Assembly: GCA_030684405.1 (NCBI GenBank)
Contig: JAUXYA010000011.1
Location: 124,001 to 188,000, forward strand
Direction of reading: 5' to 3'
DNA: 64,000 nt
Origin: Burkholderiales bacterium
Lineage (GTDB): Bacteria; Pseudomonadota; Gammaproteobacteria; Burkholderiales; SG8-41
The notes under the pieces were generated by a model that was given only the letters and a program-made list of their open reading frames with translations, searched no databases and was not told where the DNA came from. Each line of letters begins with the position of its first letter. Within the stretch, counting starts at the first letter, position 1. The translations under genes and the position numbers were made by a program. Positions 1 to 64,000 of this stretch are shown piece after piece.

Positions 1-2
1 AT

Positions 3-2609
3 TGCACGTCATGGACCTTCTACGGCAGCGTTGGCCGCGCCGCCACCAGCGGCATCGGTTTCCTGCCGATCTACCTCGGGCCGACACTGATGGCAGCACT
101 GTGGTGGTACATCCTGCTGAAGATGGTGCGCATCAGCAAGACGCATCGCATCACCTCGATCGCCGACTTCATCGCCTCACGCTACGGCAAGAGCCACCTG
201 CTCGGCGGACTCGTGACGGTGATCGCGGTGCTCGGCATCGTGCCCTACATCGCGCTGCAGCTGAAGGCGATCTCGGCCAGCTTCTCGACCATGCTGCAGT
301 ATCCGAACACGCTAGCCTCCGGTTCCGCCGACTCGCCGCCCTTCCTGCAGGACAACACCTTCTATATCGCGATGCTGCTGGCCGCATTCACGATTCTCTT
401 CGGCACCCGCCACCTCGATGCCACCGAAAGGCACGAAGGCCTCGTCGCCGCCATCGCCTTCGAATCCATCGTCAAGCTGGTGGCCTTCATCGCCGTGGGT
501 GTGTTCGTCACCTGGGGCATGTTTGACGGATTCGCCGACATCTTCGACAAGGCCTCCGCCAGCCCGGAACTTAACGCCTTGCTGGTGCTGGGCGGCGCCT
601 CCGGCAGTTACACCACCTGGGCGTCGCTGACGGTGCTGTCGATGCTCGCCATCATCCTGCTGCCGCGGCAGTTCCAGGTTGCCGTCGTCGAGAATGTCGA
701 TGAGCGCCACCTCAACAAGGCAATCTGGCTGTTTCCGCTGTATCTGTTCGCGATCAACATCTTCGTGCTGCCGATCGCACTTGGCGGATTGATGCATTTC
801 CCGCCCGGCACGGTGGACGCCGACACCTTCGTGCTGACGCTGCCGATGGCGGAACACAGGACCTGGCTCGCGCTGCTCGCCTTCATTGGCGGGCTGTCCG
901 CAGCCACCGGCATGGTCATTGTCGAGGCTATCGCACTGTCGACCATGGTCTGCAACGACCTCGTAATGCCAATCCTGCTGCGCTGGAAATTCCTGCGCCT
1001 GACCGAGCGCCCTGATCTCTCGGGACTGCTGCTCGGCATCCGCCGCAGCGCCATTGTTGTGATACTGGTGCTGGGCTATGGTTATTTTCACCTCGCCGGG
1101 GAGGCTTATGCACTGGTCTCCATCGGCCTGATTTCCTTCACTGCAGTCGCGCAGTTCGCACCGGCGATGATCGGCGGCCTGTTCTGGAAAGGCGGCACCC
1201 GACTTGGCGCGCTGCTCGGCCTCGGCGCGGGCTTCCTGGTCTGGCTCTACTCGCTGCTGCTGCCCTCTTTTGCCAAATCGGGCTGGCTGCCAATCACCTT
1301 CCTCACCGAGGGCATCTTCGGATTTGACCTGCTGAAACCGCAGCAGCTGTTCGGCCTTGATGGCTTAGACGACATCAGCCACTGCCTGTTCTGGAGCATG
1401 ATCGCCAACATCGGCTGCTATGTCGGATTCTCACTATGGCGCCGACCCACCGCCGCCGAACACAGCCAGGCCAACCTGTTCGTCGACGTCCTGCGCCACG
1501 TCGCTCCCGGCAGCGGCTCGCGCTTCTGGCGCGGCAGCGCAACGGTCGCCGACCTGCAGACCCTCCTCGGCCGCTTCATCGGCCCGGAGCGCGCCGGCGA
1601 ATCCTTCGCCGCCTATGCGCGCAGCCAGGGCATCCTGGACAGCGAGCAGATCGCCGCCAACGCGGTGCTGGTGCATTACGTCGAATCGCAGATTGCCGGC
1701 GCCATCGGCAGCGCGTCAGCGCGCGACATGGTGGCCTCAGTGGTGGTCGAGGAACCGCTGGCACTCGACGAAGTGATGGCCATTATCGACGAAGCCTCGC
1801 AGGCGCTCGCCTACAGCCGCCAACTGGAGCAGAAGTCGCGCGAACTCGAGGCTGCCACCAACGAGCTGCGTGGCGCCAACCAGCGGCTGCAGGAACTCGA
1901 CCGCCTGAAGGACGATTTCATTTCCACAGTCACCCACGAACTGCGCACACCGCTGACTTCGATCCGCGCCTTCTCCGAAATTCTCAGTGACAACCCGCAG
2001 CTGGATTCCGGGCAACGCGGCAAGTTCCTCGGCATCATCACCCGCGAATCGGAACGTTTGACCCGGCTGATCAACCAGGTGCTGGACCTAGCCAAGCTCG
2101 AATCCGGCGCCGCGGACTGGCACTCCAGCGAGATCGACATGCGCGAAGTACTCGACGACGCAGTTGCCGCCTTGAGCCAGATCTGCAAGGACCGCAACAT
2201 CGTGCCGGAACTGCGCGTGCCCGGGCAGCTGCCACAGGTAATGGCCGATCGCGATCGCGTAATGCAGGTGGTGCTCAACCTGCTGTCCAACGCCGTCAAT
2301 TTCTGCGACAAGCCCGACAGCCGCATCACGATTTCCGTGACTGTGGAATCATCCGCGCTGCGCATCGCCGTCGCCGACAACGGCATCGGCATCAGCCCCG
2401 CCGACCAGGCAGTGATATTCGAGAAATTCCGCCAGGTCAGCGACAGCGCCGCTGGAAAGCCCCGCGGCAGCGGCCTTGGCCTCGTGATCTCGCGGGAAAT
2501 CGTCCGTCGCCTCGGCGGCCGGCTGTGGGTGGAAAGCACTCCGGGTCAGGGCTCGACCTTCTTTTTTACCCTGCCACTGCAGCGCAGTGCCACCGCCGGT
2601 GCCTTGTGA
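3..2609 (+). CDS. Transporter-like sensor histidine kinase (SSS-STAC-HisKA-HATPase), 5' end outside window
   Basis: The reading frame is open from the first bases of the window, so the N-terminus lies upstream; an internal ATG at 90 is not the true start because the preceding codons also read as symporter sequence. Roughly the first 470 visible residues are a multi-spanning sodium:solute symporter domain. This is followed by a STAC-type linker, a coiled stretch (ASQALAYSRQLEQKSRELE), a HisKA domain with H-box VTHELRTPLTSI (about visible residue 645), and a HATPase domain with N-box NLLSNAVNF, G1 DNGIGI and G2 GSGLGLVI. This architecture matches CbrA/CrbS-type kinases, which couple nutrient (acetate or amino acid) sensing to phosphotransfer. 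No PAS domain is visible between STAC and HisKA, unlike the best-known members. The receiver gene follows 7 bases downstream, so the two are probably cotranscribed. The ligand is not determinable. Confidence 0.93.
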   Translation, partial: CTSWTFYGSVGRAATSGIGFLPIYLGPTLMAALWWYILLKMVRISKTHRITSIADFIASRYGKSHLLGGLVTVIAVLGIVPYIALQLKAISASFSTMLQYPNTLASGSADSPPFLQDNTFYIAMLLAAFTILFGTRHLDATERHEGLVAAIAFESIVKLVAFIAVGVFVTWGMFDGFADIFDKASASPELNALLVLGGASGSYTTWASLTVLSMLAIILLPRQFQVAVVENVDERHLNKAIWLFPLYLFAINIFVLPIALGGLMHFPPGTVDADTFVLTLPMAEHRTWLALLAFIGGLSAATGMVIVEAIALSTMVCNDLVMPILLRWKFLRLTERPDLSGLLLGIRRSAIVVILVLGYGYFHLAGEAYALVSIGLISFTAVAQFAPAMIGGLFWKGGTRLGALLGLGAGFLVWLYSLLLPSFAKSGWLPITFLTEGIFGFDLLKPQQLFGLDGLDDISHCLFWSMIANIGCYVGFSLWRRPTAAEHSQANLFVDVLRHVAPGSGSRFWRGSATVADLQTLLGRFIGPERAGESFAAYARSQGILDSEQIAANAVLVHYVESQIAGAIGSASARDMVASVVVEEPLALDEVMAIIDEASQALAYSRQLEQKSRELEAATNELRGANQRLQELDRLKDDFISTVTHELRTPLTSIRAFSEILSDNPQLDSGQRGKFLGIITRESERLTRLINQVLDLAKLESGAADWHSSEIDMREVLDDAVAALSQICKDRNIVPELRVPGQLPQVMADRDRVMQVVLNLLSNAVNFCDKPDSRITISVTVESSALRIAVADNGIGISPADQAVIFEKFRQVSDSAAGKPRGSGLGLVISREIVRRLGGRLWVESTPGQGSTFFFTLPLQRSATAGAL

Positions 2610-2616
2610 GCCCACG

Positions 2617-3003
2617 ATGACCGCCCGCGTGCTGATCGTCGAGGATGAGGAAAGCATTCTCCTGTCGCTCGAGTTCCTGCTCGGCAAGGAAGGTTATACC
2701 GTGAGCACTGCGCGCGATGGCGCCGAGGCGCTGCGCCTGCTGGAAGAACAGACGCCCGACCTTGTGCTGCTCGACGTCATGCTGCCGTTGATCGATGGCT
2801 TCGAACTCTGCCGCCGTATCCGAGCGATGCCGGCACTCACCGCGACGCGAATCATGCTGGTTACTGCCCGCGGCCGTGAAACCGAAATCGCCCGCGGCCT
2901 CGCACTCGGCGCCGATACCTACCTGACCAAGCCGTTCTCGACTCGCGAGTTGATGGACAAGGTCCGCGCCCTGCTCACCGCCCCCCGTAACCCGGCCGCC
3001 TGA
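2617..3003 (+). CDS. Single-domain response regulator (CheY-like receiver)
   Basis: A 128-residue receiver with the acidic pair E9/D10, phospho-acceptor D53 in LVLLDVMLP, T83 in LVTARG and K105 in LTKPFS, so all catalytic positions are present. There is no output domain after about residue 122. An upstream in-frame start at 2587 is possible, but ATG 2617 places the start 7 bases after the kinase stop and removes a proline-rich leader. It is the likely phospho-partner of the adjacent kinase. With no DNA-binding domain it must act through protein contact or as a relay. CrbR/CbrB-type partners normally carry an output domain, so this pairing is slightly unusual. Confidence 0.92.
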   Translation: MTARVLIVEDEESILLSLEFLLGKEGYTVSTARDGAEALRLLEEQTPDLVLLDVMLPLIDGFELCRRIRAMPALTATRIMLVTARGRETEIARGLALGADTYLTKPFSTRELMDKVRALLTAPRNPAA

Positions 3004-3132
3004 GACCGTAAAGTCAAAGTCCGCGCCAGCGAAGAGAAGCATAACGGGCGACGCCGTCCAGGCGTGTGCAGGCGTTCCAGCCTTGAGGCCAAATCGTCGC
3101 CGTCGCACTCATGAAATGATGGTTAACAGACC

Positions 3133-3804
3133 CTAGTGCTCGAGGTAGTCCAGCGCGTATCCACGTCCATACAGAGTACGCACAACCAGCCCGGTATCGC
3201 CGATTTTCTTGCGCAGCCGGTGCACATAGACTTCGATCGCGTTGTGACTGACTTCCTGATCGTAGGTATAGACCTGCTCGACCAGTTGCTCCTTGCTGAC
3301 GACGCGGCTGAAACGGCGCATCAGCACCTCCAGCACGCTCAGTTCGTGGGTCGACAGCGACAGCGGATGGCCGCGGATTGTCGCCACGCGAGCTACCGGG
3401 TCGAAACTGAGATCGCGATAACTCAGCACCGGCGACGCCGTGCCATGGCCACGGCGCAGCAGCGCGCGCACCCGCGCCTGCAGTTCGTTGAGGCTGAAAG
3501 GCTTGACGAGATAGTCGTCGGCGCCGAGATCGAGGCCTGCCACCTTCTCCTCCGGCTGCTCGCGGCCCGACAGGATCAGCACCGGCAGCGGATCGTTGCG
3601 GCGGCGCAACCGGCGCAGCACCTCAAGTCCGTCGAGCTTGGGTAGTCCGAGGTCAAGAATCAACAGGCCAAAGCCCGCAGTCTTCAGCGCCTCGTCCGCC
3701 GCCAGACCGTTGCCCACCCAGTCCACCGCAAAACCGGACTGGGTCAGCGCAAAACGCAGCGCTTCCGCAAGTGCAGAATCATCCTCGCTGATCAGTATGC
3801 GCAT
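3133..3804 (-). CDS. OmpR/PhoB-family response regulator (TctD/QseB-like)
   Basis: A 223-residue regulator with an N-terminal receiver (E7/D8/D9, phospho-acceptor D51 in LILDLGLP, S79, K101 in LVKPFS) and a C-terminal winged helix (residues about 125-220; LSTHELSVLEVLMRR and the recognition region SHNAIEVYVHRLRKKIG). An AGGAGGGGAT-type ribosome site lies just before the ATG. It is transcribed divergently from the DUF4212-symporter operon and no histidine kinase gene adjoins it, although the 5' kinase is close by. TctD-like regulators control carboxylate transport. Control of the divergent symporter operon is an inference from position and from the palindrome at 3888-3904. Confidence 0.92.
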   Translation of the reverse strand: MRILISEDDSALAEALRFALTQSGFAVDWVGNGLAADEALKTAGFGLLILDLGLPKLDGLEVLRRLRRRNDPLPVLILSGREQPEEKVAGLDLGADDYLVKPFSLNELQARVRALLRRGHGTASPVLSYRDLSFDPVARVATIRGHPLSLSTHELSVLEVLMRRFSRVVSKEQLVEQVYTYDQEVSHNAIEVYVHRLRKKIGDTGLVVRTLYGRGYALDYLEH

Positions 3805-3887
3805 GATCCCCTCCTTCCCAGGTAAATCATAAGTATTTGATTTTTAAGTTATTTTTATAGACGGGCTATTCCGATCAGCAACACGAT

Positions 3888-3904
3888 CCTACAAACATTG
3901 TAGG
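3888..3904. promoter_or_regulatory. Perfect palindrome in divergent promoter region
   Basis: CCTACA-AACAT-TGTAGG is a 6-bp perfect inverted repeat with a 5-base spacer. It lies in the 223-bp space between the OmpR-type regulator and the symporter operon, about 120 bases before the DUF4212 start. It is a candidate operator. A hairpin role in the 5' leader is the alternative. Confidence 0.4.
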
Positions 3905-4027
3905 GCCGGGGTTCAGGATTTTGTAAGTATTTTTCACTACGATGGCCCGAAACAAAAATCACAACAAATCAGGGCGCCGCAAAAAAACGCAGCCGTCCTG
4001 CCGATCTTCAAACCAAAGGAGGACTGC

Positions 4028-4294
4028 ATGGAACTGTCCGACAAGCACCGGGAGTACTGGCGCAAGAATCTGGTCGTCACGGCCATATTGATGGCGATCT
4101 GGTTCCTTGCCACCTTTGTCGAAGGCTGGTACGCACGCGACCTCAACAACTTCAGTTTCCTTGGCTTCCCGCTCGGTTTCTACATGTCCGCACAGGGCTC
4201 GCTGATAATCTACGTGCTGATCATCGGCTTCTACGCCTGGTACATGAACAAGCTCGACATCGAGTACGGCGTACAAGAGGAGGATGAAAAATGA
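4028..4294 (+). CDS. DUF4212 small membrane subunit of sodium:solute symporter
   Basis: An 88-residue protein with two predicted membrane segments (about residues 14-34 and 52-72) and a short acidic C-terminus. It matches the DUF4212 family, which is nearly always encoded directly upstream of an ActP-like sodium:solute symporter and is thought to be its accessory subunit. An AAAGGAGG ribosome site sits just before the ATG. Its stop overlaps the symporter start as ATGA, which implies translational coupling. Confidence 0.93.
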   Translation: MELSDKHREYWRKNLVVTAILMAIWFLATFVEGWYARDLNNFSFLGFPLGFYMSAQGSLIIYVLIIGFYAWYMNKLDIEYGVQEEDEK

Positions 4295-6378
4295 GCACGG
4301 CCGCCTTCAGCCAGAGAAGCTTCACCCAACAGCTCAAGAAATACTACGCCCTCTACACCGGCGGCTTCCTCGCCTTCGTCATCCTGCTGGCGATTGCCGA
4401 GCAGATGGGACTGCCACGGAAGTACATCGGCTACACCTTCCTCGTCGCCACCATCGGCCTCTACGCGATGATCGGCATCATGAGTCGCACCGTGGAAGTA
4501 TCCGAGTACTATGTTGCCGGACGGCGCGTGCCCGCGTTCTTCAACGGCATGGCCACTGGTGCGGACTGGATGAGCGCCGCCTCGTTCATCGGCATGGCCG
4601 GCACGCTGTACCTGTCCGGCTTCGACGGACTGGCCTTCGTCATGGGCTGGACCGGCGGTTATGTGCTGGTGGCGCTGTTCCTCGCACCCTACCTGCGCAA
4701 GTTCGGCCAGTTTACGATCCCCGACTTCCTCGGCGCCCGTTACGGCGGCAACGCCGCGCGGTCGATCGGCGTCTTCGCAGCCATCCTCTGCTCCTTCGTC
4801 TACGTCGTCGCCCAGATCTACGGCGTCGGCCTGATCACCAGCCGCTTCACGGGTCTGGAGTTCGGCATCGGCGTGTTCGTCGGTCTGGGTGGCATCCTTG
4901 TGTGCTCCTTCCTCGGCGGCATGCGCGCGGTGACCTGGACCCAGGTGGCGCAGTACATCATTTTGATCATTGCCTACCTCACGCCGGTGATCTGGCTGGG
5001 CATGAAACATACCGGCGTCCCGGTTCCGCAGGTGGCGTATGGCCAGGTATTGGCGAAAGTCACCGAGCTTGAGAAAAAACTGACGGCCGATCCCAAGGAA
5101 CAGGAAGTCCGCAAGATATTCAAGGATCGCGCGGACGCGGCAAACGCGGCGCTGAAGGATCCGGCCAAGGCCCATGCCGACGGCAGGGCCGCGCTTGAGC
5201 AGAACCTGAACAGCCTGAAGGCGGCCAACGCACCGGCCGACCAGGTGTCGGCCGCAGAAAAGGCATTGGCCGGCTACGCCAAGGACGTCGAGGCCGCCAA
5301 GGCGCAGTGGAACAAGGACAAGGGCGCTGCCGCTCGTGCCGCACCACCGCGCAAACACGCCGACCCCTTCCCCGGCAAGGACGAAGCGGCGCGGGACACT
5401 GCCAGGCTGAACTTCCTCGGCATCGTGTTCTGCATGATGTTCGGCACCGCGGCACTGCCACACATCCTGATGCGCTACTACACCACGCCCAGCGTACGTG
5501 AAGCCCGGCGCTCGGTGTTCTGGTCGCTGTTTTTCATCTTCCTGCTCTACTTCACGGCGCCCTGCCTCGCGGTGCTGGCCAAGTTCGAGGTCTATTCGAA
5601 CCTGGTCGGTACGCAGTTCGCGACCCTGCCGGCATGGGCGGCGGCCTGGCAGACGGTGGATGCGACCCTGCTCAGCATCACCGATGTCAACAAGGACGGC
5701 ATCGTGCAACTGGCGGAAATCGTAATCGGCGGTGACTTGATCGTGCTGATGACACCGGAGATTGCCGGTCTGCCGTATGTGGTCTCTGGGCTGGTTGCTG
5801 CCGGCGGTCTCGCAGCGGCGCTGTCCACTGCCGACGGACTGCTGCTGACCATCGCCAACGCGCTCTCCCACGACGTCTACTACAAGATGATCGACCCCTC
5901 AGCCACGACTTCACGTCGCGTCACGGTGTCGAAAATCCTGCTCCTCGTCGTCGCGCTGATCGCGGCCTACGTCACCTCGCTGAAACCGGGCAACATCCTG
6001 TTCCTGGTCGGCGCGGCGTTCTCGCTGGCAGCTTCATCGTTCTTCCCTGCGCTGGTACTGGGCGTGTTCTGGAAGCGCGCCAACCGAGCCGGCGCAGTGG
6101 CCGGCATGCTGGTCGGTCTGGGTGTCTGCTTCTACTACATGAGCACCACCTACCCGTTCCTGCGCGACCTGTTCGGCATCACGCGGCCGGTCGCGGAGTA
6201 CATGTGGTTCGGTATGAACCCGATCTCCGCCGGTGTGTTCGGCCTGCCCTTGGGCATGCTGACCATCATCGTCGTCAGCCTGCTCACGCCGGCACCAAGC
6301 AGGGAAATCCAGGAACTGGTCGAGCATGTGCGCTACCCGAGCATCAAGGGCAGCACCTACTCGACGCAAGCCGGTTGA
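4291..6378 (+). CDS. Sodium:solute symporter, acetate/monocarboxylate type (ActP/VC2705 subfamily)
   Basis: A 695-residue multi-spanning transporter of the SSS family, here longer than the roughly 550-590 residues usual for the group. Membrane segments run from about residue 18. A hydrophilic, Lys/Ala/Glu-rich insert of about 110-120 residues (about residues 250-370, starting near VTELEKKLTADPKEQEVRK) interrupts the transmembrane core and looks coiled-coil. After it, the segment DVNKDGIVQLAEI resembles an EF-hand calcium loop. The family imports short carboxylates with sodium. The gene overlaps the DUF4212 gene by 4 bases and ends just before a strong terminator. The exact substrate is unknown. 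Confidence 0.93.
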   Translation: MSTAAFSQRSFTQQLKKYYALYTGGFLAFVILLAIAEQMGLPRKYIGYTFLVATIGLYAMIGIMSRTVEVSEYYVAGRRVPAFFNGMATGADWMSAASFIGMAGTLYLSGFDGLAFVMGWTGGYVLVALFLAPYLRKFGQFTIPDFLGARYGGNAARSIGVFAAILCSFVYVVAQIYGVGLITSRFTGLEFGIGVFVGLGGILVCSFLGGMRAVTWTQVAQYIILIIAYLTPVIWLGMKHTGVPVPQVAYGQVLAKVTELEKKLTADPKEQEVRKIFKDRADAANAALKDPAKAHADGRAALEQNLNSLKAANAPADQVSAAEKALAGYAKDVEAAKAQWNKDKGAAARAAPPRKHADPFPGKDEAARDTARLNFLGIVFCMMFGTAALPHILMRYYTTPSVREARRSVFWSLFFIFLLYFTAPCLAVLAKFEVYSNLVGTQFATLPAWAAAWQTVDATLLSITDVNKDGIVQLAEIVIGGDLIVLMTPEIAGLPYVVSGLVAAGGLAAALSTADGLLLTIANALSHDVYYKMIDPSATTSRRVTVSKILLLVVALIAAYVTSLKPGNILFLVGAAFSLAASSFFPALVLGVFWKRANRAGAVAGMLVGLGVCFYYMSTTYPFLRDLFGITRPVAEYMWFGMNPISAGVFGLPLGMLTIIVVSLLTPAPSREIQELVEHVRYPSIKGSTYSTQAG

Positions 6379-6396
6379 TCCAACAAGTGCTCGTAA

Positions 6397-6426
6397 CAAG
6401 GCCCGCTTCGGCGGGCCTTGTTTTTT
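6397..6426 (+). terminator. Rho-independent terminator after symporter operon
   Basis: A perfect 10-bp stem (CAAGGCCCGC / GCGGGCCTTG) closed by a TTCG tetraloop and followed by six T residues. It lies about 20 bases after the symporter stop. Confidence 0.95.
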
Positions 6427-6477
6427 GGACAAGCCCGTTAAGGCCGCGGATGCTCCCGTGCTAAAATCCGCCCCCTC

Positions 6478-6569
6478 GGAGAGGTGGATGAGTGGTTTAA
6501 GTCGCACGCCTGGAAAGCGTGTTTACGGGGAAACCCGTAACGAGGGTTCGAATCCCTCCCTCTCCGCCA
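6478..6569 (+). tRNA. tRNA-Ser (anticodon GGA)
   Basis: A complete class II tRNA. Acceptor arms GGAGAGG and CCTCTCC pair perfectly. The anticodon stem CACGC/GCGTG encloses the loop CTGGAAA (anticodon GGA). A long variable arm (TTTACGGGGAAACCCGTAA) is typical of serine tRNAs. The T-loop GGTTCGAATCC is canonical, and discriminator G plus an encoded CCA end at 6569. Confidence 0.97.
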
Positions 6570-6721
6570 TATAGGTAAGTAGTGGTACTTCGCTTAATAA
6601 GCAGCAAGGAAACCTCCAATAAGCTGATTAACTTACCAAATGTGTCCGGAAAAGTGGGTGAAGTCCATTCGCACCGACGACTGGGCCGTTTAGACCCAGC
6701 ACGCTTCGCACCCCAACGCGC

Positions 6722-7279
6722 TCATCGAGAAATGTCATAGCCCAGGGTGAACATCAGGCCGGCTACGCCGAGCATGTTCATTTGCAGGCTAAACCGACCG
6801 TATTGATAACCAATGCCCGGGACTATTGCCGGAGCAACTCCCCTGTGGTTAAACGGAATTTTGTCTTCGTATGGTTTGCGATATCCGACGATAACTCCAC
6901 CGCTGAGTTTGAGATACCAGTAGGACGACTCCTCGCCGCCAAGCTTCCATGTACGACCGCCATACATATAGTGGGACTTCTGGTCGAAAGAATTGTTGAA
7001 GTAGGCGTAACCCGCCAGCCAGCCGTCCTGGCGGACATACTCACTGCCGATAAGCCACGAAGTCTTTGCATGATTGGGGCTGTGGTTGTAGTGCACCACA
7101 TCCGGTGCCAGTTGCAAAATGACCCTGTCGCCCGCACTGGTCTCACCCGCAGCCAAATTCAGCAGAATCGCGACGGCGAACATGAATGATGAATAAACGC
7201 GATTAGCGGTCGCACCACTGTTGTTGGGATTCACGCTTCGCCCCAGGTCCGCAAAGGAAGTTTCACCTCTATCCACCAT
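6722..7279 (-). CDS. Conserved hypothetical, probable outer-membrane beta-barrel protein
   Basis: A 185-residue protein. A hydrophobic segment (MFAVAILLNLAAGETSAG) looks like a signal peptide but sits 32 residues in, so the true start could be the ATG at 7183; neither start has a convincing ribosome site. The mature part is rich in alternating aromatic and small residues (for example WLAGYAYFNNSF, YWYLKLSGG) and in Gly/Tyr, consistent with beta strands of a small barrel. No enzyme motif was recognised. It stands alone between the tRNA and an EF-hand gene on the same strand. Confidence 0.65.
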   Translation of the reverse strand: MVDRGETSFADLGRSVNPNNSGATANRVYSSFMFAVAILLNLAAGETSAGDRVILQLAPDVVHYNHSPNHAKTSWLIGSEYVRQDGWLAGYAYFNNSFDQKSHYMYGGRTWKLGGEESSYWYLKLSGGVIVGYRKPYEDKIPFNHRGVAPAIVPGIGYQYGRFSLQMNMLGVAGLMFTLGYDISR

Positions 7280-7336
7280 TCATCGCTTGGACGGGTACGG
7301 ACGCAACATTCCGGTCAGCGCATAACGTCCAGCGAA

Positions 7337-7633
7337 TCAAAGTGCAGGCGGGGTACCGTAACGGCGTTCAATGTAGCCCCTCAATTCTTCCCGCGTCATG
7401 ATGCCGTCGCGGTTGACGTCGATGTCGTCGAAGCGGGGTCCGAGGTTGAGGTCTCCTTGCGACTCTTCCCGCGTCACTACGCCGTCGGCATTTCGATCCA
7501 GGGTCTGGAACAAACTCTCGAGTCGAGCCGCCACACGGGCGTTGTAGTCGGCTCTATCGTCTGCCCAGACGATCGGCATGGCCGTCATCAGAAGCAAGAG
7601 GATTCCGGAGCGTACAATTAAAATCGGTCTCAT
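7337..7633 (-). CDS. Small secreted EF-hand protein
   Basis: A 98-residue protein with an N-terminal signal peptide (hydrophobic residues about 8-23, cleavage near VWA-DD). It has two EF-hand loops with canonical spacing: DRNADGVVTREE (about residues 46-57) and DVNRDGIMTREE (about residues 72-83). Both carry D at positions 1, 3 or 5 and E at position 12, so calcium binding is likely. It is probably periplasmic. No partner is evident; the next gene in the same direction is the beta-barrel-like protein. Confidence 0.8.
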   Translation of the reverse strand: MRPILIVRSGILLLLMTAMPIVWADDRADYNARVAARLESLFQTLDRNADGVVTREESQGDLNLGPRFDDIDVNRDGIMTREELRGYIERRYGTPPAL

Positions 7634-7678
7634 GATTGCTTTTACCTCCGCATTCCCGGGGTCCTGTTTTCGCTCCGT

Positions 7679-8824
7679 TTAGAAGCGGTATATCGCCGCA
7701 AGGCCCGAGTCCGTGGGCATCTGGTCTTCAGGAACGATGATGACCTCGCCCCCGGCTTTCAGCACCACTTCAGCGATGTCGTCCAGCAGATCGTCGATTT
7801 CGGGATCCACACCCGAAGCCTGATGGATCCCGCCGCCGTCGGCATTCAGGCGGCCCGGCATGCGGCGGTCGGCCTCGACGAGCAGCGTATTCACGCGGCC
7901 GGATACGGCCGCTGCGGAAATATCGCTCGCATCGGCGCTTGCGAGATCCTTGCCGCGCGCTGCGCCGAATGCGTCAACGAGTTGAGCCACGCGCGCCCGA
8001 AAGGAAGGTTCGGCAACGCGCCAGGCGTTCTCGCGCAGCTGATCCGCGCTGAGCGCACCGGGATCGATCCTGATCCCGTCGGCAGCAAGAAAGGGATTTT
8101 GGCTCACGCTGTGAAACGGCGCATGGTGCTCCGGCAGCGCAGCCAATATCAGGGGCAGTCCCGCGGGCCGGGTATGGTGTGCCAGGACAGCCCGATCCAC
8201 TGCCCGGAAGAATCGCTCACGGTCTATGTCAACCTCGTCCTTCTTGCCACCATGCCCGTGACGCATACCGGCTCCCCCTGCGCCGCCATAGGATGAGACC
8301 GTGAGTCGGGGATCGGACAGTTCCTCGCCCAAGGCCTCGGTAATGGTGCGCGGAACGCCCGGCGCGAGTTCGATCTCGTCCAGCATGTCGCGATTACCCT
8401 CAAAAAGTCTTGCTTCGCGCTGGTTCAGGGCGAGGACCTGGTAACGATCTGCCGACTGCAGAATGCGCACCAGGGGCTTGATGTGAAAGCTGTCCGCCAC
8501 GATCGCAAGATCGCCGACGGAGCGCTGCAGCCTGAAAACCTGGAAGTGCGCAGATCCGCCGAAAACTGCGAGTCCGTCAAGGGTGTGATTCCAGAAATCG
8601 GCGTCATCCGCAAGAGCCCGATAGGGCTCGAGCAACGGCGTGACGTCTTTTGTAGCGTACTTCTGCCGCAGCGATTCCTCCAGAGCCTTGAGCAGATTTC
8701 GGAAACGGATGGGGTCCTGTTGATTCTCAGGGTGGCGACGGTGCGTTCCCTGGTACAGCGACAGGCATGGCGGCTCTTGCGCATCAAGAAGCTTGATCAG
8801 GTGCTCATTGAGAAGCGTCCCCAT
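7679..8824 (-). CDS. baeRF-type (bacterial archaeo-eukaryotic release factor-like) protein, family 3-like
   Basis: A 381-residue protein. The N-terminus (LLNEHLIKLLDAQEPPCLSL) and the central pattern (YQVLALNQREARLFEGN, about residues 125-145) match baeRF proteins, which resemble the eRF1/Pelota fold. A Gly/His-rich stretch (about residues 185-198) sits where the eRF1 GGQ-type loop might be; the segment GAGGAGMRHGHGG is suggestive, but no GGQ is present. It starts inside the stop of the upstream S30AE gene (TAATG), so the two are translationally coupled. The role is inferred to be ribosome-related, in rescue or recycling under stress. Confidence 0.75.
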   Translation of the reverse strand: MGTLLNEHLIKLLDAQEPPCLSLYQGTHRRHPENQQDPIRFRNLLKALEESLRQKYATKDVTPLLEPYRALADDADFWNHTLDGLAVFGGSAHFQVFRLQRSVGDLAIVADSFHIKPLVRILQSADRYQVLALNQREARLFEGNRDMLDEIELAPGVPRTITEALGEELSDPRLTVSSYGGAGGAGMRHGHGGKKDEVDIDRERFFRAVDRAVLAHHTRPAGLPLILAALPEHHAPFHSVSQNPFLAADGIRIDPGALSADQLRENAWRVAEPSFRARVAQLVDAFGAARGKDLASADASDISAAAVSGRVNTLLVEADRRMPGRLNADGGGIHQASGVDPEIDDLLDDIAEVVLKAGGEVIIVPEDQMPTDSGLAAIYRF

Positions 8825-9210
8825 TACTTATCCCCTCCAGGTTCATCGGATTGCGGACCTACGGGGCTGTCATTGCCACGTATGGAGTCACGGCCTTTGT
8901 GATCCTTGAGTCGGCCGAGCGTGCTTTCGAGAGAGCGCTTCAGTTTCGCGGCTGCACCACCAAACGCTTCGTCGAGAGATCCCGCAAGATTTGTCACTGC
9001 AACCGGCGGACGTCCCGCAAGCCGGGCCTCCATCAGACACCGCTTGTCGTTGCGACTGGACTTGTCGCTGTCCTCATCGCTCAGGTGCACTTCGACGCGC
9101 GTGATGTGCTCGCTGAAGTGGCTCAGTGTATGACTGACCTCCGCCTCGACGCGGCGGGCCAACTCGTCGCGGCCTTTGACGTTGTCATCCGTATTCACTT
9201 GAATTTGCAT
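8824..9210 (-). CDS. Ribosome hibernation/S30AE (HPF/RaiA)-family protein
   Basis: A 128-residue protein fitting the short HPF/RaiA class. The pattern MQIQVNTDDNVKG at the N-terminus, followed by a helix and the strand TRVEVHLSDED, then MEARLAGRPPVAVT and a second helix (LDEAFGGAAAKLKRSLE), matches the S30AE fold that binds the 30S subunit. The C-terminal 20 residues are hydrophilic and lack the long-HPF dimerisation domain. It shares a base with the start of the baeRF gene (TAATG), a strong sign of a two-gene operon. Confidence 0.82.
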   Translation of the reverse strand: MQIQVNTDDNVKGRDELARRVEAEVSHTLSHFSEHITRVEVHLSDEDSDKSSRNDKRCLMEARLAGRPPVAVTNLAGSLDEAFGGAAAKLKRSLESTLGRLKDHKGRDSIRGNDSPVGPQSDEPGGDK

Positions 9211-9602
9211 ATGCTTTCCAAAAAATAAGGGAAGGGGTCGTGCATGAGTAGCAAGACTTTTTTACTCAACGATGGCGACCAGGCCAATACCACCTGTTGG
9301 GTGTGACCGCATTCAACAGCCTAAGTTTCATCCTGGACCCTATAGTGCAAGAACGACGATGTATGTGCGCTCCCCCACTACAGAATCCCGATGCCACATA
9401 TGCAATACCTTGCAGTCACTCAGGAGAACTGCCACACCGCGCATCAGACACTCATCACCACGACCACTTCGACTCGGATTTATGATAAGCGCGTATGATG
9501 GGCGTTTGATGGCCTGTCTACTGACCGGCTTGTTTTAGTAGTTGGCTTGCGTCGTTACTCGGTGCGTGTCAACCATCACAATGGCGGATTAAAGGAGACG
9601 AC
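9211..9602. other. Intergenic region without recognisable gene
   Basis: These 392 bp separate the divergent S30AE and NfeD genes. Only short unrelated open frames occur and none has convincing protein features. The stretch should contain promoters for both directions. A GGAG ribosome site (9594-9597) precedes the NfeD start. I see no repeat or RNA structure that I can support. Confidence 0.5.
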
Positions 9603-10985
9603 ATGTCGCCACCCATGTTCAGGTGGATACTCGGCTTGGTCCTGGTTGCCTTGGGCTTGGTCTCCACTCAACTCGGGCGTGTTTCTGCAGCCGACTCGCC
9701 CGGTGCCGTCTACGTCGTCCCGATCGAGGGCATCATCGATCTCGGACTCGCTCCGTTTGTACAGCGCGTGCTCAATGAAGCCGAAAAAAACGGGGCAGCC
9801 GCCGTAATTCTGGAAATCAATACCTTCGGCGGCCGGGTTGATGCAGCCGTGCAGATCCGCGACGCGCTGCTGCGCGCCAAGGTCCCGACCATCGCCTACG
9901 TCAATAAACGCGCCATCTCGGCCGGCGCCCTGATCAGCCTCGCGGCCGGAAAACTTGTGATGGCGGATGGTGGCACGATAGGGGCCGCGACACCGGTGCA
10001 GGTTGGCGCGCCTGGCGCCGCAGCACAGCCCGTCGATGAGAAAACGGTTTCCTACATGCGCAAGGAGTTTCGCGCGACGGCCGAGAGTCGCAAGCGACCG
10101 CCGCTGATCGCAGAGGCCATGGTGGACGCGGATGTGGTGATTCCAAAACTCATTGAAAAGGGAAAGCTGCTTACCCTCACCACGGATGAAGCGCTGAAGC
10201 ACAAGGTGGCAGATTCACGTGCCGATACTCTGGAGATCGTCCTCGAGCAGTCCGGCCTCGCCGGAGCTGAAGTCAGTCGTGCCGCGCCCAACTGGGCGGA
10301 AAACCTGGTGCGTTTCCTGACGCATCCGATCCTGAGTTCCCTGCTGATCACCATCGGCATGCTCGGCATCATCATCGAGATTCGCACGCCCGGCTTCGGC
10401 ATCCCGGGCGCGCTGGGCGTCACCAGTCTTGGCTTGTTCTTCTGGGGCCACTGGCTGGTACAGCTTGCCGGATGGGAAGAACTGCTGCTGCTGGTAGCCG
10501 GCGCCACGCTCATTGCCATAGAGGCTTTCCTGATACCCGGATTCGGTCTCGTCGGTGCACTCGGCATCGTGACCTTGCTGGGGGGCCTCGCACTGAGCAT
10601 GGTCGGCGCACAGGACTCCTATGTAGTTATAATCACAGCAGCAATGCGCGTGGTGTTCGCGCTGATTGCCGCAATCATCGCGAGCCTGCTCCTCATGCGT
10701 TTCCTGCCACACACCGCTGCCGGGCGCCGCCTGGTTCTCGCTACAGGGCTCTCTGCGCGGCAAGGGTATGCCTCTGCGCCTGAAAGCGACAGTCACTGGC
10801 TGGGCAAGACGGGTCATGCAAGCACTCCGCTTCACCCCGCCGGCATTGCTGAAATCGATGGTGAACGGGTGGACGTGGTATCCACCGGAGAGCCAATCGA
10901 TACCGGTGAAGCTATACTGGTCGTGCGGGTGGATGGCAACAGGGTTGTCGTGCGCTCTTTGAAACACTTACCGCAAAAGGAATAG
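9603..10985 (+). CDS. NfeD family membrane-bound serine protease (ClpP class)
   Basis: A 460-residue protein matching long NfeD (NfeD1b). A signal anchor covers residues about 8-30. A ClpP/crotonase-like protease domain follows, with [11 protein letters not shown] and the catalytic serine region ISAGALISL (about residue 105). There are four or five membrane segments (about residues 230-365) and a soluble C-terminal OB-fold domain (about residues 385-460). In characterised homologues the protease cleaves stomatin-type partners. The flotillin-like gene follows 4 bases downstream, the classical NfeD-SPFH arrangement. Confidence 0.92.
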
Positions 10986-10989
10986 AACC

Positions 10990-11967
10990 ATGCAAATCGA
11001 AACGGGACTTACCGGAGGATTGGGCCTGCTGATCCTGATTGTTGCCGGGCTGACCCTGCTGCTCTACCTGGTTCCGGTCCGCCTGTGGGTCGCTGCCTGG
11101 GCATCAGGGGCTTACGTCGGCCTGCTCGATCTGATCGGGATGCGGCTGCGGCGTGTCCCGCCCGGGATCGTCATCACCGCGCGTATCAGCGCGGTCAAGG
11201 CCGGCATCGAAGTCACCGTCAATGACCTCGAGGCGCACTTTCTGGCCGGCGGCAACGTCGTGCGCACTGTCAACGCGATGATATCTGCTGACAAGGCAAA
11301 CATACCCCTCCCATTCAAACGCGCCGCAGCGATCGATCTTGCCGGCCGCAACGTGCTTGAAGCCGTGCAAATGTCCGTCCTGCCCAAGGTGATCGAGACC
11401 CCCAAGATTGCCGCGGTGGCCAAGGATGGCATTCAGCTGATTGCGGTGTGCCGCGTGACGGTACGCACCAACATTGACCGGCTGGTCGGCGGTGCGGGCG
11501 AAGAGACGATCATCGCCCGCGTCGGTGAAGGCATGGTGAGCACAATCGGCTCCGCCAACAGACACAAGGACGTGCTGGAGAATCCGGACCACATTTCCAA
11601 ACACGTGCTCAGCAAGGGGCTCGATGCGGGAACCGCCTATGAGATCCTGTCGATCGACATTGCCGACGTCGATGTCGGCGAAAATATCGGTGCCAAGCTG
11701 CAGATCGACCAGGCCAACGCAGACAAGCAGATTGCCCAGGCGAAGGCCGAGGAACGTCGCGCGATGGCCGTTGCCCTGGAACAGGAAATGCGCGCCCGGG
11801 TGGTCGAAGCCGAAGCCGAAGTGCCGCGTGCCATGGCCGAAGCATTCCGCCAGGGCAATATGGGCATCATGGATTACTACCGCATGAAGAACATGCAGGC
11901 CGACACGGTCATGCGGGAAGAGATCGCGCATGGCGGTGACGAGTCACCGACCGACCCGAAAAGGTGA
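10990..11967 (+). CDS. floA: Flotillin-like protein FloA (SPFH family)
   Basis: 325 residues, close to the roughly 330 usual for FloA/YqfA. An N-terminal membrane hairpin (residues about 10-32) is followed by an SPFH domain (about residues 60-230) and a C-terminal alanine/glutamate-rich coiled coil (for example [22 protein letters not shown] with its long Glu/Ala repeats). FloA scaffolds membrane microdomains. It starts 4 bases after the NfeD stop, so the two are cotranscribed. Confidence 0.92.
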
Positions 11968-11977
11968 GGCAGCGGCA

Positions 11978-12388
11978 ATGAAGGACACTTCCATTGAACT
12001 GCTCTACCTGCTGCTGTTTGCAGCGATCATCGTCGGCCAGTATCTGATCCAGTGGTTCAAGAGAAACAAGGAAAAATGGCAGGACGACGTACAGAAGGAA
12101 TCTGCTCAGCAGGCGCAGGACCTGGAAGCCGACGACCTGCCGTTTCTCAGGACTTCCGCGCCTGCGCCCGAGCAGCACGTGTGGCAACCCGTTCCCGAAA
12201 TCACCACACATGTAAGCAAGTCGCGTAGACCTGCGGTATCGGAACTCGTGCCGACCCGCACGCGGAAGCGCTACTCCCGGGAAGCCCTCTTCGGCAGCAA
12301 ACAACGAACGCAAGATGCCATGGTCGCCGTAGCGATCCTGGGCCCCTGCCGGGCCCAGGTGCCTCACGACATCGGGCAGTCGCAATAA
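11978..12388 (+). CDS. Small single-pass membrane protein downstream of FloA
   Basis: 136 residues from the ATG at 11978, which lies 10 bases after the floA stop (an in-frame upstream start at 11930 would overlap floA). One membrane helix (about residues 7-22, LLYLLLFAAIIVGQYLI) is followed by a basic/acidic cytoplasmic tail with a low-complexity proline-rich centre. No known domain is recognised. Position suggests a third component of the NfeD-FloA operon, but this is inference. The last 25 residues are less convincing because they run up to the convergent tex gene. Confidence 0.6.
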   Translation: MKDTSIELLYLLLFAAIIVGQYLIQWFKRNKEKWQDDVQKESAQQAQDLEADDLPFLRTSAPAPEQHVWQPVPEITTHVSKSRRPAVSELVPTRTRKRYSREALFGSKQRTQDAMVAVAILGPCRAQVPHDIGQSQ

Positions 12389-12412
12389 ACCTGAGGAAAC
12401 GCCGGACCCGCG

Positions 12413-14784
<2,372 letters not shown>

Positions 14785-14788
<4 letters not shown>

Positions 14789-15687
14789 TCTTCTGCCTGC
14801 TCTCCGCCCAATGCCTTGACCAGGTCTGCCAGCATCAACGACAGCTCGCCAGTCATCAGCGCAAAATCGATTTCGAAACGTTCGCTCTCGTCACCCGCCT
14901 CCGAATCGGACTCGCGGCGCAGGATGTCGAGGAACACCAGCCGCTTGACCTGCAACTGCTCCGTCAGCACGAAGGAGATGCGGTCGTTCCAGGTGAGTCC
15001 CAGGCGCACAACGGTTTTGCCGCCGGCGATGTGGTCGCGGATTTCCTTGCCGTCGAGGTTGTGGCGCGCATAACGCACGCTCGCCTTGCTGCCATCGGCA
15101 GCGCGCAATTCGAGGTCCTGATCAATCGTGAAGCTGCCCGGCGCATCACCGGCAAGCAGCCATTCGGCCATCGCCGCGGCCGGCGAACGGCGGGTTTCCA
15201 GCCGCAACGCCAGGATGTCGTCATCACTGCGTCGCAGCGCTTCCATGAACTGCTCCGCCTTTGCATCCCCCGCGGCATCCACCGCCAGCCAGCGCTGCGC
15301 GGTATCAATCCAGCCGTGGGTGGTGCGCCGGCGCGCCAGCGCGCGCGGCATCAGCTCGTTGGTGACCTGCATTTTCAGGTCGCGCATCTGCTTGCGTCCG
15401 ACCGGGCGCCCCTGCTGCGCGGCAATCTGCACCGCGCGGTCCTCCGCCTCCTGGCGGATCACCGAGGCCGGCAGCAGCTTCTGCTCGGTGGCCAGCGCCA
15501 GCAGCCACTGGCGCTGCAGTTGATAGAGGAAACGGCCGTCGTCATGCGGACAGACCCAGCCCGAGCTTTCCATCTGAAAACCGCCGCAGGGCTGCAGCGG
15601 CTGCTGCGCGAGGTTCTGTTCGAGCGCGTCCGCGTCAGCGGACCATTCCGCCGGCAGGCGGTAGACCACGAGATTCTTGAGCCACAT
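14785..15687 (-). CDS. rdgC: Recombination-associated protein RdgC
   Basis: 300 residues from the ATG at 15687, matching the E. coli size of about 303. The family N-terminus [12 protein letters not shown] fixes the start; the longer open frame (to 15879) would add 64 non-conserved residues. Hallmarks include the FCPHDD-like motif (here WVCPHDDG) and the C-terminal [12 protein letters not shown]. RdgC forms a ring-shaped dimer on DNA and modulates RecA. It lies upstream of tex in a coupled pair. Confidence 0.96.
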
Positions 15688-15896
15688 GGGGAATAGGTAA
15701 ACGGAAAAGACAGGCGGATCGCTGCGAAGCGGCCGATTATACGGACGCACTTCACGCGGCAACAGCTTGACAGACACCCAATTGCCGCATCGATTACGGG
15801 ACGGCGCAGGCACCGAAAACAACCGGCTACCAGGAATGACGCGAACCGTCCCCGCAGACGGTATCATCGGCCCGTCCATCCATCACAATCATAACC

Positions 15897-17132
15897 ATGA
15901 CCACCGCCAGCTACGAAAACGCCGCCACTGCGGCCCTGCCCTCCTCCGCCCCGCGCATCCTGCAGCAGATGCTCGCCCTCGTAGACTTCGAGGATGCCGC
16001 GCGCCGCGGCATCCCGCGCCCGATCTTCGGTTATATCAACGGCGGTTCCGAAACCAATGCCTCGCTGCACGACAACCGCGCGGTGTGGGACGAACTGCAG
16101 TTCATCCCGAAATCGCTGGTCGACACCGGCGACCGCGGCCTCAAAACCACGCTGATGGGCACGCAGTACGATCTCCCCTTCGGCATACCGCCGATGGGCG
16201 GCACCGCGATGGCCTGCGCCGACGGCGACGTGGCACTCGCCCGCGCGGCTGTGCGCAACAACATTCCGATGGTGGTCAGCGGCGCAGCGCTCACTTCGCT
16301 CGAACGTATCAAGCAGGAAGGCAAAACCGCCTGGTTCCAGGCCTACCTGCCGGGCGACGACAACGTGATCAAGGCACAGGTCTCCCGCGTCGAGAAGGCC
16401 GGCTACGACACGCTGGTGGTGACCGTCGACGTCCAGGTGCTCGCCAATCGTGAGAACAACGTGCGCACCGGCTTCAGCACGCCGCTGCGCCCCAGCCTGC
16501 GCCTCGCCTGGGACATGGCCATCCGCCCGCGCTGGTGCCTGTCGATGCTGAAACACACGCTCACCCACGGCATGCCGCATTTCGAAAACATGGGTCCGCG
16601 CGTGCCGATGATCTCCGCGCTCAACCGCGAGGCCGGCCGCCGCGACCGCCTGTCCTGGCAGCACATCGACATGATCCGCAAGATGTGGAAAGGCAAGCTG
16701 GTGCTCAAAGGCATCCTCGATCCGCAGGACGCCGCGCGCGCGCGTGATGCCGGCGTCGACGGCGTGATGGTGTCCAATCACGGCGGCCGCCAGCTCGACG
16801 GCGCAGTAAGCCCGCTGCGCATGCTGCCCGGCGTCAAAGCCAATGCCGGCAACATGGCGGTGATGATGGACAGCGGCATCCGCCGCGGCACCGACGTGCT
16901 GAAAGCACTCGCACTCGGCGCCGACTTCGTCTTCGTTGGCCGCCCCTTCCTCTACGCCATCTCCATCGGCGCCGAACACGGCGCGCAGCACGTCATCAAC
17001 CTGCTGCGCAGCGAGCTGATGACCGACATGGCGCTGATCGGCGTGAACTCGCCGAAGGAGATGAAGCCGGAACTGCTGCTGGATCTGCGGGCTTACAACT
17101 GGCAGACGGCGGGCGTTAAAAATAACCAATAA
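15897..17132 (+). CDS. FMN-dependent alpha-hydroxy-acid oxidizing protein (L-lactate dehydrogenase/glycolate oxidase family)
   Basis: A 411-residue TIM-barrel flavoenzyme. The FMN/active-site signature SNHGGRQLDG is present (about residue 294), with the conserved histidine as catalytic base and the arginine for the substrate carboxylate. DSGIRRGTDVLKALALGA and VGRPFLYA form the phosphate-binding end. The family oxidises 2-hydroxy acids such as lactate, glycolate or mandelate to 2-oxo acids. The gene stands alone, and its stop lies in the AT-rich motif at 17128-17149. Substrate unknown. A second, divergent member is at 58279-59520. Confidence 0.93.
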   Translation: MTTASYENAATAALPSSAPRILQQMLALVDFEDAARRGIPRPIFGYINGGSETNASLHDNRAVWDELQFIPKSLVDTGDRGLKTTLMGTQYDLPFGIPPMGGTAMACADGDVALARAAVRNNIPMVVSGAALTSLERIKQEGKTAWFQAYLPGDDNVIKAQVSRVEKAGYDTLVVTVDVQVLANRENNVRTGFSTPLRPSLRLAWDMAIRPRWCLSMLKHTLTHGMPHFENMGPRVPMISALNREAGRRDRLSWQHIDMIRKMWKGKLVLKGILDPQDAARARDAGVDGVMVSNHGGRQLDGAVSPLRMLPGVKANAGNMAVMMDSGIRRGTDVLKALALGADFVFVGRPFLYAISIGAEHGAQHVINLLRSELMTDMALIGVNSPKEMKPELLLDLRAYNWQTAGVKNNQ

Positions 17133-17149
17133 AAACAAATACTTATTTA
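17128..17149. promoter_or_regulatory. AT-rich border motif, copy at hydroxyacid oxidase 3' end
   Basis: AATAAAAACAAATACTTATT is the clearest copy of a motif that recurs in this GC-rich window at gene borders (for example 19482-19500, 35141-35160, 36823-36847, 57124-57150). Function unknown. Confidence 0.4.
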
Positions 17150-17172
17150 TTTCCTCACACCTCCCCCCCCTT

Positions 17173-17254
17173 CGTCATTCCGGACGCGCAGCGATCCGGA
17201 ATCCAGTGCATTCAATGCAAAAACCCCTGGATTCCGGCGTGCGCCGGAATGACG
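17173..17254. repeat. Intergenic inverted repeat (CATTCCGG type)
   Basis: The arms CGTCATTCCGG...GGAATCCAG and CTGGATTCC...CCGGAATGACG are nearly perfect inverted copies around a short centre. The resulting 82-bp element resembles the well-known CATTCCGG-type intergenic repeats of many proteobacteria. It lies downstream of the hydroxyacid oxidase and could form a large hairpin. No coding potential. Confidence 0.8.
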
Positions 17255-17368
17255 GTTAGAGGCCCAGCGCATCAACCACTGGCGCAATTCCCCGAATTGC
17301 AAAACCTCGACGAGTTGCGGTCACAGCGCACCCGCCGCCTTCAACTAAACAATCTGCCCCGCGCCCAA

Positions 17369-17575
17369 TCAGCTGACAGCCTTGTCCGTGTGCTCGACCG
17401 TTGAATCCTCCTTGGTCTTGGCCAATCCTTCAGCGTAATTGCATGCATCGGCCTCGGTATCAAACGAGGCCAGTGGTTTTTCAAAGCCTGTTGAGCTGAC
17501 ATCCCATTTGTTGTTTTTACCGAGGGCTACTGTAAAAACAGTCTCGCCTTTTTGATCGAATCCCATATCCGCCAC
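17369..17575 (-). CDS. Small protein, weakly DUF2188-like
   Basis: 68 residues. The pattern NNKWDVSSTGFEKPLASFDT followed by EADACNYAEGLAKTKE resembles DUF2188-type small proteins (strand-strand-helix with a WDV motif). It has no signal peptide or membrane segment. A GGTGGCGG-like ribosome site lies just before the start. The function is unknown. Confidence 0.55.
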   Translation of the reverse strand: MADMGFDQKGETVFTVALGKNNKWDVSSTGFEKPLASFDTEADACNYAEGLAKTKEDSTVEHTDKAVS

Positions 17576-17665
17576 CTTCCATTAAAAATTCAAAAAATCG
17601 GCAGGCTCATCAAGCAGAAAGAAGTCTGACATCCCGCCGCCGCACAATGCTTCCGCATAACTCAT

Positions 17666-17956
17666 TTACTTCGTCTTGTCCGTCTCTCCACCGCTCTTGA
17701 ACGCGGGGCTCGAATGGTCATTCACCTGCCCGGGTTTGGGTAACTCGGGAACGGTGCCCTTGGCCACATTGGGCGCCGGTAGCGGCGGAGTCGGCTCAGT
17801 TGCCGGCATTGGATCCCCCGGCTGCATCATGGGCGGCTGAGGCGAAGATTGCATCAAGGACGGCTGAGGCCGGGCCGGTTTCACATCTTCATTTTTTCCA
17901 CAACCACCGACGATAAGGACCGCGGCACCGACCGCCAGCGCCATGTAATGATTCAT
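17666..17956 (-). CDS. Small proline-rich lipoprotein
   Basis: 96 residues from the ATG at 17956, which is preceded by GGAGGTTCGGG, a strong ribosome site; an upstream in-frame ATG at 18001 lacks one. A short hydrophobic signal (ALAVGAAVLIVGG) ends at a lipobox VGGC with the lipidated cysteine at about residue 19. The mature protein is Pro/Met-rich low complexity (for example QPPMMQPGDPMP), probably disordered and periplasm-facing. No known family was recognised. Confidence 0.7.
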   Translation of the reverse strand: MNHYMALAVGAAVLIVGGCGKNEDVKPARPQPSLMQSSPQPPMMQPGDPMPATEPTPPLPAPNVAKGTVPELPKPGQVNDHSSPAFKSGGETDKTK

Positions 17957-18169
17957 CCCGAACCTCCAGACAGCGACAATGTTTGGCGCACCCGTTGGCA
18001 CGCGAACCGCTCACAGCGCCCTCAATTCAGTTGAGGACAGCAGCATCGGCAAATCATTGTCGGGGGGAAATGCAGGGGCATTCCGTTCGGAATCCAACAT
18101 AGGACGCGAAGATCGCCGCCCCTGCAGCACTACTGCGGGAAGAGGGTTACCCGGGCATCCGGCAAGGAC

Positions 18170-19351
18170 TCAAACAGCGCCGGCCGCCTTGAGCGCTGAA
18201 ATCTCGGCCGTGCTGTAGCCCAGTTCTGCGAGGATGATTTCGCTGTGCTCACCCACCGCCGGCACCGGATCCATCCGCGCCTCGAAGCCTTCAAAAGTCG
18301 CCGCCGGCAACAAGGCCGGTATCGGCCCGGCCGGCGTTTCCACTTCTCTCCAGCGCTTGCGCGCCTGCAACTGCGGATGATCCCAGACCTGGTCCGGCGT
18401 GTTGAGCCTTGAGTTGGCGATGTCCGCCGCATCCAGTTTCGCCACCACTTCCTCGCTGGTCCACGGCGCGAAAGTATTCTCGATCAAGGCCACCACCTCG
18501 GCGCGTGCCGCCGTGCGCTTGGTGTTGTTGTCGTAACGCGGGTCCTTCGCCAGCTCCGCCCGGCCCAGCACCTTGTCGCAGAAGCTCACCCACTCGCGTT
18601 CGTTCTGGATGCCGAACAGCACATCGCCGTCCTTGGTGCGAAAACGGCCGTAGGGCACGATGGTCGCGTGGTCCGGACCGCTGCGCCGCGGTGCCTTGCC
18701 CGAGTAGTGCGTGTAATACAGCGGATGCCCCATCCACTCCGCCATGGTCTCGAACATGGTGAGGTCGATATGCGCGCCCTCACCCGTGCGCTCTCGCGTG
18801 TAGAGCGCGGCAAGAATCGCGGCATAGGCATGCAGCCCGGTGCCGATGTCGGTGATCGAAATGCCAACCTTGGCCGGCGACTCCGGCGTACCGGTCAGCG
18901 ACAGCACCCCCGCCTCGCCCTGCACCAGCAAGTCGTAGGCTTTCTTTTTCGAATACGGCCCGGTCGTGCCGTAACCCGACACATCGCAGACGATCAGTTT
19001 CGGATGTTTGGCGCGTAGCTCGGTCGCACCCAGCCCCAGACGTTTCGCCGCACCCGGCGCCAGGTTCTGGATGAACACATCGGCCTCGGCCATCAGCTTC
19101 GCCAGGATGTTCTTCGCCTCGGGATGCTTCACATCCAGCGTCAGGCTTTCCTTCGAACGGTTGAGCCAGACGAAATAGGCCGACTGGCCTTTGACAGTCT
19201 GGTCATAGTCGCGCGCGAAATCGCCGACCTTCGGACGTTCGATCTTGATCACCCGCGCGCCGATATCGGCGAGCTGGCGGGAACAGAACGGCGCGGCGAC
19301 GGCTTGTTCGAGGGCGATGACGGTGATGTTGGATAAGGGAAGTTTGGACAT
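18170..19351 (-). CDS. CaiB/BaiF family (class III) CoA-transferase
   Basis: 393 residues from the ATG at 19351, where MSKLPLSNITVIALEQ begins the family N-terminus; the open frame upstream to 19459 runs through repeat DNA. The catalytic aspartate region lies near residue 165-170, in a segment rich in YDLLVQGEAGVLSLTG. The family moves CoA between organic acids. The first 25-55 codons of this gene are repeated as truncated scars at 24689-24769 and 25727-25891, and 130 bp upstream lies an AT-rich motif. Acceptor acid unknown. Confidence 0.92.
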   Translation of the reverse strand: MSKLPLSNITVIALEQAVAAPFCSRQLADIGARVIKIERPKVGDFARDYDQTVKGQSAYFVWLNRSKESLTLDVKHPEAKNILAKLMAEADVFIQNLAPGAAKRLGLGATELRAKHPKLIVCDVSGYGTTGPYSKKKAYDLLVQGEAGVLSLTGTPESPAKVGISITDIGTGLHAYAAILAALYTRERTGEGAHIDLTMFETMAEWMGHPLYYTHYSGKAPRRSGPDHATIVPYGRFRTKDGDVLFGIQNEREWVSFCDKVLGRAELAKDPRYDNNTKRTAARAEVVALIENTFAPWTSEEVVAKLDAADIANSRLNTPDQVWDHPQLQARKRWREVETPAGPIPALLPAATFEGFEARMDPVPAVGEHSEIILAELGYSTAEISALKAAGAV

Positions 19352-19387
19352 GGATTGAATTTTCAGCACCACCCACCCCGCTTTTAG

Positions 19388-19460
19388 TCCCCTCTCCCCA
19401 AATGCTTTTGGGGAGACAAGGGCACACTTGAAGCGTAGCAGGGCTAGGGTGAGGGGCAAC
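19388..19460. repeat. GC-rich intergenic repeat (CCCTCTCCCC type), copy 1
   Basis: TCCCCTCTCCCC...GGGGAGA forms a hairpin, followed by the shared tail that contains GCACACTTGAAGCG and GGGTGAGGGGCAAC. The same unit recurs at 24792, 38079, 39525, 40003, 41573 and 45166. Confidence 0.85.
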
Positions 19461-19481
19461 AGCAGGATTTATAGATAAATC

Positions 19482-19500
19482 AATAAAAACAAATAGTTAC
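19482..19500. promoter_or_regulatory. AT-rich border motif upstream of CoA-transferase
   Basis: AATAAAAACAAATAGTTAC, preceded by ATC as at 36823-36847; 130 bp upstream of the CoA-transferase start and inside direct repeat copy 1. Confidence 0.35.
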
Positions 19501-19602
19501 AGAGTATCGCACAGGCCAGCAGGATTTTACTCAATACGATGAGTATTTTTACTCAATGAATTTGAAGTCTCCTCGTTTTCTTGAGCCATTTAGAAGTAGA
19601 GG

Positions 19603-20577
19603 TTATGGGGATTTTGTCATGGCATAAGGAACCGGGGGAAGCCTGCCCAGCGCCGTGTGGGGTCGCTTATGGTTGTAGTGATGCAGCCACTCCTGCGTCA
19701 GCGCCCGGACTTCCTCCAGGCTGTTGAACACGTAGCAGTCGAGCACTGCCGTGCGGTAAGTCCGATTGAATCGTTCGATGTAGGCGTTCTGGGTCGGCTT
19801 GCCCTTCTGGATGAACTGCAGGGCGATGCCCCGTTCAGCCGCCCATGTGGCGAGTTCACGGCTGATGAGCTCAGGCCCGTTGTCCATCCGCAGGCGTTGC
19901 GGTTTACCCCGCAGTTCGACCAATTCGGTGAGGGCCCTGACCACGCGTTTTGCCGGCAGGCTGGTATCGATCTCGACCCTGAGTGCCTCGCGGTTGAAGT
20001 CATCCAGGACATTGAAGGTTCTAAAACGCCGACCGTTCCACAGCGCATCAGCCATGAAGTCGATCGACCAGGTTTGATTGGGTCCTTCCGGCACCAACAA
20101 GGGCTCGCGGATTCGGCCAGGCAGCCTTTTCTTGCCCCGGCGCTTGAAGTTGAGCTTGAGCTCGCAGTAGACCCGCCACAGCCGCGTCTTGCCGCAGGGC
20201 CGGTTGGCGCCCAGGGTGTCATACAACAGACCAAAGCCATCCCGACCATTGTCCTGCATATGCCCCTGGATGGCCGCAATCACCGGACCGTCATCGCGGA
20301 CCACCGCCCGGTAGTACCGCTGGGAGCGGGACACTCGCGCCACCTGACACGCCTTCCGCTCCGACACCCCGTGCGCCTCATGCATGTGCGCCACCAATTC
20401 CAGCCTCTTCGCCGGGGCTAAAGCTTTTTTGCAACAGCATCCTGAAAGGCGTTGTGCACCAACGCCAGCTCGGCATACATCTTCTTGAGTCGGGCATTCT
20501 CCTTTTCCAACTCCCGCATCTTGGCCAGTTGCGGCACGTCCATGCCGGCATACTTGGATTTCCACTGGTAGTAGCAA
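19603..20577 (-). CDS. IS3-family transposase, OrfB (DDE integrase)
   Basis: The catalytic domain has the rve/DDE triad: D in SIDFMAD, D in RMDNGPE and E in AYIERFNRTYR, 35 residues after the second Asp as in IS3. An N-terminal HTH_21-like segment precedes it. The meaningful part begins near CCCKKALAPAKRLEL; the residues before that are the antisense-like shadow of orfA in the -1 frame, so the product is made as an OrfAB fusion by frameshifting at the slippery A run near 20420-20430. Confidence 0.93.
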   Translation of the reverse strand: MLLPVEIQVCRHGRAATGQDAGVGKGECPTQEDVCRAGVGAQRLSGCCCKKALAPAKRLELVAHMHEAHGVSERKACQVARVSRSQRYYRAVVRDDGPVIAAIQGHMQDNGRDGFGLLYDTLGANRPCGKTRLWRVYCELKLNFKRRGKKRLPGRIREPLLVPEGPNQTWSIDFMADALWNGRRFRTFNVLDDFNREALRVEIDTSLPAKRVVRALTELVELRGKPQRLRMDNGPELISRELATWAAERGIALQFIQKGKPTQNAYIERFNRTYRTAVLDCYVFNSLEEVRALTQEWLHHYNHKRPHTALGRLPPVPYAMTKSP

Positions 20578-20684
20578 GCGTCAGATATGCCGTACTTCCG
20601 GCATGTCTCGGCTACCTTTGCACCAGCCTCCACCTCGCGCAGGATCGACACGATCTGGGTCTCGCTAAACTTTGATTTCTTCAC
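20418..20684 (-). CDS. IS3-family transposase, OrfA
   Basis: 88 residues with an N-terminal helix-turn-helix (KFSETQIVSILREVEAG; CRKYGISDACYYQWKSKY) that binds the IS ends, and a C-terminal leucine-zipper-like helix (LAKMRELEKENARLKKMYAE). It ends ...GCA AAA AAG CTT TAG; the A AAA AAG run is a classical -1 slippery site leading into orfB. Confidence 0.93.
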   Translation of the reverse strand: MKKSKFSETQIVSILREVEAGAKVAETCRKYGISDACYYQWKSKYAGMDVPQLAKMRELEKENARLKKMYAELALVHNAFQDAVAKKL

Positions 20685-20881
20685 GTAGAGCTCCTTTCAG
20701 GGAAAACTCTACTTCAAACCGGATCAAATTAACGGGGAGACTTCAAATTCACAACATCTTAACCGCGCAGCGCATGCGCAAAGTTCCAGGTCTTGTTGAC
20801 GATTTGCTGGGAGGCGTTGGACATTTTGGTATTCGTTGTAATTGTGGAACGGGACTTTAACCTGTCCCACAATCCATTCTC

Positions 20882-21928
20882 TCAGGTAAGCAATCCGTTG
20901 ATTTTTTGTTTCGCATCGGCCAGCGTATCCGGCAGCCGGGCAACACCGCCCTTGAGCCGTTTGCGCCAGCCCGGGCCGCGCGCATTGATGTTTTCCACTG
21001 CGAGTTCGATGTCGCCAGGCCTGTCCTGCATCAACACCTCGATCATTTCCGCAGCCTGCTGGCGATCCTTGGCGGCCTTGGCCTGGAAAGCAACCGGCCG
21101 GTCCATGCTGACGATCAGCTTGTGCAGCGCGAAGCGCGCTGGATCGGCCACCTTCACCATCGTCGCACCACCGTTGATGATGGGCACATCCACGGTTGCT
21201 TCAAGCAAATAATCCAGAAACTCCAGCGGCTGTGCCGATGCCTTCAGCCGCGGGATGCGCACGGGCGCGCCAGTGCGCCTGCCACGCGCCGGTGTCAGCA
21301 AATCAACGCGCAGCGTCTTGCCGCGCACGACAAACGACGTTTCAGGCCGGCGCGGATCAAGCCCCGGCGCCGGCAGGAAACCCATGTTGAGGCTTTCCAG
21401 TGTCGCCGGAAGATCGGCCTCGACTTCGCCGACAGCCACTTCCAGCACCGGCCTGGCGAGGATGTCGATATCCTGCGTGGAAAGGCTCGATTGCCAGCGC
21501 ACACCCAGCACATTGCCGAGCGCGACATAGGCGTGCGTACCCACCAGCACGCCGCCCAGCCTGAACACGCCCGCGTTGCCCAGCCCGGAAATCACCTTGG
21601 CCGACACCGTGTCGGTCATCATGGCGCCACCCTGGCGCAACATCGCGCACAGCCGCGAAATGTTCGATTCGACCTCCACCACCGCGGCACGGTCTTTTTG
21701 GTAGGCCTCGATCACCGCGCGTGTCGCCGGCGTGTCGGGTCCCACCGAATATTCGCGTTGTCCGGAAGCCGAGGCGCTGGTTTTGAAATACCAGTAGTTC
21801 GCGCCTGACACGTGCTTGGTCGCAAAGCTGCCCTTCAGCGTCGAAAACGAGCGCGCCGCCTCGTACGCCGCGAGGCGTTCCGACAGTTCGGCGTAGAGCG
21901 TCTGGATTTCCTGGGGTTGCCTTTGCAT
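20882..21928 (-). CDS. GSU2403-family nucleotidyltransferase-fold protein
   Basis: 348 residues. The region VGTHAYVALGNVLG...STQDIDILA (about residues 130-155) fits a nucleotidyltransferase fold with a G-S/T-x-AY helix and a D-I-D metal-binding pair. A second acidic position follows in LRVDLLTP. This matches GSU2403-type NTP_transf_8 proteins, which belong to the broad AbiEii/MNT-like group often found in mobile regions. The start is 9 bases from a palindrome (TTATACCT/AGGTATAA). No partner antitoxin gene is evident on this strand. The biological role is unknown. Confidence 0.8.
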   Translation of the reverse strand: MQRQPQEIQTLYAELSERLAAYEAARSFSTLKGSFATKHVSGANYWYFKTSASASGQREYSVGPDTPATRAVIEAYQKDRAAVVEVESNISRLCAMLRQGGAMMTDTVSAKVISGLGNAGVFRLGGVLVGTHAYVALGNVLGVRWQSSLSTQDIDILARPVLEVAVGEVEADLPATLESLNMGFLPAPGLDPRRPETSFVVRGKTLRVDLLTPARGRRTGAPVRIPRLKASAQPLEFLDYLLEATVDVPIINGGATMVKVADPARFALHKLIVSMDRPVAFQAKAAKDRQQAAEMIEVLMQDRPGDIELAVENINARGPGWRKRLKGGVARLPDTLADAKQKINGLLT

Positions 21929-21936
21929 GCAGCGAA

Positions 21937-21968
21937 TTATACCTAATATAAAATTAAATAAGGTATAA
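21937..21968. promoter_or_regulatory. Inverted repeat at start of nucleotidyltransferase gene
   Basis: TTATACCT (21937-21944) and AGGTATAA (21961-21968) are perfect 8-bp arms with a 16-base AT-rich spacer, directly upstream of the nucleotidyltransferase start. Spacing of about two helical turns between arm centres fits a dimeric repressor operator. No regulator gene adjoins. Confidence 0.5.
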
Positions 21969-22074
21969 ATTATATCAACTCATTGTTTTAAATGTATTTT
22001 ATAAAGCAGCCAGAATCCATCATATCCGCTCCGCCACCGCCCACTCGTCAGCCGTGCAGCCCTCTTTCAACTAG

Positions 22075-22095
22075 GCATTTAATGATGTTAAATGC
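22075..22095. promoter_or_regulatory. Perfect palindrome upstream of RloA/RloB-like pair
   Basis: GCATTTAA-TGATG-TTAAATGC is a perfect 8-bp inverted repeat with a 5-base centre, ending 46 bases before the GTG start at 22142. The surrounding sequence is AT-rich and promoter-like. It is a candidate operator for the two-gene module. Confidence 0.5.
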
Positions 22096-22141
22096 AATAA
22101 TAAACAATATTTCGTTTAAACTCTAAATTAAAGGCGCCATT

Positions 22142-23329
22142 GTGCTTCATAACTACGCGTTTTCAAATTTTCAGTCCTTCCGCGAGCGGACAGAGATTGA
22201 TTTCACCCAATCGCGGAAAGTGCCTCTCACCGACTGGATGACTGACGCGCCCACTGGCGAGCGCGTTTCAAAACTCATGGCCGTGATCGGCCCCAATGCG
22301 AGCGGCAAGACCGCCCTCATCAAACCTGCAGCTTTTCTGGCCTGGTTTATTGGCCAGTCTTTCCAAAACAAGCCCGAAGCTGGCATCCCGGTCACACAGC
22401 ACTTTGCGGCAACAGGCGAACCTTCGGAATTCGAAGTCACCGCCGATTTCGACGGCAAGCTCTGGCGCTATGTCCTGCGCTGCACACCGGAACGGGTTCT
22501 GCATGAGGCGCTCTACGTCAAGCGCGAACGCTTTGGCTATGTCTTCATTCGGGATTGGGAGGCATCAAGCGCCAGCTATTCGGTCAAACAGCAAGATTTC
22601 GGACTGGCTGCACAGGAAGCCCGCAAAGTGCGGCCGAATGCCTCCCTGATTTCGACTGCCGCGCAATACGGCGTACCGCTGGCACAAAAAATAGCTTCGG
22701 CTACCACCCATGTAATGACCAATGTAAACATTTTGGGCCGCATACCAATGGGCGAACAGGCGCTGACTGTAGCCGCCAGACATTTTTCCGAGCACGCGCC
22801 GCAACGTGCCCACATGGAACGTTTTTTGTCGAGCTGGGATTTCGGCTTGAGCGGCGTAGAACTGCAAGAAGTAACCGTCAACAACCCCCAAGAACCTGAC
22901 CAGAAGATATGGATGCCCTTCGGCAAACACCTGATCGACAACAAGGCCTATACCCTGCCGTTTATTTATGAGTCGAGCGGCACGCAGGCGGCATTCGTAC
23001 AACTGGCCCGTTTGCTGTACACGCTTGAAATAGGCGGCCTCGCCATCATTGACGAATTTGAAAACGACCTGCACCCGCACATGCTGGAACCGATACTGGG
23101 TCTGTTTTCCAATCCGGAAACAAATCCCCGTCATGCGCAACTGCTGTTTACCTGCCATGCGATCGAAGTGCTCAATCTTGTTGGCAAATCACAGGTCATG
23201 CTGGTCGAAAAAGATCAGAACTGCGAAAGCAGTGCATGCCGGATGGATGCCGTCCAGGGCATCCGCAGCGATGACAATTTCTACGCCAAATACATGGCAG
23301 GCGCCTATGGCGCTGTGCCGAACTTCTAA
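22142..23329 (+). CDS. AAA-family ATPase, RloA-like (ABC/SMC-type head domain)
   Basis: 395 residues, GTG start. Walker A GPNASGKTA (about residues 50-58), signature-like YESSGTQAAF (about residue 278) and Walker B LAIIDEFEND (about residue 301), then a switch histidine in LLFTCHAIEVLN. The N-terminus LHNYAFSNFQSFRERTEIDF is typical of AAA_15/AAA_21 ATPases such as RloA and AbiLi-like proteins, which act in phage defence with a partner nuclease. The partner is the RloB-like TOPRIM gene 11 bases downstream. It has no membrane segments, so a cytoplasmic ATPase sensor is likely. Confidence 0.88.
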   Translation: MLHNYAFSNFQSFRERTEIDFTQSRKVPLTDWMTDAPTGERVSKLMAVIGPNASGKTALIKPAAFLAWFIGQSFQNKPEAGIPVTQHFAATGEPSEFEVTADFDGKLWRYVLRCTPERVLHEALYVKRERFGYVFIRDWEASSASYSVKQQDFGLAAQEARKVRPNASLISTAAQYGVPLAQKIASATTHVMTNVNILGRIPMGEQALTVAARHFSEHAPQRAHMERFLSSWDFGLSGVELQEVTVNNPQEPDQKIWMPFGKHLIDNKAYTLPFIYESSGTQAAFVQLARLLYTLEIGGLAIIDEFENDLHPHMLEPILGLFSNPETNPRHAQLLFTCHAIEVLNLVGKSQVMLVEKDQNCESSACRMDAVQGIRSDDNFYAKYMAGAYGAVPNF

Positions 23330-23340
23330 AACAAGTTCTT

Positions 23341-23841
23341 ATGCGTATCTGGAAAGCTCAACGTACCTTGCTGATCGTTGGTGAGGGCGCAGTGGAGGAA
23401 GCTTTTCTGACTCATGCCAAAACTCTCTATGTGCCGCGTGGATGTGGCCTGAGCGTCAAGGTCAGCAATGCCCACGGCAAGGGGGCCAGTCACGTGGTCG
23501 AATGGACCAGACGGCAAATAGACAATATTCAATATGACAGTGTCGCAGTCTTGCTGGATACCGATACCGACTGGACACCCACCGTGGAAAAACGGGCTCG
23601 GCAGAAAAAGATAACCGTCATGGAATCAACACCCTGTATCGAGGCACTGCTGCTCAGGATGCTCGGCCAGAACAGCAGCGGAGACAGCCGCATATTGAAG
23701 AAACGCTTTGCCCCTTACGTCAACAACGCACCAACCGACCCTACCCAATACGCAAAGCATTTCGGCGACCCAATCTTGCAGGCGAGCCGGAAAACTGAAC
23801 CGGCGATTGATGCACTGCTGACCTTGCTGAATCAGCGGTAA
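23341..23841 (+). CDS. RloB-like TOPRIM-fold protein
   Basis: 166 residues, shorter than the usual 200 or so of RloB. The N-terminus TLLIVGEGAVEEAF carries the TOPRIM glutamate (GEG). The central LLDTDTDW is the DxD metal site and MESTPCIEALLL matches the conserved RloB S-x-PC-x-E motif. These identify a TOPRIM nuclease-like effector. It lies directly after the RloA-like ATPase with 11 bases between, so the two probably form one module. An ATP-regulated defence function that damages nucleic acid is an inference from the family. Confidence 0.8.
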   Translation: MRIWKAQRTLLIVGEGAVEEAFLTHAKTLYVPRGCGLSVKVSNAHGKGASHVVEWTRRQIDNIQYDSVAVLLDTDTDWTPTVEKRARQKKITVMESTPCIEALLLRMLGQNSSGDSRILKKRFAPYVNNAPTDPTQYAKHFGDPILQASRKTEPAIDALLTLLNQR

Positions 23842-23852
23842 TCATTACGCAT

Positions 23853-24692
23853 TTACCCAACACCCAGTATCCACCCCTCCCGCTCCGCCACAGCACGTTC
23901 GGCCTCACTCAAGGGCGGGTTCCAGTAACGCCCCAACTCACCCCGCCCGCTCATCTCCGCCAGCCAGCGCGCGACGGCATAGGCGTCATTCTCATCAGCC
24001 GTTTGGCACACAGCGTCAGCCTCCGGATAACGCTTGCGGAAGATCGACGGGTAAACCTCGGCGATCACCGACTTGCCCGCAGGCGGCTGCCAGCCGTCGA
24101 AGGGCCAGAAGTGCACACGGTCGCCCACCGCCGCGCGGATGTGCCGCAGCCAGGGAATGCCGGCATGCGTGGATTTCGCCACCGAGCCCTGCACGTCGAA
24201 CTGGAACACGCTTTTCGCCGAGGAAGTCCAGCGTTCGCAAAGTCGAAACTCGCGGCTGTCGCCGATGCGCGTGCCCGGCGGCGGCGCCTTGCCGTCGCGG
24301 GCCAGACTGCCGTCGCGTACAAAATCGACATAGACGAAATCGCCATCCGTCGGCCAGTGATGCTGAAAATCGTCCAGGAACTGCGGCCAGTCCGTCAGGC
24401 CGTAGCGGCGGAAATAGCTGTCGGGGAAGGAAAAGCCATGGTCGATGCCGGCGATGAAGGTTTCACTGCGCTCGACACGCTCGATCAGCCAGTGCGCAAT
24501 CTCCTTGCGCGTCCAGTAGCGTGGCAGGGACCCGGTGACACCTGCCGCGCGCGCCGCGGCAATCGCCGGTGTCGGCACCTGCGTGGGCAACCCGCCTGGT
24601 GCGGTGGCATAAACCTGCAACCCCTTGAGGCGGGAGGTCGGCACCTCGGCACCGGAATAGTCGATGCCGATGAAACAATCGAAACCGCTCAT
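23853..24692 (-). CDS. DUF429-like (RNase H-fold) protein
   Basis: 279 residues. The N-terminus FIGIDYSGAE is the first strand and acidic residue of an RNase H-like fold. A second acidic site lies in FIAGIDHGFSFP and a C-terminal one in ENDAYAVARWLAEM, as in DUF429 proteins. The ATG at 24692 overlaps the TGA of a truncated CoA-transferase N-terminus (24689-24769) as ATGA, and no separate ribosome site is obvious, so translation would depend on that leader. No function is established for this family. Confidence 0.75.
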   Translation of the reverse strand: MSGFDCFIGIDYSGAEVPTSRLKGLQVYATAPGGLPTQVPTPAIAAARAAGVTGSLPRYWTRKEIAHWLIERVERSETFIAGIDHGFSFPDSYFRRYGLTDWPQFLDDFQHHWPTDGDFVYVDFVRDGSLARDGKAPPPGTRIGDSREFRLCERWTSSAKSVFQFDVQGSVAKSTHAGIPWLRHIRAAVGDRVHFWPFDGWQPPAGKSVIAEVYPSIFRKRYPEADAVCQTADENDAYAVARWLAEMSGRGELGRYWNPPLSEAERAVAEREGWILGVG

Positions 24693-24769
24693 ACCACGGC
24701 CGCTTTCGGGGCGGCGACAGCTTGTTCGAGGGCGATGACGGTGATGTTGGATAAGGGGTGTTTGGACAT
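24689..24769 (-). pseudogene. Truncated 5' end of CaiB/BaiF CoA-transferase gene (scar 2)
   Basis: The ATG at 24769 begins MSKHPLSNITVIALEQAVAA, differing from the intact gene at 19351 by one residue in the first 21, then leaves the homology and stops after 26 codons. The stop overlaps the start of the DUF429-like gene. The region upstream of the ATG is also homologous to the intact gene's upstream region, so promoter, start codon and first 21 codons were duplicated together. Confidence 0.88.
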
Positions 24770-24959
24770 GAGCGCTAAACCAAGTGTTCTATCCCCTCTC
24801 CCCACCTCCTGGTGGGGAGACAAGGGCACACTTGAAGCGAAGCAGGGTTAGTGTGAGGGGCAACAACAGAATTATAAATTTATATTTAAAAACAATTACT
24901 TATGAATATACAAAGAAGCCCGCAGGATTTTACTCAATACCTTGAGTATTTTTACTCAA
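24711..24959. repeat. Direct repeat, copy 2: 5' end of CoA-transferase gene plus upstream region
   Basis: Second copy of 19293-19556, same orientation and order: first CoA-transferase codons, a GC-rich repeat, an AT-rich stretch and the segment GGATTTTACTCAATAC...GAGTATTTTTACTCAA. The two copies bracket 5.15 kb that includes the IS element, the nucleotidyltransferase, the RloA/RloB-like pair and the DUF429-like gene. Confidence 0.85.
24792..24865. repeat. GC-rich intergenic repeat, copy 2
   Basis: TCCCCTCTCCCC ... GGTGGGGAGACAAGG followed by GCACACTTGAAGCG and GTGAGGGGCAAC. It is nearly identical to the unit at 19388 and part of direct repeat copy 2. Confidence 0.85.
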
Positions 24960-24983
24960 CGCCCGCGCAGCCATCAGAACAAA

Positions 24984-25730
24984 TCAAAGCGCCGAATTTA
25001 ACTCAGGCATGCCATCCCAAATCTGCCCTTGATATTCGCGGCCGTTCGCGCCCTTCGACCGTTTCTGCCCATCGGCACCCCAAGTCCCCCACTGCTTGAA
25101 AAAGAACGCGACATCATCGCGGTCGCATTGCCGCTTGATGCCATCGACCCATTCCGGTTTCATCGGTCGCGCCTTGCGTCCCGATTCGCCGCCGACGATG
25201 ACCCACTGAATGCCTGTCAGATCGACTTCCCCCAGATCCTCCAGCAAGGGTTCCACGGACAAGAATCGGATGAAGACATCAACCTCACGCAACACGTCGA
25301 TGCGCGGCACGCCGTATTTCCGGTTTTCCACCGACACGCCGAGCCAGACATTTGGCGGCACTTCGACGCCCCTGCAGAACTTCGCCATGCGTGCAGCGCG
25401 CTTGGTCAGCACCTGAAAAGTATGTTGCTTGGCCTCCGCCATGACATCAAAAACCCGACGGATGTAATCAAAAGAAACCTTTTCATGGAACAGGTCCGAC
25501 ATCGAATTGACGAAATACACCGTCGGCTTCCGCCGCTCCAATGGCTCGGAAAGACGCTCCGGCATCAGGGTCAGCTGGAAACCGTTCTCGTAGCCGTGTA
25601 ACCCCATGGCTTGCAGCCGCTTGGCCATGAATTCTGCATAACAGTGCTTGCATCCCGGCGACAGCTTAGTACACCCGATTGTCGGATTCCAGGTCTGCTC
25701 GGTCCACTCTATCTTGCTCTGTGTGCTCAC
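24984..25730 (-). CDS. DUF5131 / phage Gp37-Gp68 family protein
   Basis: 248 residues with the family start KIEWTEQTWNPTIGCTKLSPGC and a cysteine cluster C-x6-C-x2-C (GCTKLSPGCKHCYAE) resembling a radical-SAM-type or metal-binding site. The downstream motifs FVNSMSDLFHE, VLTKRAARM, LSVEPLL and VGGESG are characteristic. The start is GTG at 25730, and that GTGA overlaps the stop of a truncated CoA-transferase N-terminus (25727-25891). The family occurs in phages and accessory regions; its reaction is unproven. Confidence 0.85.
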   Translation of the reverse strand: MSTQSKIEWTEQTWNPTIGCTKLSPGCKHCYAEFMAKRLQAMGLHGYENGFQLTLMPERLSEPLERRKPTVYFVNSMSDLFHEKVSFDYIRRVFDVMAEAKQHTFQVLTKRAARMAKFCRGVEVPPNVWLGVSVENRKYGVPRIDVLREVDVFIRFLSVEPLLEDLGEVDLTGIQWVIVGGESGRKARPMKPEWVDGIKRQCDRDDVAFFFKQWGTWGADGQKRSKGANGREYQGQIWDGMPELNSAL

Positions 25731-25891
25731 TTTTTATCGTAATCAAGCGCAAAGTCACCGACCTTCGGCCGTTTGATCTTGATCACCCGTGCGCCGAGGT
25801 CGGCGAGCTGGCGCGAGCAGAATGGCGCGGCGACGGCTTGATCGAGGGCGATGACGGTAATAGCAGAAAGCGGAAGCTTGGATTGAGACAT
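25727..25891 (-). pseudogene. Truncated 5' end of CaiB/BaiF CoA-transferase gene (scar 3)
   Basis: 54 codons from the ATG at 25891. Residues such as ITVIALDQAVAAPFCSRQLA and VIKIKRPKVGDFALDYD align with residues about 9-50 of the intact enzyme, with a handful of substitutions, and then a stop follows. It is more diverged than scar 2. Its stop overlaps the GTG start of the DUF5131 gene. The catalytic part of the enzyme is absent, so this can only be a leader or remnant. Confidence 0.88.
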
Positions 25892-25944
25892 GAAACAGCA
25901 GTTTGAGAAGTTGAAAAGAACGGAAATTTAAACTACTTTAATAA

Positions 25945-26883
25945 TCACGTCGCATGCACAGAAAATAAAAATTGTGTCCCGACTTTCCTACTCCCTGATT
26001 CTGCCGAGATTTCACAATTCAAGCGTCGCTGACGTGGAGTGGCCTTGGTGCCAGCGTCAACGACAAGCTCGATCTTATTGATGACACCACCACACATGAT
26101 GAATTCACCATCTGAAACGACAGCCTCAATCGGCAAGTAATCCTTTTGCATTGCCTCCAAAAGGAATGCCGGCACGATTCCATTTTCAAAATTAAAAAAG
26201 AGCGGCCACTTCCGAATTACCGCCTTTCCTCCCCCGCCCCACTCCGCCAGCCCTATAGCAATGTTTCGCAATGGCATCTTTGAAAGCAGCGCGTCATCAT
26301 CTATGGCTTTTAGCAAATTCAGTCGATTAATCAAAACATACCGAGATACAGCGAATCCCGTCCTAAACGCACAAATCTCCTCAATGGAAACTGGCGCCTG
26401 CTTTTTGGTAAGCAATTGAGACAACGCTTTCTCTGAAAGCAGCAGTAGCGGGGAAAATCGCTCAGTCTCCTGCTCGAGCTCCTTCACCAGCTCTTCCGCA
26501 CCCATCTTCCGCTTCGAATCCACGTTAAGGCGCAAACCAAATTCAGAGAGTCGGAATGCGAAGGAGTGAATCAATTCGTGAGCAATTGTATTTCGTAATC
26601 TGGTAGGCAAGGGCCGCGCGGAATCTTCATTTTCCACATCGCCCGCATCGACTGAATAAGTTTCAGCGTCGATCAACACCGCCCACTCGGCGCCATCGCT
26701 CGCGGATTTGGCATCGGATTGCACCGATGCCAGCATTCCTTCGACGAGTAACGGCTGGATAATTAGTCGTGCATGAAAACGCACGAGAAGTCTGCGTATG
26801 GCTACAAAACCTAGTTCGTCGGAAACTTCGTTTGAAATATCGACGCAGACGCGCGCGATCTGAGTGAGTGCGCTGGGGGTCAT
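25945..26883 (-). CDS. ImmA/IrrE-type zinc metallopeptidase-like protein
   Basis: 312 residues. The zinc motif HELIHSF (HExxH, about residue 102) is followed about 35 residues later by an acidic stretch (ELEQETERFSPLLLL) that supplies a candidate third ligand, as in ImmA/IrrE peptidases. The C-terminal half is uncharacterised. No DNA-binding domain is fused. The gene starts 17 bases after the stop of the 164-residue gene at 26901-27395, so the two form a likely operon in which the small protein may be substrate or inhibitor (inference). Confidence 0.72.
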   Translation of the reverse strand: MTPSALTQIARVCVDISNEVSDELGFVAIRRLLVRFHARLIIQPLLVEGMLASVQSDAKSASDGAEWAVLIDAETYSVDAGDVENEDSARPLPTRLRNTIAHELIHSFAFRLSEFGLRLNVDSKRKMGAEELVKELEQETERFSPLLLLSEKALSQLLTKKQAPVSIEEICAFRTGFAVSRYVLINRLNLLKAIDDDALLSKMPLRNIAIGLAEWGGGGKAVIRKWPLFFNFENGIVPAFLLEAMQKDYLPIEAVVSDGEFIMCGGVINKIELVVDAGTKATPRQRRLNCEISAESGSRKVGTQFLFSVHAT

Positions 26884-26900
26884 GATTCAGCGAACGACGA

Positions 26901-27395
26901 CTACGATTGTTCGCGGAGTGCGTCGCGCTCAATCCTGGCCAATTTATCGGCCGTCAACTTGTCACGCTCACGATTAAACTGAGCGGAAATACCTTTGATT
27001 CCGCTGATATCGTATTTCCGAAGTTCGACAAGCAGACGGGAGCGTTGTTTTGCCGAACGCGATCGATTCCGATCAATAAAAGTTCGGTGATGATCGCGAA
27101 TGCGCCCCTTCTCGACCGCAGGAATGTATTGTCGGAAGATCCGGCGGCATTCTGACTCAAATTCGCGTTGAGTAGCTTCTGACTCAGCTACAACTTCAGC
27201 CATCGAACTGGTAGAAGCACCGGCCACAACCTCTTCAGTGTGATCGTCAAACAGCATCTGCTCTTTAGCATAAGGGTTCTGGAGCAAACGTGCAGTTTCG
27301 ATCACGTTGTCCAGCAACTGCAATTTAGCGTACGGGTTCCCCAAGCGCCTGAGCGCATCGCTTTGAGTCTCTTTTTTTGCCGGGGATTTCGTCAT
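26901..27395 (-). CDS. Hypothetical protein with NPYAK repeats, partner of metallopeptidase gene
   Basis: 164 residues, charged, with no membrane segment. The N-terminal region contains two similar motifs (LGNPYAKLQLLDN and LQNPYAKEQMLFDD). The C-terminal half is Arg/Lys/Asp-rich and mostly helical. No family was recognised. It is the upstream member of a two-gene unit with the ImmA/IrrE-like gene (17-base gap). Codon use is less GC-biased than in the flanking housekeeping genes, consistent with acquisition. Confidence 0.6.
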   Translation of the reverse strand: MTKSPAKKETQSDALRRLGNPYAKLQLLDNVIETARLLQNPYAKEQMLFDDHTEEVVAGASTSSMAEVVAESEATQREFESECRRIFRQYIPAVEKGRIRDHHRTFIDRNRSRSAKQRSRLLVELRKYDISGIKGISAQFNRERDKLTADKLARIERDALREQS

Positions 27396-27466
27396 GGGTT
27401 CATTCTAGGGCATACGCAATATTGCGGACAATTACAGCGTAGTCGACCGTAAGAGCCCTAATAAAT

Positions 27467-27640
27467 TCACTTTTCCCGCCTCACACCCTTGAACGGCGCC
27501 TTGTCCGCCTTCTGGTCCATGAAACGGCCGCTGTCATCGTTGCGCTTCACCCAGCGTTGGTTGTGGGGATTGAAGACCTGGGTGCGGTCGCGGACCGCTC
27601 CGACGCGCCGGTTGTCCCCGGCAGGTGCATTTTTAGCCAT
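27467..27640 (-). CDS. 57-residue basic protein of a conserved small-protein family
   Basis: 57 residues from the ATG at 27640, starting MAKNAPAGDNRRVGAVRDRT and containing FNPHNQRWVKRND, SGRFMDQK and FKGVRREK. The pattern (two Asn/Arg-rich motifs and a Gly-Arg-Phe-Met-Asp core) resembles short proteins found widely in bacteria next to restriction or toxin-antitoxin genes. The coding frame is supported by the conserved motif spacing. Function unknown; possibly nucleic-acid-binding given its basic charge. Confidence 0.65.
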   Translation of the reverse strand: MAKNAPAGDNRRVGAVRDRTQVFNPHNQRWVKRNDDSGRFMDQKADKAPFKGVRREK

Positions 27641-27705
27641 GATTTATGCCTCTAAGCTATTGATATAAAACAAATTAATTGACATTAACCAACAGTTGAT
27701 GCATA

Positions 27706-27743
27706 GTTTACAAAAATAAGTTTTAAAAGTCAATTTTGTAAAC
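27706..27743. promoter_or_regulatory. Palindromic operator upstream of XRE-ImmA gene
   Basis: GTTTACAAAA (27706-27715) and TTTTGTAAAC (27734-27743) are perfect 10-bp arms with an 18-base AT-rich spacer, ending 12 bases before the ATG at 27756 and just before the GGAGG ribosome site. Self-repression by the helix-turn-helix protein is expected from the family. Confidence 0.65.
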
Positions 27744-27755
27744 CACGGAGGTCAC

Positions 27756-28820
27756 ATGATCAGCGAACGGCTCAAACAGGCACGCAAGGCTTCAGGCCTG
27801 TCTCTGCGCGCGCTTGCCGAACGCGCGCAAATCACCGCGATGGCGATTTCCAAGTACGAGACCGGGAAATCCACCCCCTCGTCCGGCGTTTTGCTCAACT
27901 TGGCCAAGGCGCTGGGCGTACGCACCGAATACTTCTTCCGCCCGGTCAAGGTGGAAATGCACGAGGTCAACTACCGCAAGCACTCAAAACTGGGCGTCAA
28001 GGTTCTGGATCACATCAAGGGCGACGCCATCGAGCAGCTTGAACGTTTCATTGAACTGGAAGAGTTGCTGCCCAACGGCCCGGTCGCACCATTCAAGCTG
28101 CCCGCCGGCCTGCCCGCACATATCAATACGCTGGACGAGATCGAAGACATCGCCCTGAAACTGCGGGAAAAATGGCAGCTCGGCATCGACCCCATCCCGG
28201 TGGTGACCGACATGCTCGAAGAACGCGGCATCAAGGTCATCCAGTCGGACGCCATTCCCGGCGACTTCGACGGCCTCGCCTGCAATGTGAATGGCATTCC
28301 CGTCATTGCCGTCAGCGCGCAGGCGCCCGGCGACCGCCAGCGCTTTACCATGACCCACGAACTGGGTCATCTGATGCTGCAGGGACGCATCTCACCTGAA
28401 TTGGATATCGAAGCCGCCTGCAACCGCTTCGCCGGCGCCTTCCTCGCGCCCGCTTCCGAGGTGCGCAAAGAACTGGGCGAAAAACGGGACTGGCTGGAAC
28501 CGAAGGAACTCGCCGCCCTGAAACAGGCCTACGGCCTCAGCATGCAAGGCTGGATGCACCGCGCCAAGGACCTCGGCATCCTCCCCGGCTTTGCCTACGT
28601 CGAGATGCGCAAGTTCTTCTCGGCACAAGGTTGGGTCAAGACCGAACCCGGCGAGCAATACCCCAAGGAACGCCCGCAACTCTTTGAACAACTGGTGTAC
28701 CGCGCGCTCAGCCAGGACCTGATCAGCGAATCCAAGGCCGCGGAACTGCTGCGCAAGCCGCTGTCGCAATTCCAAAAAGAACGGAACATGCAGGGTGACG
28801 CAGCGACTCCTGATCAGTGA
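27756..28820 (+). CDS. XRE-family regulator fused to ImmA/IrrE metallopeptidase
   Basis: 354 residues. An N-terminal helix-turn-helix of the XRE family (residues about 1-65; LSLRALAERAQITAMAISKYETG) is followed by a zinc peptidase domain with FTMTHELGHLMLQ (HExxH, about residue 198) and a downstream acidic ligand region (EAACNRFAGAFLAP). A GGAGG ribosome site precedes the ATG. The PIN gene overlaps its last 26 bases. This is the classical COG2856 antitoxin-like arrangement in which peptidase cleavage relieves repression. Confidence 0.88.
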   Translation: MISERLKQARKASGLSLRALAERAQITAMAISKYETGKSTPSSGVLLNLAKALGVRTEYFFRPVKVEMHEVNYRKHSKLGVKVLDHIKGDAIEQLERFIELEELLPNGPVAPFKLPAGLPAHINTLDEIEDIALKLREKWQLGIDPIPVVTDMLEERGIKVIQSDAIPGDFDGLACNVNGIPVIAVSAQAPGDRQRFTMTHELGHLMLQGRISPELDIEAACNRFAGAFLAPASEVRKELGEKRDWLEPKELAALKQAYGLSMQGWMHRAKDLGILPGFAYVEMRKFFSAQGWVKTEPGEQYPKERPQLFEQLVYRALSQDLISESKAAELLRKPLSQFQKERNMQGDAATPDQ

Positions 28821-29298
28821 CGCCAATATCCTCATCGACATGGAAAAAGGTGGCGTCACGCGCCAGATGTTCCAGCTCGATGCGGTCTTTGCCGTTCCCA
28901 ACACCCTCTACGAGGACGAACTGCGGGAAGAACACCCGCAGTTGCCCGAACTCGGGCTGCGGACGCTGGAATTAACCGAAGAAACGGTTGCCTGGGCGGC
29001 CGAACTGATCGTCCGTTACAGGAAAACCGGTGCCAGCAGCAATGACCTGTTGGCGCTGGCCCTTGCCCGACAGGAACAAACCACCCTGCTCACCGGCGAC
29101 GGCAAGCTGCGCGGCGTTGCCGAAGCCGAAGGCATTACCGTCCACGGCACTGTCTGGCTGATGAAACAACTGATGGATGCCGGAATCCTGACTGTGCCGC
29201 AGGCTGCTGCAGCCTACGACCACATGAAAGCAGCGCGTAGCCGCCTGCCCTGGAACGAAGTCGAACAGCAATTACACGCCCGCTGTTTTAAACGCTAG
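28795..29298 (+). CDS. PIN-domain nuclease (toxin-like)
   Basis: 167 residues, GTG start at 28795 inside the end of the XRE-ImmA gene. PIN features: LLISDANILIDME (first Asp), a second acidic position near YEDELREEH, and SSNDLLALALA plus LLTGDGKLR as the later acidic/turn motifs. PIN proteins of toxin-antitoxin modules are RNA-cleaving. Its 3' end converges with the hsdS stop, overlapping by 11 bases. Confidence 0.82.
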   Translation: MTQRLLISDANILIDMEKGGVTRQMFQLDAVFAVPNTLYEDELREEHPQLPELGLRTLELTEETVAWAAELIVRYRKTGASSNDLLALALARQEQTTLLTGDGKLRGVAEAEGITVHGTVWLMKQLMDAGILTVPQAAAAYDHMKAARSRLPWNEVEQQLHARCFKR

Positions 29299-31054
29299 CC
29301 ACCTCAGGCGCAGCGACGGCCCGCTCGACGATGGCGTCGGCGAGACGGATCTGGGTGGTCTGGGCTTCGGCGAGGCGGGCCTTGAGGGCATCGCAGAGGG
29401 CCATCAGTTCTTCGACTTTGGCGACGATGCGGTGTTGCTCAGCAGCCGGCGGCAACGCAATCGCAAACCCTCTCATATCCCCAACATTCACATGCTTTGC
29501 ACCAATTCCTTTGTGCAGTTCCAGCAGAGCCTCAAGTGATCGAGGAGAAGATATTGCTAGACGCAAAAACTCTGAGTTGAGCCGGCTCGACGGCCTAAAA
29601 AGCATTACGCGTTGCCCTAAACAACAGCGGAGCCCTTCGGGCAATACCACTGACTCTCCGACACTCCCCTCTCTCGCGAAAACTATGTCCCCCTTATCCG
29701 GAGAAATCCGGGCAATTCGTTCAGAGAATGTATCTGCGTCAACATATCGAAATTTCGATTCGATAAGGGCACCTTGTTTAAACGAATTTGTATCAAGGCA
29801 CAAAAAACCTGAATCAGTGAATTTTGGGGTTGAATGTGGACAATCCACGATGACGTTGAAAAGAGAATCTAAACGTACCCATTGCCAACCTAAAGGCGCC
29901 ACAAATCGCCGCTCTTCTTCAGAAATATCGGGATATAGCTTTTGTCTGCCAATGCGCCCCTCTGCCACCAAGGCTTCTTTTTCACTAGCAATTGCCGCCA
30001 ACAGCGCATTGGCCGGTTCCTCAATTGGGTTTTGGGACACAAGCTTCCCCATGACCGCAAGCTGAAGGATGGTGTGCTTGAGCTGGTCGATGCTGTGTTC
30101 GGTGGTGAACAGGGTATCAAAGTGCTCGGCGATGCGGTTCCAGGCTGCGGCAAATTCCTGGGCGGATTCGACGCGCGTCAGCGTGCCAAGCAGGGTTTCG
30201 ACCAGGGTCTGGTGGGCTTCGATGCCAATGCCTTGCTGCTGCTCCAGTTGGTCGCAAAGCGCCATGAGTTCGTCTACTTTGGCAACGATGCGGCGTTGTT
30301 CGGCGAGAGGGGGCAAACCAATGACTGACTCGGTAATTTGCGCGCCCGAAAGATGATCAACCGTTGTATATGCCTTAACGCCCTGCAGTTTCCGCAGTCG
30401 AGTCTGAAGGCTGTCGGCGATAAAGCGCTTGCCCAAGTTTTCTGTAAAAAAAATCAAGCGGGACACCCGTTGATTTAATAGCGCCCTGCCATTCGCCCAG
30501 GGAGACACGCGGAACTCGCCATCCATACTAATTAGATAATCTCCTTGCTCAACGATAAATTCATCCCTGTATTCACCAGAGTAATAAGTTCCCGTAAACG
30601 GCTGCCCTACGTCACGTATACGAATCAGTGGGAGTCCTTCCGCGCTTTCGTTGAAATATCGCGACTTAAAGGCAAATCCAGCTTGAGAAAATGCGATATC
30701 GCCAAGTCTGACGAAAACCCAACCCATAGGCAGTTCGAAGTCTTTTTCCGCCTCTACAATGTCAGGCAGTGGCTTTACTCTCTTGACCACCCCTTCTTTA
30801 ATTAACCGCACTTTTTCTGCTGCAATTCTTTTCAGAAGGGTAGTCGCCGGTTCGTCGTTTGGGTCTTGCGGCAACAGCTTTCCGCGAACGGCCAACTCCA
30901 AAATCAGCGTGCGCAGTTTATTTACGCCGTAAGCCTCCAGCGGACCGCCACTGCCCCGCCCCGCCGTGGACTTGACCAGCAGCGCCGAGGTCCAGAGGTC
31001 GAGATGGTCAGTCACTGGATTCCGGTTAGTTCCGAAAATACGCGGATCGTTCAC
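29288..31054 (-). CDS. hsdS: Type I restriction enzyme specificity subunit HsdS
   Basis: 588 residues with two target-recognition domains separated and ended by similar helical spacers: PPLAEQRRIVAKVDELMALCDQLE (about residue 245) and PPAAEQHRIVAKVEELMALCDALK (about residue 555), the repeat typical of HsdS. The N-terminus carries a family-typical YGVNKLRTLILELAVRGKL block. Its ATG overlaps the hsdM stop (ATGA). HsdS sets the DNA sequence recognised by the methylase and restriction subunits. Confidence 0.95.
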   Translation of the reverse strand: MNDPRIFGTNRNPVTDHLDLWTSALLVKSTAGRGSGGPLEAYGVNKLRTLILELAVRGKLLPQDPNDEPATTLLKRIAAEKVRLIKEGVVKRVKPLPDIVEAEKDFELPMGWVFVRLGDIAFSQAGFAFKSRYFNESAEGLPLIRIRDVGQPFTGTYYSGEYRDEFIVEQGDYLISMDGEFRVSPWANGRALLNQRVSRLIFFTENLGKRFIADSLQTRLRKLQGVKAYTTVDHLSGAQITESVIGLPPLAEQRRIVAKVDELMALCDQLEQQQGIGIEAHQTLVETLLGTLTRVESAQEFAAAWNRIAEHFDTLFTTEHSIDQLKHTILQLAVMGKLVSQNPIEEPANALLAAIASEKEALVAEGRIGRQKLYPDISEEERRFVAPLGWQWVRLDSLFNVIVDCPHSTPKFTDSGFLCLDTNSFKQGALIESKFRYVDADTFSERIARISPDKGDIVFAREGSVGESVVLPEGLRCCLGQRVMLFRPSSRLNSEFLRLAISSPRSLEALLELHKGIGAKHVNVGDMRGFAIALPPAAEQHRIVAKVEELMALCDALKARLAEAQTTQIRLADAIVERAVAAPEVASV

Positions 31055-32529
31055 GCGCCCTCCCGACTCAGCGCTTCGTGCAAGATGGCCTTGAGCTGGT
31101 TGCGCAGGCTCGCGATGTCCGCCTGCTGCTTCTCATACTGGCGCAGCAGTTCATCCGGATCGTGGCTGACCTGCTCGCCGACGTGCGGGTTCTTGATGTC
31201 GAGGTTGTAGTTGCGCGCGACGATGTCGGCGACCGGCACGCACCAGGCCTGCTCGGTCTCCTTGCGCTTCTTGAAACCGTCGGACTCCTTGCCCCACCAC
31301 GCGATTTCGGTTTCGAATTCCTCGAAACGCATGGGCTTGGTCTTGTTGTAGCTTTTGACGCCTTCGGGATAAGGATGCTCGTAGTACCAGACTCGCTCCG
31401 TCGGCTGGCCCTTGGTAAAAAACAGCAGGTTGGTCTTGATGCCGGTGTAGGGCGCAAACACGCCGTTGGGCAGACGCACGATGGTGTGCAGATTGCATTC
31501 CTCCAGCAGCGACTGCTTGAGGCGGGTTTTCATGCCCTCGCCGAACAGAAAACTGTCGGGCAGCACCACCGCGGCGCGGCCGCCGTCGCGCAGCAATTTG
31601 ACGATCAACGCCATGAACAGGTCGGCGGTCTCGCGCGTGCGCAGGTGTGCGGGAAAGTTGTTCTCGATGCCGTCTTCTTCCATGCCGCCGAAGGGCGGAT
31701 TGGTGATGATGACGTGCACGCGGTCGGCGTTGCCGTAGTCCTTGTACGGCCGGGACAGGGTGTTGTCGTGTTTGATGTTCGTCGGCGTGTCGATGCCGTG
31801 CAGGATCATGTTGGTCACAGCCAGCATGTGCGGCAGCGCCTTTTTCTCGACGCCGCGGATGGAATCGACCAGCACCTCCTCGTCCTTGCGGGTTTTGACG
31901 TACTGCTCGCGCTTGTGATCAATGGCGCAGGCGAGGAAGCCGCCGGTGCCGCAGGCGGGATCGAGAACTATCTCATCCAGCTTCGGATCGACGCGGTTGA
32001 CGATGAAGCGGGTCACCGCGCGCGGCGTGTAGAACTCACCGGCGTTGCCGGCGCTTTGCAGGTCGCGCAGGATCTGCTCGTAGATGCCGCCGAAGGTGTG
32101 GCGGTCTTCGGTGTTATTGAAGTCTATCTCATTGATTTTATTGATAACCTGCCGAATCAGCGTGCCCGACTTCATGTAGTTGTAGGCATCCTCGAACACG
32201 CCGCGGATGACGCGGGCGCGCTCGCCCGCCGCGCCGTGGGTCGGCAGCTTGTCTTTCAGCGTCGGGAACAACTGGTTGTTGATGAAGTCCGACAGCGCCT
32301 CGCCGGTGATGCCTTCCGGGTCTTTCGCCCAGCTGCGCCAGCGCAGGTGTTTGGGCAGTGGTGATTTGTAGCCGCCCTCGATCAGCTCCAGTTCGGCTTC
32401 GCGGTCGTCGAAAATCTTGAGGAAAAACATCCACACCAACTGGCTGATGCGCTGGGCGTCGCCGTCGACGCCGACGTCCTTACGCATGATGTCCTGGATG
32501 GATTTGATGACACCTGAAACATTGCTCAT
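31051..32529 (-). CDS. hsdM: Type I restriction enzyme methylase subunit HsdM
   Basis: 492 residues. The SAM-binding motif DPACGTGGFL (about residue 197) and the catalytic NPPFGG (about residue 280) define an N6-adenine methyltransferase of the HsdM class. An N-terminal helical domain (DVGVDGDAQRISQLVWMFFLKIFD) is also typical. It overlaps hsdR upstream and hsdS downstream by ATGA, so the operon is read hsdR-hsdM-hsdS. Confidence 0.97.
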   Translation of the reverse strand: MSNVSGVIKSIQDIMRKDVGVDGDAQRISQLVWMFFLKIFDDREAELELIEGGYKSPLPKHLRWRSWAKDPEGITGEALSDFINNQLFPTLKDKLPTHGAAGERARVIRGVFEDAYNYMKSGTLIRQVINKINEIDFNNTEDRHTFGGIYEQILRDLQSAGNAGEFYTPRAVTRFIVNRVDPKLDEIVLDPACGTGGFLACAIDHKREQYVKTRKDEEVLVDSIRGVEKKALPHMLAVTNMILHGIDTPTNIKHDNTLSRPYKDYGNADRVHVIITNPPFGGMEEDGIENNFPAHLRTRETADLFMALIVKLLRDGGRAAVVLPDSFLFGEGMKTRLKQSLLEECNLHTIVRLPNGVFAPYTGIKTNLLFFTKGQPTERVWYYEHPYPEGVKSYNKTKPMRFEEFETEIAWWGKESDGFKKRKETEQAWCVPVADIVARNYNLDIKNPHVGEQVSHDPDELLRQYEKQQADIASLRNQLKAILHEALSREGA

Positions 32530-34871
32530 GCCGATTTTTCTTCCTTGTACAGCTCTTGTTCGAGTTCCTCGATGGCACGGTCAAACTGCTCCTTGCCGCC
32601 GAAGATGTTGTTGATGATTTCCACCGAAGTACCGATGGTGGTAAACGGCGCGTTGCGCAGAATCTTCGCGTCTTCGAGACTGGCGATGCCCTCGTCCGCA
32701 TACTTGTCCAGCAGGGCCGACAGCACGGCCCGCGTCTTTTCACCGTATTTGGTGAAGTAGTTGCGCTTCTTGACCTTGTTCGCCCGCTCCTTGCGCGTGA
32801 GCGGCGGCCGGTCCCATGCAATGTGGCAGATCAGGTCGAAATCGCCGTAGTCGCCACCGACCTCGGTGGCGAGGTTGTCGAGCACGATGCCGTGCTCCTC
32901 CAGCTCATCGATCAGCGCCTGCTTCTTTTTCGCACGGTTCCAGCGCGCCAGAAAATCGTCCAGCGACGCGAATTCGGAGCGGATCTGCTTGCGGCTGAAA
33001 TCCTTGTACGACTCGGTGATCAGCTGGCCGTCCGGGCCGATGTATTCGATACGTTCGGCAATGATCCTGGCGGGCACGCCGCTGACACGCACCTTGTAGA
33101 CACCTTCCGGTTCTTCGGCCACCGGAGGTTCATCGCCCTCCTCCGGCGGATCGGGCGGCACCGGGTCATCGTCGGCATCGGGTTCGTAGATCACCGCCGG
33201 TTCGCCGTCGAATTCCGGATCGCGGAACAGCGTGGTGGCCTTCTTGAAATCCATGATGGTGAAGAACCACTTGTTGTTGCCCTCGTCGATCCGCGTGCCG
33301 CGGCCGATGATCTGCTTGAACACCGTCATCGAGGTGATGGTCTTGTCGAGTACGATCAGCTTGCAGGTCTTGGCATCGACGCCGGTGGTCAGCAATTCGG
33401 AAGTGGTGGCGATGACCGGGAATTTGCTCTCGGGGTCGATGAAGTTGTCGAGTTCATTCTTGCCCTCGGTGCTATCGCCGGTGATGCGCATCACGTATTT
33501 CGGGTTGTCAAGCGCGAGTTGGCCGGCCGCATTGACAATGGCCACGCGCATACGCTCGGCGTGGTCAATGTCTTCGCAGAAGATGATGGTTTTGGAGTAA
33601 GGATCGGTGGCACGCAGGTACTTCATGACGCGGCCAGCTACCAGCTTGGTGCGCTGGTTCAGCACCAGGATGCGATCCATGTCTTTCTGGTTGTATTCGC
33701 GCTGCTCGATGTCCTGCCCGAGGTCATCCTTCATGCCCGCCGGCGGAATCCAGCCGTCGACGTCCCGGTCGATATCAATGCGCACAACCTTGTACGGCGC
33801 GAGAAAACCGTCTTCAATACCCTGCTTCAGGCTGTACGTATAAACCGGCTCACCGAAGTAGCTGCTGCTGGAGACGTATTTGGTCTCTTTGGGCGTCGCG
33901 GTCAGGCCGACCTGCACCGCGCCGGAAAAGTAATCGAGGATTTCACGCCAGGCCGAATCGTCAGCCGCACTGCCGCGATGGCATTCGTCGATGACGATCA
34001 TGTCGAAGAAGTCGCGCGACACCGATTTGAAAATCTTGTCTTCTTCCGCCGGGCCGGTGATGGCCTGATACAGGCCGAGGTGTATTTCGTAGGATGGGTC
34101 GATTTTGCGGTTCTTGATCTTGGTCATGACCGAGCCGAAGGGCTTGAAGTCATTGACCAGCGTCTGATCGACGAGGATGTTGCGGTCGGCCAGGAACAGC
34201 ACGCGCCGGACCGCTCCCGCCTTCCACAGCCGCCAGATGATCTGGAAGGTGGTGTAGGTCTTGCCTGTGCCGGTGGCCATGACCAGCAGCACGCGGCGCT
34301 TGCCGCTGGCGACCGCCTCAACCGTACGGTTGATCGCTTCAACCTGGTAATAACGGGGTTCCTTGCCGGTAAGGTCGTCGTGATAAGGCTGGACGACCAG
34401 CGCTTCCGCCGTATCTTCAATGCCGCGAATACGCTTATAACGTTCCCACAATTTTGCAGGGGCCGGAAAGGCATCGAGCGCGAACTGGGTTTCGATGTCC
34501 TCACCCGTTGCCGGCGCCTTGTTATGCGAGGCAAAGGCGTCGCCGTTGGAGCTGAAGGCGCTGGGCACTTCAAGGATTTCGGCATAACCCAGCGCCTGCT
34601 GCATGCCGTGGCTGACGCTGTGGTGGTTGTCCTTGGCTTCGACCACGCCGATGGGAACACCCGGCTCCCAGGACAGCACGTAGTCGGCAAATTTCTTTTT
34701 CTTCTTGTTGCGAGAGGACATATTGCCGCGCACGACGACCGGGCCGGGCGTGAGCGTGACCTCGCGGCGGATCTGCTTGACCGGGTCCCACCCGGCGCTT
34801 TTGATCGCGGGCGTGATTAACAGGTCGCAGATGTCGCTTTCGCTGAGTTTTTTCTTGTCGTCGCTGTTCAT
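32526..34871 (-). CDS. hsdR: Type I restriction enzyme ATPase/endonuclease subunit HsdR
   Basis: 781 residues. A nuclease domain at the N-terminus precedes a superfamily II translocase: Walker A MATGTGKTYT (about residue 200), DECHRGSA (about residue 293), TATPKETK, and later helicase motifs including IGRGTRIDE. A C-terminal EcoEI-type extension ends the protein. It is the first gene of the operon. An inverted repeat (35013-35036) lies about 140 bases upstream of its start. Confidence 0.95.
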   Translation of the reverse strand: MNSDDKKKLSESDICDLLITPAIKSAGWDPVKQIRREVTLTPGPVVVRGNMSSRNKKKKKFADYVLSWEPGVPIGVVEAKDNHHSVSHGMQQALGYAEILEVPSAFSSNGDAFASHNKAPATGEDIETQFALDAFPAPAKLWERYKRIRGIEDTAEALVVQPYHDDLTGKEPRYYQVEAINRTVEAVASGKRRVLLVMATGTGKTYTTFQIIWRLWKAGAVRRVLFLADRNILVDQTLVNDFKPFGSVMTKIKNRKIDPSYEIHLGLYQAITGPAEEDKIFKSVSRDFFDMIVIDECHRGSAADDSAWREILDYFSGAVQVGLTATPKETKYVSSSSYFGEPVYTYSLKQGIEDGFLAPYKVVRIDIDRDVDGWIPPAGMKDDLGQDIEQREYNQKDMDRILVLNQRTKLVAGRVMKYLRATDPYSKTIIFCEDIDHAERMRVAIVNAAGQLALDNPKYVMRITGDSTEGKNELDNFIDPESKFPVIATTSELLTTGVDAKTCKLIVLDKTITSMTVFKQIIGRGTRIDEGNNKWFFTIMDFKKATTLFRDPEFDGEPAVIYEPDADDDPVPPDPPEEGDEPPVAEEPEGVYKVRVSGVPARIIAERIEYIGPDGQLITESYKDFSRKQIRSEFASLDDFLARWNRAKKKQALIDELEEHGIVLDNLATEVGGDYGDFDLICHIAWDRPPLTRKERANKVKKRNYFTKYGEKTRAVLSALLDKYADEGIASLEDAKILRNAPFTTIGTSVEIINNIFGGKEQFDRAIEELEQELYKEEKSA

Positions 34872-35235
34872 TAACGGCGGTCTCGACTGAAAGCCGGTTC
34901 AATGAAGGATGCGGGGATTGTAGCCGGATTCACCAAAATGCCTTGCGAATCATCGACCTCCACGATGCAGCTTGGCTGCTGGGCACGAACTTAAAATAAG
35001 CAGTGCCGTTATTTTACGTTCGGGACTTATCGTAAATTAACGCTACGTCTTCGCCGTACAGCCCTTATACGAAAAGTAACCTGTAACAAGGAAGGCAACC
35101 GCTTCCTTGCGATAGTTTCGGCCGCCCTCTGAAAATCATCATAAGTACTTGTTTTTATTATATTTTGATGGCTGCCGCAGCCTGTCAAAAATATGTTCGC
35201 TGACGGAGGATCAGCTTGGTCGAGATCAGGGCGAG
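34872..35235. other. Intergenic region upstream of hsdR, AT-rich part
   Basis: 364 bp between the restriction operon and the AbiEii-like stop. No gene is supported; the short frames present look random. It contains an inverted repeat TTTACG (35013-35018) / CGTAAA (35031-35036) and an AT-rich motif at 35141-35160, and presumably the hsdRMS promoter. Confidence 0.5.
35141..35160. promoter_or_regulatory. AT-rich border motif (minus orientation) upstream of hsdR region
   Basis: Read on the minus strand it is TAATAAAAACAAGTACTTAT, one base from the 17128 copy over its core. It lies between the AbiEii-like stop and the hsdR start. Confidence 0.35.
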
Positions 35236-36126
35236 TCATTGCGTGGCGCGATCATTCCGTAGTTGCCGGGCCTGACGCAAAGGCGCCGTGATCCGATCGC
35301 GAATTTCCTCGATGATCCGTGCGAAATCGGCGGACACATCAAGCCGGTTCCTGACCAGGAACTGCTGCCACTGCGCTCTCTTGGCCTCATCACTTGCGAA
35401 GCCATCGCCAAGCCCATGTGGCATGCCGTCAGGCAAGCCGGTCTGTCGGCGCGCAAAAGTGGCGGCAATGGCAACAGCCAGTCGCACATCATCAACCCTG
35501 CCTTCATGCAGCAAGGCATGGACATCGAAGTAATCTTTCATGCGGCTGTTGCGCAGGCCAAGATATTCCATGGCATGCAACTTCTCCGCGATAACCGTCT
35601 CTCGCGGATAGGCGCGCAAGCGAGGACGCGGCAAATCGAGCAGGCTGGGATATTCCAGCCACTCGGGCGCCGGCGTCACGGCATCGCCGATGCCGATGTC
35701 CACCTGCACGGTCACCCGTGCCGCTCCCATCTGCGCCCGCAGGGTCACGCGCTGACCACCGTAGTTGTCGTCCGCACGTATCGGTTCCACCCTGACGCTG
35801 TCGCTTGCATAGGTCATGCCGTCAATCTCGACCGGCGTTTCGCAAATTTCCCTGAATATGTTCACCAGTTCCTGATCGGAGAGGTCACCAAATCCCAGCA
35901 GATCGGCGTCGCGCGTTGGCCGCAAGGCATCGCCCAGCCAGACCAGCAGCAGCAACGCTCCCTTCAGCACAAAACGCTCGACGTGCGGCGAGCGTGACAG
36001 GCGGTAGAGAAAACGCTCAACCGCATAGCGCGTGAGTACGAGGTTCGTGTCCATCCCTGCCGACTTGGCATGACGCGCGAGCCGTACCTGCAGGGACCGC
36101 GCAAGTCCGTCGCGCGTGCTACTCAT
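35236..36126 (-). CDS. AbiEii-like nucleotidyltransferase toxin
   Basis: 296 residues. VLKGALLLLVWLG followed by RPTRDADLLGFGD gives the nucleotidyltransferase G-G/A helix and D-x-D metal pair (about residues 55-80). A later ETVIAEKLHAM and MKDYFDVHALL (about residues 180-205) match AbiEii/AbiGii toxins. It overlaps the upstream antitoxin-like gene by 4 bases (ATGA). AbiE systems act as type IV toxin-antitoxins in phage defence. Confidence 0.9.
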   Translation of the reverse strand: MSSTRDGLARSLQVRLARHAKSAGMDTNLVLTRYAVERFLYRLSRSPHVERFVLKGALLLLVWLGDALRPTRDADLLGFGDLSDQELVNIFREICETPVEIDGMTYASDSVRVEPIRADDNYGGQRVTLRAQMGAARVTVQVDIGIGDAVTPAPEWLEYPSLLDLPRPRLRAYPRETVIAEKLHAMEYLGLRNSRMKDYFDVHALLHEGRVDDVRLAVAIAATFARRQTGLPDGMPHGLGDGFASDEAKRAQWQQFLVRNRLDVSADFARIIEEIRDRITAPLRQARQLRNDRATQ

Positions 36127-36731
36127 GCCACCATCGCCTCAAGGTAAGGCTGCATCACGCGCTGCACGCGGCAGATGCCGGCATAGTGATGTATGTCGGC
36201 CATCGTGAATCGCTTGGCGCGCCAGGCTTCGTGCAGCGCTTCCAGAGCAACGTCGAGGCCGATCTTGTTGCGGTATTTGAAGCAATCGGCCAGGGTCTTG
36301 GCAACGTTGTACACCCTCACGGACTGGCCCTCGATCTGGTGTATTTCAATGCCCTCGGTCAGCGCCGCCCCCGAGTAACGCATGATGCGCAGCGGCGGGT
36401 ATTGCAGCGCCGGACGCCGGGCACGCCGATCGATGGCCAGCCAGATTTGGTGCGGCAGTTGCGTGCCCAGTTCATGGAAGCGCAATGCCGAGATCAGGCA
36501 GATCACGCCTTGCGGCACAGCCGCGCCCGCGATGGCCAGGCCATGGTGCTCGGTGATCGGATGTTCAGGCGGGCGATAGATGCCGCGAGCGATGCGCTCG
36601 AGTTCTCCCGCTGCAACCAGCCGGCTCAAGGTTTGGCGATGGATGCCGGCTTCCGTCAACTCGCGCGTGGTCACACCTTGGCTGCGGCGCGCGAGTTTCA
36701 GAACTGCGTCTTGGGCGGTGGATGAAGACAT
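36123..36731 (-). CDS. AbiEi-like antitoxin/transcriptional regulator
   Basis: 202 residues with an N-terminal winged helix (TRELTEAGIHRQTLSRLVAAGELERIARGIYRPP), the AbiEi_4 pattern, then the AbiEi C-terminal region (SVRVYNVAKTLADCFKYRNKIG). In characterised AbiE systems this protein represses its own promoter via inverted repeats. The palindrome at 36747-36762 sits 15 bases upstream of the start, consistent with that. Confidence 0.88.
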   Translation of the reverse strand: MSSSTAQDAVLKLARRSQGVTTRELTEAGIHRQTLSRLVAAGELERIARGIYRPPEHPITEHHGLAIAGAAVPQGVICLISALRFHELGTQLPHQIWLAIDRRARRPALQYPPLRIMRYSGAALTEGIEIHQIEGQSVRVYNVAKTLADCFKYRNKIGLDVALEALHEAWRAKRFTMADIHHYAGICRVQRVMQPYLEAMVA

Positions 36732-36746
36732 GTGCCAAATTGTAGG

Positions 36747-36762
36747 CAGATATTATTATCTG
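36747..36762. promoter_or_regulatory. Palindrome upstream of AbiEi-like gene
   Basis: CAGATA-TTAT-TATCTG is a perfect 6-bp inverted repeat with a 4-base centre, 15 bases before the antitoxin start. A second nearby repeat, TGTC...GACA, overlaps it on the upstream side. It is a candidate autoregulatory operator. Confidence 0.5.
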
Positions 36763-36822
36763 TCAACATTTAGACACATCACCAAGGGATGTAATATGAG
36801 ATTAATCTCTTTGGGTTATCCT

Positions 36823-36847
36823 ATAAATATTTGTTTTTATTGATATT
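36823..36847. promoter_or_regulatory. AT-rich border motif (minus orientation) at acyl-CoA dehydrogenase 3' end
   Basis: On the minus strand it reads ATCAATAAAAACAAATATTT, matching the 19482 copy. It lies between the acyl-CoA dehydrogenase stop and the AbiEi-like start. Confidence 0.35.
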
Positions 36848-36848
36848 T

Positions 36849-38015
36849 TCAAAACGACCGCGGCATACCCAGAATATGTTCCCCGACATACGACAGGATC
36901 AGATTAGTCGAAATCGGCGCCACCTGATACAGCCGTGTCTCGCGGAACTTGCGTTCGACGTCGTATTCCGCAGCGAAACCGAAACCCCCGTGGGTCTGCA
37001 GACAGGCGTTGGCCGCTTCCCATGACGCATCCGCCGCCAGCAGCTTGGCCATGTTGGCTTCGGCACCGCAGGGCTGTTTGGCATCAAACAGCGCCGCCGA
37101 CTTGTAACGCATCAGGTTTGCGGCTTCGACGTTGACATAGCTGCGTGCGATCGGGAACTGCACACCCTGGTTCTGGCCGATGGGACGGTCGAAGACGACG
37201 CGCTCTTTCGCGTATTTCGTCGCGCGGTCGATGAACCAGTAGCCGTCGCCGATGCATTCGGCGGCGATCAGGATGCGCTCGGCATTCAGCCCGTCAAGGA
37301 TGTACTTGAAACCCTTGCCTTCCTCGCCGATCAGGTTCTCGGCCGGCACTTCGAGGTTGTCGATGAACAGCTGGTTGGTTTCGTGATTGACCATGTTGCG
37401 GATCGGTTTTACTTCCAAGCCCTTGCCGATCGCGTCGCGCAGGTCGACGATGAATATCGACATGCCTTCGGATTTTTTCTTGACCTGGTCCAGCGGCGTG
37501 GTGCGCGCGAGCAGGATCATCAGTTCGGAATGCTGGATGCGCGAAATCCACACCTTCTGGCCGTTGACCACGTATTTGTCGCCTTTTTTGACGGCGACGG
37601 TCTTGATCTTGGTGGTGTCGGTGCCGGCGGTGGGTTCGGTGACGCCCATCGACTGCAGGCGCAGTTCGCCGGTGGCGATTTTCGGCAGGTATTTCTGTTT
37701 CTGCTCGGCCGAACCGTGGCGCAGCAGCGTGCCCATGTTGTACATCTGGCCATGGCAGGCGCCGGAGTTGCCGCCACTGCGGTTGATCTCTTCCATGATG
37801 ATCGAGGCTTCGGTCAGGGAGAGGCCCGAGCCGCCGAATTCCTCGGGGATCAATGCGGACAGCCAGCCGGCCTCGGTCAGCGCGGTGACAAAGGCTTCGG
37901 GGTAACCGCGCGCCTCGTCGATCTGCTGCCAGTAGGCATTGTCGAACTGGTTGCACACGGCGCGCACGCCATCGCGCAGGTCGGTGTAATCGGTGGGTTG
38001 AGGGATGGAGAGCAT
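36849..38015 (-). CDS. Acyl-CoA dehydrogenase
   Basis: 388 residues with the family layout: an N-terminal helical domain (LTEAGWLSALIPEEFGGSG), a middle beta domain (LQSMGVTEPTAGTDTTKI; KVWISRI) and a C-terminal helical domain (QTHGGFGFAAEYDVERKFRE). FAD-dependent alpha,beta-dehydrogenation of an acyl-CoA is expected. The stop sits beside an AT-rich motif. It starts before GC-rich repeats and is not closely operonic with neighbours. Chain specificity is unknown. Confidence 0.95.
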   Translation of the reverse strand: MLSIPQPTDYTDLRDGVRAVCNQFDNAYWQQIDEARGYPEAFVTALTEAGWLSALIPEEFGGSGLSLTEASIIMEEINRSGGNSGACHGQMYNMGTLLRHGSAEQKQKYLPKIATGELRLQSMGVTEPTAGTDTTKIKTVAVKKGDKYVVNGQKVWISRIQHSELMILLARTTPLDQVKKKSEGMSIFIVDLRDAIGKGLEVKPIRNMVNHETNQLFIDNLEVPAENLIGEEGKGFKYILDGLNAERILIAAECIGDGYWFIDRATKYAKERVVFDRPIGQNQGVQFPIARSYVNVEAANLMRYKSAALFDAKQPCGAEANMAKLLAADASWEAANACLQTHGGFGFAAEYDVERKFRETRLYQVAPISTNLILSYVGEHILGMPRSF

Positions 38016-38078
38016 GGATTGGCCTGAGTCTGGTGAAATAAGCAGTTACGTTATGCCAGCTGGCCTCTGCAACCACAC

Positions 38079-38186
38079 TCCCTCTCCCTACCGCTTGGTG
38101 GGGAGAGGGTTGGGGTGAGGGGCAACAACAGGCGCCGTCGCAACCCCTCACCCTAACCCTCTCCCCGTAATAACGGGGAGAGGGAA
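38079..38186. repeat. GC-rich intergenic repeat cluster, copy 3
   Basis: Two head-to-head units (CCCTCTCCCTACCGC...GGGGAGAGGG and CCCCTCACCCTAACCC...GGGGAGAGGG) joined by GGGGCAACAACAGGCG form large inverted repeats between the divergent acyl-CoA dehydrogenase and decarboxylase genes. The rest of this 298-bp gap holds no gene. Confidence 0.85.
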
Positions 38187-38313
38187 CCAAAACCAGAGGG
38201 GCAGCAGAGGCTGGGATTTTCACCCGATTATAAAGGATGGACTTCCGAACGCCTTTGCATTGGAAGGCATACGTAATCGTTTTACACTCGGGGGCCCGCA
38301 ACAAGGAGCTACC

Positions 38314-38850
38314 GTGCAAACCGACAAGCAAACCCGCGCCACCGTGTGGCCGGACCAGATTTACGACGTCCTCAAGGACGCCGGCGTCACCCAGGTGGCC
38401 TATGTCCCTGACGCCGGCCACGCCAAACTGATCAACCGCTGCCATGCCGACAAGTCCATGCGCGCGGTGTCGCTGACCACCGAGGAGGAAGGTGTCGCGA
38501 TGCTCGCCGGCGCCTGGATGGGCGGCGCCAAGGGCGTGCTGCTGATGCAATCGAGCGGCGTCGGCAACTGCATCAACATGCTGTCGCTGTTCGAGGAATG
38601 CCGGCTGCCGCTGCTGATGATCGTCACCATGCGCGGTGTCTGGGGCGAGTTCAATCCCTGGCAGGTGCCGATGGGCGGCAGCACCGCCGCGGCGCTGGAG
38701 AACGCCGGCGTGATCGTGCATTCGGCGGATCGCGCCGAGGACATCAGGGAAACCGTTCACGCTTCCGCCACCCTCGCCTTCAATACCCAACGCCCGGTCG
38801 CGGTGCTGATCCAGCAAAGGGTCATAGGCTTCAAGAACTGGAGCAAATAA
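38314..38850 (+). CDS. Thiamine-diphosphate decarboxylase, alpha (PYR-type) subunit, ComD/sulfopyruvate or phosphonopyruvate decarboxylase-like
   Basis: 178 residues from the GTG at 38314, supported by an AAGGAG ribosome site 5 bases upstream; a longer open frame to 38260 lacks one. The N-terminal pyrimidine-binding domain has the catalytic glutamate region (LTTEEEGVAMLAGAWMGGAKG) and VLLMQSSGVGN. The beta subunit starts 2 bases downstream. Together they resemble the two halves of sulfopyruvate decarboxylase. The actual 2-oxo acid substrate is uncertain. Confidence 0.85.
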   Translation: MQTDKQTRATVWPDQIYDVLKDAGVTQVAYVPDAGHAKLINRCHADKSMRAVSLTTEEEGVAMLAGAWMGGAKGVLLMQSSGVGNCINMLSLFEECRLPLLMIVTMRGVWGEFNPWQVPMGGSTAAALENAGVIVHSADRAEDIRETVHASATLAFNTQRPVAVLIQQRVIGFKNWSK

Positions 38851-38852
38851 AC

Positions 38853-39452
38853 ATGGCCGCAAAAAAATCTGCAGAACTCGACCGCCGCAAGGTCGTCGCC
38901 GCCCTCCTCGCCGAACGCGGCGACGCGCTGGTCGTCACCGGGCTTGGCTCGCCGACCTACGATGCCTATGCCGCGGGCGACCACGACCTAAACTTCTATC
39001 TCTGGGGCGCGATGGGTGGCGCGGCGATGGCCGGCCTCGGCCTGGCACTCGCACAGCCGAAACGCCGCGTGCTGGTGATCACCGGCGACGGCGAGATGCT
39101 GATGGGCATCGGGTCACTCGCCACCATCGCCTGCGAAGCGCCGAAGAACCTCGTGATCGCCGTCATCAACAACGGCCACTACGGCGAGACGGGCATGCAG
39201 CGCGCGCACACCGCGCGCGGCGTCGATCTCACCGGCATTGCGAAGGCCGCCGGTTTCAAGTCTGCAGCGACGATCGACAGCATGGCCGGCGTGCAGCGCT
39301 GGCTATCGGAGTGCCATGGCAAGACAGGACCGGTGTTCGCCGACATCAAGGTCTCCGCCGATCCGGCGCCGATGCGCTTGCCGCTGCGGGATGGCACGGC
39401 GATCAAGTATCGGTTTCGGACGGCACTGTTGGGTTCAAAAGCACTAGAGTGA
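38853..39452 (+). CDS. Thiamine-diphosphate decarboxylase, beta (PP-type) subunit, ComE-like
   Basis: 199 residues from the ATG at 38853. The thiamine-diphosphate motif GDGEMLMGIGSL...NNGHYGETG (GDG...NN pattern) is intact (about residues 73-115). It lies 2 bases after the alpha subunit stop, so the pair is cotranscribed and probably forms a heteromeric enzyme. The aldehyde dehydrogenase at 40069 lies downstream on the same strand and could oxidise the aldehyde product. Confidence 0.88.
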   Translation: MAAKKSAELDRRKVVAALLAERGDALVVTGLGSPTYDAYAAGDHDLNFYLWGAMGGAAMAGLGLALAQPKRRVLVITGDGEMLMGIGSLATIACEAPKNLVIAVINNGHYGETGMQRAHTARGVDLTGIAKAAGFKSAATIDSMAGVQRWLSECHGKTGPVFADIKVSADPAPMRLPLRDGTAIKYRFRTALLGSKALE

Positions 39453-39524
39453 AGAGATGGTGATCGCCCCTCGCCCCAATCTGCATGCCCTCTTGGCATT
39501 TGGGATATGACTTGCTTTCGTGGT

Positions 39525-39655
39525 TTCCCCACACCCCAGCCCACACCCCGTAAGACTACGGGGAGAGGGAGTTTGGTTTATCCCCTCTCCCCATCTCTTG
39601 ATGGGGAGACAAGGGAACACTTGAAGCGAAGCAGGGTTAGGGTGAGGGGCAACCC
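39525..39655. repeat. GC-rich intergenic repeat cluster, copy 4
   Basis: Units of the CCCTCTCCCC/GGGGAGAGGG type followed by GGAACACTTGAAGCGAAGC and GGGTTAGGGTGAGGGGCAAC, directly before the DUF559 gene. Adjacent copies occur at 40003. Confidence 0.85.
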
Positions 39656-40057
39656 TTGAAGGGAAATTCACAGCGTGGCAAAACCTTCGCGCGTAACCTC
39701 AGAAAATCCGAAACCGATGCCGAGCGCAAAATCTGGCAGCAGCTGCGCGGTCACAGCCTGAAAGGCGCCAAGTTTCGCCGCCAGCACCCCGTCGGACCTT
39801 ATATCGTTGATTTTATTTGCATAAATGAAAAACTGATCATCGAGCTCGATGGCAGTCAGCATCAGCAGCATCAGGACTACGATGCGGAGCGCACGGCGTT
39901 TCTGGAGCAGGCGGGGTATCGGGTGCTGCGGTTTTGGGATAACGACGTGTTATTGCGAACCGAAAGCGTGATGCAGGCAATATTTGATGCCATTTTGGTT
40001 TCCCCTCACCCCAACCCTCTCCCCACTAACGTGGAGAGAGGGAGTTCCAACGATTGA
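39656..40057 (+). CDS. DUF559 endonuclease-like protein (Vsr fold) with repeat-encoded tail
   Basis: 133 residues; the start at 39656 is TTG, so the exact N-terminus is uncertain. The core RNLRKSETDAERKIWQQLRG...KFRRQHPVGPYIVDFIC...LIIELDGSQH...RVLRFWDNDVL fits DUF559/Vsr-like nucleases, with the D, E-x-D and following residues of the PD-(D/E)xK fold. The last 20 or so residues (VSPHPNPLPTNVERGSS region) are translated from a GC-rich repeat. The gene is bracketed by repeats on both sides, as if mobilised with them. Confidence 0.72.
   Translation: MKGNSQRGKTFARNLRKSETDAERKIWQQLRGHSLKGAKFRRQHPVGPYIVDFICINEKLIIELDGSQHQQHQDYDAERTAFLEQAGYRVLRFWDNDVLLRTESVMQAIFDAILVSPHPNPLPTNVERGSSND
40003..40043. 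repeat. GC-rich intergenic repeat, copy 5
   Basis: CCCTCACCCCAACCC...TCCCC and GTGGAGAGAGGGAG form a hairpin overlapping the 3' end of the DUF559 gene and lying just before the aldehyde dehydrogenase start. Confidence 0.8.
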
Positions 40058-40068
40058 AAGCAGCCGGA

Positions 40069-41568
40069 ATGAATACACCTACTGAATCCCTCAAGAAATA
40101 CCGCATGTTCATCGGCGGCGAGTGGGGCGACGCCGCTTCCGGCGAGACCTTCCCCAGTGACAACCCGTTCACCGCTCAGCCCTGGGCGCTGATCCCCCGT
40201 GCGGGCAAAGTCGATGTCGAACGCGCGGTCGAGGCAGCGCACAAGGCACTGACCACCGGCGAATGGCCGAAGTGCAATGCCACGAAACGCGGTGCGCTGC
40301 TGCGCAGGCTCGGCGACCTGATCACCGAACACTCGCAGTCGCTGGCGGAAACCGAAGTGCGCGACAACGGCAAGCTGTGGGCGGAGATGAGCGCGCAGAC
40401 GGCCTACATGGCGCAGTGGTACTACTACTTCGGCGGCCTCGCCGACAAGATCGAGGGCGCGGTGCTGCCAATCGACAAGCCCGACACTTTCAACTACACG
40501 CGTTACGAGCCGATCGGCGTGGTGGCGATGATCATTCCCTGGAATTCGCCGCTGCTGCTGCTGGCCTGGAAACTGGCGCCGGCACTCGCCGCCGGCAACA
40601 CCGTGGTGATCAAGCCTTCGGAATACACCTCGGCCTCGGCGCTGGAGTTCATGAAGCTGATCGAGGCCGCGGGTTTCCCGCCGGGCGTGGTCAACGTGGT
40701 GACCGGCTTCGGCGCTGAGGTCGGCATGCCGCTGGTCGAACACCCGAAAGTCGCCAAGGTGGCCTTCACCGGCTCGGATGCCACCGGCCAGCGCATCTAC
40801 GAAGCCGCGGCAAAAAACCTCAAGCGTGTCAGCATGGAACTGGGCGGCAAGTCGCCGAACATCGTGTTCGATGACGCACGGATCGACAACGCGGTGAAGG
40901 GCGTGATCTCCGGCATCTTCGCCGCCACGGGGCAAACCTGCATCGCCGGTTCACGCCTGCTGGTGCAGCGTTCGATCCACGACGAGTTCGTCGACAAACT
41001 GGTGGCACTGGCGAAGACCGCAAAAATGGGCAATCCGATGGAAGCCACCACCCAGGTCGGCCCGGTCACCAACGCGCCGCAGTATGAAAAAATCCTGCAC
41101 TACATCGACGTCGCAAAAAAGGAAGGTGCTCAGGCCGTGCTCGGCGGCGGCCCGGCGAAACGCCCGGAATGCGGCAACGGCTGGTTTGTAGAGCCGACGA
41201 TTTTCACCGGCGTCGACAACGGCATGCGCATCGCGCAGGAGGAAGTGTTCGGGCCGGTGCTGTCGGTGATTCCCTTCGACGATGAAGAGGAGGCAATCGC
41301 AATCGGCAACGATGTGGTCTACGGACTCGCCGCCGGCGTGTGGACGCAGGACATGCGCCGCGCCTTCCTGATGAGCGAGAAACTGCAGGCCGGCACGGTG
41401 TGGGTCAACACCTACCGCGCGGTGTCCTTCATGTCGCCCTTTGGGGGCTACAAGCGTTCGGGCATCGGGCGCGAAAGCGGGCAGGACATGATTTACGAGT
41501 ACCTGCAGACCAAGAGCGTGTGGATTTCCACGGCGACCGAGGTACCGAATCCTTTCGTGTTGCGCTAA
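40069..41568 (+). CDS. NAD(P)-dependent aldehyde dehydrogenase
   Basis: 499 residues from the ATG at 40069 (an upstream TTG at 40054 is less likely). The catalytic glutamate region SMELGGKSPN (about residue 262) and cysteine motif GQTCIAGSR (about residue 296) are present, with PWNSPLLLLAWKLAPALAAGN for cofactor binding. It follows the decarboxylase pair and is closed by a terminator at 41734-41760. Aldehyde substrate unknown. Confidence 0.95.
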   Translation: MNTPTESLKKYRMFIGGEWGDAASGETFPSDNPFTAQPWALIPRAGKVDVERAVEAAHKALTTGEWPKCNATKRGALLRRLGDLITEHSQSLAETEVRDNGKLWAEMSAQTAYMAQWYYYFGGLADKIEGAVLPIDKPDTFNYTRYEPIGVVAMIIPWNSPLLLLAWKLAPALAAGNTVVIKPSEYTSASALEFMKLIEAAGFPPGVVNVVTGFGAEVGMPLVEHPKVAKVAFTGSDATGQRIYEAAAKNLKRVSMELGGKSPNIVFDDARIDNAVKGVISGIFAATGQTCIAGSRLLVQRSIHDEFVDKLVALAKTAKMGNPMEATTQVGPVTNAPQYEKILHYIDVAKKEGAQAVLGGGPAKRPECGNGWFVEPTIFTGVDNGMRIAQEEVFGPVLSVIPFDDEEEAIAIGNDVVYGLAAGVWTQDMRRAFLMSEKLQAGTVWVNTYRAVSFMSPFGGYKRSGIGRESGQDMIYEYLQTKSVWISTATEVPNPFVLR

Positions 41569-41572
41569 CCCC

Positions 41573-41708
41573 CTTTATTCCCTCTCCCTACGCCTTCGTG
41601 GGGAGAAGTCCAAGGTCAAGGGAACACTTGGAGCGAAGCAGAGGGGCAACAACCAGCATTTGCACCGCCCCTCACCCTGCCCTCTCCCCGCTCAGGCGGG
41701 GAGAGGGT
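41573..41708. repeat. GC-rich intergenic repeat cluster, copy 6
   Basis: Two units (CCCTCTCCCTACGCC...GGGGAGAAG with the tail GGAACACTTGGAGCGAAGC, and CCCCTCACCCTGCCCTCTCCCC...GGGGAGAGGG) directly follow the aldehyde dehydrogenase stop. Confidence 0.85.
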
Positions 41709-41733
41709 AAAAATCATAAAACCTTGGAACAAC

Positions 41734-41760
41734 AAAAAAGGGCGCCGCAGCGCCCTTTTT
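41734..41760. terminator. Bidirectional rho-independent terminator
   Basis: A-run, stem AAAAAGGGCGC / GCGCCCTTTTT with a 4-base loop (CGCA). It lies between the convergent aldehyde dehydrogenase (+) and GST (-) genes, so it can stop both. Confidence 0.88.
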
Positions 41761-41780
41761 CTTCGAAACTGAGCATGACC

Positions 41781-42404
41781 TCAGGCCGCAGGCGGAACAA
41801 ATCCCGGCGGCTGTGTTTCGACGAAGGACGGCCGCGCATGCACGCCGGCGGCCCATTTCGCCAGCTTCGGCGCGCGGCTGCGCCAGTCGTTGGGGTAGCG
41901 GAAGTCGGTGTACTGCAGCGCCACGCCCATCACGATGTCGGCGAGGCCGAAACGGTTGCCGAGCAGGAACTCATTGCCCTCTTTCAGGGTTTTCTCGGCA
42001 AGGTCGATCGCGCGGTCTATGCGCTTCTCCTCGCGCTCCTTTTTCTCCGCCATCTGCATGTTTTCAGGGCGGCGGTTCTCGAAGACGCGGGCGATGCCGG
42101 CGTCGATGATGCCGTTGCCCAGCGCCTGCCACCACTGCGACTGCCAGTAGCCGGCAGGATCGCGCGGGTTGAAGGACTTGCCGTCAGCATGGTCGAGGTA
42201 ATGCACCACCAACTGGGATTCAAACATATAGCTGTCGGCGCCGATCTCCAGAACGGGGACCTTGGACAGCGGGTTTTTAACGATGATCGGGCTGTCGTCG
42301 GTCCAGGGATCCTCGACAACAAACTCGACTTGCATGCTTTTTTCATGGATCAGCACGCGCGCCTTGCGCACGTACGGCGATGTGGGTGAACCGTAAAGCT
42401 TCAT
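41781..42404 (-). CDS. Glutathione S-transferase family protein
   Basis: 207 residues from the ATG at 42404 (MKLYGSPTSPYVRKARVL). The thioredoxin-fold N-terminus has the S/P-x-x-x-R motif region (SPTSPYVRK) and VPVLEIGADSYMFESQLVVHYLD, the glutathione-binding cis-proline and ES pair. A helical C-terminal domain follows. A longer open frame adds 10 residues of no conserved value. Detoxification or a maleylacetoacetate-isomerase-like role cannot be told apart. Confidence 0.92.
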   Translation of the reverse strand: MKLYGSPTSPYVRKARVLIHEKSMQVEFVVEDPWTDDSPIIVKNPLSKVPVLEIGADSYMFESQLVVHYLDHADGKSFNPRDPAGYWQSQWWQALGNGIIDAGIARVFENRRPENMQMAEKKEREEKRIDRAIDLAEKTLKEGNEFLLGNRFGLADIVMGVALQYTDFRYPNDWRSRAPKLAKWAAGVHARPSFVETQPPGFVPPAA

Positions 42405-42563
42405 GGTGTTGCAACTCCCTCGGTGGGTGGCCAAAGCGCGATTTTAACAGGCCGGCGGCGAGCCCTGCTTTTACGTCAATCCGCAACATGGAATGTCGCT
42501 TTATCGGGGGCAGGCACGCTGCTACCATCAATGGGTCCATTTTGTGCAACAGCGGAAAGAATC

Positions 42564-43475
42564 ATGATCACCGTCACCAAACTCGGCAAACACATCGGTG
42601 CCGCCATTACCGGCGTCGACCTCTCGCAACCCCTCGACGATCACACTTTCGCCCAGGTCAGCCAGGCTTTCTTTGACAACGAGGTCGCCGTGTTTCCCGG
42701 CCAGAAGCTGACGCCGGATCAGCAGATTGCCTTCACCCGGCGTTTCGGCGTGCTCGAGCATCATGTACGCAAGGAAGCGCGGCTTGGCGACCATCCGGAA
42801 ATCTTCATCCTCTCCAACAAGCTGGATGCGCAAGGCAAAGCGATCGGCGCCCAGGATGCCGGCCGCTTCTGGCACAGCGATCTGTCGTACAAGACCCAAC
42901 CCAGCCTGCTGTCGGCGCTCTACGCGATCGAAATTCCGTTCAAGGATGGCAAGCCGCTGGGCGACACCCATTTTGCCAGCAGCACGGCTGCCTACAATGC
43001 TTTGCCCGACGACCTGAAGCAGAAACTCGCCGGACTGAAGAACATCCACAGCTACCGCGATTACCGTCTGAAGAATTACGCCGCCCAGCAGAAGGACGAG
43101 CGGCTCGGCATCCGCACCGTACAGGAACACGCGCCGACACCGGAGCAGTTGGCCAGCGTGCCTGACATGGCAACGCCCGTGGTGCGCGTGCACCCGGTGA
43201 CCGGCCGCAAGGGACTGTTCGTCAACGAGGGGCATACTTCCCATATGCACGACATGCCGCTCGATGAAGGCGACGCCCTTCTGCGCCGACTCTACGATCA
43301 CATCATTCAGCCTGAATTCATCTACACCCACCACTGGACGCCCGGCGACCTGCTGATGTGGGACAACATCGCCGTCCAGCACAAGGCCACCTTCGATTAC
43401 GATCCGCTGCCGCGTCTGCTCTACCGCACGACCGTGCGCGGACCGGCGGTGACCGACTCGATCGTGCTGCAATGA
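42564..43475 (+). CDS. TauD/TfdA-family Fe(II)/2-oxoglutarate-dependent dioxygenase
   Basis: 303 residues from the ATG at 42564; the open frame upstream starts in non-conserved DNA. The iron-binding facial triad is visible as H-x-D in FWHSDLSY (about residue 107) and the distal histidine in NIAVQHKATFDY (about residue 273), followed by the 2-oxoglutarate arginine in LLYRTTVRG. The stop overlaps the AtuA-family start by ATGA, implying a coupled operon. The family hydroxylates taurine, sulfonates or aromatic acids; substrate unknown. Confidence 0.93.
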   Translation: MITVTKLGKHIGAAITGVDLSQPLDDHTFAQVSQAFFDNEVAVFPGQKLTPDQQIAFTRRFGVLEHHVRKEARLGDHPEIFILSNKLDAQGKAIGAQDAGRFWHSDLSYKTQPSLLSALYAIEIPFKDGKPLGDTHFASSTAAYNALPDDLKQKLAGLKNIHSYRDYRLKNYAAQQKDERLGIRTVQEHAPTPEQLASVPDMATPVVRVHPVTGRKGLFVNEGHTSHMHDMPLDEGDALLRRLYDHIIQPEFIYTHHWTPGDLLMWDNIAVQHKATFDYDPLPRLLYRTTVRGPAVTDSIVLQ

Positions 43476-44839
43476 AGGAAATCCGCGTCCTCTCGGCCAC
43501 CGGCATCCTCGGCTCGGGTTTTCGCGAGGAGACTCTGAAGCGGGCGATGGGGCTGAAGCCCGATTTCATCGGCGCTGACTGCGGTTCCACCGACCCCGGC
43601 CCCCACCACCTCGGTTCCGGCGAACCGCAGTTCTCCGACGCCGCCTGCAAACGCGACCTGCGCTTGATGATCATGGCGGCACGCGCGGCGAAGATTCCGG
43701 TGCTTGTCGGTTCGGCGATGACCGCCGGCACCGATGCGCAACTCGAACGCCTCGCCGGAATCGCCCGCGAGATCGCGCGCGAGGAAAAACTCAGTTTCAA
43801 GATGGCGACCATCGCCTCCGAGCAGGACAAGGCTTATCTGAAGAAGCGCCTGAAGGAAGGCCGCATCAAGCCGCTGGCCAATGCGCCGCAGTTTGACGAA
43901 GGCGTGATCGATCGCAGCAGCCATATCGTCGGCATGTGCGGCGCCGAGCCCTATATCGAAGCCCTGCAGAACGGCGCCGATGTGGTCATTGCCGGCCGTT
44001 CCAGCGACACCTCGATCTTCGCCGCAATGCCGGTGATGAAGGGTTTCAATCCGGCGACCGTCTGGCACATGGCGAAAATCATGGAATGCGGAGCTGCCAG
44101 CGTGGTGCTGCGCAAGTATCCGGACTGCAATTTTGCGATCGTCACCGATGACCATTTCATCATCGAGCCGCCGAACCCGGATTACCGCTGCGACCCGGCC
44201 AGCGTGGCCTCGCACAACCTCTACGAGAACTCGACGCCCTACGAACTGGTCGAGCCCTCCGGCGTGCTCAACACCGTCAATGCGCGTTACGAAGCCATTT
44301 CAGACCGCGCAGTGAAGGTCTCCGGCAGCACCTTCAGGAAGGCGGAGCGTTACACCATCAAGCTCGAGGGTGCTGAACTCGCCGGCTACCAGAGCATCGT
44401 GCTGGGCTCGGTGCGCGACCCGATCATCCTGCGCCAGTTCGATCACTGGCTGGAGAACCTGGTCAAGGCGGCGCGCGACCGCATCCGCGCGGTGATGGGT
44501 GAATCGATCGACAGCCAGTACCGGCTCGACATTCGCCAGTTTGGCCGCAACGCGGCGATGGGCGTACTGGAGCCGGACATGAGCATCGGCCACGAAGTCG
44601 GCCTGCTGTTCCAGATCACCGCACCGACGCAAAAACTGGCGAACTCTCTGGCCAAATCCCTGAGCCACATCGCCGTGCACTACCCGGTGCCGGAGTGGAC
44701 GGGCCTGATCACCTCGGTCGCCTTCCCCTACTCCCCCGCCGAAATCGACAAGGGCGCGAGTTACCGCTTCAACATGAACCATGTGGTCGAGCCGGATTCG
44801 CCGCTGGAGATGTTCCGCATCGCATACGAACAGGTGTGA
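43472..44839 (+). CDS. AtuA-family protein (acyclic terpene utilization, DUF1446)
   Basis: 455 residues beginning MKEIRVLSATGILGSGF, typical of AtuA/DUF1446 proteins. Conserved stretches FIGADCGSTDPGPHHLG (about residue 33) and ADVVIAGRSSDTSIFA (about residue 170) are recognisable. AtuA is encoded in terpene catabolic clusters, but its reaction is not established. It overlaps the TauD-like gene by 4 bases and is followed 2 bases after its stop by DUF4387, a pairing seen repeatedly. Confidence 0.93.
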   Translation: MKEIRVLSATGILGSGFREETLKRAMGLKPDFIGADCGSTDPGPHHLGSGEPQFSDAACKRDLRLMIMAARAAKIPVLVGSAMTAGTDAQLERLAGIAREIAREEKLSFKMATIASEQDKAYLKKRLKEGRIKPLANAPQFDEGVIDRSSHIVGMCGAEPYIEALQNGADVVIAGRSSDTSIFAAMPVMKGFNPATVWHMAKIMECGAASVVLRKYPDCNFAIVTDDHFIIEPPNPDYRCDPASVASHNLYENSTPYELVEPSGVLNTVNARYEAISDRAVKVSGSTFRKAERYTIKLEGAELAGYQSIVLGSVRDPIILRQFDHWLENLVKAARDRIRAVMGESIDSQYRLDIRQFGRNAAMGVLEPDMSIGHEVGLLFQITAPTQKLANSLAKSLSHIAVHYPVPEWTGLITSVAFPYSPAEIDKGASYRFNMNHVVEPDSPLEMFRIAYEQV

Positions 44840-44841
44840 AC

Positions 44842-45153
44842 ATGACAAAACTCTGGCAGGTCACCAAACTCATCCGCAGCAAGAATTCCGGCCCCTTCGA
44901 ACTGACCTTCGACGTCATTTTCAAGGAGCGCGCGGTCTACGAGAAAGTCCGTGACGCCAAGCTGATCAATGCCGACTGGTTCGCCAAAACCTACCGCCTG
45001 AAACCCGAAGTCGTCGCCATCATCAACTACGACGCTGCCAACGCGATCAAGATCACCATCCCACGGCCGGTGATTTCGGGAGACATCAACGACGGCGATG
45101 TATTTGGCGGGCAGCAGTACGGGCCGCTGGTGGATCTCGAGGTGCCGGCCTGA
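44842..45153 (+). CDS. DUF4387 domain-containing protein
   Basis: 103 residues from the ATG at 44842. KLIRSKNSGPFELTFDVIF followed by INYDAANAIKITIPRP and GDVFGGQQYGPL matches DUF4387, a family found next to AtuA-type proteins. Probably a partner subunit in the same reaction. It lies 2 bases after the AtuA stop, so cotranscription is likely. Function unknown. Confidence 0.92.
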   Translation: MTKLWQVTKLIRSKNSGPFELTFDVIFKERAVYEKVRDAKLINADWFAKTYRLKPEVVAIINYDAANAIKITIPRPVISGDINDGDVFGGQQYGPLVDLEVPA

Positions 45154-45165
45154 ACAGGCTTGCAC

Positions 45166-45330
45166 CTTCGCAGCCCCTCTGCTTCGCTACAAGTGTGCCC
45201 TTGACCACCGCCCTCTCCCCGAAAGACTTCGGGGAGAGGGTATCGTTAAGCATGAACTGTTCAGTCAGTCAGCCACCGCCCTGCTCCCTCGCCCCGCAAT
45301 GCGGGGAGAGGGTTGGGGTGAGGGGTAACC
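45166..45330. repeat. GC-rich intergenic repeat cluster, copy 7
   Basis: Units of the CCCTCTCCCCGAAAGAC...GGGGAGAGGG and CTCCCTCGCCCCGCAATG...GGGGAGAGGG kinds, with the GGGTTGGGGTGAGGGG tail, fill most of the gap between the DUF4387 and EthD-like genes. Confidence 0.85.
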
Positions 45331-45362
45331 CCTGACCTCTATTTTTTCAGGATTTTTTTAAC

Positions 45363-46070
45363 TTGACCCAAGAATCCCGATCCACCGGCCTCATCACCGT
45401 CCGCCTCGACGTCGCCCCCAATCACGATGCCGAGTTCAACGATTGGTACCGCCTCGAACACGTGCCCCAGCTGACTGCGATGCCCGGTTTCATCCGCACG
45501 CGGCGCTATTTCTGCGAAAGTGCGGACATCCGCTATCTCGCCTGGTATGAAACCGCCGACGAAACGATCGAAGCCGGGCCGGATTTCCAGCGCATCGTCA
45601 CCTGCCCCACGCCGTGGTCACTGCGCATGCGCACGCTCTACGGCGACAAACGCGAACGGATGAATTTCCAGCTGATGTGCGAGGTCGGCAGCACGCCGTC
45701 GCCCGACGCCCCGTGGATGTACATCGTGCACACCGACATTCCCGACCACATCGTCGAAGAATACAACGCCTGGTACGACAGCGAGCACTTGCCGCGCTGC
45801 GCGGCGATTCCCGGCGTGCTGCGCGCGCGGCGCTATATGTCCACGGGCATATTCGGCGGCACGTCCGACGGACCGAAATACCTGACCGCCTACGAAATGA
45901 CCGGCCCGGATGTCTGGGAAAGCCCGGCCGCGCTGCAGGCGCGCAAAACACCGTGGACCGAGAAAATGCGTTCGCTGTTCAGCAACACCCGGCGCGCGCT
46001 GTACCAGCTGATCGCGCCGGCGGTCAGCCATGAACAGGCCACCTCCATGAAACGCATATCCGTCTCATGA
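45363..46070 (+). CDS. Duplicated dimeric alpha-beta barrel (EthD-like) protein
   Basis: 235 residues, TTG start at 45363 (no better start). It carries two tandem copies of the ferredoxin-like half-barrel: the first with EFNDWYRLEHVPQL (about residue 25) and RTRRYF, the second with EYNAWYDSEHLPRC (about residue 130) and RARRYM. The repeated WY-x-x-EH-x-P motif marks EthD/NIPSNAP-like folds that act as small-molecule oxygenases or decarboxylases, or as binding proteins. Its end overlaps the enoyl-CoA hydratase start (ATGA). Confidence 0.8.
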   Translation: MTQESRSTGLITVRLDVAPNHDAEFNDWYRLEHVPQLTAMPGFIRTRRYFCESADIRYLAWYETADETIEAGPDFQRIVTCPTPWSLRMRTLYGDKRERMNFQLMCEVGSTPSPDAPWMYIVHTDIPDHIVEEYNAWYDSEHLPRCAAIPGVLRARRYMSTGIFGGTSDGPKYLTAYEMTGPDVWESPAALQARKTPWTEKMRSLFSNTRRALYQLIAPAVSHEQATSMKRISVS

Positions 46071-46858
46071 GCGAACAGGACATGCTGCTGCTCAGTCGCA
46101 TTGAAGATCGGGGCGAAGCCGGTCGCATTGCCTGGCTGACAGTCAACAATCCTTCACGACGCAATGCGCTGGGCATGGCCGGCAAGCGTGCAATTGCCGC
46201 AGCGTTCTCGGACCTGGCCCGTGACGAGCAGCTGCGCGCGGTAGTTATTACCGGCGCGGGTGAGAAATCGTTTATCGCCGGCGCCGACATTCATGAAATG
46301 AAGGATCTAGATGCCGCCGGCGCGGAAATTGAACACACCCTCACGCATGTGGCCAATGAATCCATCCGCGCACTCCCTGTTCCGGTGATTGCGCGCATCA
46401 ACGGCTGGTGCCTGGGATTTGGCATGGAACTCGCCGCCGCCTGCGATCTGCGCGTGGCCGTCGATACAGCAAAGTTCGGCATGCCCGAAGTGCGCGTAGG
46501 CATTCCTTCCGGCATGGAAGCGGCACTGCTGCCGCGACTCGTCGGCTGGGGAAAGGCAACCGAACTTGTGTTTACCGGCGACATCATCGACGCCCATGAG
46601 GCTCACCGCATCGGCTTTTTGCAGGCGCTGACACCTGCGGACAGTCTCGATGCCAAGGTTCGGCAATGGATCGATTCCATACTGCTCGGCGGGCCGCGCG
46701 TGATGCGTTTGCAGAAAACATTGCTGCGCGACTGGGAGCGACTTCCGCTTGCAGACGCCATACAGGCGGGCATACGCGCCTGCGTGGAAGCCCGCAGCAG
46801 CGACGAACCGCGGCGCATGATGCAATCCTTCCTCAATCGCAAGAAAAAAAATAAATAA
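46067..46858 (+). CDS. Enoyl-CoA hydratase/isomerase family protein
   Basis: 263 residues of the crotonase fold. The oxyanion-hole segments GAGEKSFIAGADIHEM (about residue 65) and INGWCLGFGMELAAACDLRVA (about residue 105) are conserved, as is EVRVGIPSGMEAALLPRLVG. The family hydrates or isomerises acyl-CoA esters. It overlaps the EthD-like gene by ATGA. A decayed CoA-ligase gene follows 8 bases later. Confidence 0.93.
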   Translation: MSEQDMLLLSRIEDRGEAGRIAWLTVNNPSRRNALGMAGKRAIAAAFSDLARDEQLRAVVITGAGEKSFIAGADIHEMKDLDAAGAEIEHTLTHVANESIRALPVPVIARINGWCLGFGMELAAACDLRVAVDTAKFGMPEVRVGIPSGMEAALLPRLVGWGKATELVFTGDIIDAHEAHRIGFLQALTPADSLDAKVRQWIDSILLGGPRVMRLQKTLLRDWERLPLADAIQAGIRACVEARSSDEPRRMMQSFLNRKKKNK

Positions 46859-46866
46859 TTTAAATC

Positions 46867-47542
46867 ATGTATTTACTTGAACACGACGCGAAGCAGTTGC
46901 TGGCCCGTCACAACATTCCGGCGCCGCAAGGTCGCCTGCTGACCAATCCGACCGAAGTCACTGCGTTGCCCGCAGGCCCGTGGGTGGTCAAAGGCCAGAT
47001 CACCGCTGCGGCCGCGGCAAGGCAGGCCTGATCAAGAAGGCCGACAGTGCCGCCGATGTTTCGGCGCGCGCCGCAGACATCATCGGCAAAGCAGCCAAGG
47101 GCCGCACTGTCAATGCCGTGCGTGTCGAACAGCAGGTCCACAACGCCAGCGAAGCCTATATAGCAATGATGCTCGACCCTGCCGTTGCAGGTGCGACTAT
47201 GTGGTGGTCGATCCCGACGGAGAAATCGCACTGCTGACCAGCGGCGCCGGGCTGTCGATGATGCTGATCGACGAGATGCGCGGTGCGGGACTGAAACCCT
47301 ACAAATTCCTCGACATTCGCACTGGCGGACTGCGCGGCGAAACGAGGCACCTGGTCAACGTGCTGAACTGGATGCGCGTAGGCAAGCAGGTGAAGATGCT
47401 GATGATCTTTTTCGCCGGCGCACTGACCTACGGCTCGCATGGCGGTTATGTCGTAAAACGCGCGGTGCTGGAGACTGCCGGGGTAGCGGTCTACGACACC
47501 CTCAACGCGATGGTCGAGGGCGTCGCAACCCGCCTGCTGTAG
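46867..47542 (+). pseudogene. Decayed succinyl-CoA/malyl-CoA ligase beta subunit (sucC/mtkA-like)
   Basis: The start (MYLLEHDAKQLLARHNIPAP) is a proper beta-subunit ATP-grasp N-terminus. About 50 codons in, a single-base loss at a GCGGCCGCGGC stretch changes frame; the homologous sequence continues as GRGKAGLIKKADSAADVSA in another frame. A large internal deletion then joins residues near 100 to the C-terminal part, which resumes as VVDPDGEIALLTSGAGLSM...FFAGALTYGSHGG. The normal length is about 390 residues; about 225 codons remain. No intact alpha subunit follows. Confidence 0.82.
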
Positions 47543-47551
47543 AAACCAGAC

Positions 47552-48748
47552 TTACATCGGCAGCGGCATCATCGGCAGTCGCTTGACGACCTTGACCCGC
47601 TGCACGGTATCGCCGGCAAGATGGGTCCATACCATCGCGTCGCGCACCAGCTTGTCGACGCGGGCATGCATCATGCAGCCCTCGGGCCCGTGGATGTCCA
47701 TGTTGGCGCGGGTCACGCGCTGCACGACTTCCTGCGAGTAGTTCATCACCAGCACGTTGTTGCCGAGATCCGGCAACTTGCGATCACGCTCCCAGGCGGC
47801 GCGCAGCACGAAAGCGCGCAGCGCCTCGGTCAGCATGTACATTTCATTCAGCTTCAACTGCACCAACTGGTGGTCGATGACCAGCTTGCCGGCACGTTTC
47901 TGCGTCTTCGCAAAATTCATCGCCATGCCGCAGGCGTCCTCACAGATGCCCAGCGCATTGGCGGCCAACTCGATGTCGCCGAACTCCGACTTGTCGGTAG
48001 CGCGCGCCTTGACGCCGCCGTTGATCTCGCCGACGACGTTGGCATGCGGCACACGGGCGTTCTCGAATACCAGTTCGCCGTTCTGGTAGAACCGCCAGCC
48101 GCGCTTGTTGAACACTTTGCCGATGCGGAATCCCGGGGTGTCCTTCGGGATCATGAACATCGTGCTGCCTTCACGGATGTTGGCATCGGGGTTGGTGCGG
48201 GCATCGACGAAGAACAATTTGGCGACACTGCCGTTGGCGATGAACATCTTGCTGCCGTTGAGTACCCAGTGGTCCCCGTCGCGCTCGGCACGCAGGCGCC
48301 AGCCCGACTTCGGATCGTTCTCCGGCGGCATGCGGTTGTCGGAACCGGCATTGGCTTCGGTGCCGCCCTTGCCGAGCACGAAGCCGTGGTCAGCCATGAA
48401 GGGCTTGAGGAAGCGCTCCTTCTGGTCCTTGGTGCAGGAGGCGGCGATCAGATGGCTCCACTTCCAGCACTGGCTGAAGGTTTTCGAAACCGAACTGTCG
48501 CCGCGCGCGAGTTCCACCATCACCAAAGTCTGGGTCACGAAATCGGCCTCATGGCCGCCCCACTCCTTGGGCACCGCCAGCGTGCGGAATCCGAGTTCGG
48601 AACCGCGCTTGATGATTTCCCAATCGAAAGTCGCCTTCGGGTCGGCGATCTGGTCGCGCGCCAGCGACAGCGGACGAATTTCTTCATCGGCAAAACGCCG
48701 CGCTTCAGCCTGCCAGTGACGCTGTTCTTCGTTGAGAGAAAAATCCAT
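47552..48748 (-). CDS. Acyl-CoA dehydrogenase
   Basis: 398 residues with the standard layout: N-terminal (LAVPKEWGGHEADFVTQTLV), middle (GKGGTEANAGSDNRMPPEND; WVLNGSKMFIANG) and C-terminal (QRVTRANMDIHGPEGCMMHARVDKLVRDA) domains. It is probably cotranscribed with the acyl-CoA dehydrogenase upstream (48792-50027). The two differ enough to be non-identical subunits or enzymes of different acyl-CoAs. Substrate unknown. Confidence 0.94.
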   Translation of the reverse strand: MDFSLNEEQRHWQAEARRFADEEIRPLSLARDQIADPKATFDWEIIKRGSELGFRTLAVPKEWGGHEADFVTQTLVMVELARGDSSVSKTFSQCWKWSHLIAASCTKDQKERFLKPFMADHGFVLGKGGTEANAGSDNRMPPENDPKSGWRLRAERDGDHWVLNGSKMFIANGSVAKLFFVDARTNPDANIREGSTMFMIPKDTPGFRIGKVFNKRGWRFYQNGELVFENARVPHANVVGEINGGVKARATDKSEFGDIELAANALGICEDACGMAMNFAKTQKRAGKLVIDHQLVQLKLNEMYMLTEALRAFVLRAAWERDRKLPDLGNNVLVMNYSQEVVQRVTRANMDIHGPEGCMMHARVDKLVRDAMVWTHLAGDTVQRVKVVKRLPMMPLPM

Positions 48749-48791
48749 GATGTGCCTTTAAATTTATAAATTAAATCAAATACTTACACCA

Positions 48792-50027
48792 TCACCGCGA
48801 GTAACCGGCCACTGCCTCGGCCACCGCCAGCGGTGCGGCGAGGTCGCAATCGACTGAATGCTGCAGCACCAGCGTGTCGTGCACATACTTCTGCAGCGGC
48901 ATGTCACGCATCACGCCCATTGCGCCGAAACATTCTGCAGACTCCAGCGTCGCGCGATGCAGCGACTGCGCGGTGAAGCTGCGCGCCACCACATGCCAAG
49001 GCAGGTCGCTGACATGACGCTCGCCGACGGCATCGGGGTGATCAGTGATCCAGGCGGCCTTCAGTGTCAGCGCGCGTGCGGCCTCAAGCTGGATCGCGAC
49101 ATCGGCGAGTTTCATGCCGATGGCCTGGTGTTCGACGATATGGCGCCCGCCCTGCCAGCGCATTTTCGCGTAGTCCACCGCCGCCTCGTAGGCGGCGCGT
49201 GCAACGCCAACATTAACCGCCGCAGTTTGCAGCATGCGCCGCGCGGCGAAATCGGACTGCAGCATGCGGTGGGCCGCATCGGCGGCAAGCACGTCATCGG
49301 CGCCGACCTTGCAGTCGTTGAGCGCCACCGACGCTACTGCGCCGTGGTGCCAGCGTGCGCGTTCACCGCCATCGCCGAACGACGGCAGCGCTTCGTCAAC
49401 CTCCAGCCCTTTTGCGTCGCGCCCGAGCAACACGGTCACCGTGCCCGGTTCGCCGTCGATCTTCGCCTGCACGATGAACAGCCCGGCCACCGGCGCGTTC
49501 GAGACGAAGGGCGCCAGCCCGTTGATCGTCCAGCCCTTGCCGTCACGTGTGGCAACGACTTCCGGCTCGCCGATGGTTTCGGCGTCCTCCGGCACCGCCT
49601 GGTGGTAACTCCACGCGCGCCCGGCCGTCTCGTCACGCGCAAGCAGCGCGAGGTGAAAACGGTCATCAGCTTCAAATTTGGGCAACCAGCGTGAGCGCTG
49701 CGCTTCGTTCATCGCGCCGTGTGCCGCGCGCGCCAGCAGCGCGGTCTCACCCAGCACCATCGCGAGGTCAACATCTCCGGCGGCGATTTCTTCGAGTAGC
49801 ACGCACTGGGTCAGCAGGTCGGCGCCGGCACCGCCCGCGTCCTCCGGCAGCGCCAGGCCACGCAGACCCATCTGCGAGAGCTGGTCGAGAAAGCCGCTCA
49901 TCAACGGTTTTTCGAAGGGTTCGAGTCGTTTCGGATCGATCGCTGCGGGCTTGATCTCGCGGTCAACAAAATCGCGGATGGCATCGCGGAACTCTAGCTG
50001 TTCCGCCGTAAGTTTGAAGTCGTGCAT
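48792..50027 (-). CDS. Acyl-CoA dehydrogenase-like protein
   Basis: 411 residues; family pattern GLRGLALPEDAGGAGADLLTQC, WTINGLAPFVSNAPVAGLF, GVARAAYEAAVDYAKMR. It is more diverged than the neighbouring acyl-CoA dehydrogenase. Such divergent pairs often form heteromeric acyl-CoA dehydrogenases. A short AT-rich motif lies in the gap to the next gene. Confidence 0.9.
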   Translation of the reverse strand: MHDFKLTAEQLEFRDAIRDFVDREIKPAAIDPKRLEPFEKPLMSGFLDQLSQMGLRGLALPEDAGGAGADLLTQCVLLEEIAAGDVDLAMVLGETALLARAAHGAMNEAQRSRWLPKFEADDRFHLALLARDETAGRAWSYHQAVPEDAETIGEPEVVATRDGKGWTINGLAPFVSNAPVAGLFIVQAKIDGEPGTVTVLLGRDAKGLEVDEALPSFGDGGERARWHHGAVASVALNDCKVGADDVLAADAAHRMLQSDFAARRMLQTAAVNVGVARAAYEAAVDYAKMRWQGGRHIVEHQAIGMKLADVAIQLEAARALTLKAAWITDHPDAVGERHVSDLPWHVVARSFTAQSLHRATLESAECFGAMGVMRDMPLQKYVHDTLVLQHSVDCDLAAPLAVAEAVAGYSR

Positions 50028-50246
50028 TCGGTTTTTCCTGTCTGTCCTGTTAATCCTGCTGATACAGTTTGTAGTACGGTTCGATGCGGATCAATGCCGG
50101 CAGCACTAGCCGACACTCCTCCGACAGGCACGCAATGTTTTTTGTATTCTGCGCGCGCCCAGATAATGCACAAATCGCTGCGCAGCGGCAACTGTAGGGT
50201 GCCGCCCGCCACGATACGGACGGTGGCACCAGAGCCGATGTCCAGG
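50028..50246. other. Intergenic region without gene
   Basis: 219 bp between the acyl-CoA dehydrogenase and SDR genes. Short frames present do not resemble proteins. It may hold the promoter for the acyl-CoA dehydrogenase pair. Confidence 0.4.
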
Positions 50247-51041
50247 TCAAATCAAGCCGCGCGCGATGCCACCGTCTACCAGTATCGACTGGCAGGTGAC
50301 GTAACTGGTCTTGTGCGAGACGAGAAACACCACCATCGGCGCGATCTCCTCCGGCTTGCCGAAGCGCCCCATCGGGATTTCATGCGTGAACTCGGCAGCA
50401 ATCTGGTCGGCCGGCACACCGCGTTCCTGCGACAGGCCAGCGATGCGCTTCGTCCACAGGCCAGTCATCGTACGCCCCGGCGACACTGAATTGACCCGGA
50501 TATTGAAAGGCAAAAACTCCACGCCCAGCGTCTTCACCATCGCGATCAACCCGGCCTTGTGTACATTGGACACCAGCTGGTGCGGATAAGGCATGCGCGG
50601 GCCCGCCGCACCGAGGATCACGATGCGCCCGCCCTTGTCCGACTTTTTCAACGGCTCCAGCGCGGCGCGGATCACTCTGACGGTGCCCATCACGTTGAAT
50701 TCATAATTGGCGTACCAGGCCGCGTCGTCGAGTTCGTCGAAGAGCGCGCGCTGGCTGCCGCCGACCGCGGATACCAGGATGTCGAGCCGGTCAGTCTGCT
50801 GCTGCAGCCACGCCTGCAGGGCGGCCACTTCGCCGGCTTTCGTCACGTCCGCGGCAAACCAGCGCACGGCATGCCCCGTGGCGCGCTCCAGTTCCAGCGC
50901 AGCCTGTTTCAGCCGGTCTGCGCTGCGCGAACAGATCATTACCTTCACGCCCTCCTCCAGCAGCGCTCGCGCACATTCGTAGCCAATACCTTCGCTGGCG
51001 CCGACGACCAGCGCCCATTCGCCCTTGATGCCCAGATCCAT
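50247..51041 (-). CDS. SDR-family NAD(P)-dependent oxidoreductase
   Basis: 264 residues from the ATG at 51041 (a TTG-started frame would add six residues). The Rossmann motif VVGASEGIGYECAR (TGxxxGxG-like), NNAG-equivalent VSAVGGSQRA, and Y/K region SNVHKAGLIAMVKTLGVE show a short-chain dehydrogenase; the usual catalytic tyrosine (YxxxK) appears as VHKAG and is atypical. The C-terminal GRFGKPEEIAPMVVFLVS is typical. The substrate could be a hydroxyacyl-CoA or a hydroxyacid. Confidence 0.9.
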   Translation of the reverse strand: MDLGIKGEWALVVGASEGIGYECARALLEEGVKVMICSRSADRLKQAALELERATGHAVRWFAADVTKAGEVAALQAWLQQQTDRLDILVSAVGGSQRALFDELDDAAWYANYEFNVMGTVRVIRAALEPLKKSDKGGRIVILGAAGPRMPYPHQLVSNVHKAGLIAMVKTLGVEFLPFNIRVNSVSPGRTMTGLWTKRIAGLSQERGVPADQIAAEFTHEIPMGRFGKPEEIAPMVVFLVSHKTSYVTCQSILVDGGIARGLI

Positions 51042-51146
51042 GTTTGCCTGACTCCCCAAAAAAGACGGGGCGCCGACGCCCGAGGCGGAGTGCCCCGGCG
51101 TCGACGCCCGCGTGGTGATGCCTGAAAGCGCGGTTTATCTCGAGTC

Positions 51147-52118
51147 TTACTCGACCTTCGCGCCCGTCAGCTTGATCAGCTTGCCGTACTTCTCGTAATC
51201 GGCCTTCAAAATGCTGTTGAATTGGTCAACCGTGCTCGGCGAAGGATCCAGCGCCTGATTTTCCAGGATCTTGATCACATCGGGCATTGCCAGCACCTTG
51301 TTGATCTCGGCATTGAGGCGGTCGATGATCGGACGCGGCGTACCGGCCGGCACAAAGACGCCAATCCACGGGCTCATGTCGTATCCCGGCACTCCGGACT
51401 CTGCGAGCGTCGGCACGTTCGGCAGCGCTTTGCTCGGTTTGGTTGAACCGAGGCCCAGCGGACGCAACTTGCCACCGCGGATGTGGTTGATCACCGTACC
51501 CACCGTCGCGAACGAAGCCTGGGTTTCGCCAGCCATCAGCGCCGTGACCTGTGGCGCACCGCCCTTGTACGGCACATGGGTAATGTCGATTCCGGTCATC
51601 GAGATCAGCAGGGCCATCTGCAGGTGCGGCGCGCTGCCGTTACCCGACGAGGAGTAGTTGATCTGGCCCGGCCGCGATTTCGCCAGTGCGATGAATTCCT
51701 TGACCGTCTTGACCGGCAACGAAGGGTGCACAGTAAGGACACCCGGCTGTGCCGAAAGCATGCCGACACCGGTGAAATCCTTCATCGTGTCATAGGCAAG
51801 CTTTCTGTAGATATGAGCGTTGCCGACATGGGTCGTCGAATGCACCATGATGGTATAGCCATCGGGCGCAGCCTTCGCAACAACATCGGCGCCGATCGAA
51901 CCCGAAGCACCTGCGCGGTTGTCGATGACGAACTGTTGGCCGAGGGCTTCGGACACTTTCTGCATCACTACGCGGCCAACCACGTCGTTGGAACCACCTG
52001 CCGGCCAGGGAATGACTACGCGAACGACCTTGGCTGGATAATTCTGCGCTTGAACAGCCAGTGGCGCGCCAAACGCAACAACCAGCGCAACGCTGGCAAT
52101 GCTGAGTACTGCTTTCAT
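51147..52118 (-). CDS. Bug/TctC-family periplasmic solute-binding receptor
   Basis: 323 residues from the ATG at 52118 (strong AAGGAGG ribosome site 8 bases upstream; the open frame to 52136 is less likely). A signal peptide (about residues 1-24, ends VQA-QN) precedes the mature receptor. Family motifs include VIPWPAGGSNDVVGR, DNRAGASGSIGAD, DGYTIMVHSTTHV and VPYKGG. Such receptors feed tripartite tricarboxylate transporters; no membrane components are encoded here, so they must lie elsewhere or the receptor serves another partner. Confidence 0.95.
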   Translation of the reverse strand: MKAVLSIASVALVVAFGAPLAVQAQNYPAKVVRVVIPWPAGGSNDVVGRVVMQKVSEALGQQFVIDNRAGASGSIGADVVAKAAPDGYTIMVHSTTHVGNAHIYRKLAYDTMKDFTGVGMLSAQPGVLTVHPSLPVKTVKEFIALAKSRPGQINYSSSGNGSAPHLQMALLISMTGIDITHVPYKGGAPQVTALMAGETQASFATVGTVINHIRGGKLRPLGLGSTKPSKALPNVPTLAESGVPGYDMSPWIGVFVPAGTPRPIIDRLNAEINKVLAMPDVIKILENQALDPSPSTVDQFNSILKADYEKYGKLIKLTGAKVE

Positions 52119-52264
52119 AGAGATGTCCTCCTTCATTATGTGCCCCTGCGCTCATCGCGCGAGACTGCTGTCAATTATCCGGAAAATCGCCGCCCTCTAC
52201 AATGTTCGGGGCAAAAATTCCGACGACCAGCGCGGGCTTTTGCACGATATGGTCGTCGCGACGT

Positions 52265-53248
52265 TCAGCCTGCCTTGGCCCCGGTTTCCCTGATCAACTT
52301 GCCATACTTGTCATAATCGGATTTCAGGCGCGCAGCGAACTGTTCGGGCGTCATGAACATCGGATCCAGCGTCTGCGCGCCCAATCTGTCCGCAACTCCC
52401 TTGTCCTTCATCGCCTTCTGTATCTCCGCATTCAGACGGTCAACAATCGCCTTGGGTGTGTTCGCCGGCGCAAAGGTGCCAACCCAGGCCGTGAACTCAT
52501 AGCCCTTGATGGTTTCTGCTATCGCCGGAACATCCGGATACTGCGTGATGCGATCCTCTGAAGTCACCGCAACCGGGCGCAGACGCTTCGAGTTGATGTG
52601 CGGAATCACCGATCCAACGGTAGCAGTCATCGCCTGCACTTCACCCGAGGAAATCGCCACCGCGGCAGGCCCACCACCCTTGTACGGTACATGCACCATC
52701 TGCGTCTTGCTCATCGAGTTGATCAGCGCCATTGCCAGGTGCACAAAACTGCCGTTGCCCGACGACGAATAGGTGATTTCGTTGGGGCGCTTGCGGCCAA
52801 GCTCGATGAATTCCTTGACCGTCTTCACCGGCAGCGAGGGATGAACCACCAGCATGCCGACCTGACGACCCAGCGGCGAGACGCCGACAAAATCCTTCAA
52901 TGTGTCATAAGGCACCTTGCTGTAGAGGTGCGGGTTGGACATATGCGTGGCCGAGTGCACGAGGATCGTATAGCCATCGGCCGCACTCTTCGCCACCACG
53001 TCAGAGCCGAGGATGCCGGATGCGCCGCCACGGTTGTCGATGATGAACTGCTGGCCGGTGTTCTCGGTGAGTTTCTGCGCGACGATGCGCCCTGCGATGT
53101 CGTTCGCACCACCCGGCGGCCAGGCAACGATGACACGCACCGGTTTTGACGGATAGTTCTGCGCTTGTAGTGCGGGTGAAATCGCCCAAGTCGTTACTGC
53201 CACTACCGCAAGCAGCGGTGCGCGGCGGATCACGCAATTGCTGTTCAT
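52265..53248 (-). CDS. Bug/TctC-family periplasmic solute-binding receptor
   Basis: 327 residues with an AGGAGG ribosome site just before the ATG. The signal peptide ends near QAQNYPSKPV. Motifs VAWPPGGANDIAGR, DNRGGASGILGSD and VPYKGGGPAAVA are typical. About 60% similar by eye to the neighbouring receptors, so this is a paralogue. A degenerate remnant of another paralogue lies immediately 5' of it on this strand (53395-53520). Confidence 0.95.
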   Translation of the reverse strand: MNSNCVIRRAPLLAVVAVTTWAISPALQAQNYPSKPVRVIVAWPPGGANDIAGRIVAQKLTENTGQQFIIDNRGGASGILGSDVVAKSAADGYTILVHSATHMSNPHLYSKVPYDTLKDFVGVSPLGRQVGMLVVHPSLPVKTVKEFIELGRKRPNEITYSSSGNGSFVHLAMALINSMSKTQMVHVPYKGGGPAAVAISSGEVQAMTATVGSVIPHINSKRLRPVAVTSEDRITQYPDVPAIAETIKGYEFTAWVGTFAPANTPKAIVDRLNAEIQKAMKDKGVADRLGAQTLDPMFMTPEQFAARLKSDYDKYGKLIRETGAKAG

Positions 53249-53394
53249 TATCCACCTCCTCCTATTATTGTGGGAAAGCGTGCCGGTATCGATGCCGGCT
53301 TGAACACATTATGGACAAAATGCGCGGAGACCACAAACCGGACGCAAAAAACTCAATGACAAACGCCAGCCAACTTTGGCCTTAACATCACCGG

Positions 53395-53520
53395 TCAGTC
53401 GACCTCGGCTCCTGCTTCCTTGATCGCTTTCGCCGACTTGTCTTAGTCCGACTTCAGACACACGACAAACGGCTCATGGCTCATGAACATCGAGGCCAGC
53501 GTCCGCAAAGTCAGCACGGT
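53395..53520 (-). pseudogene. Remnant of a Bug receptor gene (C-terminus)
   Basis: Reading towards the stop at 53395, the translated remains include TLASMFMSHEPF and VCLKSD followed by an in-frame stop, then DKSAKAIKEAGAEVD; these align with TLDPMFMTPEQF, ARLKSDYDKYGKLIRETGAK at the C-terminus of the neighbouring receptors. The in-frame stop and lack of an upstream reading frame mark it as a decayed copy. It lies between two intact paralogues. Confidence 0.7.
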
Positions 53521-53724
53521 TAGCTCAGCGAGATCACGAACGCCGGCGCAATCATCAGCGCGCCAGCCACAAAAGCTGCGAGGCTGGGAAGCTTCGAGAC
53601 GCTGATGTTGTCGAATTTCCGACAACGGCCCCGCAATGCCAGCAGACAAATATCAGACAGGTGCCGGAAAGGATTGTTCCGCAGCAGGCCAGGCGAAGTA
53701 GAAAGTACGCGTCCGGCAGGCTTG

Positions 53725-54693
53725 TCAGTCGACCCTTGCGCCGCTGATTTTCACCACCCTCTCGTACTTGTCGTAATCTGACTTCAGTCGCGCGGCGAAC
53801 TGTTCCGGGCTGATGTGCATGGGATCCAGGGTCTGCGCGACCAGTTTTTCCATGACACCGGGATCGGCGAGCGCCTTGCCCAGCAAGGCATTGAGAGTAT
53901 CGACCACCGTTCTCGGCGTGCCCGCCGGCACAAAACTACCCACCCAGGCCGTGAAGTCATAACCCGGCACAAACTCAGCGATCGCCGGCACATCCGGAAA
54001 CTGCGACACCCGCTTCTCGGTGGCCACACCGATCGGCCGCAAGCGCTTTGACATGATGTGCGGGAACAAAGTCCCTATGGTCGCCAGCATGGCCTGGGTT
54101 TCGCCGGCGATCAGCGCTGTGCCGGCCGGGCCACCGCCCTTGTACGGCACGTGCACCATCTTGATTCCGGCCATTTCCGCCATCAGCGCCATCGACAGGT
54201 GCACGTAGCTGCCATTGCCGGCCGAAGCGTAGACGAGTTCACCGGGCCGCTTCTTCGCCAAAGCGATAAGTTCCCGGCCATTTCTCACCGGCAGCGCAGG
54301 ATGCACCACCAGCATGCCGACCTGACGCGCGAGCGTGGTGACACCGATGAAATCCTTCAGCGGATCGTAATTGAGTTTTTTGTAGAGATGGGAATTGGCG
54401 ACATGCGTCGTCGACTGGACCATCACCGTGTAGCCATCGGCCGGGCTCCTGGCGACGATTTCCGAGCCGATCTGCCCGGCCGCACCGCCCCGATTGTCGA
54501 TGATGAATTGCTGCCCGGCCAACTCCGACACTTTCTGGAACACGATGCGACCGACTACATCGTTGGAACCACCGGGCGGGAACACGATCACCACGCGCAC
54601 CGGCTTCTCCGGATATTTCTGCGCCGCAACGATCATCGGCGACACCATGGCGCCAGCTACCAGCAGCGCGGCAAAACGAACGGCTGAGATCAT
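53725..54693 (-). CDS. Bug/TctC-family periplasmic solute-binding receptor
   Basis: 322 residues, AGGAGTGAG ribosome site before the ATG, signal peptide ending near VAAQKYPEK. Motifs VFPPGGSNDVVGR, DNRGGAAGQIGSE, STTHVANSHLY and VPYKGGGPAGTAL. Divergent from the CoA-transferase at 54909; the shared intergenic region may co-regulate both. Confidence 0.95.
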   Translation of the reverse strand: MISAVRFAALLVAGAMVSPMIVAAQKYPEKPVRVVIVFPPGGSNDVVGRIVFQKVSELAGQQFIIDNRGGAAGQIGSEIVARSPADGYTVMVQSTTHVANSHLYKKLNYDPLKDFIGVTTLARQVGMLVVHPALPVRNGRELIALAKKRPGELVYASAGNGSYVHLSMALMAEMAGIKMVHVPYKGGGPAGTALIAGETQAMLATIGTLFPHIMSKRLRPIGVATEKRVSQFPDVPAIAEFVPGYDFTAWVGSFVPAGTPRTVVDTLNALLGKALADPGVMEKLVAQTLDPMHISPEQFAARLKSDYDKYERVVKISGARVD

Positions 54694-54908
54694 CTCACTC
54701 CTCCTTTTTTGATTATGGGCTTGAAGCCGATTTCATTATGTGTGACATGAGGTGGTGAGGCAACGGCGATTTCCCCTACCCCTGGACCACGATAAAATGC
54801 GCCGAACACACGGTTTTTCATGAATTACTGATGAACAACCCTGCTGTTCCCGTGTCCGAACCCGGACATCGCCACAGCCGGCTTTGCATCGATATGGAGC
54901 ATATTCGA

Positions 54909-56126
54909 ATGGCTCTTCCACTTGAAGGCGTTACTGTTCTCGACCTGACCACCGTTATGGCCGGTCCCTACTGCACCATGGTGCTGGGTGACATGGGTGC
55001 CGACATCATCAAGGTCGAAAATTTTCCCGAAGGCGATGGTTCGCGACGCTTCGAACCCAAAGTCAACGACGAGTCGTACTGCTTCGCCGTGCTCAACCGC
55101 AACAAGAAGAGCATCGGCATCAACATGAAGGATCCGCGCGGCAAGGATATCTTCATGAAGCTCGCCGCCAAGGCCGACATCATTACCGAGAATTTCCGGC
55201 CCGGCGTGGTGAAGAAGCTGGGCATCGATTACGACAGCGTCAGCAAAATCAATCCGGGTGTGATCTACGCCTCGATGTCCGGATTCGGACAGACAGGACC
55301 CTACGGTCACAAGGGCGGCTTCGACATCGTCGCCCAGGGCATGTCCGGCATCATGATGATGACCGGGGCCCCCGGCGGCCGCCCGGCCAAGGTTGGCATC
55401 GCGATGAACGACATCGCCAGCGGCGTCACCGCGCTCTACTCCATTCTCGGCGCCTACATCGGCAAACTGCGCCACGGCAAAGGCCAGTACGTTGAGACCT
55501 CGCTGCTCGAGGCAGGGCTCGCCTGGACCCACTGGGAGTCCGGCGCCTTCTTCGGCGGCGGCGAAGAACCGCTGGCCACCGGCACCCGCCACCGCCGCTC
55601 AACGCCGTATCAGGCCTACAAAACCCAGGACGGTTATGTCACGGTCGGCGCCAACAACAACAAGCTGTGGGCCAATTTCTGCACCATCACCTGCAACAAA
55701 CCGGAGTGGCTCAACGATCCCCGCTTCAAGGACCTGCCCTCGCGGCTGAAGAACATCGACGAACTGGAAGCCGAGATCGAAAAAGTCTTCGCCACCGCGC
55801 CGACCGCGCACTGGGTCGAAAAACTCGACGCCGCGCAGGTGCCGGGCGGCCCGGTCTACACCTACAAGCAGATCCTCGGCGACCCGCACATCAAGGCGCG
55901 CAACATGGTCGTCGAGTACGACCACCCGAAAATCGGGCGCATGAAATCATTGGGCATCCCCGTCAAATCGAGCGGCGAACTAACCTCGATCCGTCGCTCC
56001 GCGCCCTGGCTCGGCCAGCACACCGAGGAAACCGTGCGCGGCCTCGACTACCGCGACGCGGAGATCGCCGCGTTATTCGCGGAAGGCGTAATCTACGACA
56101 AGTATCGCAGTAAGCACACCGCTTGA
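54909..56126 (+). CDS. CaiB/BaiF family (class III) CoA-transferase
   Basis: 405 residues from the ATG at 54909, with GGAG upstream; longer in-frame starts at 54831 and 54894 exist. MALPLEGVTVLDLTTVMAGPYCTMVLGDMGADIIKVEN is the family N-terminus (motif spacing shown here in part: LDLTTVMAGPYC). The catalytic aspartate region is near GFDIVAQGMSG (about residue 140). Unlike the gene at 18170-19351, this copy is not duplicated elsewhere in the window. It is the first gene of a pair with the Gdx/SugE exporter. Confidence 0.92.
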   Translation: MALPLEGVTVLDLTTVMAGPYCTMVLGDMGADIIKVENFPEGDGSRRFEPKVNDESYCFAVLNRNKKSIGINMKDPRGKDIFMKLAAKADIITENFRPGVVKKLGIDYDSVSKINPGVIYASMSGFGQTGPYGHKGGFDIVAQGMSGIMMMTGAPGGRPAKVGIAMNDIASGVTALYSILGAYIGKLRHGKGQYVETSLLEAGLAWTHWESGAFFGGGEEPLATGTRHRRSTPYQAYKTQDGYVTVGANNNKLWANFCTITCNKPEWLNDPRFKDLPSRLKNIDELEAEIEKVFATAPTAHWVEKLDAAQVPGGPVYTYKQILGDPHIKARNMVVEYDHPKIGRMKSLGIPVKSSGELTSIRRSAPWLGQHTEETVRGLDYRDAEIAALFAEGVIYDKYRSKHTA

Positions 56127-56138
56127 GGCCGGAACGCC

Positions 56139-56468
56139 ATGACGACGCCCTGGATCCTGCTGCTGGTCGCCGGCCTGTTTGAAGTGGCCTGGGCGATTGG
56201 ACTCAAATACACCGACGGTTTCAGCCGCCTGGTGCCGAGTGTACTCACCATTGCCGCGATGATCGTCAGTGTCTGGCTGCTCGCGCTGGCGCTGAAAGGA
56301 ATTCCGGTCGGAACCGGCTACGCGGTATGGACCGGCATCGGCGCGGTGGGCACGGCGATCCTCGGCATCGTGCTCTTCAGTGAGCCGGCCACCGCGGCAC
56401 GGCTCGCCTGCATCGGCCTGATCGTGGCCGGAATCTTTGGTTTGAAAATGGTCTCCGGGAACGGCTGA
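56139..56468 (+). CDS. gdx: Guanidinium exporter Gdx/SugE (small multidrug resistance family)
   Basis: 109 residues, four membrane helices. The conserved helix-1 glutamate lies in [19 protein letters not shown], and the pattern [20 protein letters not shown] is typical of Gdx rather than EmrE subtypes. Gdx exports guanidinium in exchange for protons. A guanidine riboswitch is not seen upstream; the gene follows the CoA-transferase by 12 bases. Function is from family similarity. Confidence 0.9.
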
Positions 56469-56475
56469 ACCGCGT

Positions 56476-57156
56476 TCAGGTCAATGGTGTGCCCTGCACT
56501 TCCGCGGGTATGACCGGCACTTCCGGGGATGTGCCCTGCGCTTCCTTCGGTGTGCTCTGCAGTTCCACCGGTGTAACTGGCGGTGCCGGTGCTGGTACCG
56601 GCGGTTCTTCCACGTAATCCATTACGCCTTCGAGTTCGCACTGATCGCGGCCCCGGGTCACTGTCAGGCTGCCGGTGATTTTGCCGGGCATGCCGCAGAA
56701 GCGCTCGCGGTCGATCTCGCGAAACAGAAACTTGACCGCGCGGCGGTCGTGGTCAATGAGGAAGGCGCCCTTCTCCTCATGCAGCGTGACCACCGTCACA
56801 TGCCCGGTGTCCTCCCACCGGCTGAAAGCGTCATCGCGCACGATGTGTACCGAGCAGGTGCGCGGCTTCCACTTGGAATAATAGGCGATGCTCTCGACAC
56901 GCCCCCCGATCAACTCGACGGCGATGCGCGCGTGGCGGTCTTCGGTACCAAGCTTGCAGGCGAGCTTTTCCAGCCTCCCCCGGCGCGGTCCGGCGCGCTT
57001 CTGCGGAGATCCTTTGGGCTGCGCCTTCTGCCCCTGCTTTTTCTGCATCGCGGCACCCGGCTTGGCAGACGGCGCCGCCGGCTGCTGTGCAGCAAGCGGC
57101 ACGGCCAGAAACAGAGTCAATGAATAAGTAATTGTTTTTATTATATTTTTCAGCAA
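56476..57156 (-). CDS. Secreted Ala/Pro-rich hypothetical protein
   Basis: 226 residues with a TTG start at 57156 (GGAGG ribosome site upstream). A signal peptide (about residues 1-24, LFLAVPLAAQ) precedes a Pro/Ala/Lys-rich linker and a compact domain (YYSKWKPRTCSVHI, KFLFREIDRERFCGMPG) with conserved-looking Cys. The C-terminal 40 residues are low complexity (VPAPAPPVTP). Its first codons overlap the AT-rich motif at 57124-57150. No family recognised. Confidence 0.7.
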   Translation of the reverse strand: MLKNIIKTITYSLTLFLAVPLAAQQPAAPSAKPGAAMQKKQGQKAQPKGSPQKRAGPRRGRLEKLACKLGTEDRHARIAVELIGGRVESIAYYSKWKPRTCSVHIVRDDAFSRWEDTGHVTVVTLHEEKGAFLIDHDRRAVKFLFREIDRERFCGMPGKITGSLTVTRGRDQCELEGVMDYVEEPPVPAPAPPVTPVELQSTPKEAQGTSPEVPVIPAEVQGTPLT

Positions 57157-57186
57157 AACACCTCCTCGCTATCGCCGCTCCGCGGT

Positions 57187-58242
57187 TCACAGGGCCGAAA
57201 CTATCGCATCCCCCATCTGGGTGGTGCCGGCCTTACCACCGAGGTCGCCGGTCAGGTGTTTCGCCTCCGCAATCACCCGGTCCACGGCAGCCTCGATAAG
57301 TTTTGCGGCAGCTGTCGCTTGCGGATCATTGCGCGTGCGGCCCAGCCATTCGAACAGCATCTTGCCCGACATGATCATGGCGTAGGGATTGGCGATGTTC
57401 TTGCCGGCAATGTCCGGCGCCGAGCCGTGAGTAGCCTGGGCCATCGCCTGTTTCTCGCCGACCACCAGGCCCGGCGCGAGACCGAGGCCGCCGACAAGTC
57501 CGGCACCGAGATCGGTCATGATGTCGCCGAACTGGTTGGTGGTGACCACCACGTCATACTGCTGCGGCCGCATCACAGCCTTCATCGCGAATCCATCGAT
57601 CAGCACCTCTTCGAACTCGACGTCCGGGTAGTTTTTCGCCATTGCGCGGCATTCGCGCGCGAACATGCCGCAGACCAGGCGGTAAACCGGCTCCTTGTGC
57701 AGCGCAGTGACTTTCTTGCGCTTGCGCGTGCGCGCGATCTCGAAGGCTTCTTTGGCAACGCGGCTGGCGCCCTTGCGCGTGACCACGCGCATGCCAATGG
57801 CGATTTCATCGTTGGGCTGGAACTCGCCACTGCCGGCATAGACCACGCTGCTGGACTGCATGCCCTCGGTGGTCTCGCGCAGGAACACGATGTCCACGTC
57901 CTTGTGCAACGATGGCAGCCTGGGATAGGACTTCACCGGTTTGACGTTGGCGAAGAGCTCGAACTTCTTGCGCAGCGGCGGATTGATCCAGGTGTCGTCA
58001 TTGCGCGGATAGGCATTGTGGCCAATGGGACCCTGCACCCAACCGTCAACGCCCTTCAGTGCATCCACCGTGACCTGCGGCATCGTGTGGCCGTGGCTTT
58101 CATGGCCCTTTCTGCCGATCGGCAGCGGCAGCCATTCGATCTGCACGCCGGCCTTCGCCGCAGCGGCCTTCATCACCTTGACGCATTCCGGCACCACTTC
58201 CAGTCCGATGTCGTCACCTTCGAGTATTCCCAGTTTGTACAC
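57187..58242 (-). CDS. Isocitrate/isopropylmalate dehydrogenase-family protein
   Basis: 351 residues from the GTG at 58242, which has an AAGGAG site five bases upstream. Family motifs: LRKKFELFANVKPVKSY (substrate arginine/lysine region), TTNQFGDIMTDLGAGLVGGLGLAPG and HGSAPDIAGKNIANPYAM. These enzymes oxidatively decarboxylate 2-hydroxy-3-carboxy acids (isocitrate, isopropylmalate, tartrate or homoisocitrate). In this cluster a tartrate- or malate-like substrate is a plausible guess; genuine LeuB is not implied. Confidence 0.92.
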   Translation of the reverse strand: MYKLGILEGDDIGLEVVPECVKVMKAAAAKAGVQIEWLPLPIGRKGHESHGHTMPQVTVDALKGVDGWVQGPIGHNAYPRNDDTWINPPLRKKFELFANVKPVKSYPRLPSLHKDVDIVFLRETTEGMQSSSVVYAGSGEFQPNDEIAIGMRVVTRKGASRVAKEAFEIARTRKRKKVTALHKEPVYRLVCGMFARECRAMAKNYPDVEFEEVLIDGFAMKAVMRPQQYDVVVTTNQFGDIMTDLGAGLVGGLGLAPGLVVGEKQAMAQATHGSAPDIAGKNIANPYAMIMSGKMLFEWLGRTRNDPQATAAAKLIEAAVDRVIAEAKHLTGDLGGKAGTTQMGDAIVSAL

Positions 58243-58278
58243 TGTCGCTCCTTGCAAAACTTGTTGTTTGAGTCCGAT

Positions 58279-59520
58279 TTATTTCCGGTCGCGCGAATTG
58301 CGCACCGCCGTTTCGAGCAACGGATAGGCGCTGACCGGACTGGGCGTGCCCAGCACCGGCACTTCGCGCAGCCACTGCGGCCCGAGCTGCTTGATCGAGG
58401 TCACACCCATCAGGCCCATTACATGGCGGATCTCGACTTCCATCAGTTCCAGCATGCGCGCCACGCCGGCCTCGCCACCGGCAGAAAGCGCAAGGCCGAG
58501 CAGCTTGCCGACGCCCACGCCGCGTGCGCCGAGACACAGCATCTTGACCACGTCGGTGCCGCGCTGCACGCCGCCATCGGCGAGCACCTCGGCGCGGCCG
58601 GCCACCGCCTTCACCACTTCCTCCAGCACCTCGATGCTGCCCTGGCCGTGATCGAGCTGGCGGCCACCATGGTTGGAAACGTAGACCACGTCAGCACCGT
58701 GTTCAACCGCCAATTCGGCATCCTCCGCCGTGGCAATGCCTTTGGCGATCAGCGGCAGGCCAACACGTTCCTTCATCCATACCAAGTCCTTCCAGTTCAG
58801 GCTGGCCTGGTACGACTGGTCACCGAAACCCTCCTTCACCGGCAGCCCACTGATGATGTCGCGCTCGCGGCGGCCGTAGTAATTGCGGTCCACGGTCACG
58901 CACAGTGCACCGTATTTTGCAGCACGCACACGGTCGAGGATGCCTTCAATCCAGGTCCGGTCGCCGCGCACGTAGAGTTGGAACACCAGCCTGCGGTCCA
59001 CTGCAGCCTGTGCTGCCTCGAGGCTGGGTTTTGCCGCGGTGGCGATGAATGCGGTGGTGCCGCGTGACATCGCGGCACGGGCCACTGCCGGGCCGCCCTC
59101 GTGGTGCACCTTGCTGAGGAAACCACCGACCGGTGCCGGAAACACCGGGATGTCCAGCTTCTGTCCGAGCAGCGTCGTGCTCATGTCGATGTTGCGCACG
59201 TCGACCAGAACGCGCTGGCGCAGCGCCAGCGCGTCAAGCCCGGCGCGATTGCGGCGCAGCGTCATCTCCGAATCGGATCCCCCCATCAGGTGATCCCATA
59301 CCGGGGCCGGCATTTTGCGCCAGGCTTCGAGCGCAATTTCCTGCAGCGTGTCGAACTGGCCGGACGGTTTCTTCTCCAGACCCAGCGGATTGGTGGATTT
59401 CCTCGCCGCTTTCGCTGCTGCGGGGATCCTGCGCGCGGCGGCGGTTTTAACGGCGGCCCGGGGTTTGGAAGCTGCCGGTTTCTTGCTTGCAGTTTTTTTC
59501 TTGCTGCGGGATACGGCCAT
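58279..59520 (-). CDS. FMN-dependent alpha-hydroxy-acid oxidizing protein with basic N-terminal extension
   Basis: 413 residues from the ATG at 59520. The catalytic motif SNHGGRQLDHG is present (about residue 288), as are VLADGGVQRGTDVVK and the C-terminal VMGLMGVTSIKQLGP. The first 50 or so residues are an Ala/Lys/Pro-rich basic stretch (SRSKKKTASKKPAASKPR), unusual for this family and reminiscent of histone H1-like tails. Function should otherwise match LldD-type 2-hydroxyacid oxidation. It lies between the lyase and IPMDH-like genes in the catabolic operon. Confidence 0.9.
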   Translation of the reverse strand: MAVSRSKKKTASKKPAASKPRAAVKTAAARRIPAAAKAARKSTNPLGLEKKPSGQFDTLQEIALEAWRKMPAPVWDHLMGGSDSEMTLRRNRAGLDALALRQRVLVDVRNIDMSTTLLGQKLDIPVFPAPVGGFLSKVHHEGGPAVARAAMSRGTTAFIATAAKPSLEAAQAAVDRRLVFQLYVRGDRTWIEGILDRVRAAKYGALCVTVDRNYYGRRERDIISGLPVKEGFGDQSYQASLNWKDLVWMKERVGLPLIAKGIATAEDAELAVEHGADVVYVSNHGGRQLDHGQGSIEVLEEVVKAVAGRAEVLADGGVQRGTDVVKMLCLGARGVGVGKLLGLALSAGGEAGVARMLELMEVEIRHVMGLMGVTSIKQLGPQWLREVPVLGTPSPVSAYPLLETAVRNSRDRK

Positions 59521-59607
59521 TTCTGAAGCTCCAGCGATGAGCAAAGCCCACTCGAGTGATTATAAAATTATATTTAGAATCAATAACTTAAATAAACATG
59601 TAAAGTA

Positions 59608-60501
59608 TTACCGGTTTTTCATGTAGCGCTTTTCCCACTCTTCCACTACGCCGAGATCAAGGATTTCGTTGTATTCCTTCATCGTCAGCATGCGTTCGCG
59701 CACGGCTTGGGTGTTGCCGTCGCGCTTCAGTGTGCTCAGCGCTTCCTTTATCGCAAAACCCGCGGCGTTGCGCGCGAGTCCCGGAAATATCGCGATGCGA
59801 AAACCCAGCGCTTCAATTTCCGGCACCGCCAGTTCGCCTAGTTTGCCGCCGCCGTCGATGTTGACCAGGCAAGGCGCGCCGGACTCGGCAGTGACCCGCT
59901 TCAGGTCCTCGATTATGGTCGGGCTGTTCTTCAGCTCGACAAAAACGACATCGGCCCCCGCCTTGCGATAGGCTTGGCCGCGACGTATCGCTTCATCCAG
60001 CCCCAGCCCGGTCGCGGCGTCGGTCCGCGCAATGATGATGAAATCCGGATCGCGACGCGCCGCGACTGCCGCCTCGATCTTGCCGGCATGTTCTGCCAGC
60101 GACACCACCGGGCGCGAGCCTGGCAGGTGCCCACAACGCTTCGGCGCGACTTGATCCTCGATATGGATCGCAGCGACGCCGGCTGCCTCGAACTCGCGCA
60201 CTGTGTGTTTTACGTTCACCGCGTTACCGTAACCGGTGTCGGCGTCGCAGATCAGCGGAATGTCGACGCAGGCCGCCGCACGGTGCGCATGCGCCGCAAA
60301 CAGCGTCAGATCGACCATGCCGACATCTGGCTGCCCGAGCAGGCAGGCGGACACGCCATTGCCGGTCATGTACACCGCCTCATATCCAGCCTGCTGCACC
60401 ATGCGCGCGCCGTAGGCATCGTAAATGCCGGGCGCCACGATCATGCCGCCCTCAGTCAGCCGCTTGCGCAGCTGCTGTCGTACCGTCAACTTCGCCATCA
60501 T
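59608..60501 (-). CDS. Isocitrate lyase/PEP mutase-family C-C lyase
   Basis: 297 residues. The motif KRCGHLPG (about residue 122) contains the catalytic cysteine found in isocitrate, methylisocitrate and dimethylmalate lyases but absent from PEP mutases and oxaloacetate hydrolases. DADTGYGNAVNV and IHIEDQVAPKRC are the metal and substrate sites. So a lyase that splits a 2-hydroxy (methyl)succinate derivative is likely. Its ATG pair lies inside the first copy of the 166-bp tandem repeat, which also reiterates its N-terminal codons upstream. Confidence 0.92.
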   Translation of the reverse strand: MMAKLTVRQQLRKRLTEGGMIVAPGIYDAYGARMVQQAGYEAVYMTGNGVSACLLGQPDVGMVDLTLFAAHAHRAAACVDIPLICDADTGYGNAVNVKHTVREFEAAGVAAIHIEDQVAPKRCGHLPGSRPVVSLAEHAGKIEAAVAARRDPDFIIIARTDAATGLGLDEAIRRGQAYRKAGADVVFVELKNSPTIIEDLKRVTAESGAPCLVNIDGGGKLGELAVPEIEALGFRIAIFPGLARNAAGFAIKEALSTLKRDGNTQAVRERMLTMKEYNEILDLGVVEEWEKRYMKNR

Positions 60502-60813
60502 CGTTTCCGTTCAAGTGTTTGCTGCTTCATTTTCTGTTCCGGGCGGCTGGCAGGGATGCGCCTTGCTCGCATCCCCGCTAACGCGGGGCCCCTGCTCGGT
60601 GGCGCACCCTGCCGCCCTCAGTCAGCCGTTTGCGCAACTGCTGTCGTACCGTCAACTTCGCCATCATTATTTCCGTTCAAGTGTTTGCTGCTTCATTTTC
60701 TGTTCCGGGCGGCTGGCAGGGATGCGCCTTGCTCGCATCCCCGCTAACGCGGGGCCCCTGCTCGGTGGCGCACCCTGCCGCCCTCAGTCAGCCGTTTACG
60801 CAACTGCTGCCTT
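60445..60813. repeat. 166-bp tandem repeat (2.2 copies) covering lyase start region
   Basis: Copies begin at 60445, 60611 and 60777 (partial), each starting GCCGCCCTCAGTCAGC. Each full copy holds the lyase N-terminal codons (minus strand MMAKLTVRQQLRKRLTEGG-type), the upstream leader and a CCCCGC-GTTA-GCGGGG hairpin. Copies 2 and 3 encode the same peptide start but then stop after a few more codons, so they are leader ORFs rather than genes. Confidence 0.9.
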
Positions 60814-60861
60814 ACTGATTTTTTTTACTCATCGCTCATCACTCATAGCTCATCGCTGCTT

Positions 60862-61827
60862 TCAGAGTCCAAGCTTTTTCTTGACGACTTCGGTTTCCTT
60901 GATGTCCTGCATCAACTGCGCGCGAAAGGCTTCGGGGCCCTGGTAACCGTCGAGCTGGGAGACCCGCTTCAGATAGGTTTTCCATTCCTCGGTCTGCTGC
61001 GCCTTCTGCATTGCGGAGGCCAGGCGCTCCACCACCGGCTTCGGCGTGCCCGCCTTGGCCATGATGCCGCGCCACTGGTAACGCACCACGTCCCAGCCCT
61101 TTTCCTTGTAGGTGGGAACGTCCGGGAAGTCGTCGAGCCGCTTTTCGGAAGACACGGCCAGCACACGCACCTTGCCGGCTTCGATCATTGGCTTGACGTT
61201 GCCGGGATTGGTCGCCGCGGCATCGACATGGCCTCCGGCCACTGCAGTCAACGCCGGACCTCCGCCCGGGTAAGGCACCCAGGTGGTCTTGATTTTCGCC
61301 ACCTCCGAAAACACCTCCCAGGCCACGCGGTGCGAACTCATCGCGAAGGGGCCGCTGATATTGATGAACTCCGGTTTCTTGCGGGCAAAGGCCACCAGCT
61401 GCTCGATGGTCTTGAACGGCGTGGAGGTGTGCACGATCAGGCCGTAGGGATCAATCTGCGAGCGCGCAACCATCTGCAGATCGTCGGGCTTGAACTGGGC
61501 ATTGGGCTCGCTGAACAATGTGGCGAGCGTCAGCGTGTTCGCGGCGATGGTGTAGCCGTCGGCCGCGCCGCGCACCAGCGCATTGGTCATGATGATGCCG
61601 GAACCGCCAGTGCGGTTCTCGACCACCACGTTCTGCCCGAGCTCCGCAATCAGCAACTTGGCCATCGTGCGTGCATAGATGTCCACCGGCGATCCCGCCG
61701 CCGACCAGCAGAGTATGGTCACCGGGCGCGTGGGCCAGGCCTGCGCCGCTGACTGCACGGCAAATCCGGCCAGCGCGGCAGCCACTGCATACCGCATCAA
61801 TTCCATTTTCTGCATCAATTTCATCAT
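60862..61827 (-). CDS. Bug/TctC-family periplasmic solute-binding receptor
   Basis: 321 residues with a GAGGAGAACG ribosome site upstream. Signal peptide ends near QSAAQAWPTR. Motifs CWSAAGSPVDIYAR, VENRTGGSGIIMTNAL and VPYPGGGPALTA are variants of the usual ones: WxAGG replaced by WSAAGSP and YKGG by YPGG, indicating a diverged ligand site. It lies in the middle of the hydroxyacid catabolic operon, so its ligand is probably the pathway substrate. Confidence 0.94.
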   Translation of the reverse strand: MMKLMQKMELMRYAVAAALAGFAVQSAAQAWPTRPVTILCWSAAGSPVDIYARTMAKLLIAELGQNVVVENRTGGSGIIMTNALVRGAADGYTIAANTLTLATLFSEPNAQFKPDDLQMVARSQIDPYGLIVHTSTPFKTIEQLVAFARKKPEFINISGPFAMSSHRVAWEVFSEVAKIKTTWVPYPGGGPALTAVAGGHVDAAATNPGNVKPMIEAGKVRVLAVSSEKRLDDFPDVPTYKEKGWDVVRYQWRGIMAKAGTPKPVVERLASAMQKAQQTEEWKTYLKRVSQLDGYQGPEAFRAQLMQDIKETEVVKKKLGL

Positions 61828-61869
61828 CGTTCTCCTCGATCAGGGCAGGTGCCCGTGGGTTGAGGCGGT

Positions 61870-63000
61870 TCAGGCCGCCTTTTTAACTTCAAATTTGTAC
61901 TGCGCGAGCTTTGCGTCATCGAGTGTCACACCGAGGCCTGGCCCGCCCGGCAGCGGAATGCTGCCTTTGCTGAGGTCCAGTTTCTGCGTAACGATGTCGT
62001 CTTTCGTTTTCAGCGGTCCGACACACTCGAGGCCGTCAATCACGTTGTCCGAGGTGGCCGCCAGCATGATTTCCGCCATGGTGTTGACGCCGAGGCCGAA
62101 ACCGTGGCCGACCACGCAGCGGATGCCCGCAGCTTCCGCCGTGGCAATCATGCGCCGGGTGTTGAGGAAACCGCCCTGCTTCATGACCTTGACCTTGACG
62201 ATATCCGCGGCATCGGCGCGGATGATGTTGATCAGGCTGGCATGGTCGGTCACCGACTCGTCGGCCATAATCGGCACACCGACCGCATTGGCGGCCTTGC
62301 GCACCCGCGCCATGCCGGCGATGTCGTCGGCCGGCACCGGTTGTTCGAACAGTTGCAGGCCATAGGGCGCAACCATTTCCGCGAGCTTGATGGAAGTGTC
62401 GGCGTCGTAACCGGCATTGGCATCGATACGGATATTGAACTCCGGACCGCAGGCCTCGCGCACCGCCTTGACACGGTCGCGGTCGGCCACGATGTCGCCG
62501 CCGACCTTGATCTTGCAGGAACGGAAACCCTTTTTCTGCCAGTCCAGCGTCTCCTTCGCCGCGTCCTCCGGCGACTGAATGCTGATCCAGGCGTTGAACA
62601 GCAGCGTGTCCTTCATCGCACCGCCGAGCCAGGTATGCAGCGGAACGCCGGCCACCCGTGCCGCGAGGTCAGTGCAGGCCATGTCGATAGTGGCCTTGGC
62701 GTCAAGGAAGTCGGGCACCACGGATTCCAGCTTGGCGGCAATACGGTGGAGATTGGTCGGGTCCATGCCCATCACCGCCGGCGCCAGCCGCGACCGGATC
62801 ATCGCCAGACTGTCCTCGATGCTTTCCTTGGAATAACCCGGCGTCGGATCGATGTTGCCGTAGCCAATGGCGCCGCCGGTGGCGGTGATGCGCACGATTG
62901 CGCTCTTCACCACCGATTTCGACAGGTAGGCGTTCTTGAATTCCATGACCAATGGCATGGCCACGCCAAAAACCTCAACACGATCAATCTTGAGGTTCAT
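61870..63000 (-). CDS. Muconate-lactonizing-enzyme-like enolase-superfamily protein
   Basis: 376 residues. The MLE-subgroup residues are visible: K-x-K in FRSCKIKVGG (about residue 165), metal ligands in NIRIDANAG (about residue 192), LFEQPV (about residue 218) and MADESVTD (about residue 245), and the partner lysine in VKVMKQGG. The family does lactonisation, racemisation or dehydration of carboxylate substrates through an enolate. It overlaps the aconitase-type small subunit start by 4 bases (ATGA). Confidence 0.93.
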   Translation of the reverse strand: MNLKIDRVEVFGVAMPLVMEFKNAYLSKSVVKSAIVRITATGGAIGYGNIDPTPGYSKESIEDSLAMIRSRLAPAVMGMDPTNLHRIAAKLESVVPDFLDAKATIDMACTDLAARVAGVPLHTWLGGAMKDTLLFNAWISIQSPEDAAKETLDWQKKGFRSCKIKVGGDIVADRDRVKAVREACGPEFNIRIDANAGYDADTSIKLAEMVAPYGLQLFEQPVPADDIAGMARVRKAANAVGVPIMADESVTDHASLINIIRADAADIVKVKVMKQGGFLNTRRMIATAEAAGIRCVVGHGFGLGVNTMAEIMLAATSDNVIDGLECVGPLKTKDDIVTQKLDLSKGSIPLPGGPGLGVTLDDAKLAQYKFEVKKAA

Positions 63001-63509
63001 GCCTCAAGCTCTTTGAGATTCCAGTCCGGATGTTTCTGCAGAAAAGGGATCAGCCCCCCCGCCGTGAGCAGCGCCTGCACTACAGCAGGCAGCGGCGGCA
63101 CGGAGCGCGCGATGTTGCGCGAAGGCACGCTGACTCGACCGCCAGCGAGGTCCAGTTCGACAGCATCACCCGCGGTGATTCCACTGGTGTCGCACTCGAC
63201 CACCGGCATGCCGTTGTTGATCGCATTGCGGTAGAACTGGCGACCGAAGCTCGGCGCGATGATTCCCGCCACACCCAGCCGGTGCATGATGTGCACCGCC
63301 TGTTCGCGCGAGGAATTGATGCCGAAGTTCTTTCCGGCAACAATGATGTCTCCCTTGACGAAAGCCTTCGCGAAGCCCGGCGCGACCTGGTCAAAGGCCA
63401 CCGTCGCGATGTAAGCCGTGTCTTTGCCTGGCAGATACTTGCTGGAGCAGTGGATATCGGTGCTGACCTCGTCACCGAGTACCCGCGCACTGCCTTTGAT
63501 GATGTTCAT
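62997..63509 (-). CDS. Aconitase/isopropylmalate dehydratase-type small subunit
   Basis: 170 residues with the swivel-domain motifs GKNFGINSSREQAVHIMHRLG and IIAPSFGRQFYRNAINNGMPVVECD. This is a LeuD-like fold that pairs with the large subunit at 63662. The pair would perform a hydro-lyase isomerisation (for example isopropylmalate, citramalate or dimethylmaleate). It overlaps the MLE-like gene by ATGA. Assignment as leuD is unlikely given the surrounding catabolic genes. Confidence 0.92.
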   Translation of the reverse strand: MNIIKGSARVLGDEVSTDIHCSSKYLPGKDTAYIATVAFDQVAPGFAKAFVKGDIIVAGKNFGINSSREQAVHIMHRLGVAGIIAPSFGRQFYRNAINNGMPVVECDTSGITAGDAVELDLAGGRVSVPSRNIARSVPPLPAVVQALLTAGGLIPFLQKHPDWNLKELEA

Positions 63510-63550
63510 GATTTTTGGGTCCTAAAACTGCAAGATCAAATTCAAATGCA

Positions 63551-63648
63551 GCCACAGAGGACACAGAGTTCACAGAGAAAACCATGGCTTATCCGATACT
63601 CATGGTTTCGGGTTTGTAATTCTCTGTGTTCTCTGTGCCCTCTGTGGC
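63551..63648. repeat. Inverted repeat (GCCACAGAGG type) between aconitase-type subunits
   Basis: Arms GCCACAGAGGACACAGAG and CTCTGTGCCCTCTGTGGC (with inner CACAGAGAA/TTCTCTGTG) form a large hairpin in the 152-bp gap between the two subunit genes. This kind of element is common in beta- and gammaproteobacteria. It may act as a mRNA-stability or termination element. Confidence 0.75.
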
Positions 63649-63661
63649 CAGGTTTTTAAGT

Positions 63662-64000
63662 TCAAGCCGCCGCACGCCAGTCGCCGCCTGCAACAGTGCG
63701 CGCATCGGTGATCACGCCGGTCAATGCCGAGGCGGCCACAGTGGCCGCCGAACCGATCCAGATTTCCGACCTTGGGTTGCCCAACCGGCCCTTGAAATTG
63801 CGGTTGGCACTGGAAATCACAACCTGCCCGTCGCCGGAAATGTAATGCCCGGTGATGTTGACGCAGGTGCCACAGCCCGCCGCCTCCACCGAGGCGCCGG
63901 CTTCGGTAAGGATTTCGAACAGACCTTCACGCATCGCGTCGAGGTAAATCGCGCGTGACGCCGGAGTGACAATCATGCGCACGCCTTTCGCCAGCTTCCG
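63662..64000 (-). CDS. Aconitase/isopropylmalate dehydratase-type large subunit, C-terminal part
   Basis: Only the C-terminal 113 codons are in the window; the frame runs off the right edge. EAGCGTCVNITGHYISGDG contains the C-x2-C ligands of the 4Fe-4S cluster, and SSANRNFKGRLGNPRSEIW followed by AATVAASALTG is the family C-terminus. It pairs with the small subunit downstream. Probably the first gene of the minus-strand hydroxyacid catabolic operon. Confidence 0.9.
   Translation of the reverse strand, partial: RKLAKGVRMIVTPASRAIYLDAMREGLFEILTEAGASVEAAGCGTCVNITGHYISGDGQVVISSANRNFKGRLGNPRSEIWIGSAATVAASALTGVITDARTVAGGDWRAAA

Follow-up and report, generated by a model that had tools for sequence, protein, structure and literature searches.

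The question raised by this locus is why the beginning of one CoA-transferase gene recurs in front of unrelated accessory genes. A first-pass annotation of the window (the whole 64,000-nt stretch of DNA analyzed here) had described two 5′-truncated copies of a CaiB/BaiF gene lying downstream of the intact gene on the same strand, each with its stop codon overlapping the start of an accessory gene, and had read them as cassettes built at the 5′ end of this gene together with its captured promoter. Coordinates, a repeat search, and BLASTN all confirmed the two truncated copies, and the coordinates likewise bore out both overlaps. The explanation that we consider likely is that alleles of a single defence hotspot, situated between an acyl-CoA dehydrogenase gene (ACD) and CaiB, recombined with one another in series and in part illegitimately; the truncated starts look like debris left as phage-defence genes were swapped repeatedly and imprecisely between these two metabolic genes, and not like a new cassette system directed at the start of one of them. 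The gene and its scars, with coordinates read from the sequence, are:

18170-19351, minus strand: intact CaiB/BaiF family III CoA-transferase (Pfam CoA_transf_3, E 7e-114), the right flank of the hotspot, with its ATG at 19351.
24689-24769, minus strand: scar 2, a chimeric 26-codon open reading frame (ORF) made of CaiB codons 1-21 and an hsdS tail with a 15-bp near-identity at the joint; ATG at 24769; its stop (24691-24689) overlaps the ATG of the accessory gene at 24692.
24772-24959, minus strand: copy of the CaiB upstream region (~190 bp) joined to scar 2, from the repeat search.
25727-25891, minus strand: scar 3, a 54-codon ORF with ~52 codons from CaiB; ATG at 25891; its stop (25729-25727) overlaps the GTG of the DUF5131 gene at 25730.

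The CaiB matches within the island far exceed chance. In the repeat search, the gene paired with scar 3 over 146 nt (19203-19348 with 25737-25882, 83%) and with scar 2 over 64 nt (19289-19352 with 24707-24770, 94%), with upstream blocks of 82 nt at 88% and 42 nt at 93%; BLASTN of the whole gene against the island aligned 136 nt (84.6%, E 7e-39) and a further 63 nt (93.7%, E 1.4e-22). When flanking genes (n = 32) were compared with the island at 19460-36820 (E < 1e-3), long matches came from CaiB alone, the two others being 26 and 35 nt. The upstream block around 19415-19455 is partly a genome-wide dispersed repeat, and that part is unspecific.

Over its whole length, the coding part of scar 2 is best fitted by the genome's own CaiB (59/63; over shorter stretches L042 and L043 match locally at up to 38/40), and it carries the same upstream region, both of which agree with a tandem duplication of CaiB and its neighbours in one lineage that was later trimmed by deletions with no exchange of alleles between strains. 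Scar 3, however, stands at 82.9% to the genome's own CaiB, and 9 of 12 other CaiB genes of the genus are at least as close to it (range 77.3-85.6%); a duplication leaves unexplained both the hsdS tail joined to the CaiB fragment and an ACD remnant, described below, that resembles the ACD of other species more than its own. We regard this account as unlikely.

Accessory genes, often defence genes, gather in a hotspot between ACD and CaiB. In the same genus, CaiB lies at most 108 bp from the upstream ACD in 8 of the 12 resolved loci (gaps of 2-108 bp), and modules occupy the interval in four: the window, L039 (an AAA_14/DUF4143 ATPase), L042 (hsdRMS, a DUF429-like gene, and two further genes), and L045 (a CaiB remnant and NTP_transf_8). 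Among other genera of the family, the gap exceeds 800 bp in 3 of the 21 loci that show ACD, and these gaps contain Fic, endonuclease/SNF2, methylase, DUF4325, or HSDR_N genes. The sequences compared are mostly draft or metagenome assemblies. Across these loci the flanks are constant and the content varies and is rich in defence genes; in the island these are HsdRMS, AbiE, AbiL-like, RmrA-like, and DUF5131. Some inserted genes, in the island and in relatives, belong to no known family. From CaiB to ACD, the island reads:

19557-20751, minus strand: insertion sequence within the CaiB upstream region, with 48-nt inverted ends, rve domains, and an apparent CAA target repeat, which we take to be of IS3 type.
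20759-20824, minus strand: hsdM 5′-end remnant, 21 codons and then a stop (85% over 20 aa to the N-termini of ORFs in L231 and L232).
20882-21928, minus strand: nucleotidyltransferase module NTP_transf_8 (Pfam).
22142-23841, plus strand: AAA ATPase and RloB-like pair, AbiLi/AbiLii-like.
23852-24729, minus strand: hsdS tail and DUF429-like gene (gene at 23853-24692), 86.8% identical in DNA to L042 7698-8566.
24984-25730, minus strand: DUF5131 gene (Pfam E 7e-108).
25945-27395, minus strand: two accessory genes (25945-26883 and 26901-27395) with no Pfam family.
27756-29298, plus strand: Xre-ImmA/IrrE regulator (RmrA-like) and PIN-domain gene.
29288-34871, minus strand: Type I restriction-modification genes hsdR, hsdM, and hsdS, with relatives between ACD and CaiB in L042.
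35127-35232, minus strand: probable ACD 3′-end remnant followed by a dispersed motif (a 113-nt match at 71% to the end of ACD in L042).
35236-36731, minus strand: AbiEi/AbiEii toxin-antitoxin pair.
36849-38015, minus strand: ACD, the left flank of the hotspot (synteny).

The hsdM remnant had no match in Pfam or plasmids and was later matched in genomes of the family. Its L231 counterpart is N6_Mtase/HsdM_N, and it adjoins NTP_transf_8 in the same order as in L232, where a member of the NTP_transf_8 family lies beside hsdM; an NTP_transf_8 copy with 96% amino acid identity adjoins CaiB in L045. The island thus resembles Type I restriction-modification loci with accessory genes (hsdRMS with the RmrA-like/PIN genes, hsdS followed by the DUF429-like gene, and NTP_transf_8 beside hsdM) and differs from them in that pieces of at least two such modules have been spliced together. 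Because the island holds this hsdM 5′ remnant and the fainter ACD 3′ remnant, the scarring is not specific to CaiB.

The joint at scar 2 is a chimera of CaiB and hsdS. The matching stretch of L042 comprises the end of hsdS and the same DUF429-like gene (the label is that of the first-pass annotation; the gene has no Pfam match and one NCBIfam match far under the cut-off). The L042 match runs from 24729 on and the CaiB match extends up to 24707, so 23 nt are common to both, and scar 2 and hsdS keep a common reading frame across the joint. Since scar 2 carries the hsdS tail, the end of hsdS is present twice in the island. Within the overlap, CaiB and hsdS are identical at 14 of 15 bases, the sole such pair among 53,682 compared; codon-shuffled CaiB attained 14/15 somewhere in 2 of 60 shuffles, and the microhomology alone is therefore only suggestive.

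In L042 and L131, hsdS overlaps the DUF429-like gene with the same stop/start overlap and no CaiB is involved, which means that the "coupling" at scar 2 was inherited; more widely, another ORF of at least 60 codons ends with this overlap in 6 of 11 DUF429-like relatives, being hsdS in those two. The counterexample that the first-pass annotation had itself named, an accessory gene with the same leader and no CaiB similarity, is thus found for the DUF429-like gene. Upstream of DUF5131 relatives, an ORF of at least 84 codons ends within 60 nt in 12 of 18 cases, and both ORFs tested are TcmP. The DUF5131 protein of the island is a strong member of this TcmP-DUF5131 pair (PADLOC profiles PDC-M30B and PDC-M41B); relatives have TcmP, whereas a search of the window's own genome found none. 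The positive control for that search was weak, with matches in 1 of 14 control genomes and none above the cut-off. No match was recognized between the last codons of scar 3 and the sequences upstream of DUF5131 relatives, and the 25945 gene, tried as a route to a donor allele for scar 3, was absent from all 74 family genomes except its own.

These overlaps bear on the idea of selected leader cassettes, in which the CaiB start and promoter are retained to drive and couple the accessory gene. Both scars are open and each shares its last 4 nt with the following gene, and no obvious ribosome site was seen by eye before the accessory genes; yet the same overlap arises from other ORFs in the relatives just described, and no sigma-70-like promoter was predicted in 24600-26000, where shuffles averaged 0.8. 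We judge selected leaders very improbable, and the locus warns that where a truncated gene ends in a stop/start overlap, the overlap may derive from an upstream gene since lost.

Repeated recombination beside the CaiB start is supported by the different accessory genes across relatives and a further CaiB remnant in L045, but the proposal that this end is targeted as a cassette unit is not supported. The three remnants extend to codon 21, ~codon 52, and, in L045, ~codon 142, the last with an internal deletion and situated at a contig end, and no common core was seen by eye in the sequences upstream of CaiB. The search of related genomes that had been suggested yielded the one further scar and no shared breakpoint: L045 was the only convincing case in a self-comparison of CaiB in 90 loci (including duplicates, and restricted to loci with upstream sequence longer than 100 bp; short matches in L070, L078, and L174 were left aside). 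Also set aside were two loci with short CaiB matches, L153 at 27 nt and L169 at 22-23 nt; the L153 match falls on the dispersed motif. No tyrosine or serine recombinase or integrase was found among the scanned proteins of the island and the modules of relatives, the transposase of the island's insertion sequence excepted, and an Rfam gathering scan of the window, considered with a view to attC sites of an integron cassette array, returned one tRNA only.

The ACD remnant of the window is probable and faint, its longer match being in part the dispersed motif. With the coding part alone, 9 of 11 ACD queries scored above all 20 control stretches, the genome's own ACD and that of L048 failing to do so; the remnant is nearer the ACD of other species (score up to 50) than its own (27, a score that 2 of 20 control stretches also attain). 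The genome's own ACD gene had no match in the island with the threshold at E 1e-2 or at E 1e-3. Of five other occupied loci tested, one, L153 of another genus, holds an ACD 3′ remnant (74 nt, 81%, E 3e-16; local score 72 versus a control maximum of 34). Remnants of the flank genes are thus present in two other genomes, CaiB in L045 and ACD in L153. An assembly artefact, which a draft genome of 37 contigs might invite, is scarcely credible given such remnants in other assemblies and the shared frame of scar 2 and hsdS.

Islands in prfC or icd displace the end of the gene upon integration and leave it as an att remnant, and mobile elements integrating site-specifically at the ACD 3′ or CaiB 5′ end could have done likewise here. 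The window and L153 both read ACD, motif, module, ACD remnant, module, and by eye their remnants begin within ~10 nt of the same ACD position, a coincidence that a random process does not predict and that counts against allele exchange. Against integration stand the three CaiB extents, the lack of a shared core by eye at the CaiB start, and a protein scan that turned up neither a tyrosine nor a serine recombinase, and we see little chance that it is correct.

Under allele exchange, ACD-CaiB alleles with different modules, many of them for defence, would replace and join each other. An incoming allele would be anchored on one side through homology, whether in ACD, in shared hsd genes, or in CaiB; on the other side it would be joined at short or no homology, and the joint would keep the end of whichever gene was cut: the CaiB 5′ end where a CaiB-adjoining module was fused to another module, the ACD 3′ end on the opposite side, and hsdS or hsdM ends inside the island. 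Scar 2 would then record the fusion of an allele ending in DUF5131, spacer, and CaiB to an hsdS-DUF429-...-CaiB allele at AVAAP-coding DNA, and scar 3 the fusion of an allele ending in the 25945 gene and CaiB to a DUF5131-carrying allele, its TcmP partner probably lost. The predicted donors of scars 2 or 3 were in no genome examined. The flanks and hsd genes offer homology for one joint, although no crossover point is visible there, and the other joint of scar 2 has only a short shared stretch (14/15 bp), as in homology-facilitated illegitimate recombination, which we infer as the route together with this order of events. In the laboratory crosses of a study of that process (PMC3240628), one end is joined by homology and the other illegitimately; the likeness lies in this asymmetry and the difference in our reading it from old, diverged junctions. 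Transformation may have been the entry path: the genome encodes ComEC, which is not diagnostic of competence since 10 of 14 control genomes have it too. According to an E. coli pan-genome study (PMC10121019), defence systems lie between conserved genes, usually on prophages, ICEs, or transposons. The present locus is similar in that a fixed pair of conserved genes flanks strain-varying defence modules and dissimilar in having one insertion sequence, no integrase among the scanned proteins, and gene-end remnants that mark the joints. It would offer readable fossils of the growth of a defence island without a visible integrase, in which joints keep the ends of flank and module genes and can split partner genes, as with DUF5131 lacking TcmP here.

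The dispersed AT-rich 3′-end motif (about CAATAAAAACAAATACTTATAA), which also occurs between modules, is a more novel lead than the scars. In all six occupied loci where the ACD end is visible, from 3 genera, the motif stands behind the ACD stop (1-4 mismatches). The eight uninterrupted loci of the same genus all lack it there, but in six of them the gap is 2 bp and too short to contain it. We think it decidedly unlikely that the motif serves a few related genera as a signal for recombination or DNA uptake and that defence modules are exchanged at ACD-CaiB as motif-bounded units; were this so, an exchange mechanism would operate across the lineage, with the hotspot as one of its visible outcomes. 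A targeted literature search for the motif as a DNA-uptake sequence gave, judging by the listings, papers on other organisms only. The motif stands at many ordinary gene ends with the sense strand favoured after stops (21 versus 10 of 46), a bias that speaks against a DNA-uptake sequence and makes it more like a transcript-end element.

The interval between the acyl-CoA dehydrogenase gene (ACD, 36849-38015, - strand) and the CaiB/BaiF CoA-transferase gene (CaiB, 18170-19351, - strand) is a hotspot. The window's proteins were mapped onto its relatives, mostly Burkholderiales/Betaproteobacteria MAGs, and 12 loci of the same genus had sufficient upstream sequence. ACD and CaiB stand uninterrupted in eight of these (L040, L041, L043, L046, L047, L048, L049, and L068), with gaps of 2-108 bp and TGATG or TAATG overlaps in six of the eight, and modules lie between them in four: the window (17.5 kb), L039, L042, and L045, the contig of which stops short of ACD. 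Among 21 loci from other genera of the family with ACD in view, the gap was at most 353 bp in 18 and exceeded 800 bp in three (L152, L153, and L169). The window's island carries AbiE, AbiL-like, type I RM with an RmrA-like/PIN pair, and DUF5131 modules; the L039 insert holds a DUF4143 ATPase, and the inserts of other genera include Fic proteins, an endonuclease/SNF2 protein, a DUF4325 ATPase, a methylase, and an HSDR_N fragment.

The island also contains remnants of gene ends. The source assembly is a draft of 37 contigs. Sequence reading and a repeat search bore out the coordinates that the first-pass annotation had assigned to two truncated copies of the CaiB 5′ end (scars 2 and 3), listed here with related features.

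19351, - strand: CaiB start (sequence reading and repeat search)
From 24769: scar 2, 26-codon ORF, its stop overlapping the ATG of the DUF429-like gene at 24692
From 25891: scar 3, 54-codon ORF, its stop overlapping the GTG of the DUF5131 gene at 25730
24984-25730, - strand: DUF5131 gene
20759-20824, - strand: hsdM 5′ remnant, first 20 codons, between NTP_transf_8 and CaiB
35127-35232, - strand: probable ACD 3′ remnant, fainter than that of L153, between AbiEii and hsdR

The similarity of CaiB to the island (E 7e-39 and 1.4e-22) is well past chance, and none of the remaining 31 flanking genes tested gave a long island match at E < 1e-3. One portion of the copied CaiB upstream region is a dispersed repeat found genome-wide. 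A GGGGAGAGGGG-type intergenic repeat with numerous copies in this genome and its relatives lies at 19383-19460 (+ strand).

Over 20 aa, the hsdM remnant shares 85% identity with ORFs of two genomes, G004 (domains N6_Mtase/HsdM_N) and G031, the latter an intact hsdM-like ORF (L232) with NTP_transf_8 upstream, the same order as in the window. At L045, a decayed CaiB remnant spanning CaiB nt 131-259 and 350-427 sits at the contig end, and at L153, from another genus, two modules are separated by a remnant of the ACD 3′ end (7323-7396, 74 nt at 81%, E 3e-16). The window's probable ACD remnant matches the ACD end of L042 at 71% over 113 nt, with E 1.3e-6 in the long comparison and 4e-10 within a 401-nt stretch picked afterwards. 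Nine of 11 coding-only ACD queries scored above all 20 control stretches of the genome (32-50 versus maxima of 29-31), those of the window itself (27) and L048 (23) failing to do so; against the island, the window's own ACD gene gave no match at E 1e-2. Given the hsdM, ACD, and CaiB remnants together, such scars are not peculiar to CaiB or to 5′ ends.

Scar 2 is chimeric, combining CaiB with an hsdS end. At L042 the DUF429-like gene, the same as that of L131, directly follows hsdS, whose stop overlaps its GTG, and the window block matches L042 at 86.8% from 24729 onward, i.e., starting within the hsdS end. The CaiB similarity extends to 24707, leaving 23 nt common to both matches, within which CaiB and hsdS agree at 14 of 15 bases (GCCGTCGCYGCGCCG, encoding AVAAP); this pair was the sole one reaching at least 14 among 53,682 compared, and 14 was attained somewhere in 2 of 60 codon-shuffled CaiB controls. 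The window's own hsdS retains its 3′ end (96% to L042), so the hsdS end is present twice in the island. The stop/start overlap previously read as coupling to the CaiB scar is thus inherited from hsdS, as L042 and L131 indicate. The same overlap with the end of an upstream ORF of at least 60 codons occurs in six of 11 DUF429-like relatives, and the 4-nt overlaps, with hsdS in L131 and L042, suggest an RM-linked accessory role for this gene. Overlaps of 4 nt with an upstream stop were observed at L042 7735 and in the DUF429-like genes of L131, L132, and L135-L138.

Twelve of 18 DUF5131 relatives have an ORF of at least 84 codons that terminates within 60 nt upstream. Both of those tested (n = 2) are TcmP, and in the window the CaiB fragment of scar 3 takes the place in which TcmP would be anticipated. 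TcmP was not found in a search of this genome whose positive control was weak. PADLOC scored the DUF5131 protein as PDC-M30B and PDC-M41B.

Remnants of each flank gene sit on that gene's own side of a module, those of ACD toward ACD and those of CaiB toward CaiB, as predicted if a new allele were joined via homology at one end and imprecisely at the other; such one-sided joining is known as homology-facilitated illegitimate recombination (PMC3240628). We consider it likely that the remnants derive from alleles joined in this manner. Local duplication rather than exchange between alleles is less favoured, since the window's ACD remnant is nearer to other species' ACD than to its own and scar 3 is no more similar to its own CaiB than to most other CaiB genes. 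Site-specific integration could account for the nearly coincident start of the ACD remnants of the window and L153 (the same ACD position to ~10 nt, by eye), but the CaiB remnants end variously at codon 21, ~codon 52, and ~codon 142, no core common to the CaiB joints was seen by eye, and no integrase was found among the scanned proteins, making it improbable. The earlier proposal of cassette capture and translational coupling at the CaiB start is unnecessary; its premise of repeated recombination at the locus was right. The locus is an instructive example of an already known kind, and its novelty is modest.

An AT-rich dispersed motif with a sequence close to CAATAAAAACAAATACTTATAA was found at the joints, and is the novel case here. 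Allowing at most two mismatches, the genome holds 111 copies versus 0 for the reversed control; copies in the window are as follows.

17127-17148, 19481-19502, and 24884-24905, + strand: motif copies
35139-35160, 36821-36842, and 57122-57143, - strand: motif copies
3827, - strand: weaker seventh copy

All 21 genomes in the genus carry a close pattern (13-192 copies); so do the single g6 genome (275), three g7 genomes (7-11), and 12 of the 13 g9 genomes searched (48-490, the remaining one having 3), versus 0-2 copies elsewhere. The motif is frequently directly behind stop codons, at times providing the stop: of 46 copies above 30 bits in 464 kb (0 in the reversed sequence), 21 are near a same-strand stop codon and 10 near an opposite-strand one. 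It follows the ACD stop in six of six occupied loci with ACD in view versus none of eight uninterrupted same-genus loci, six of the latter being too tightly spaced to accommodate it. By eye, it was also read behind the stop of the FMN-dependent dehydrogenase adjoining CaiB in 11 of the 14 loci in which the end of that gene was located. Stretches resembling the motif also lie within the CaiB coding region of L153 (10219) and L169 (10113).
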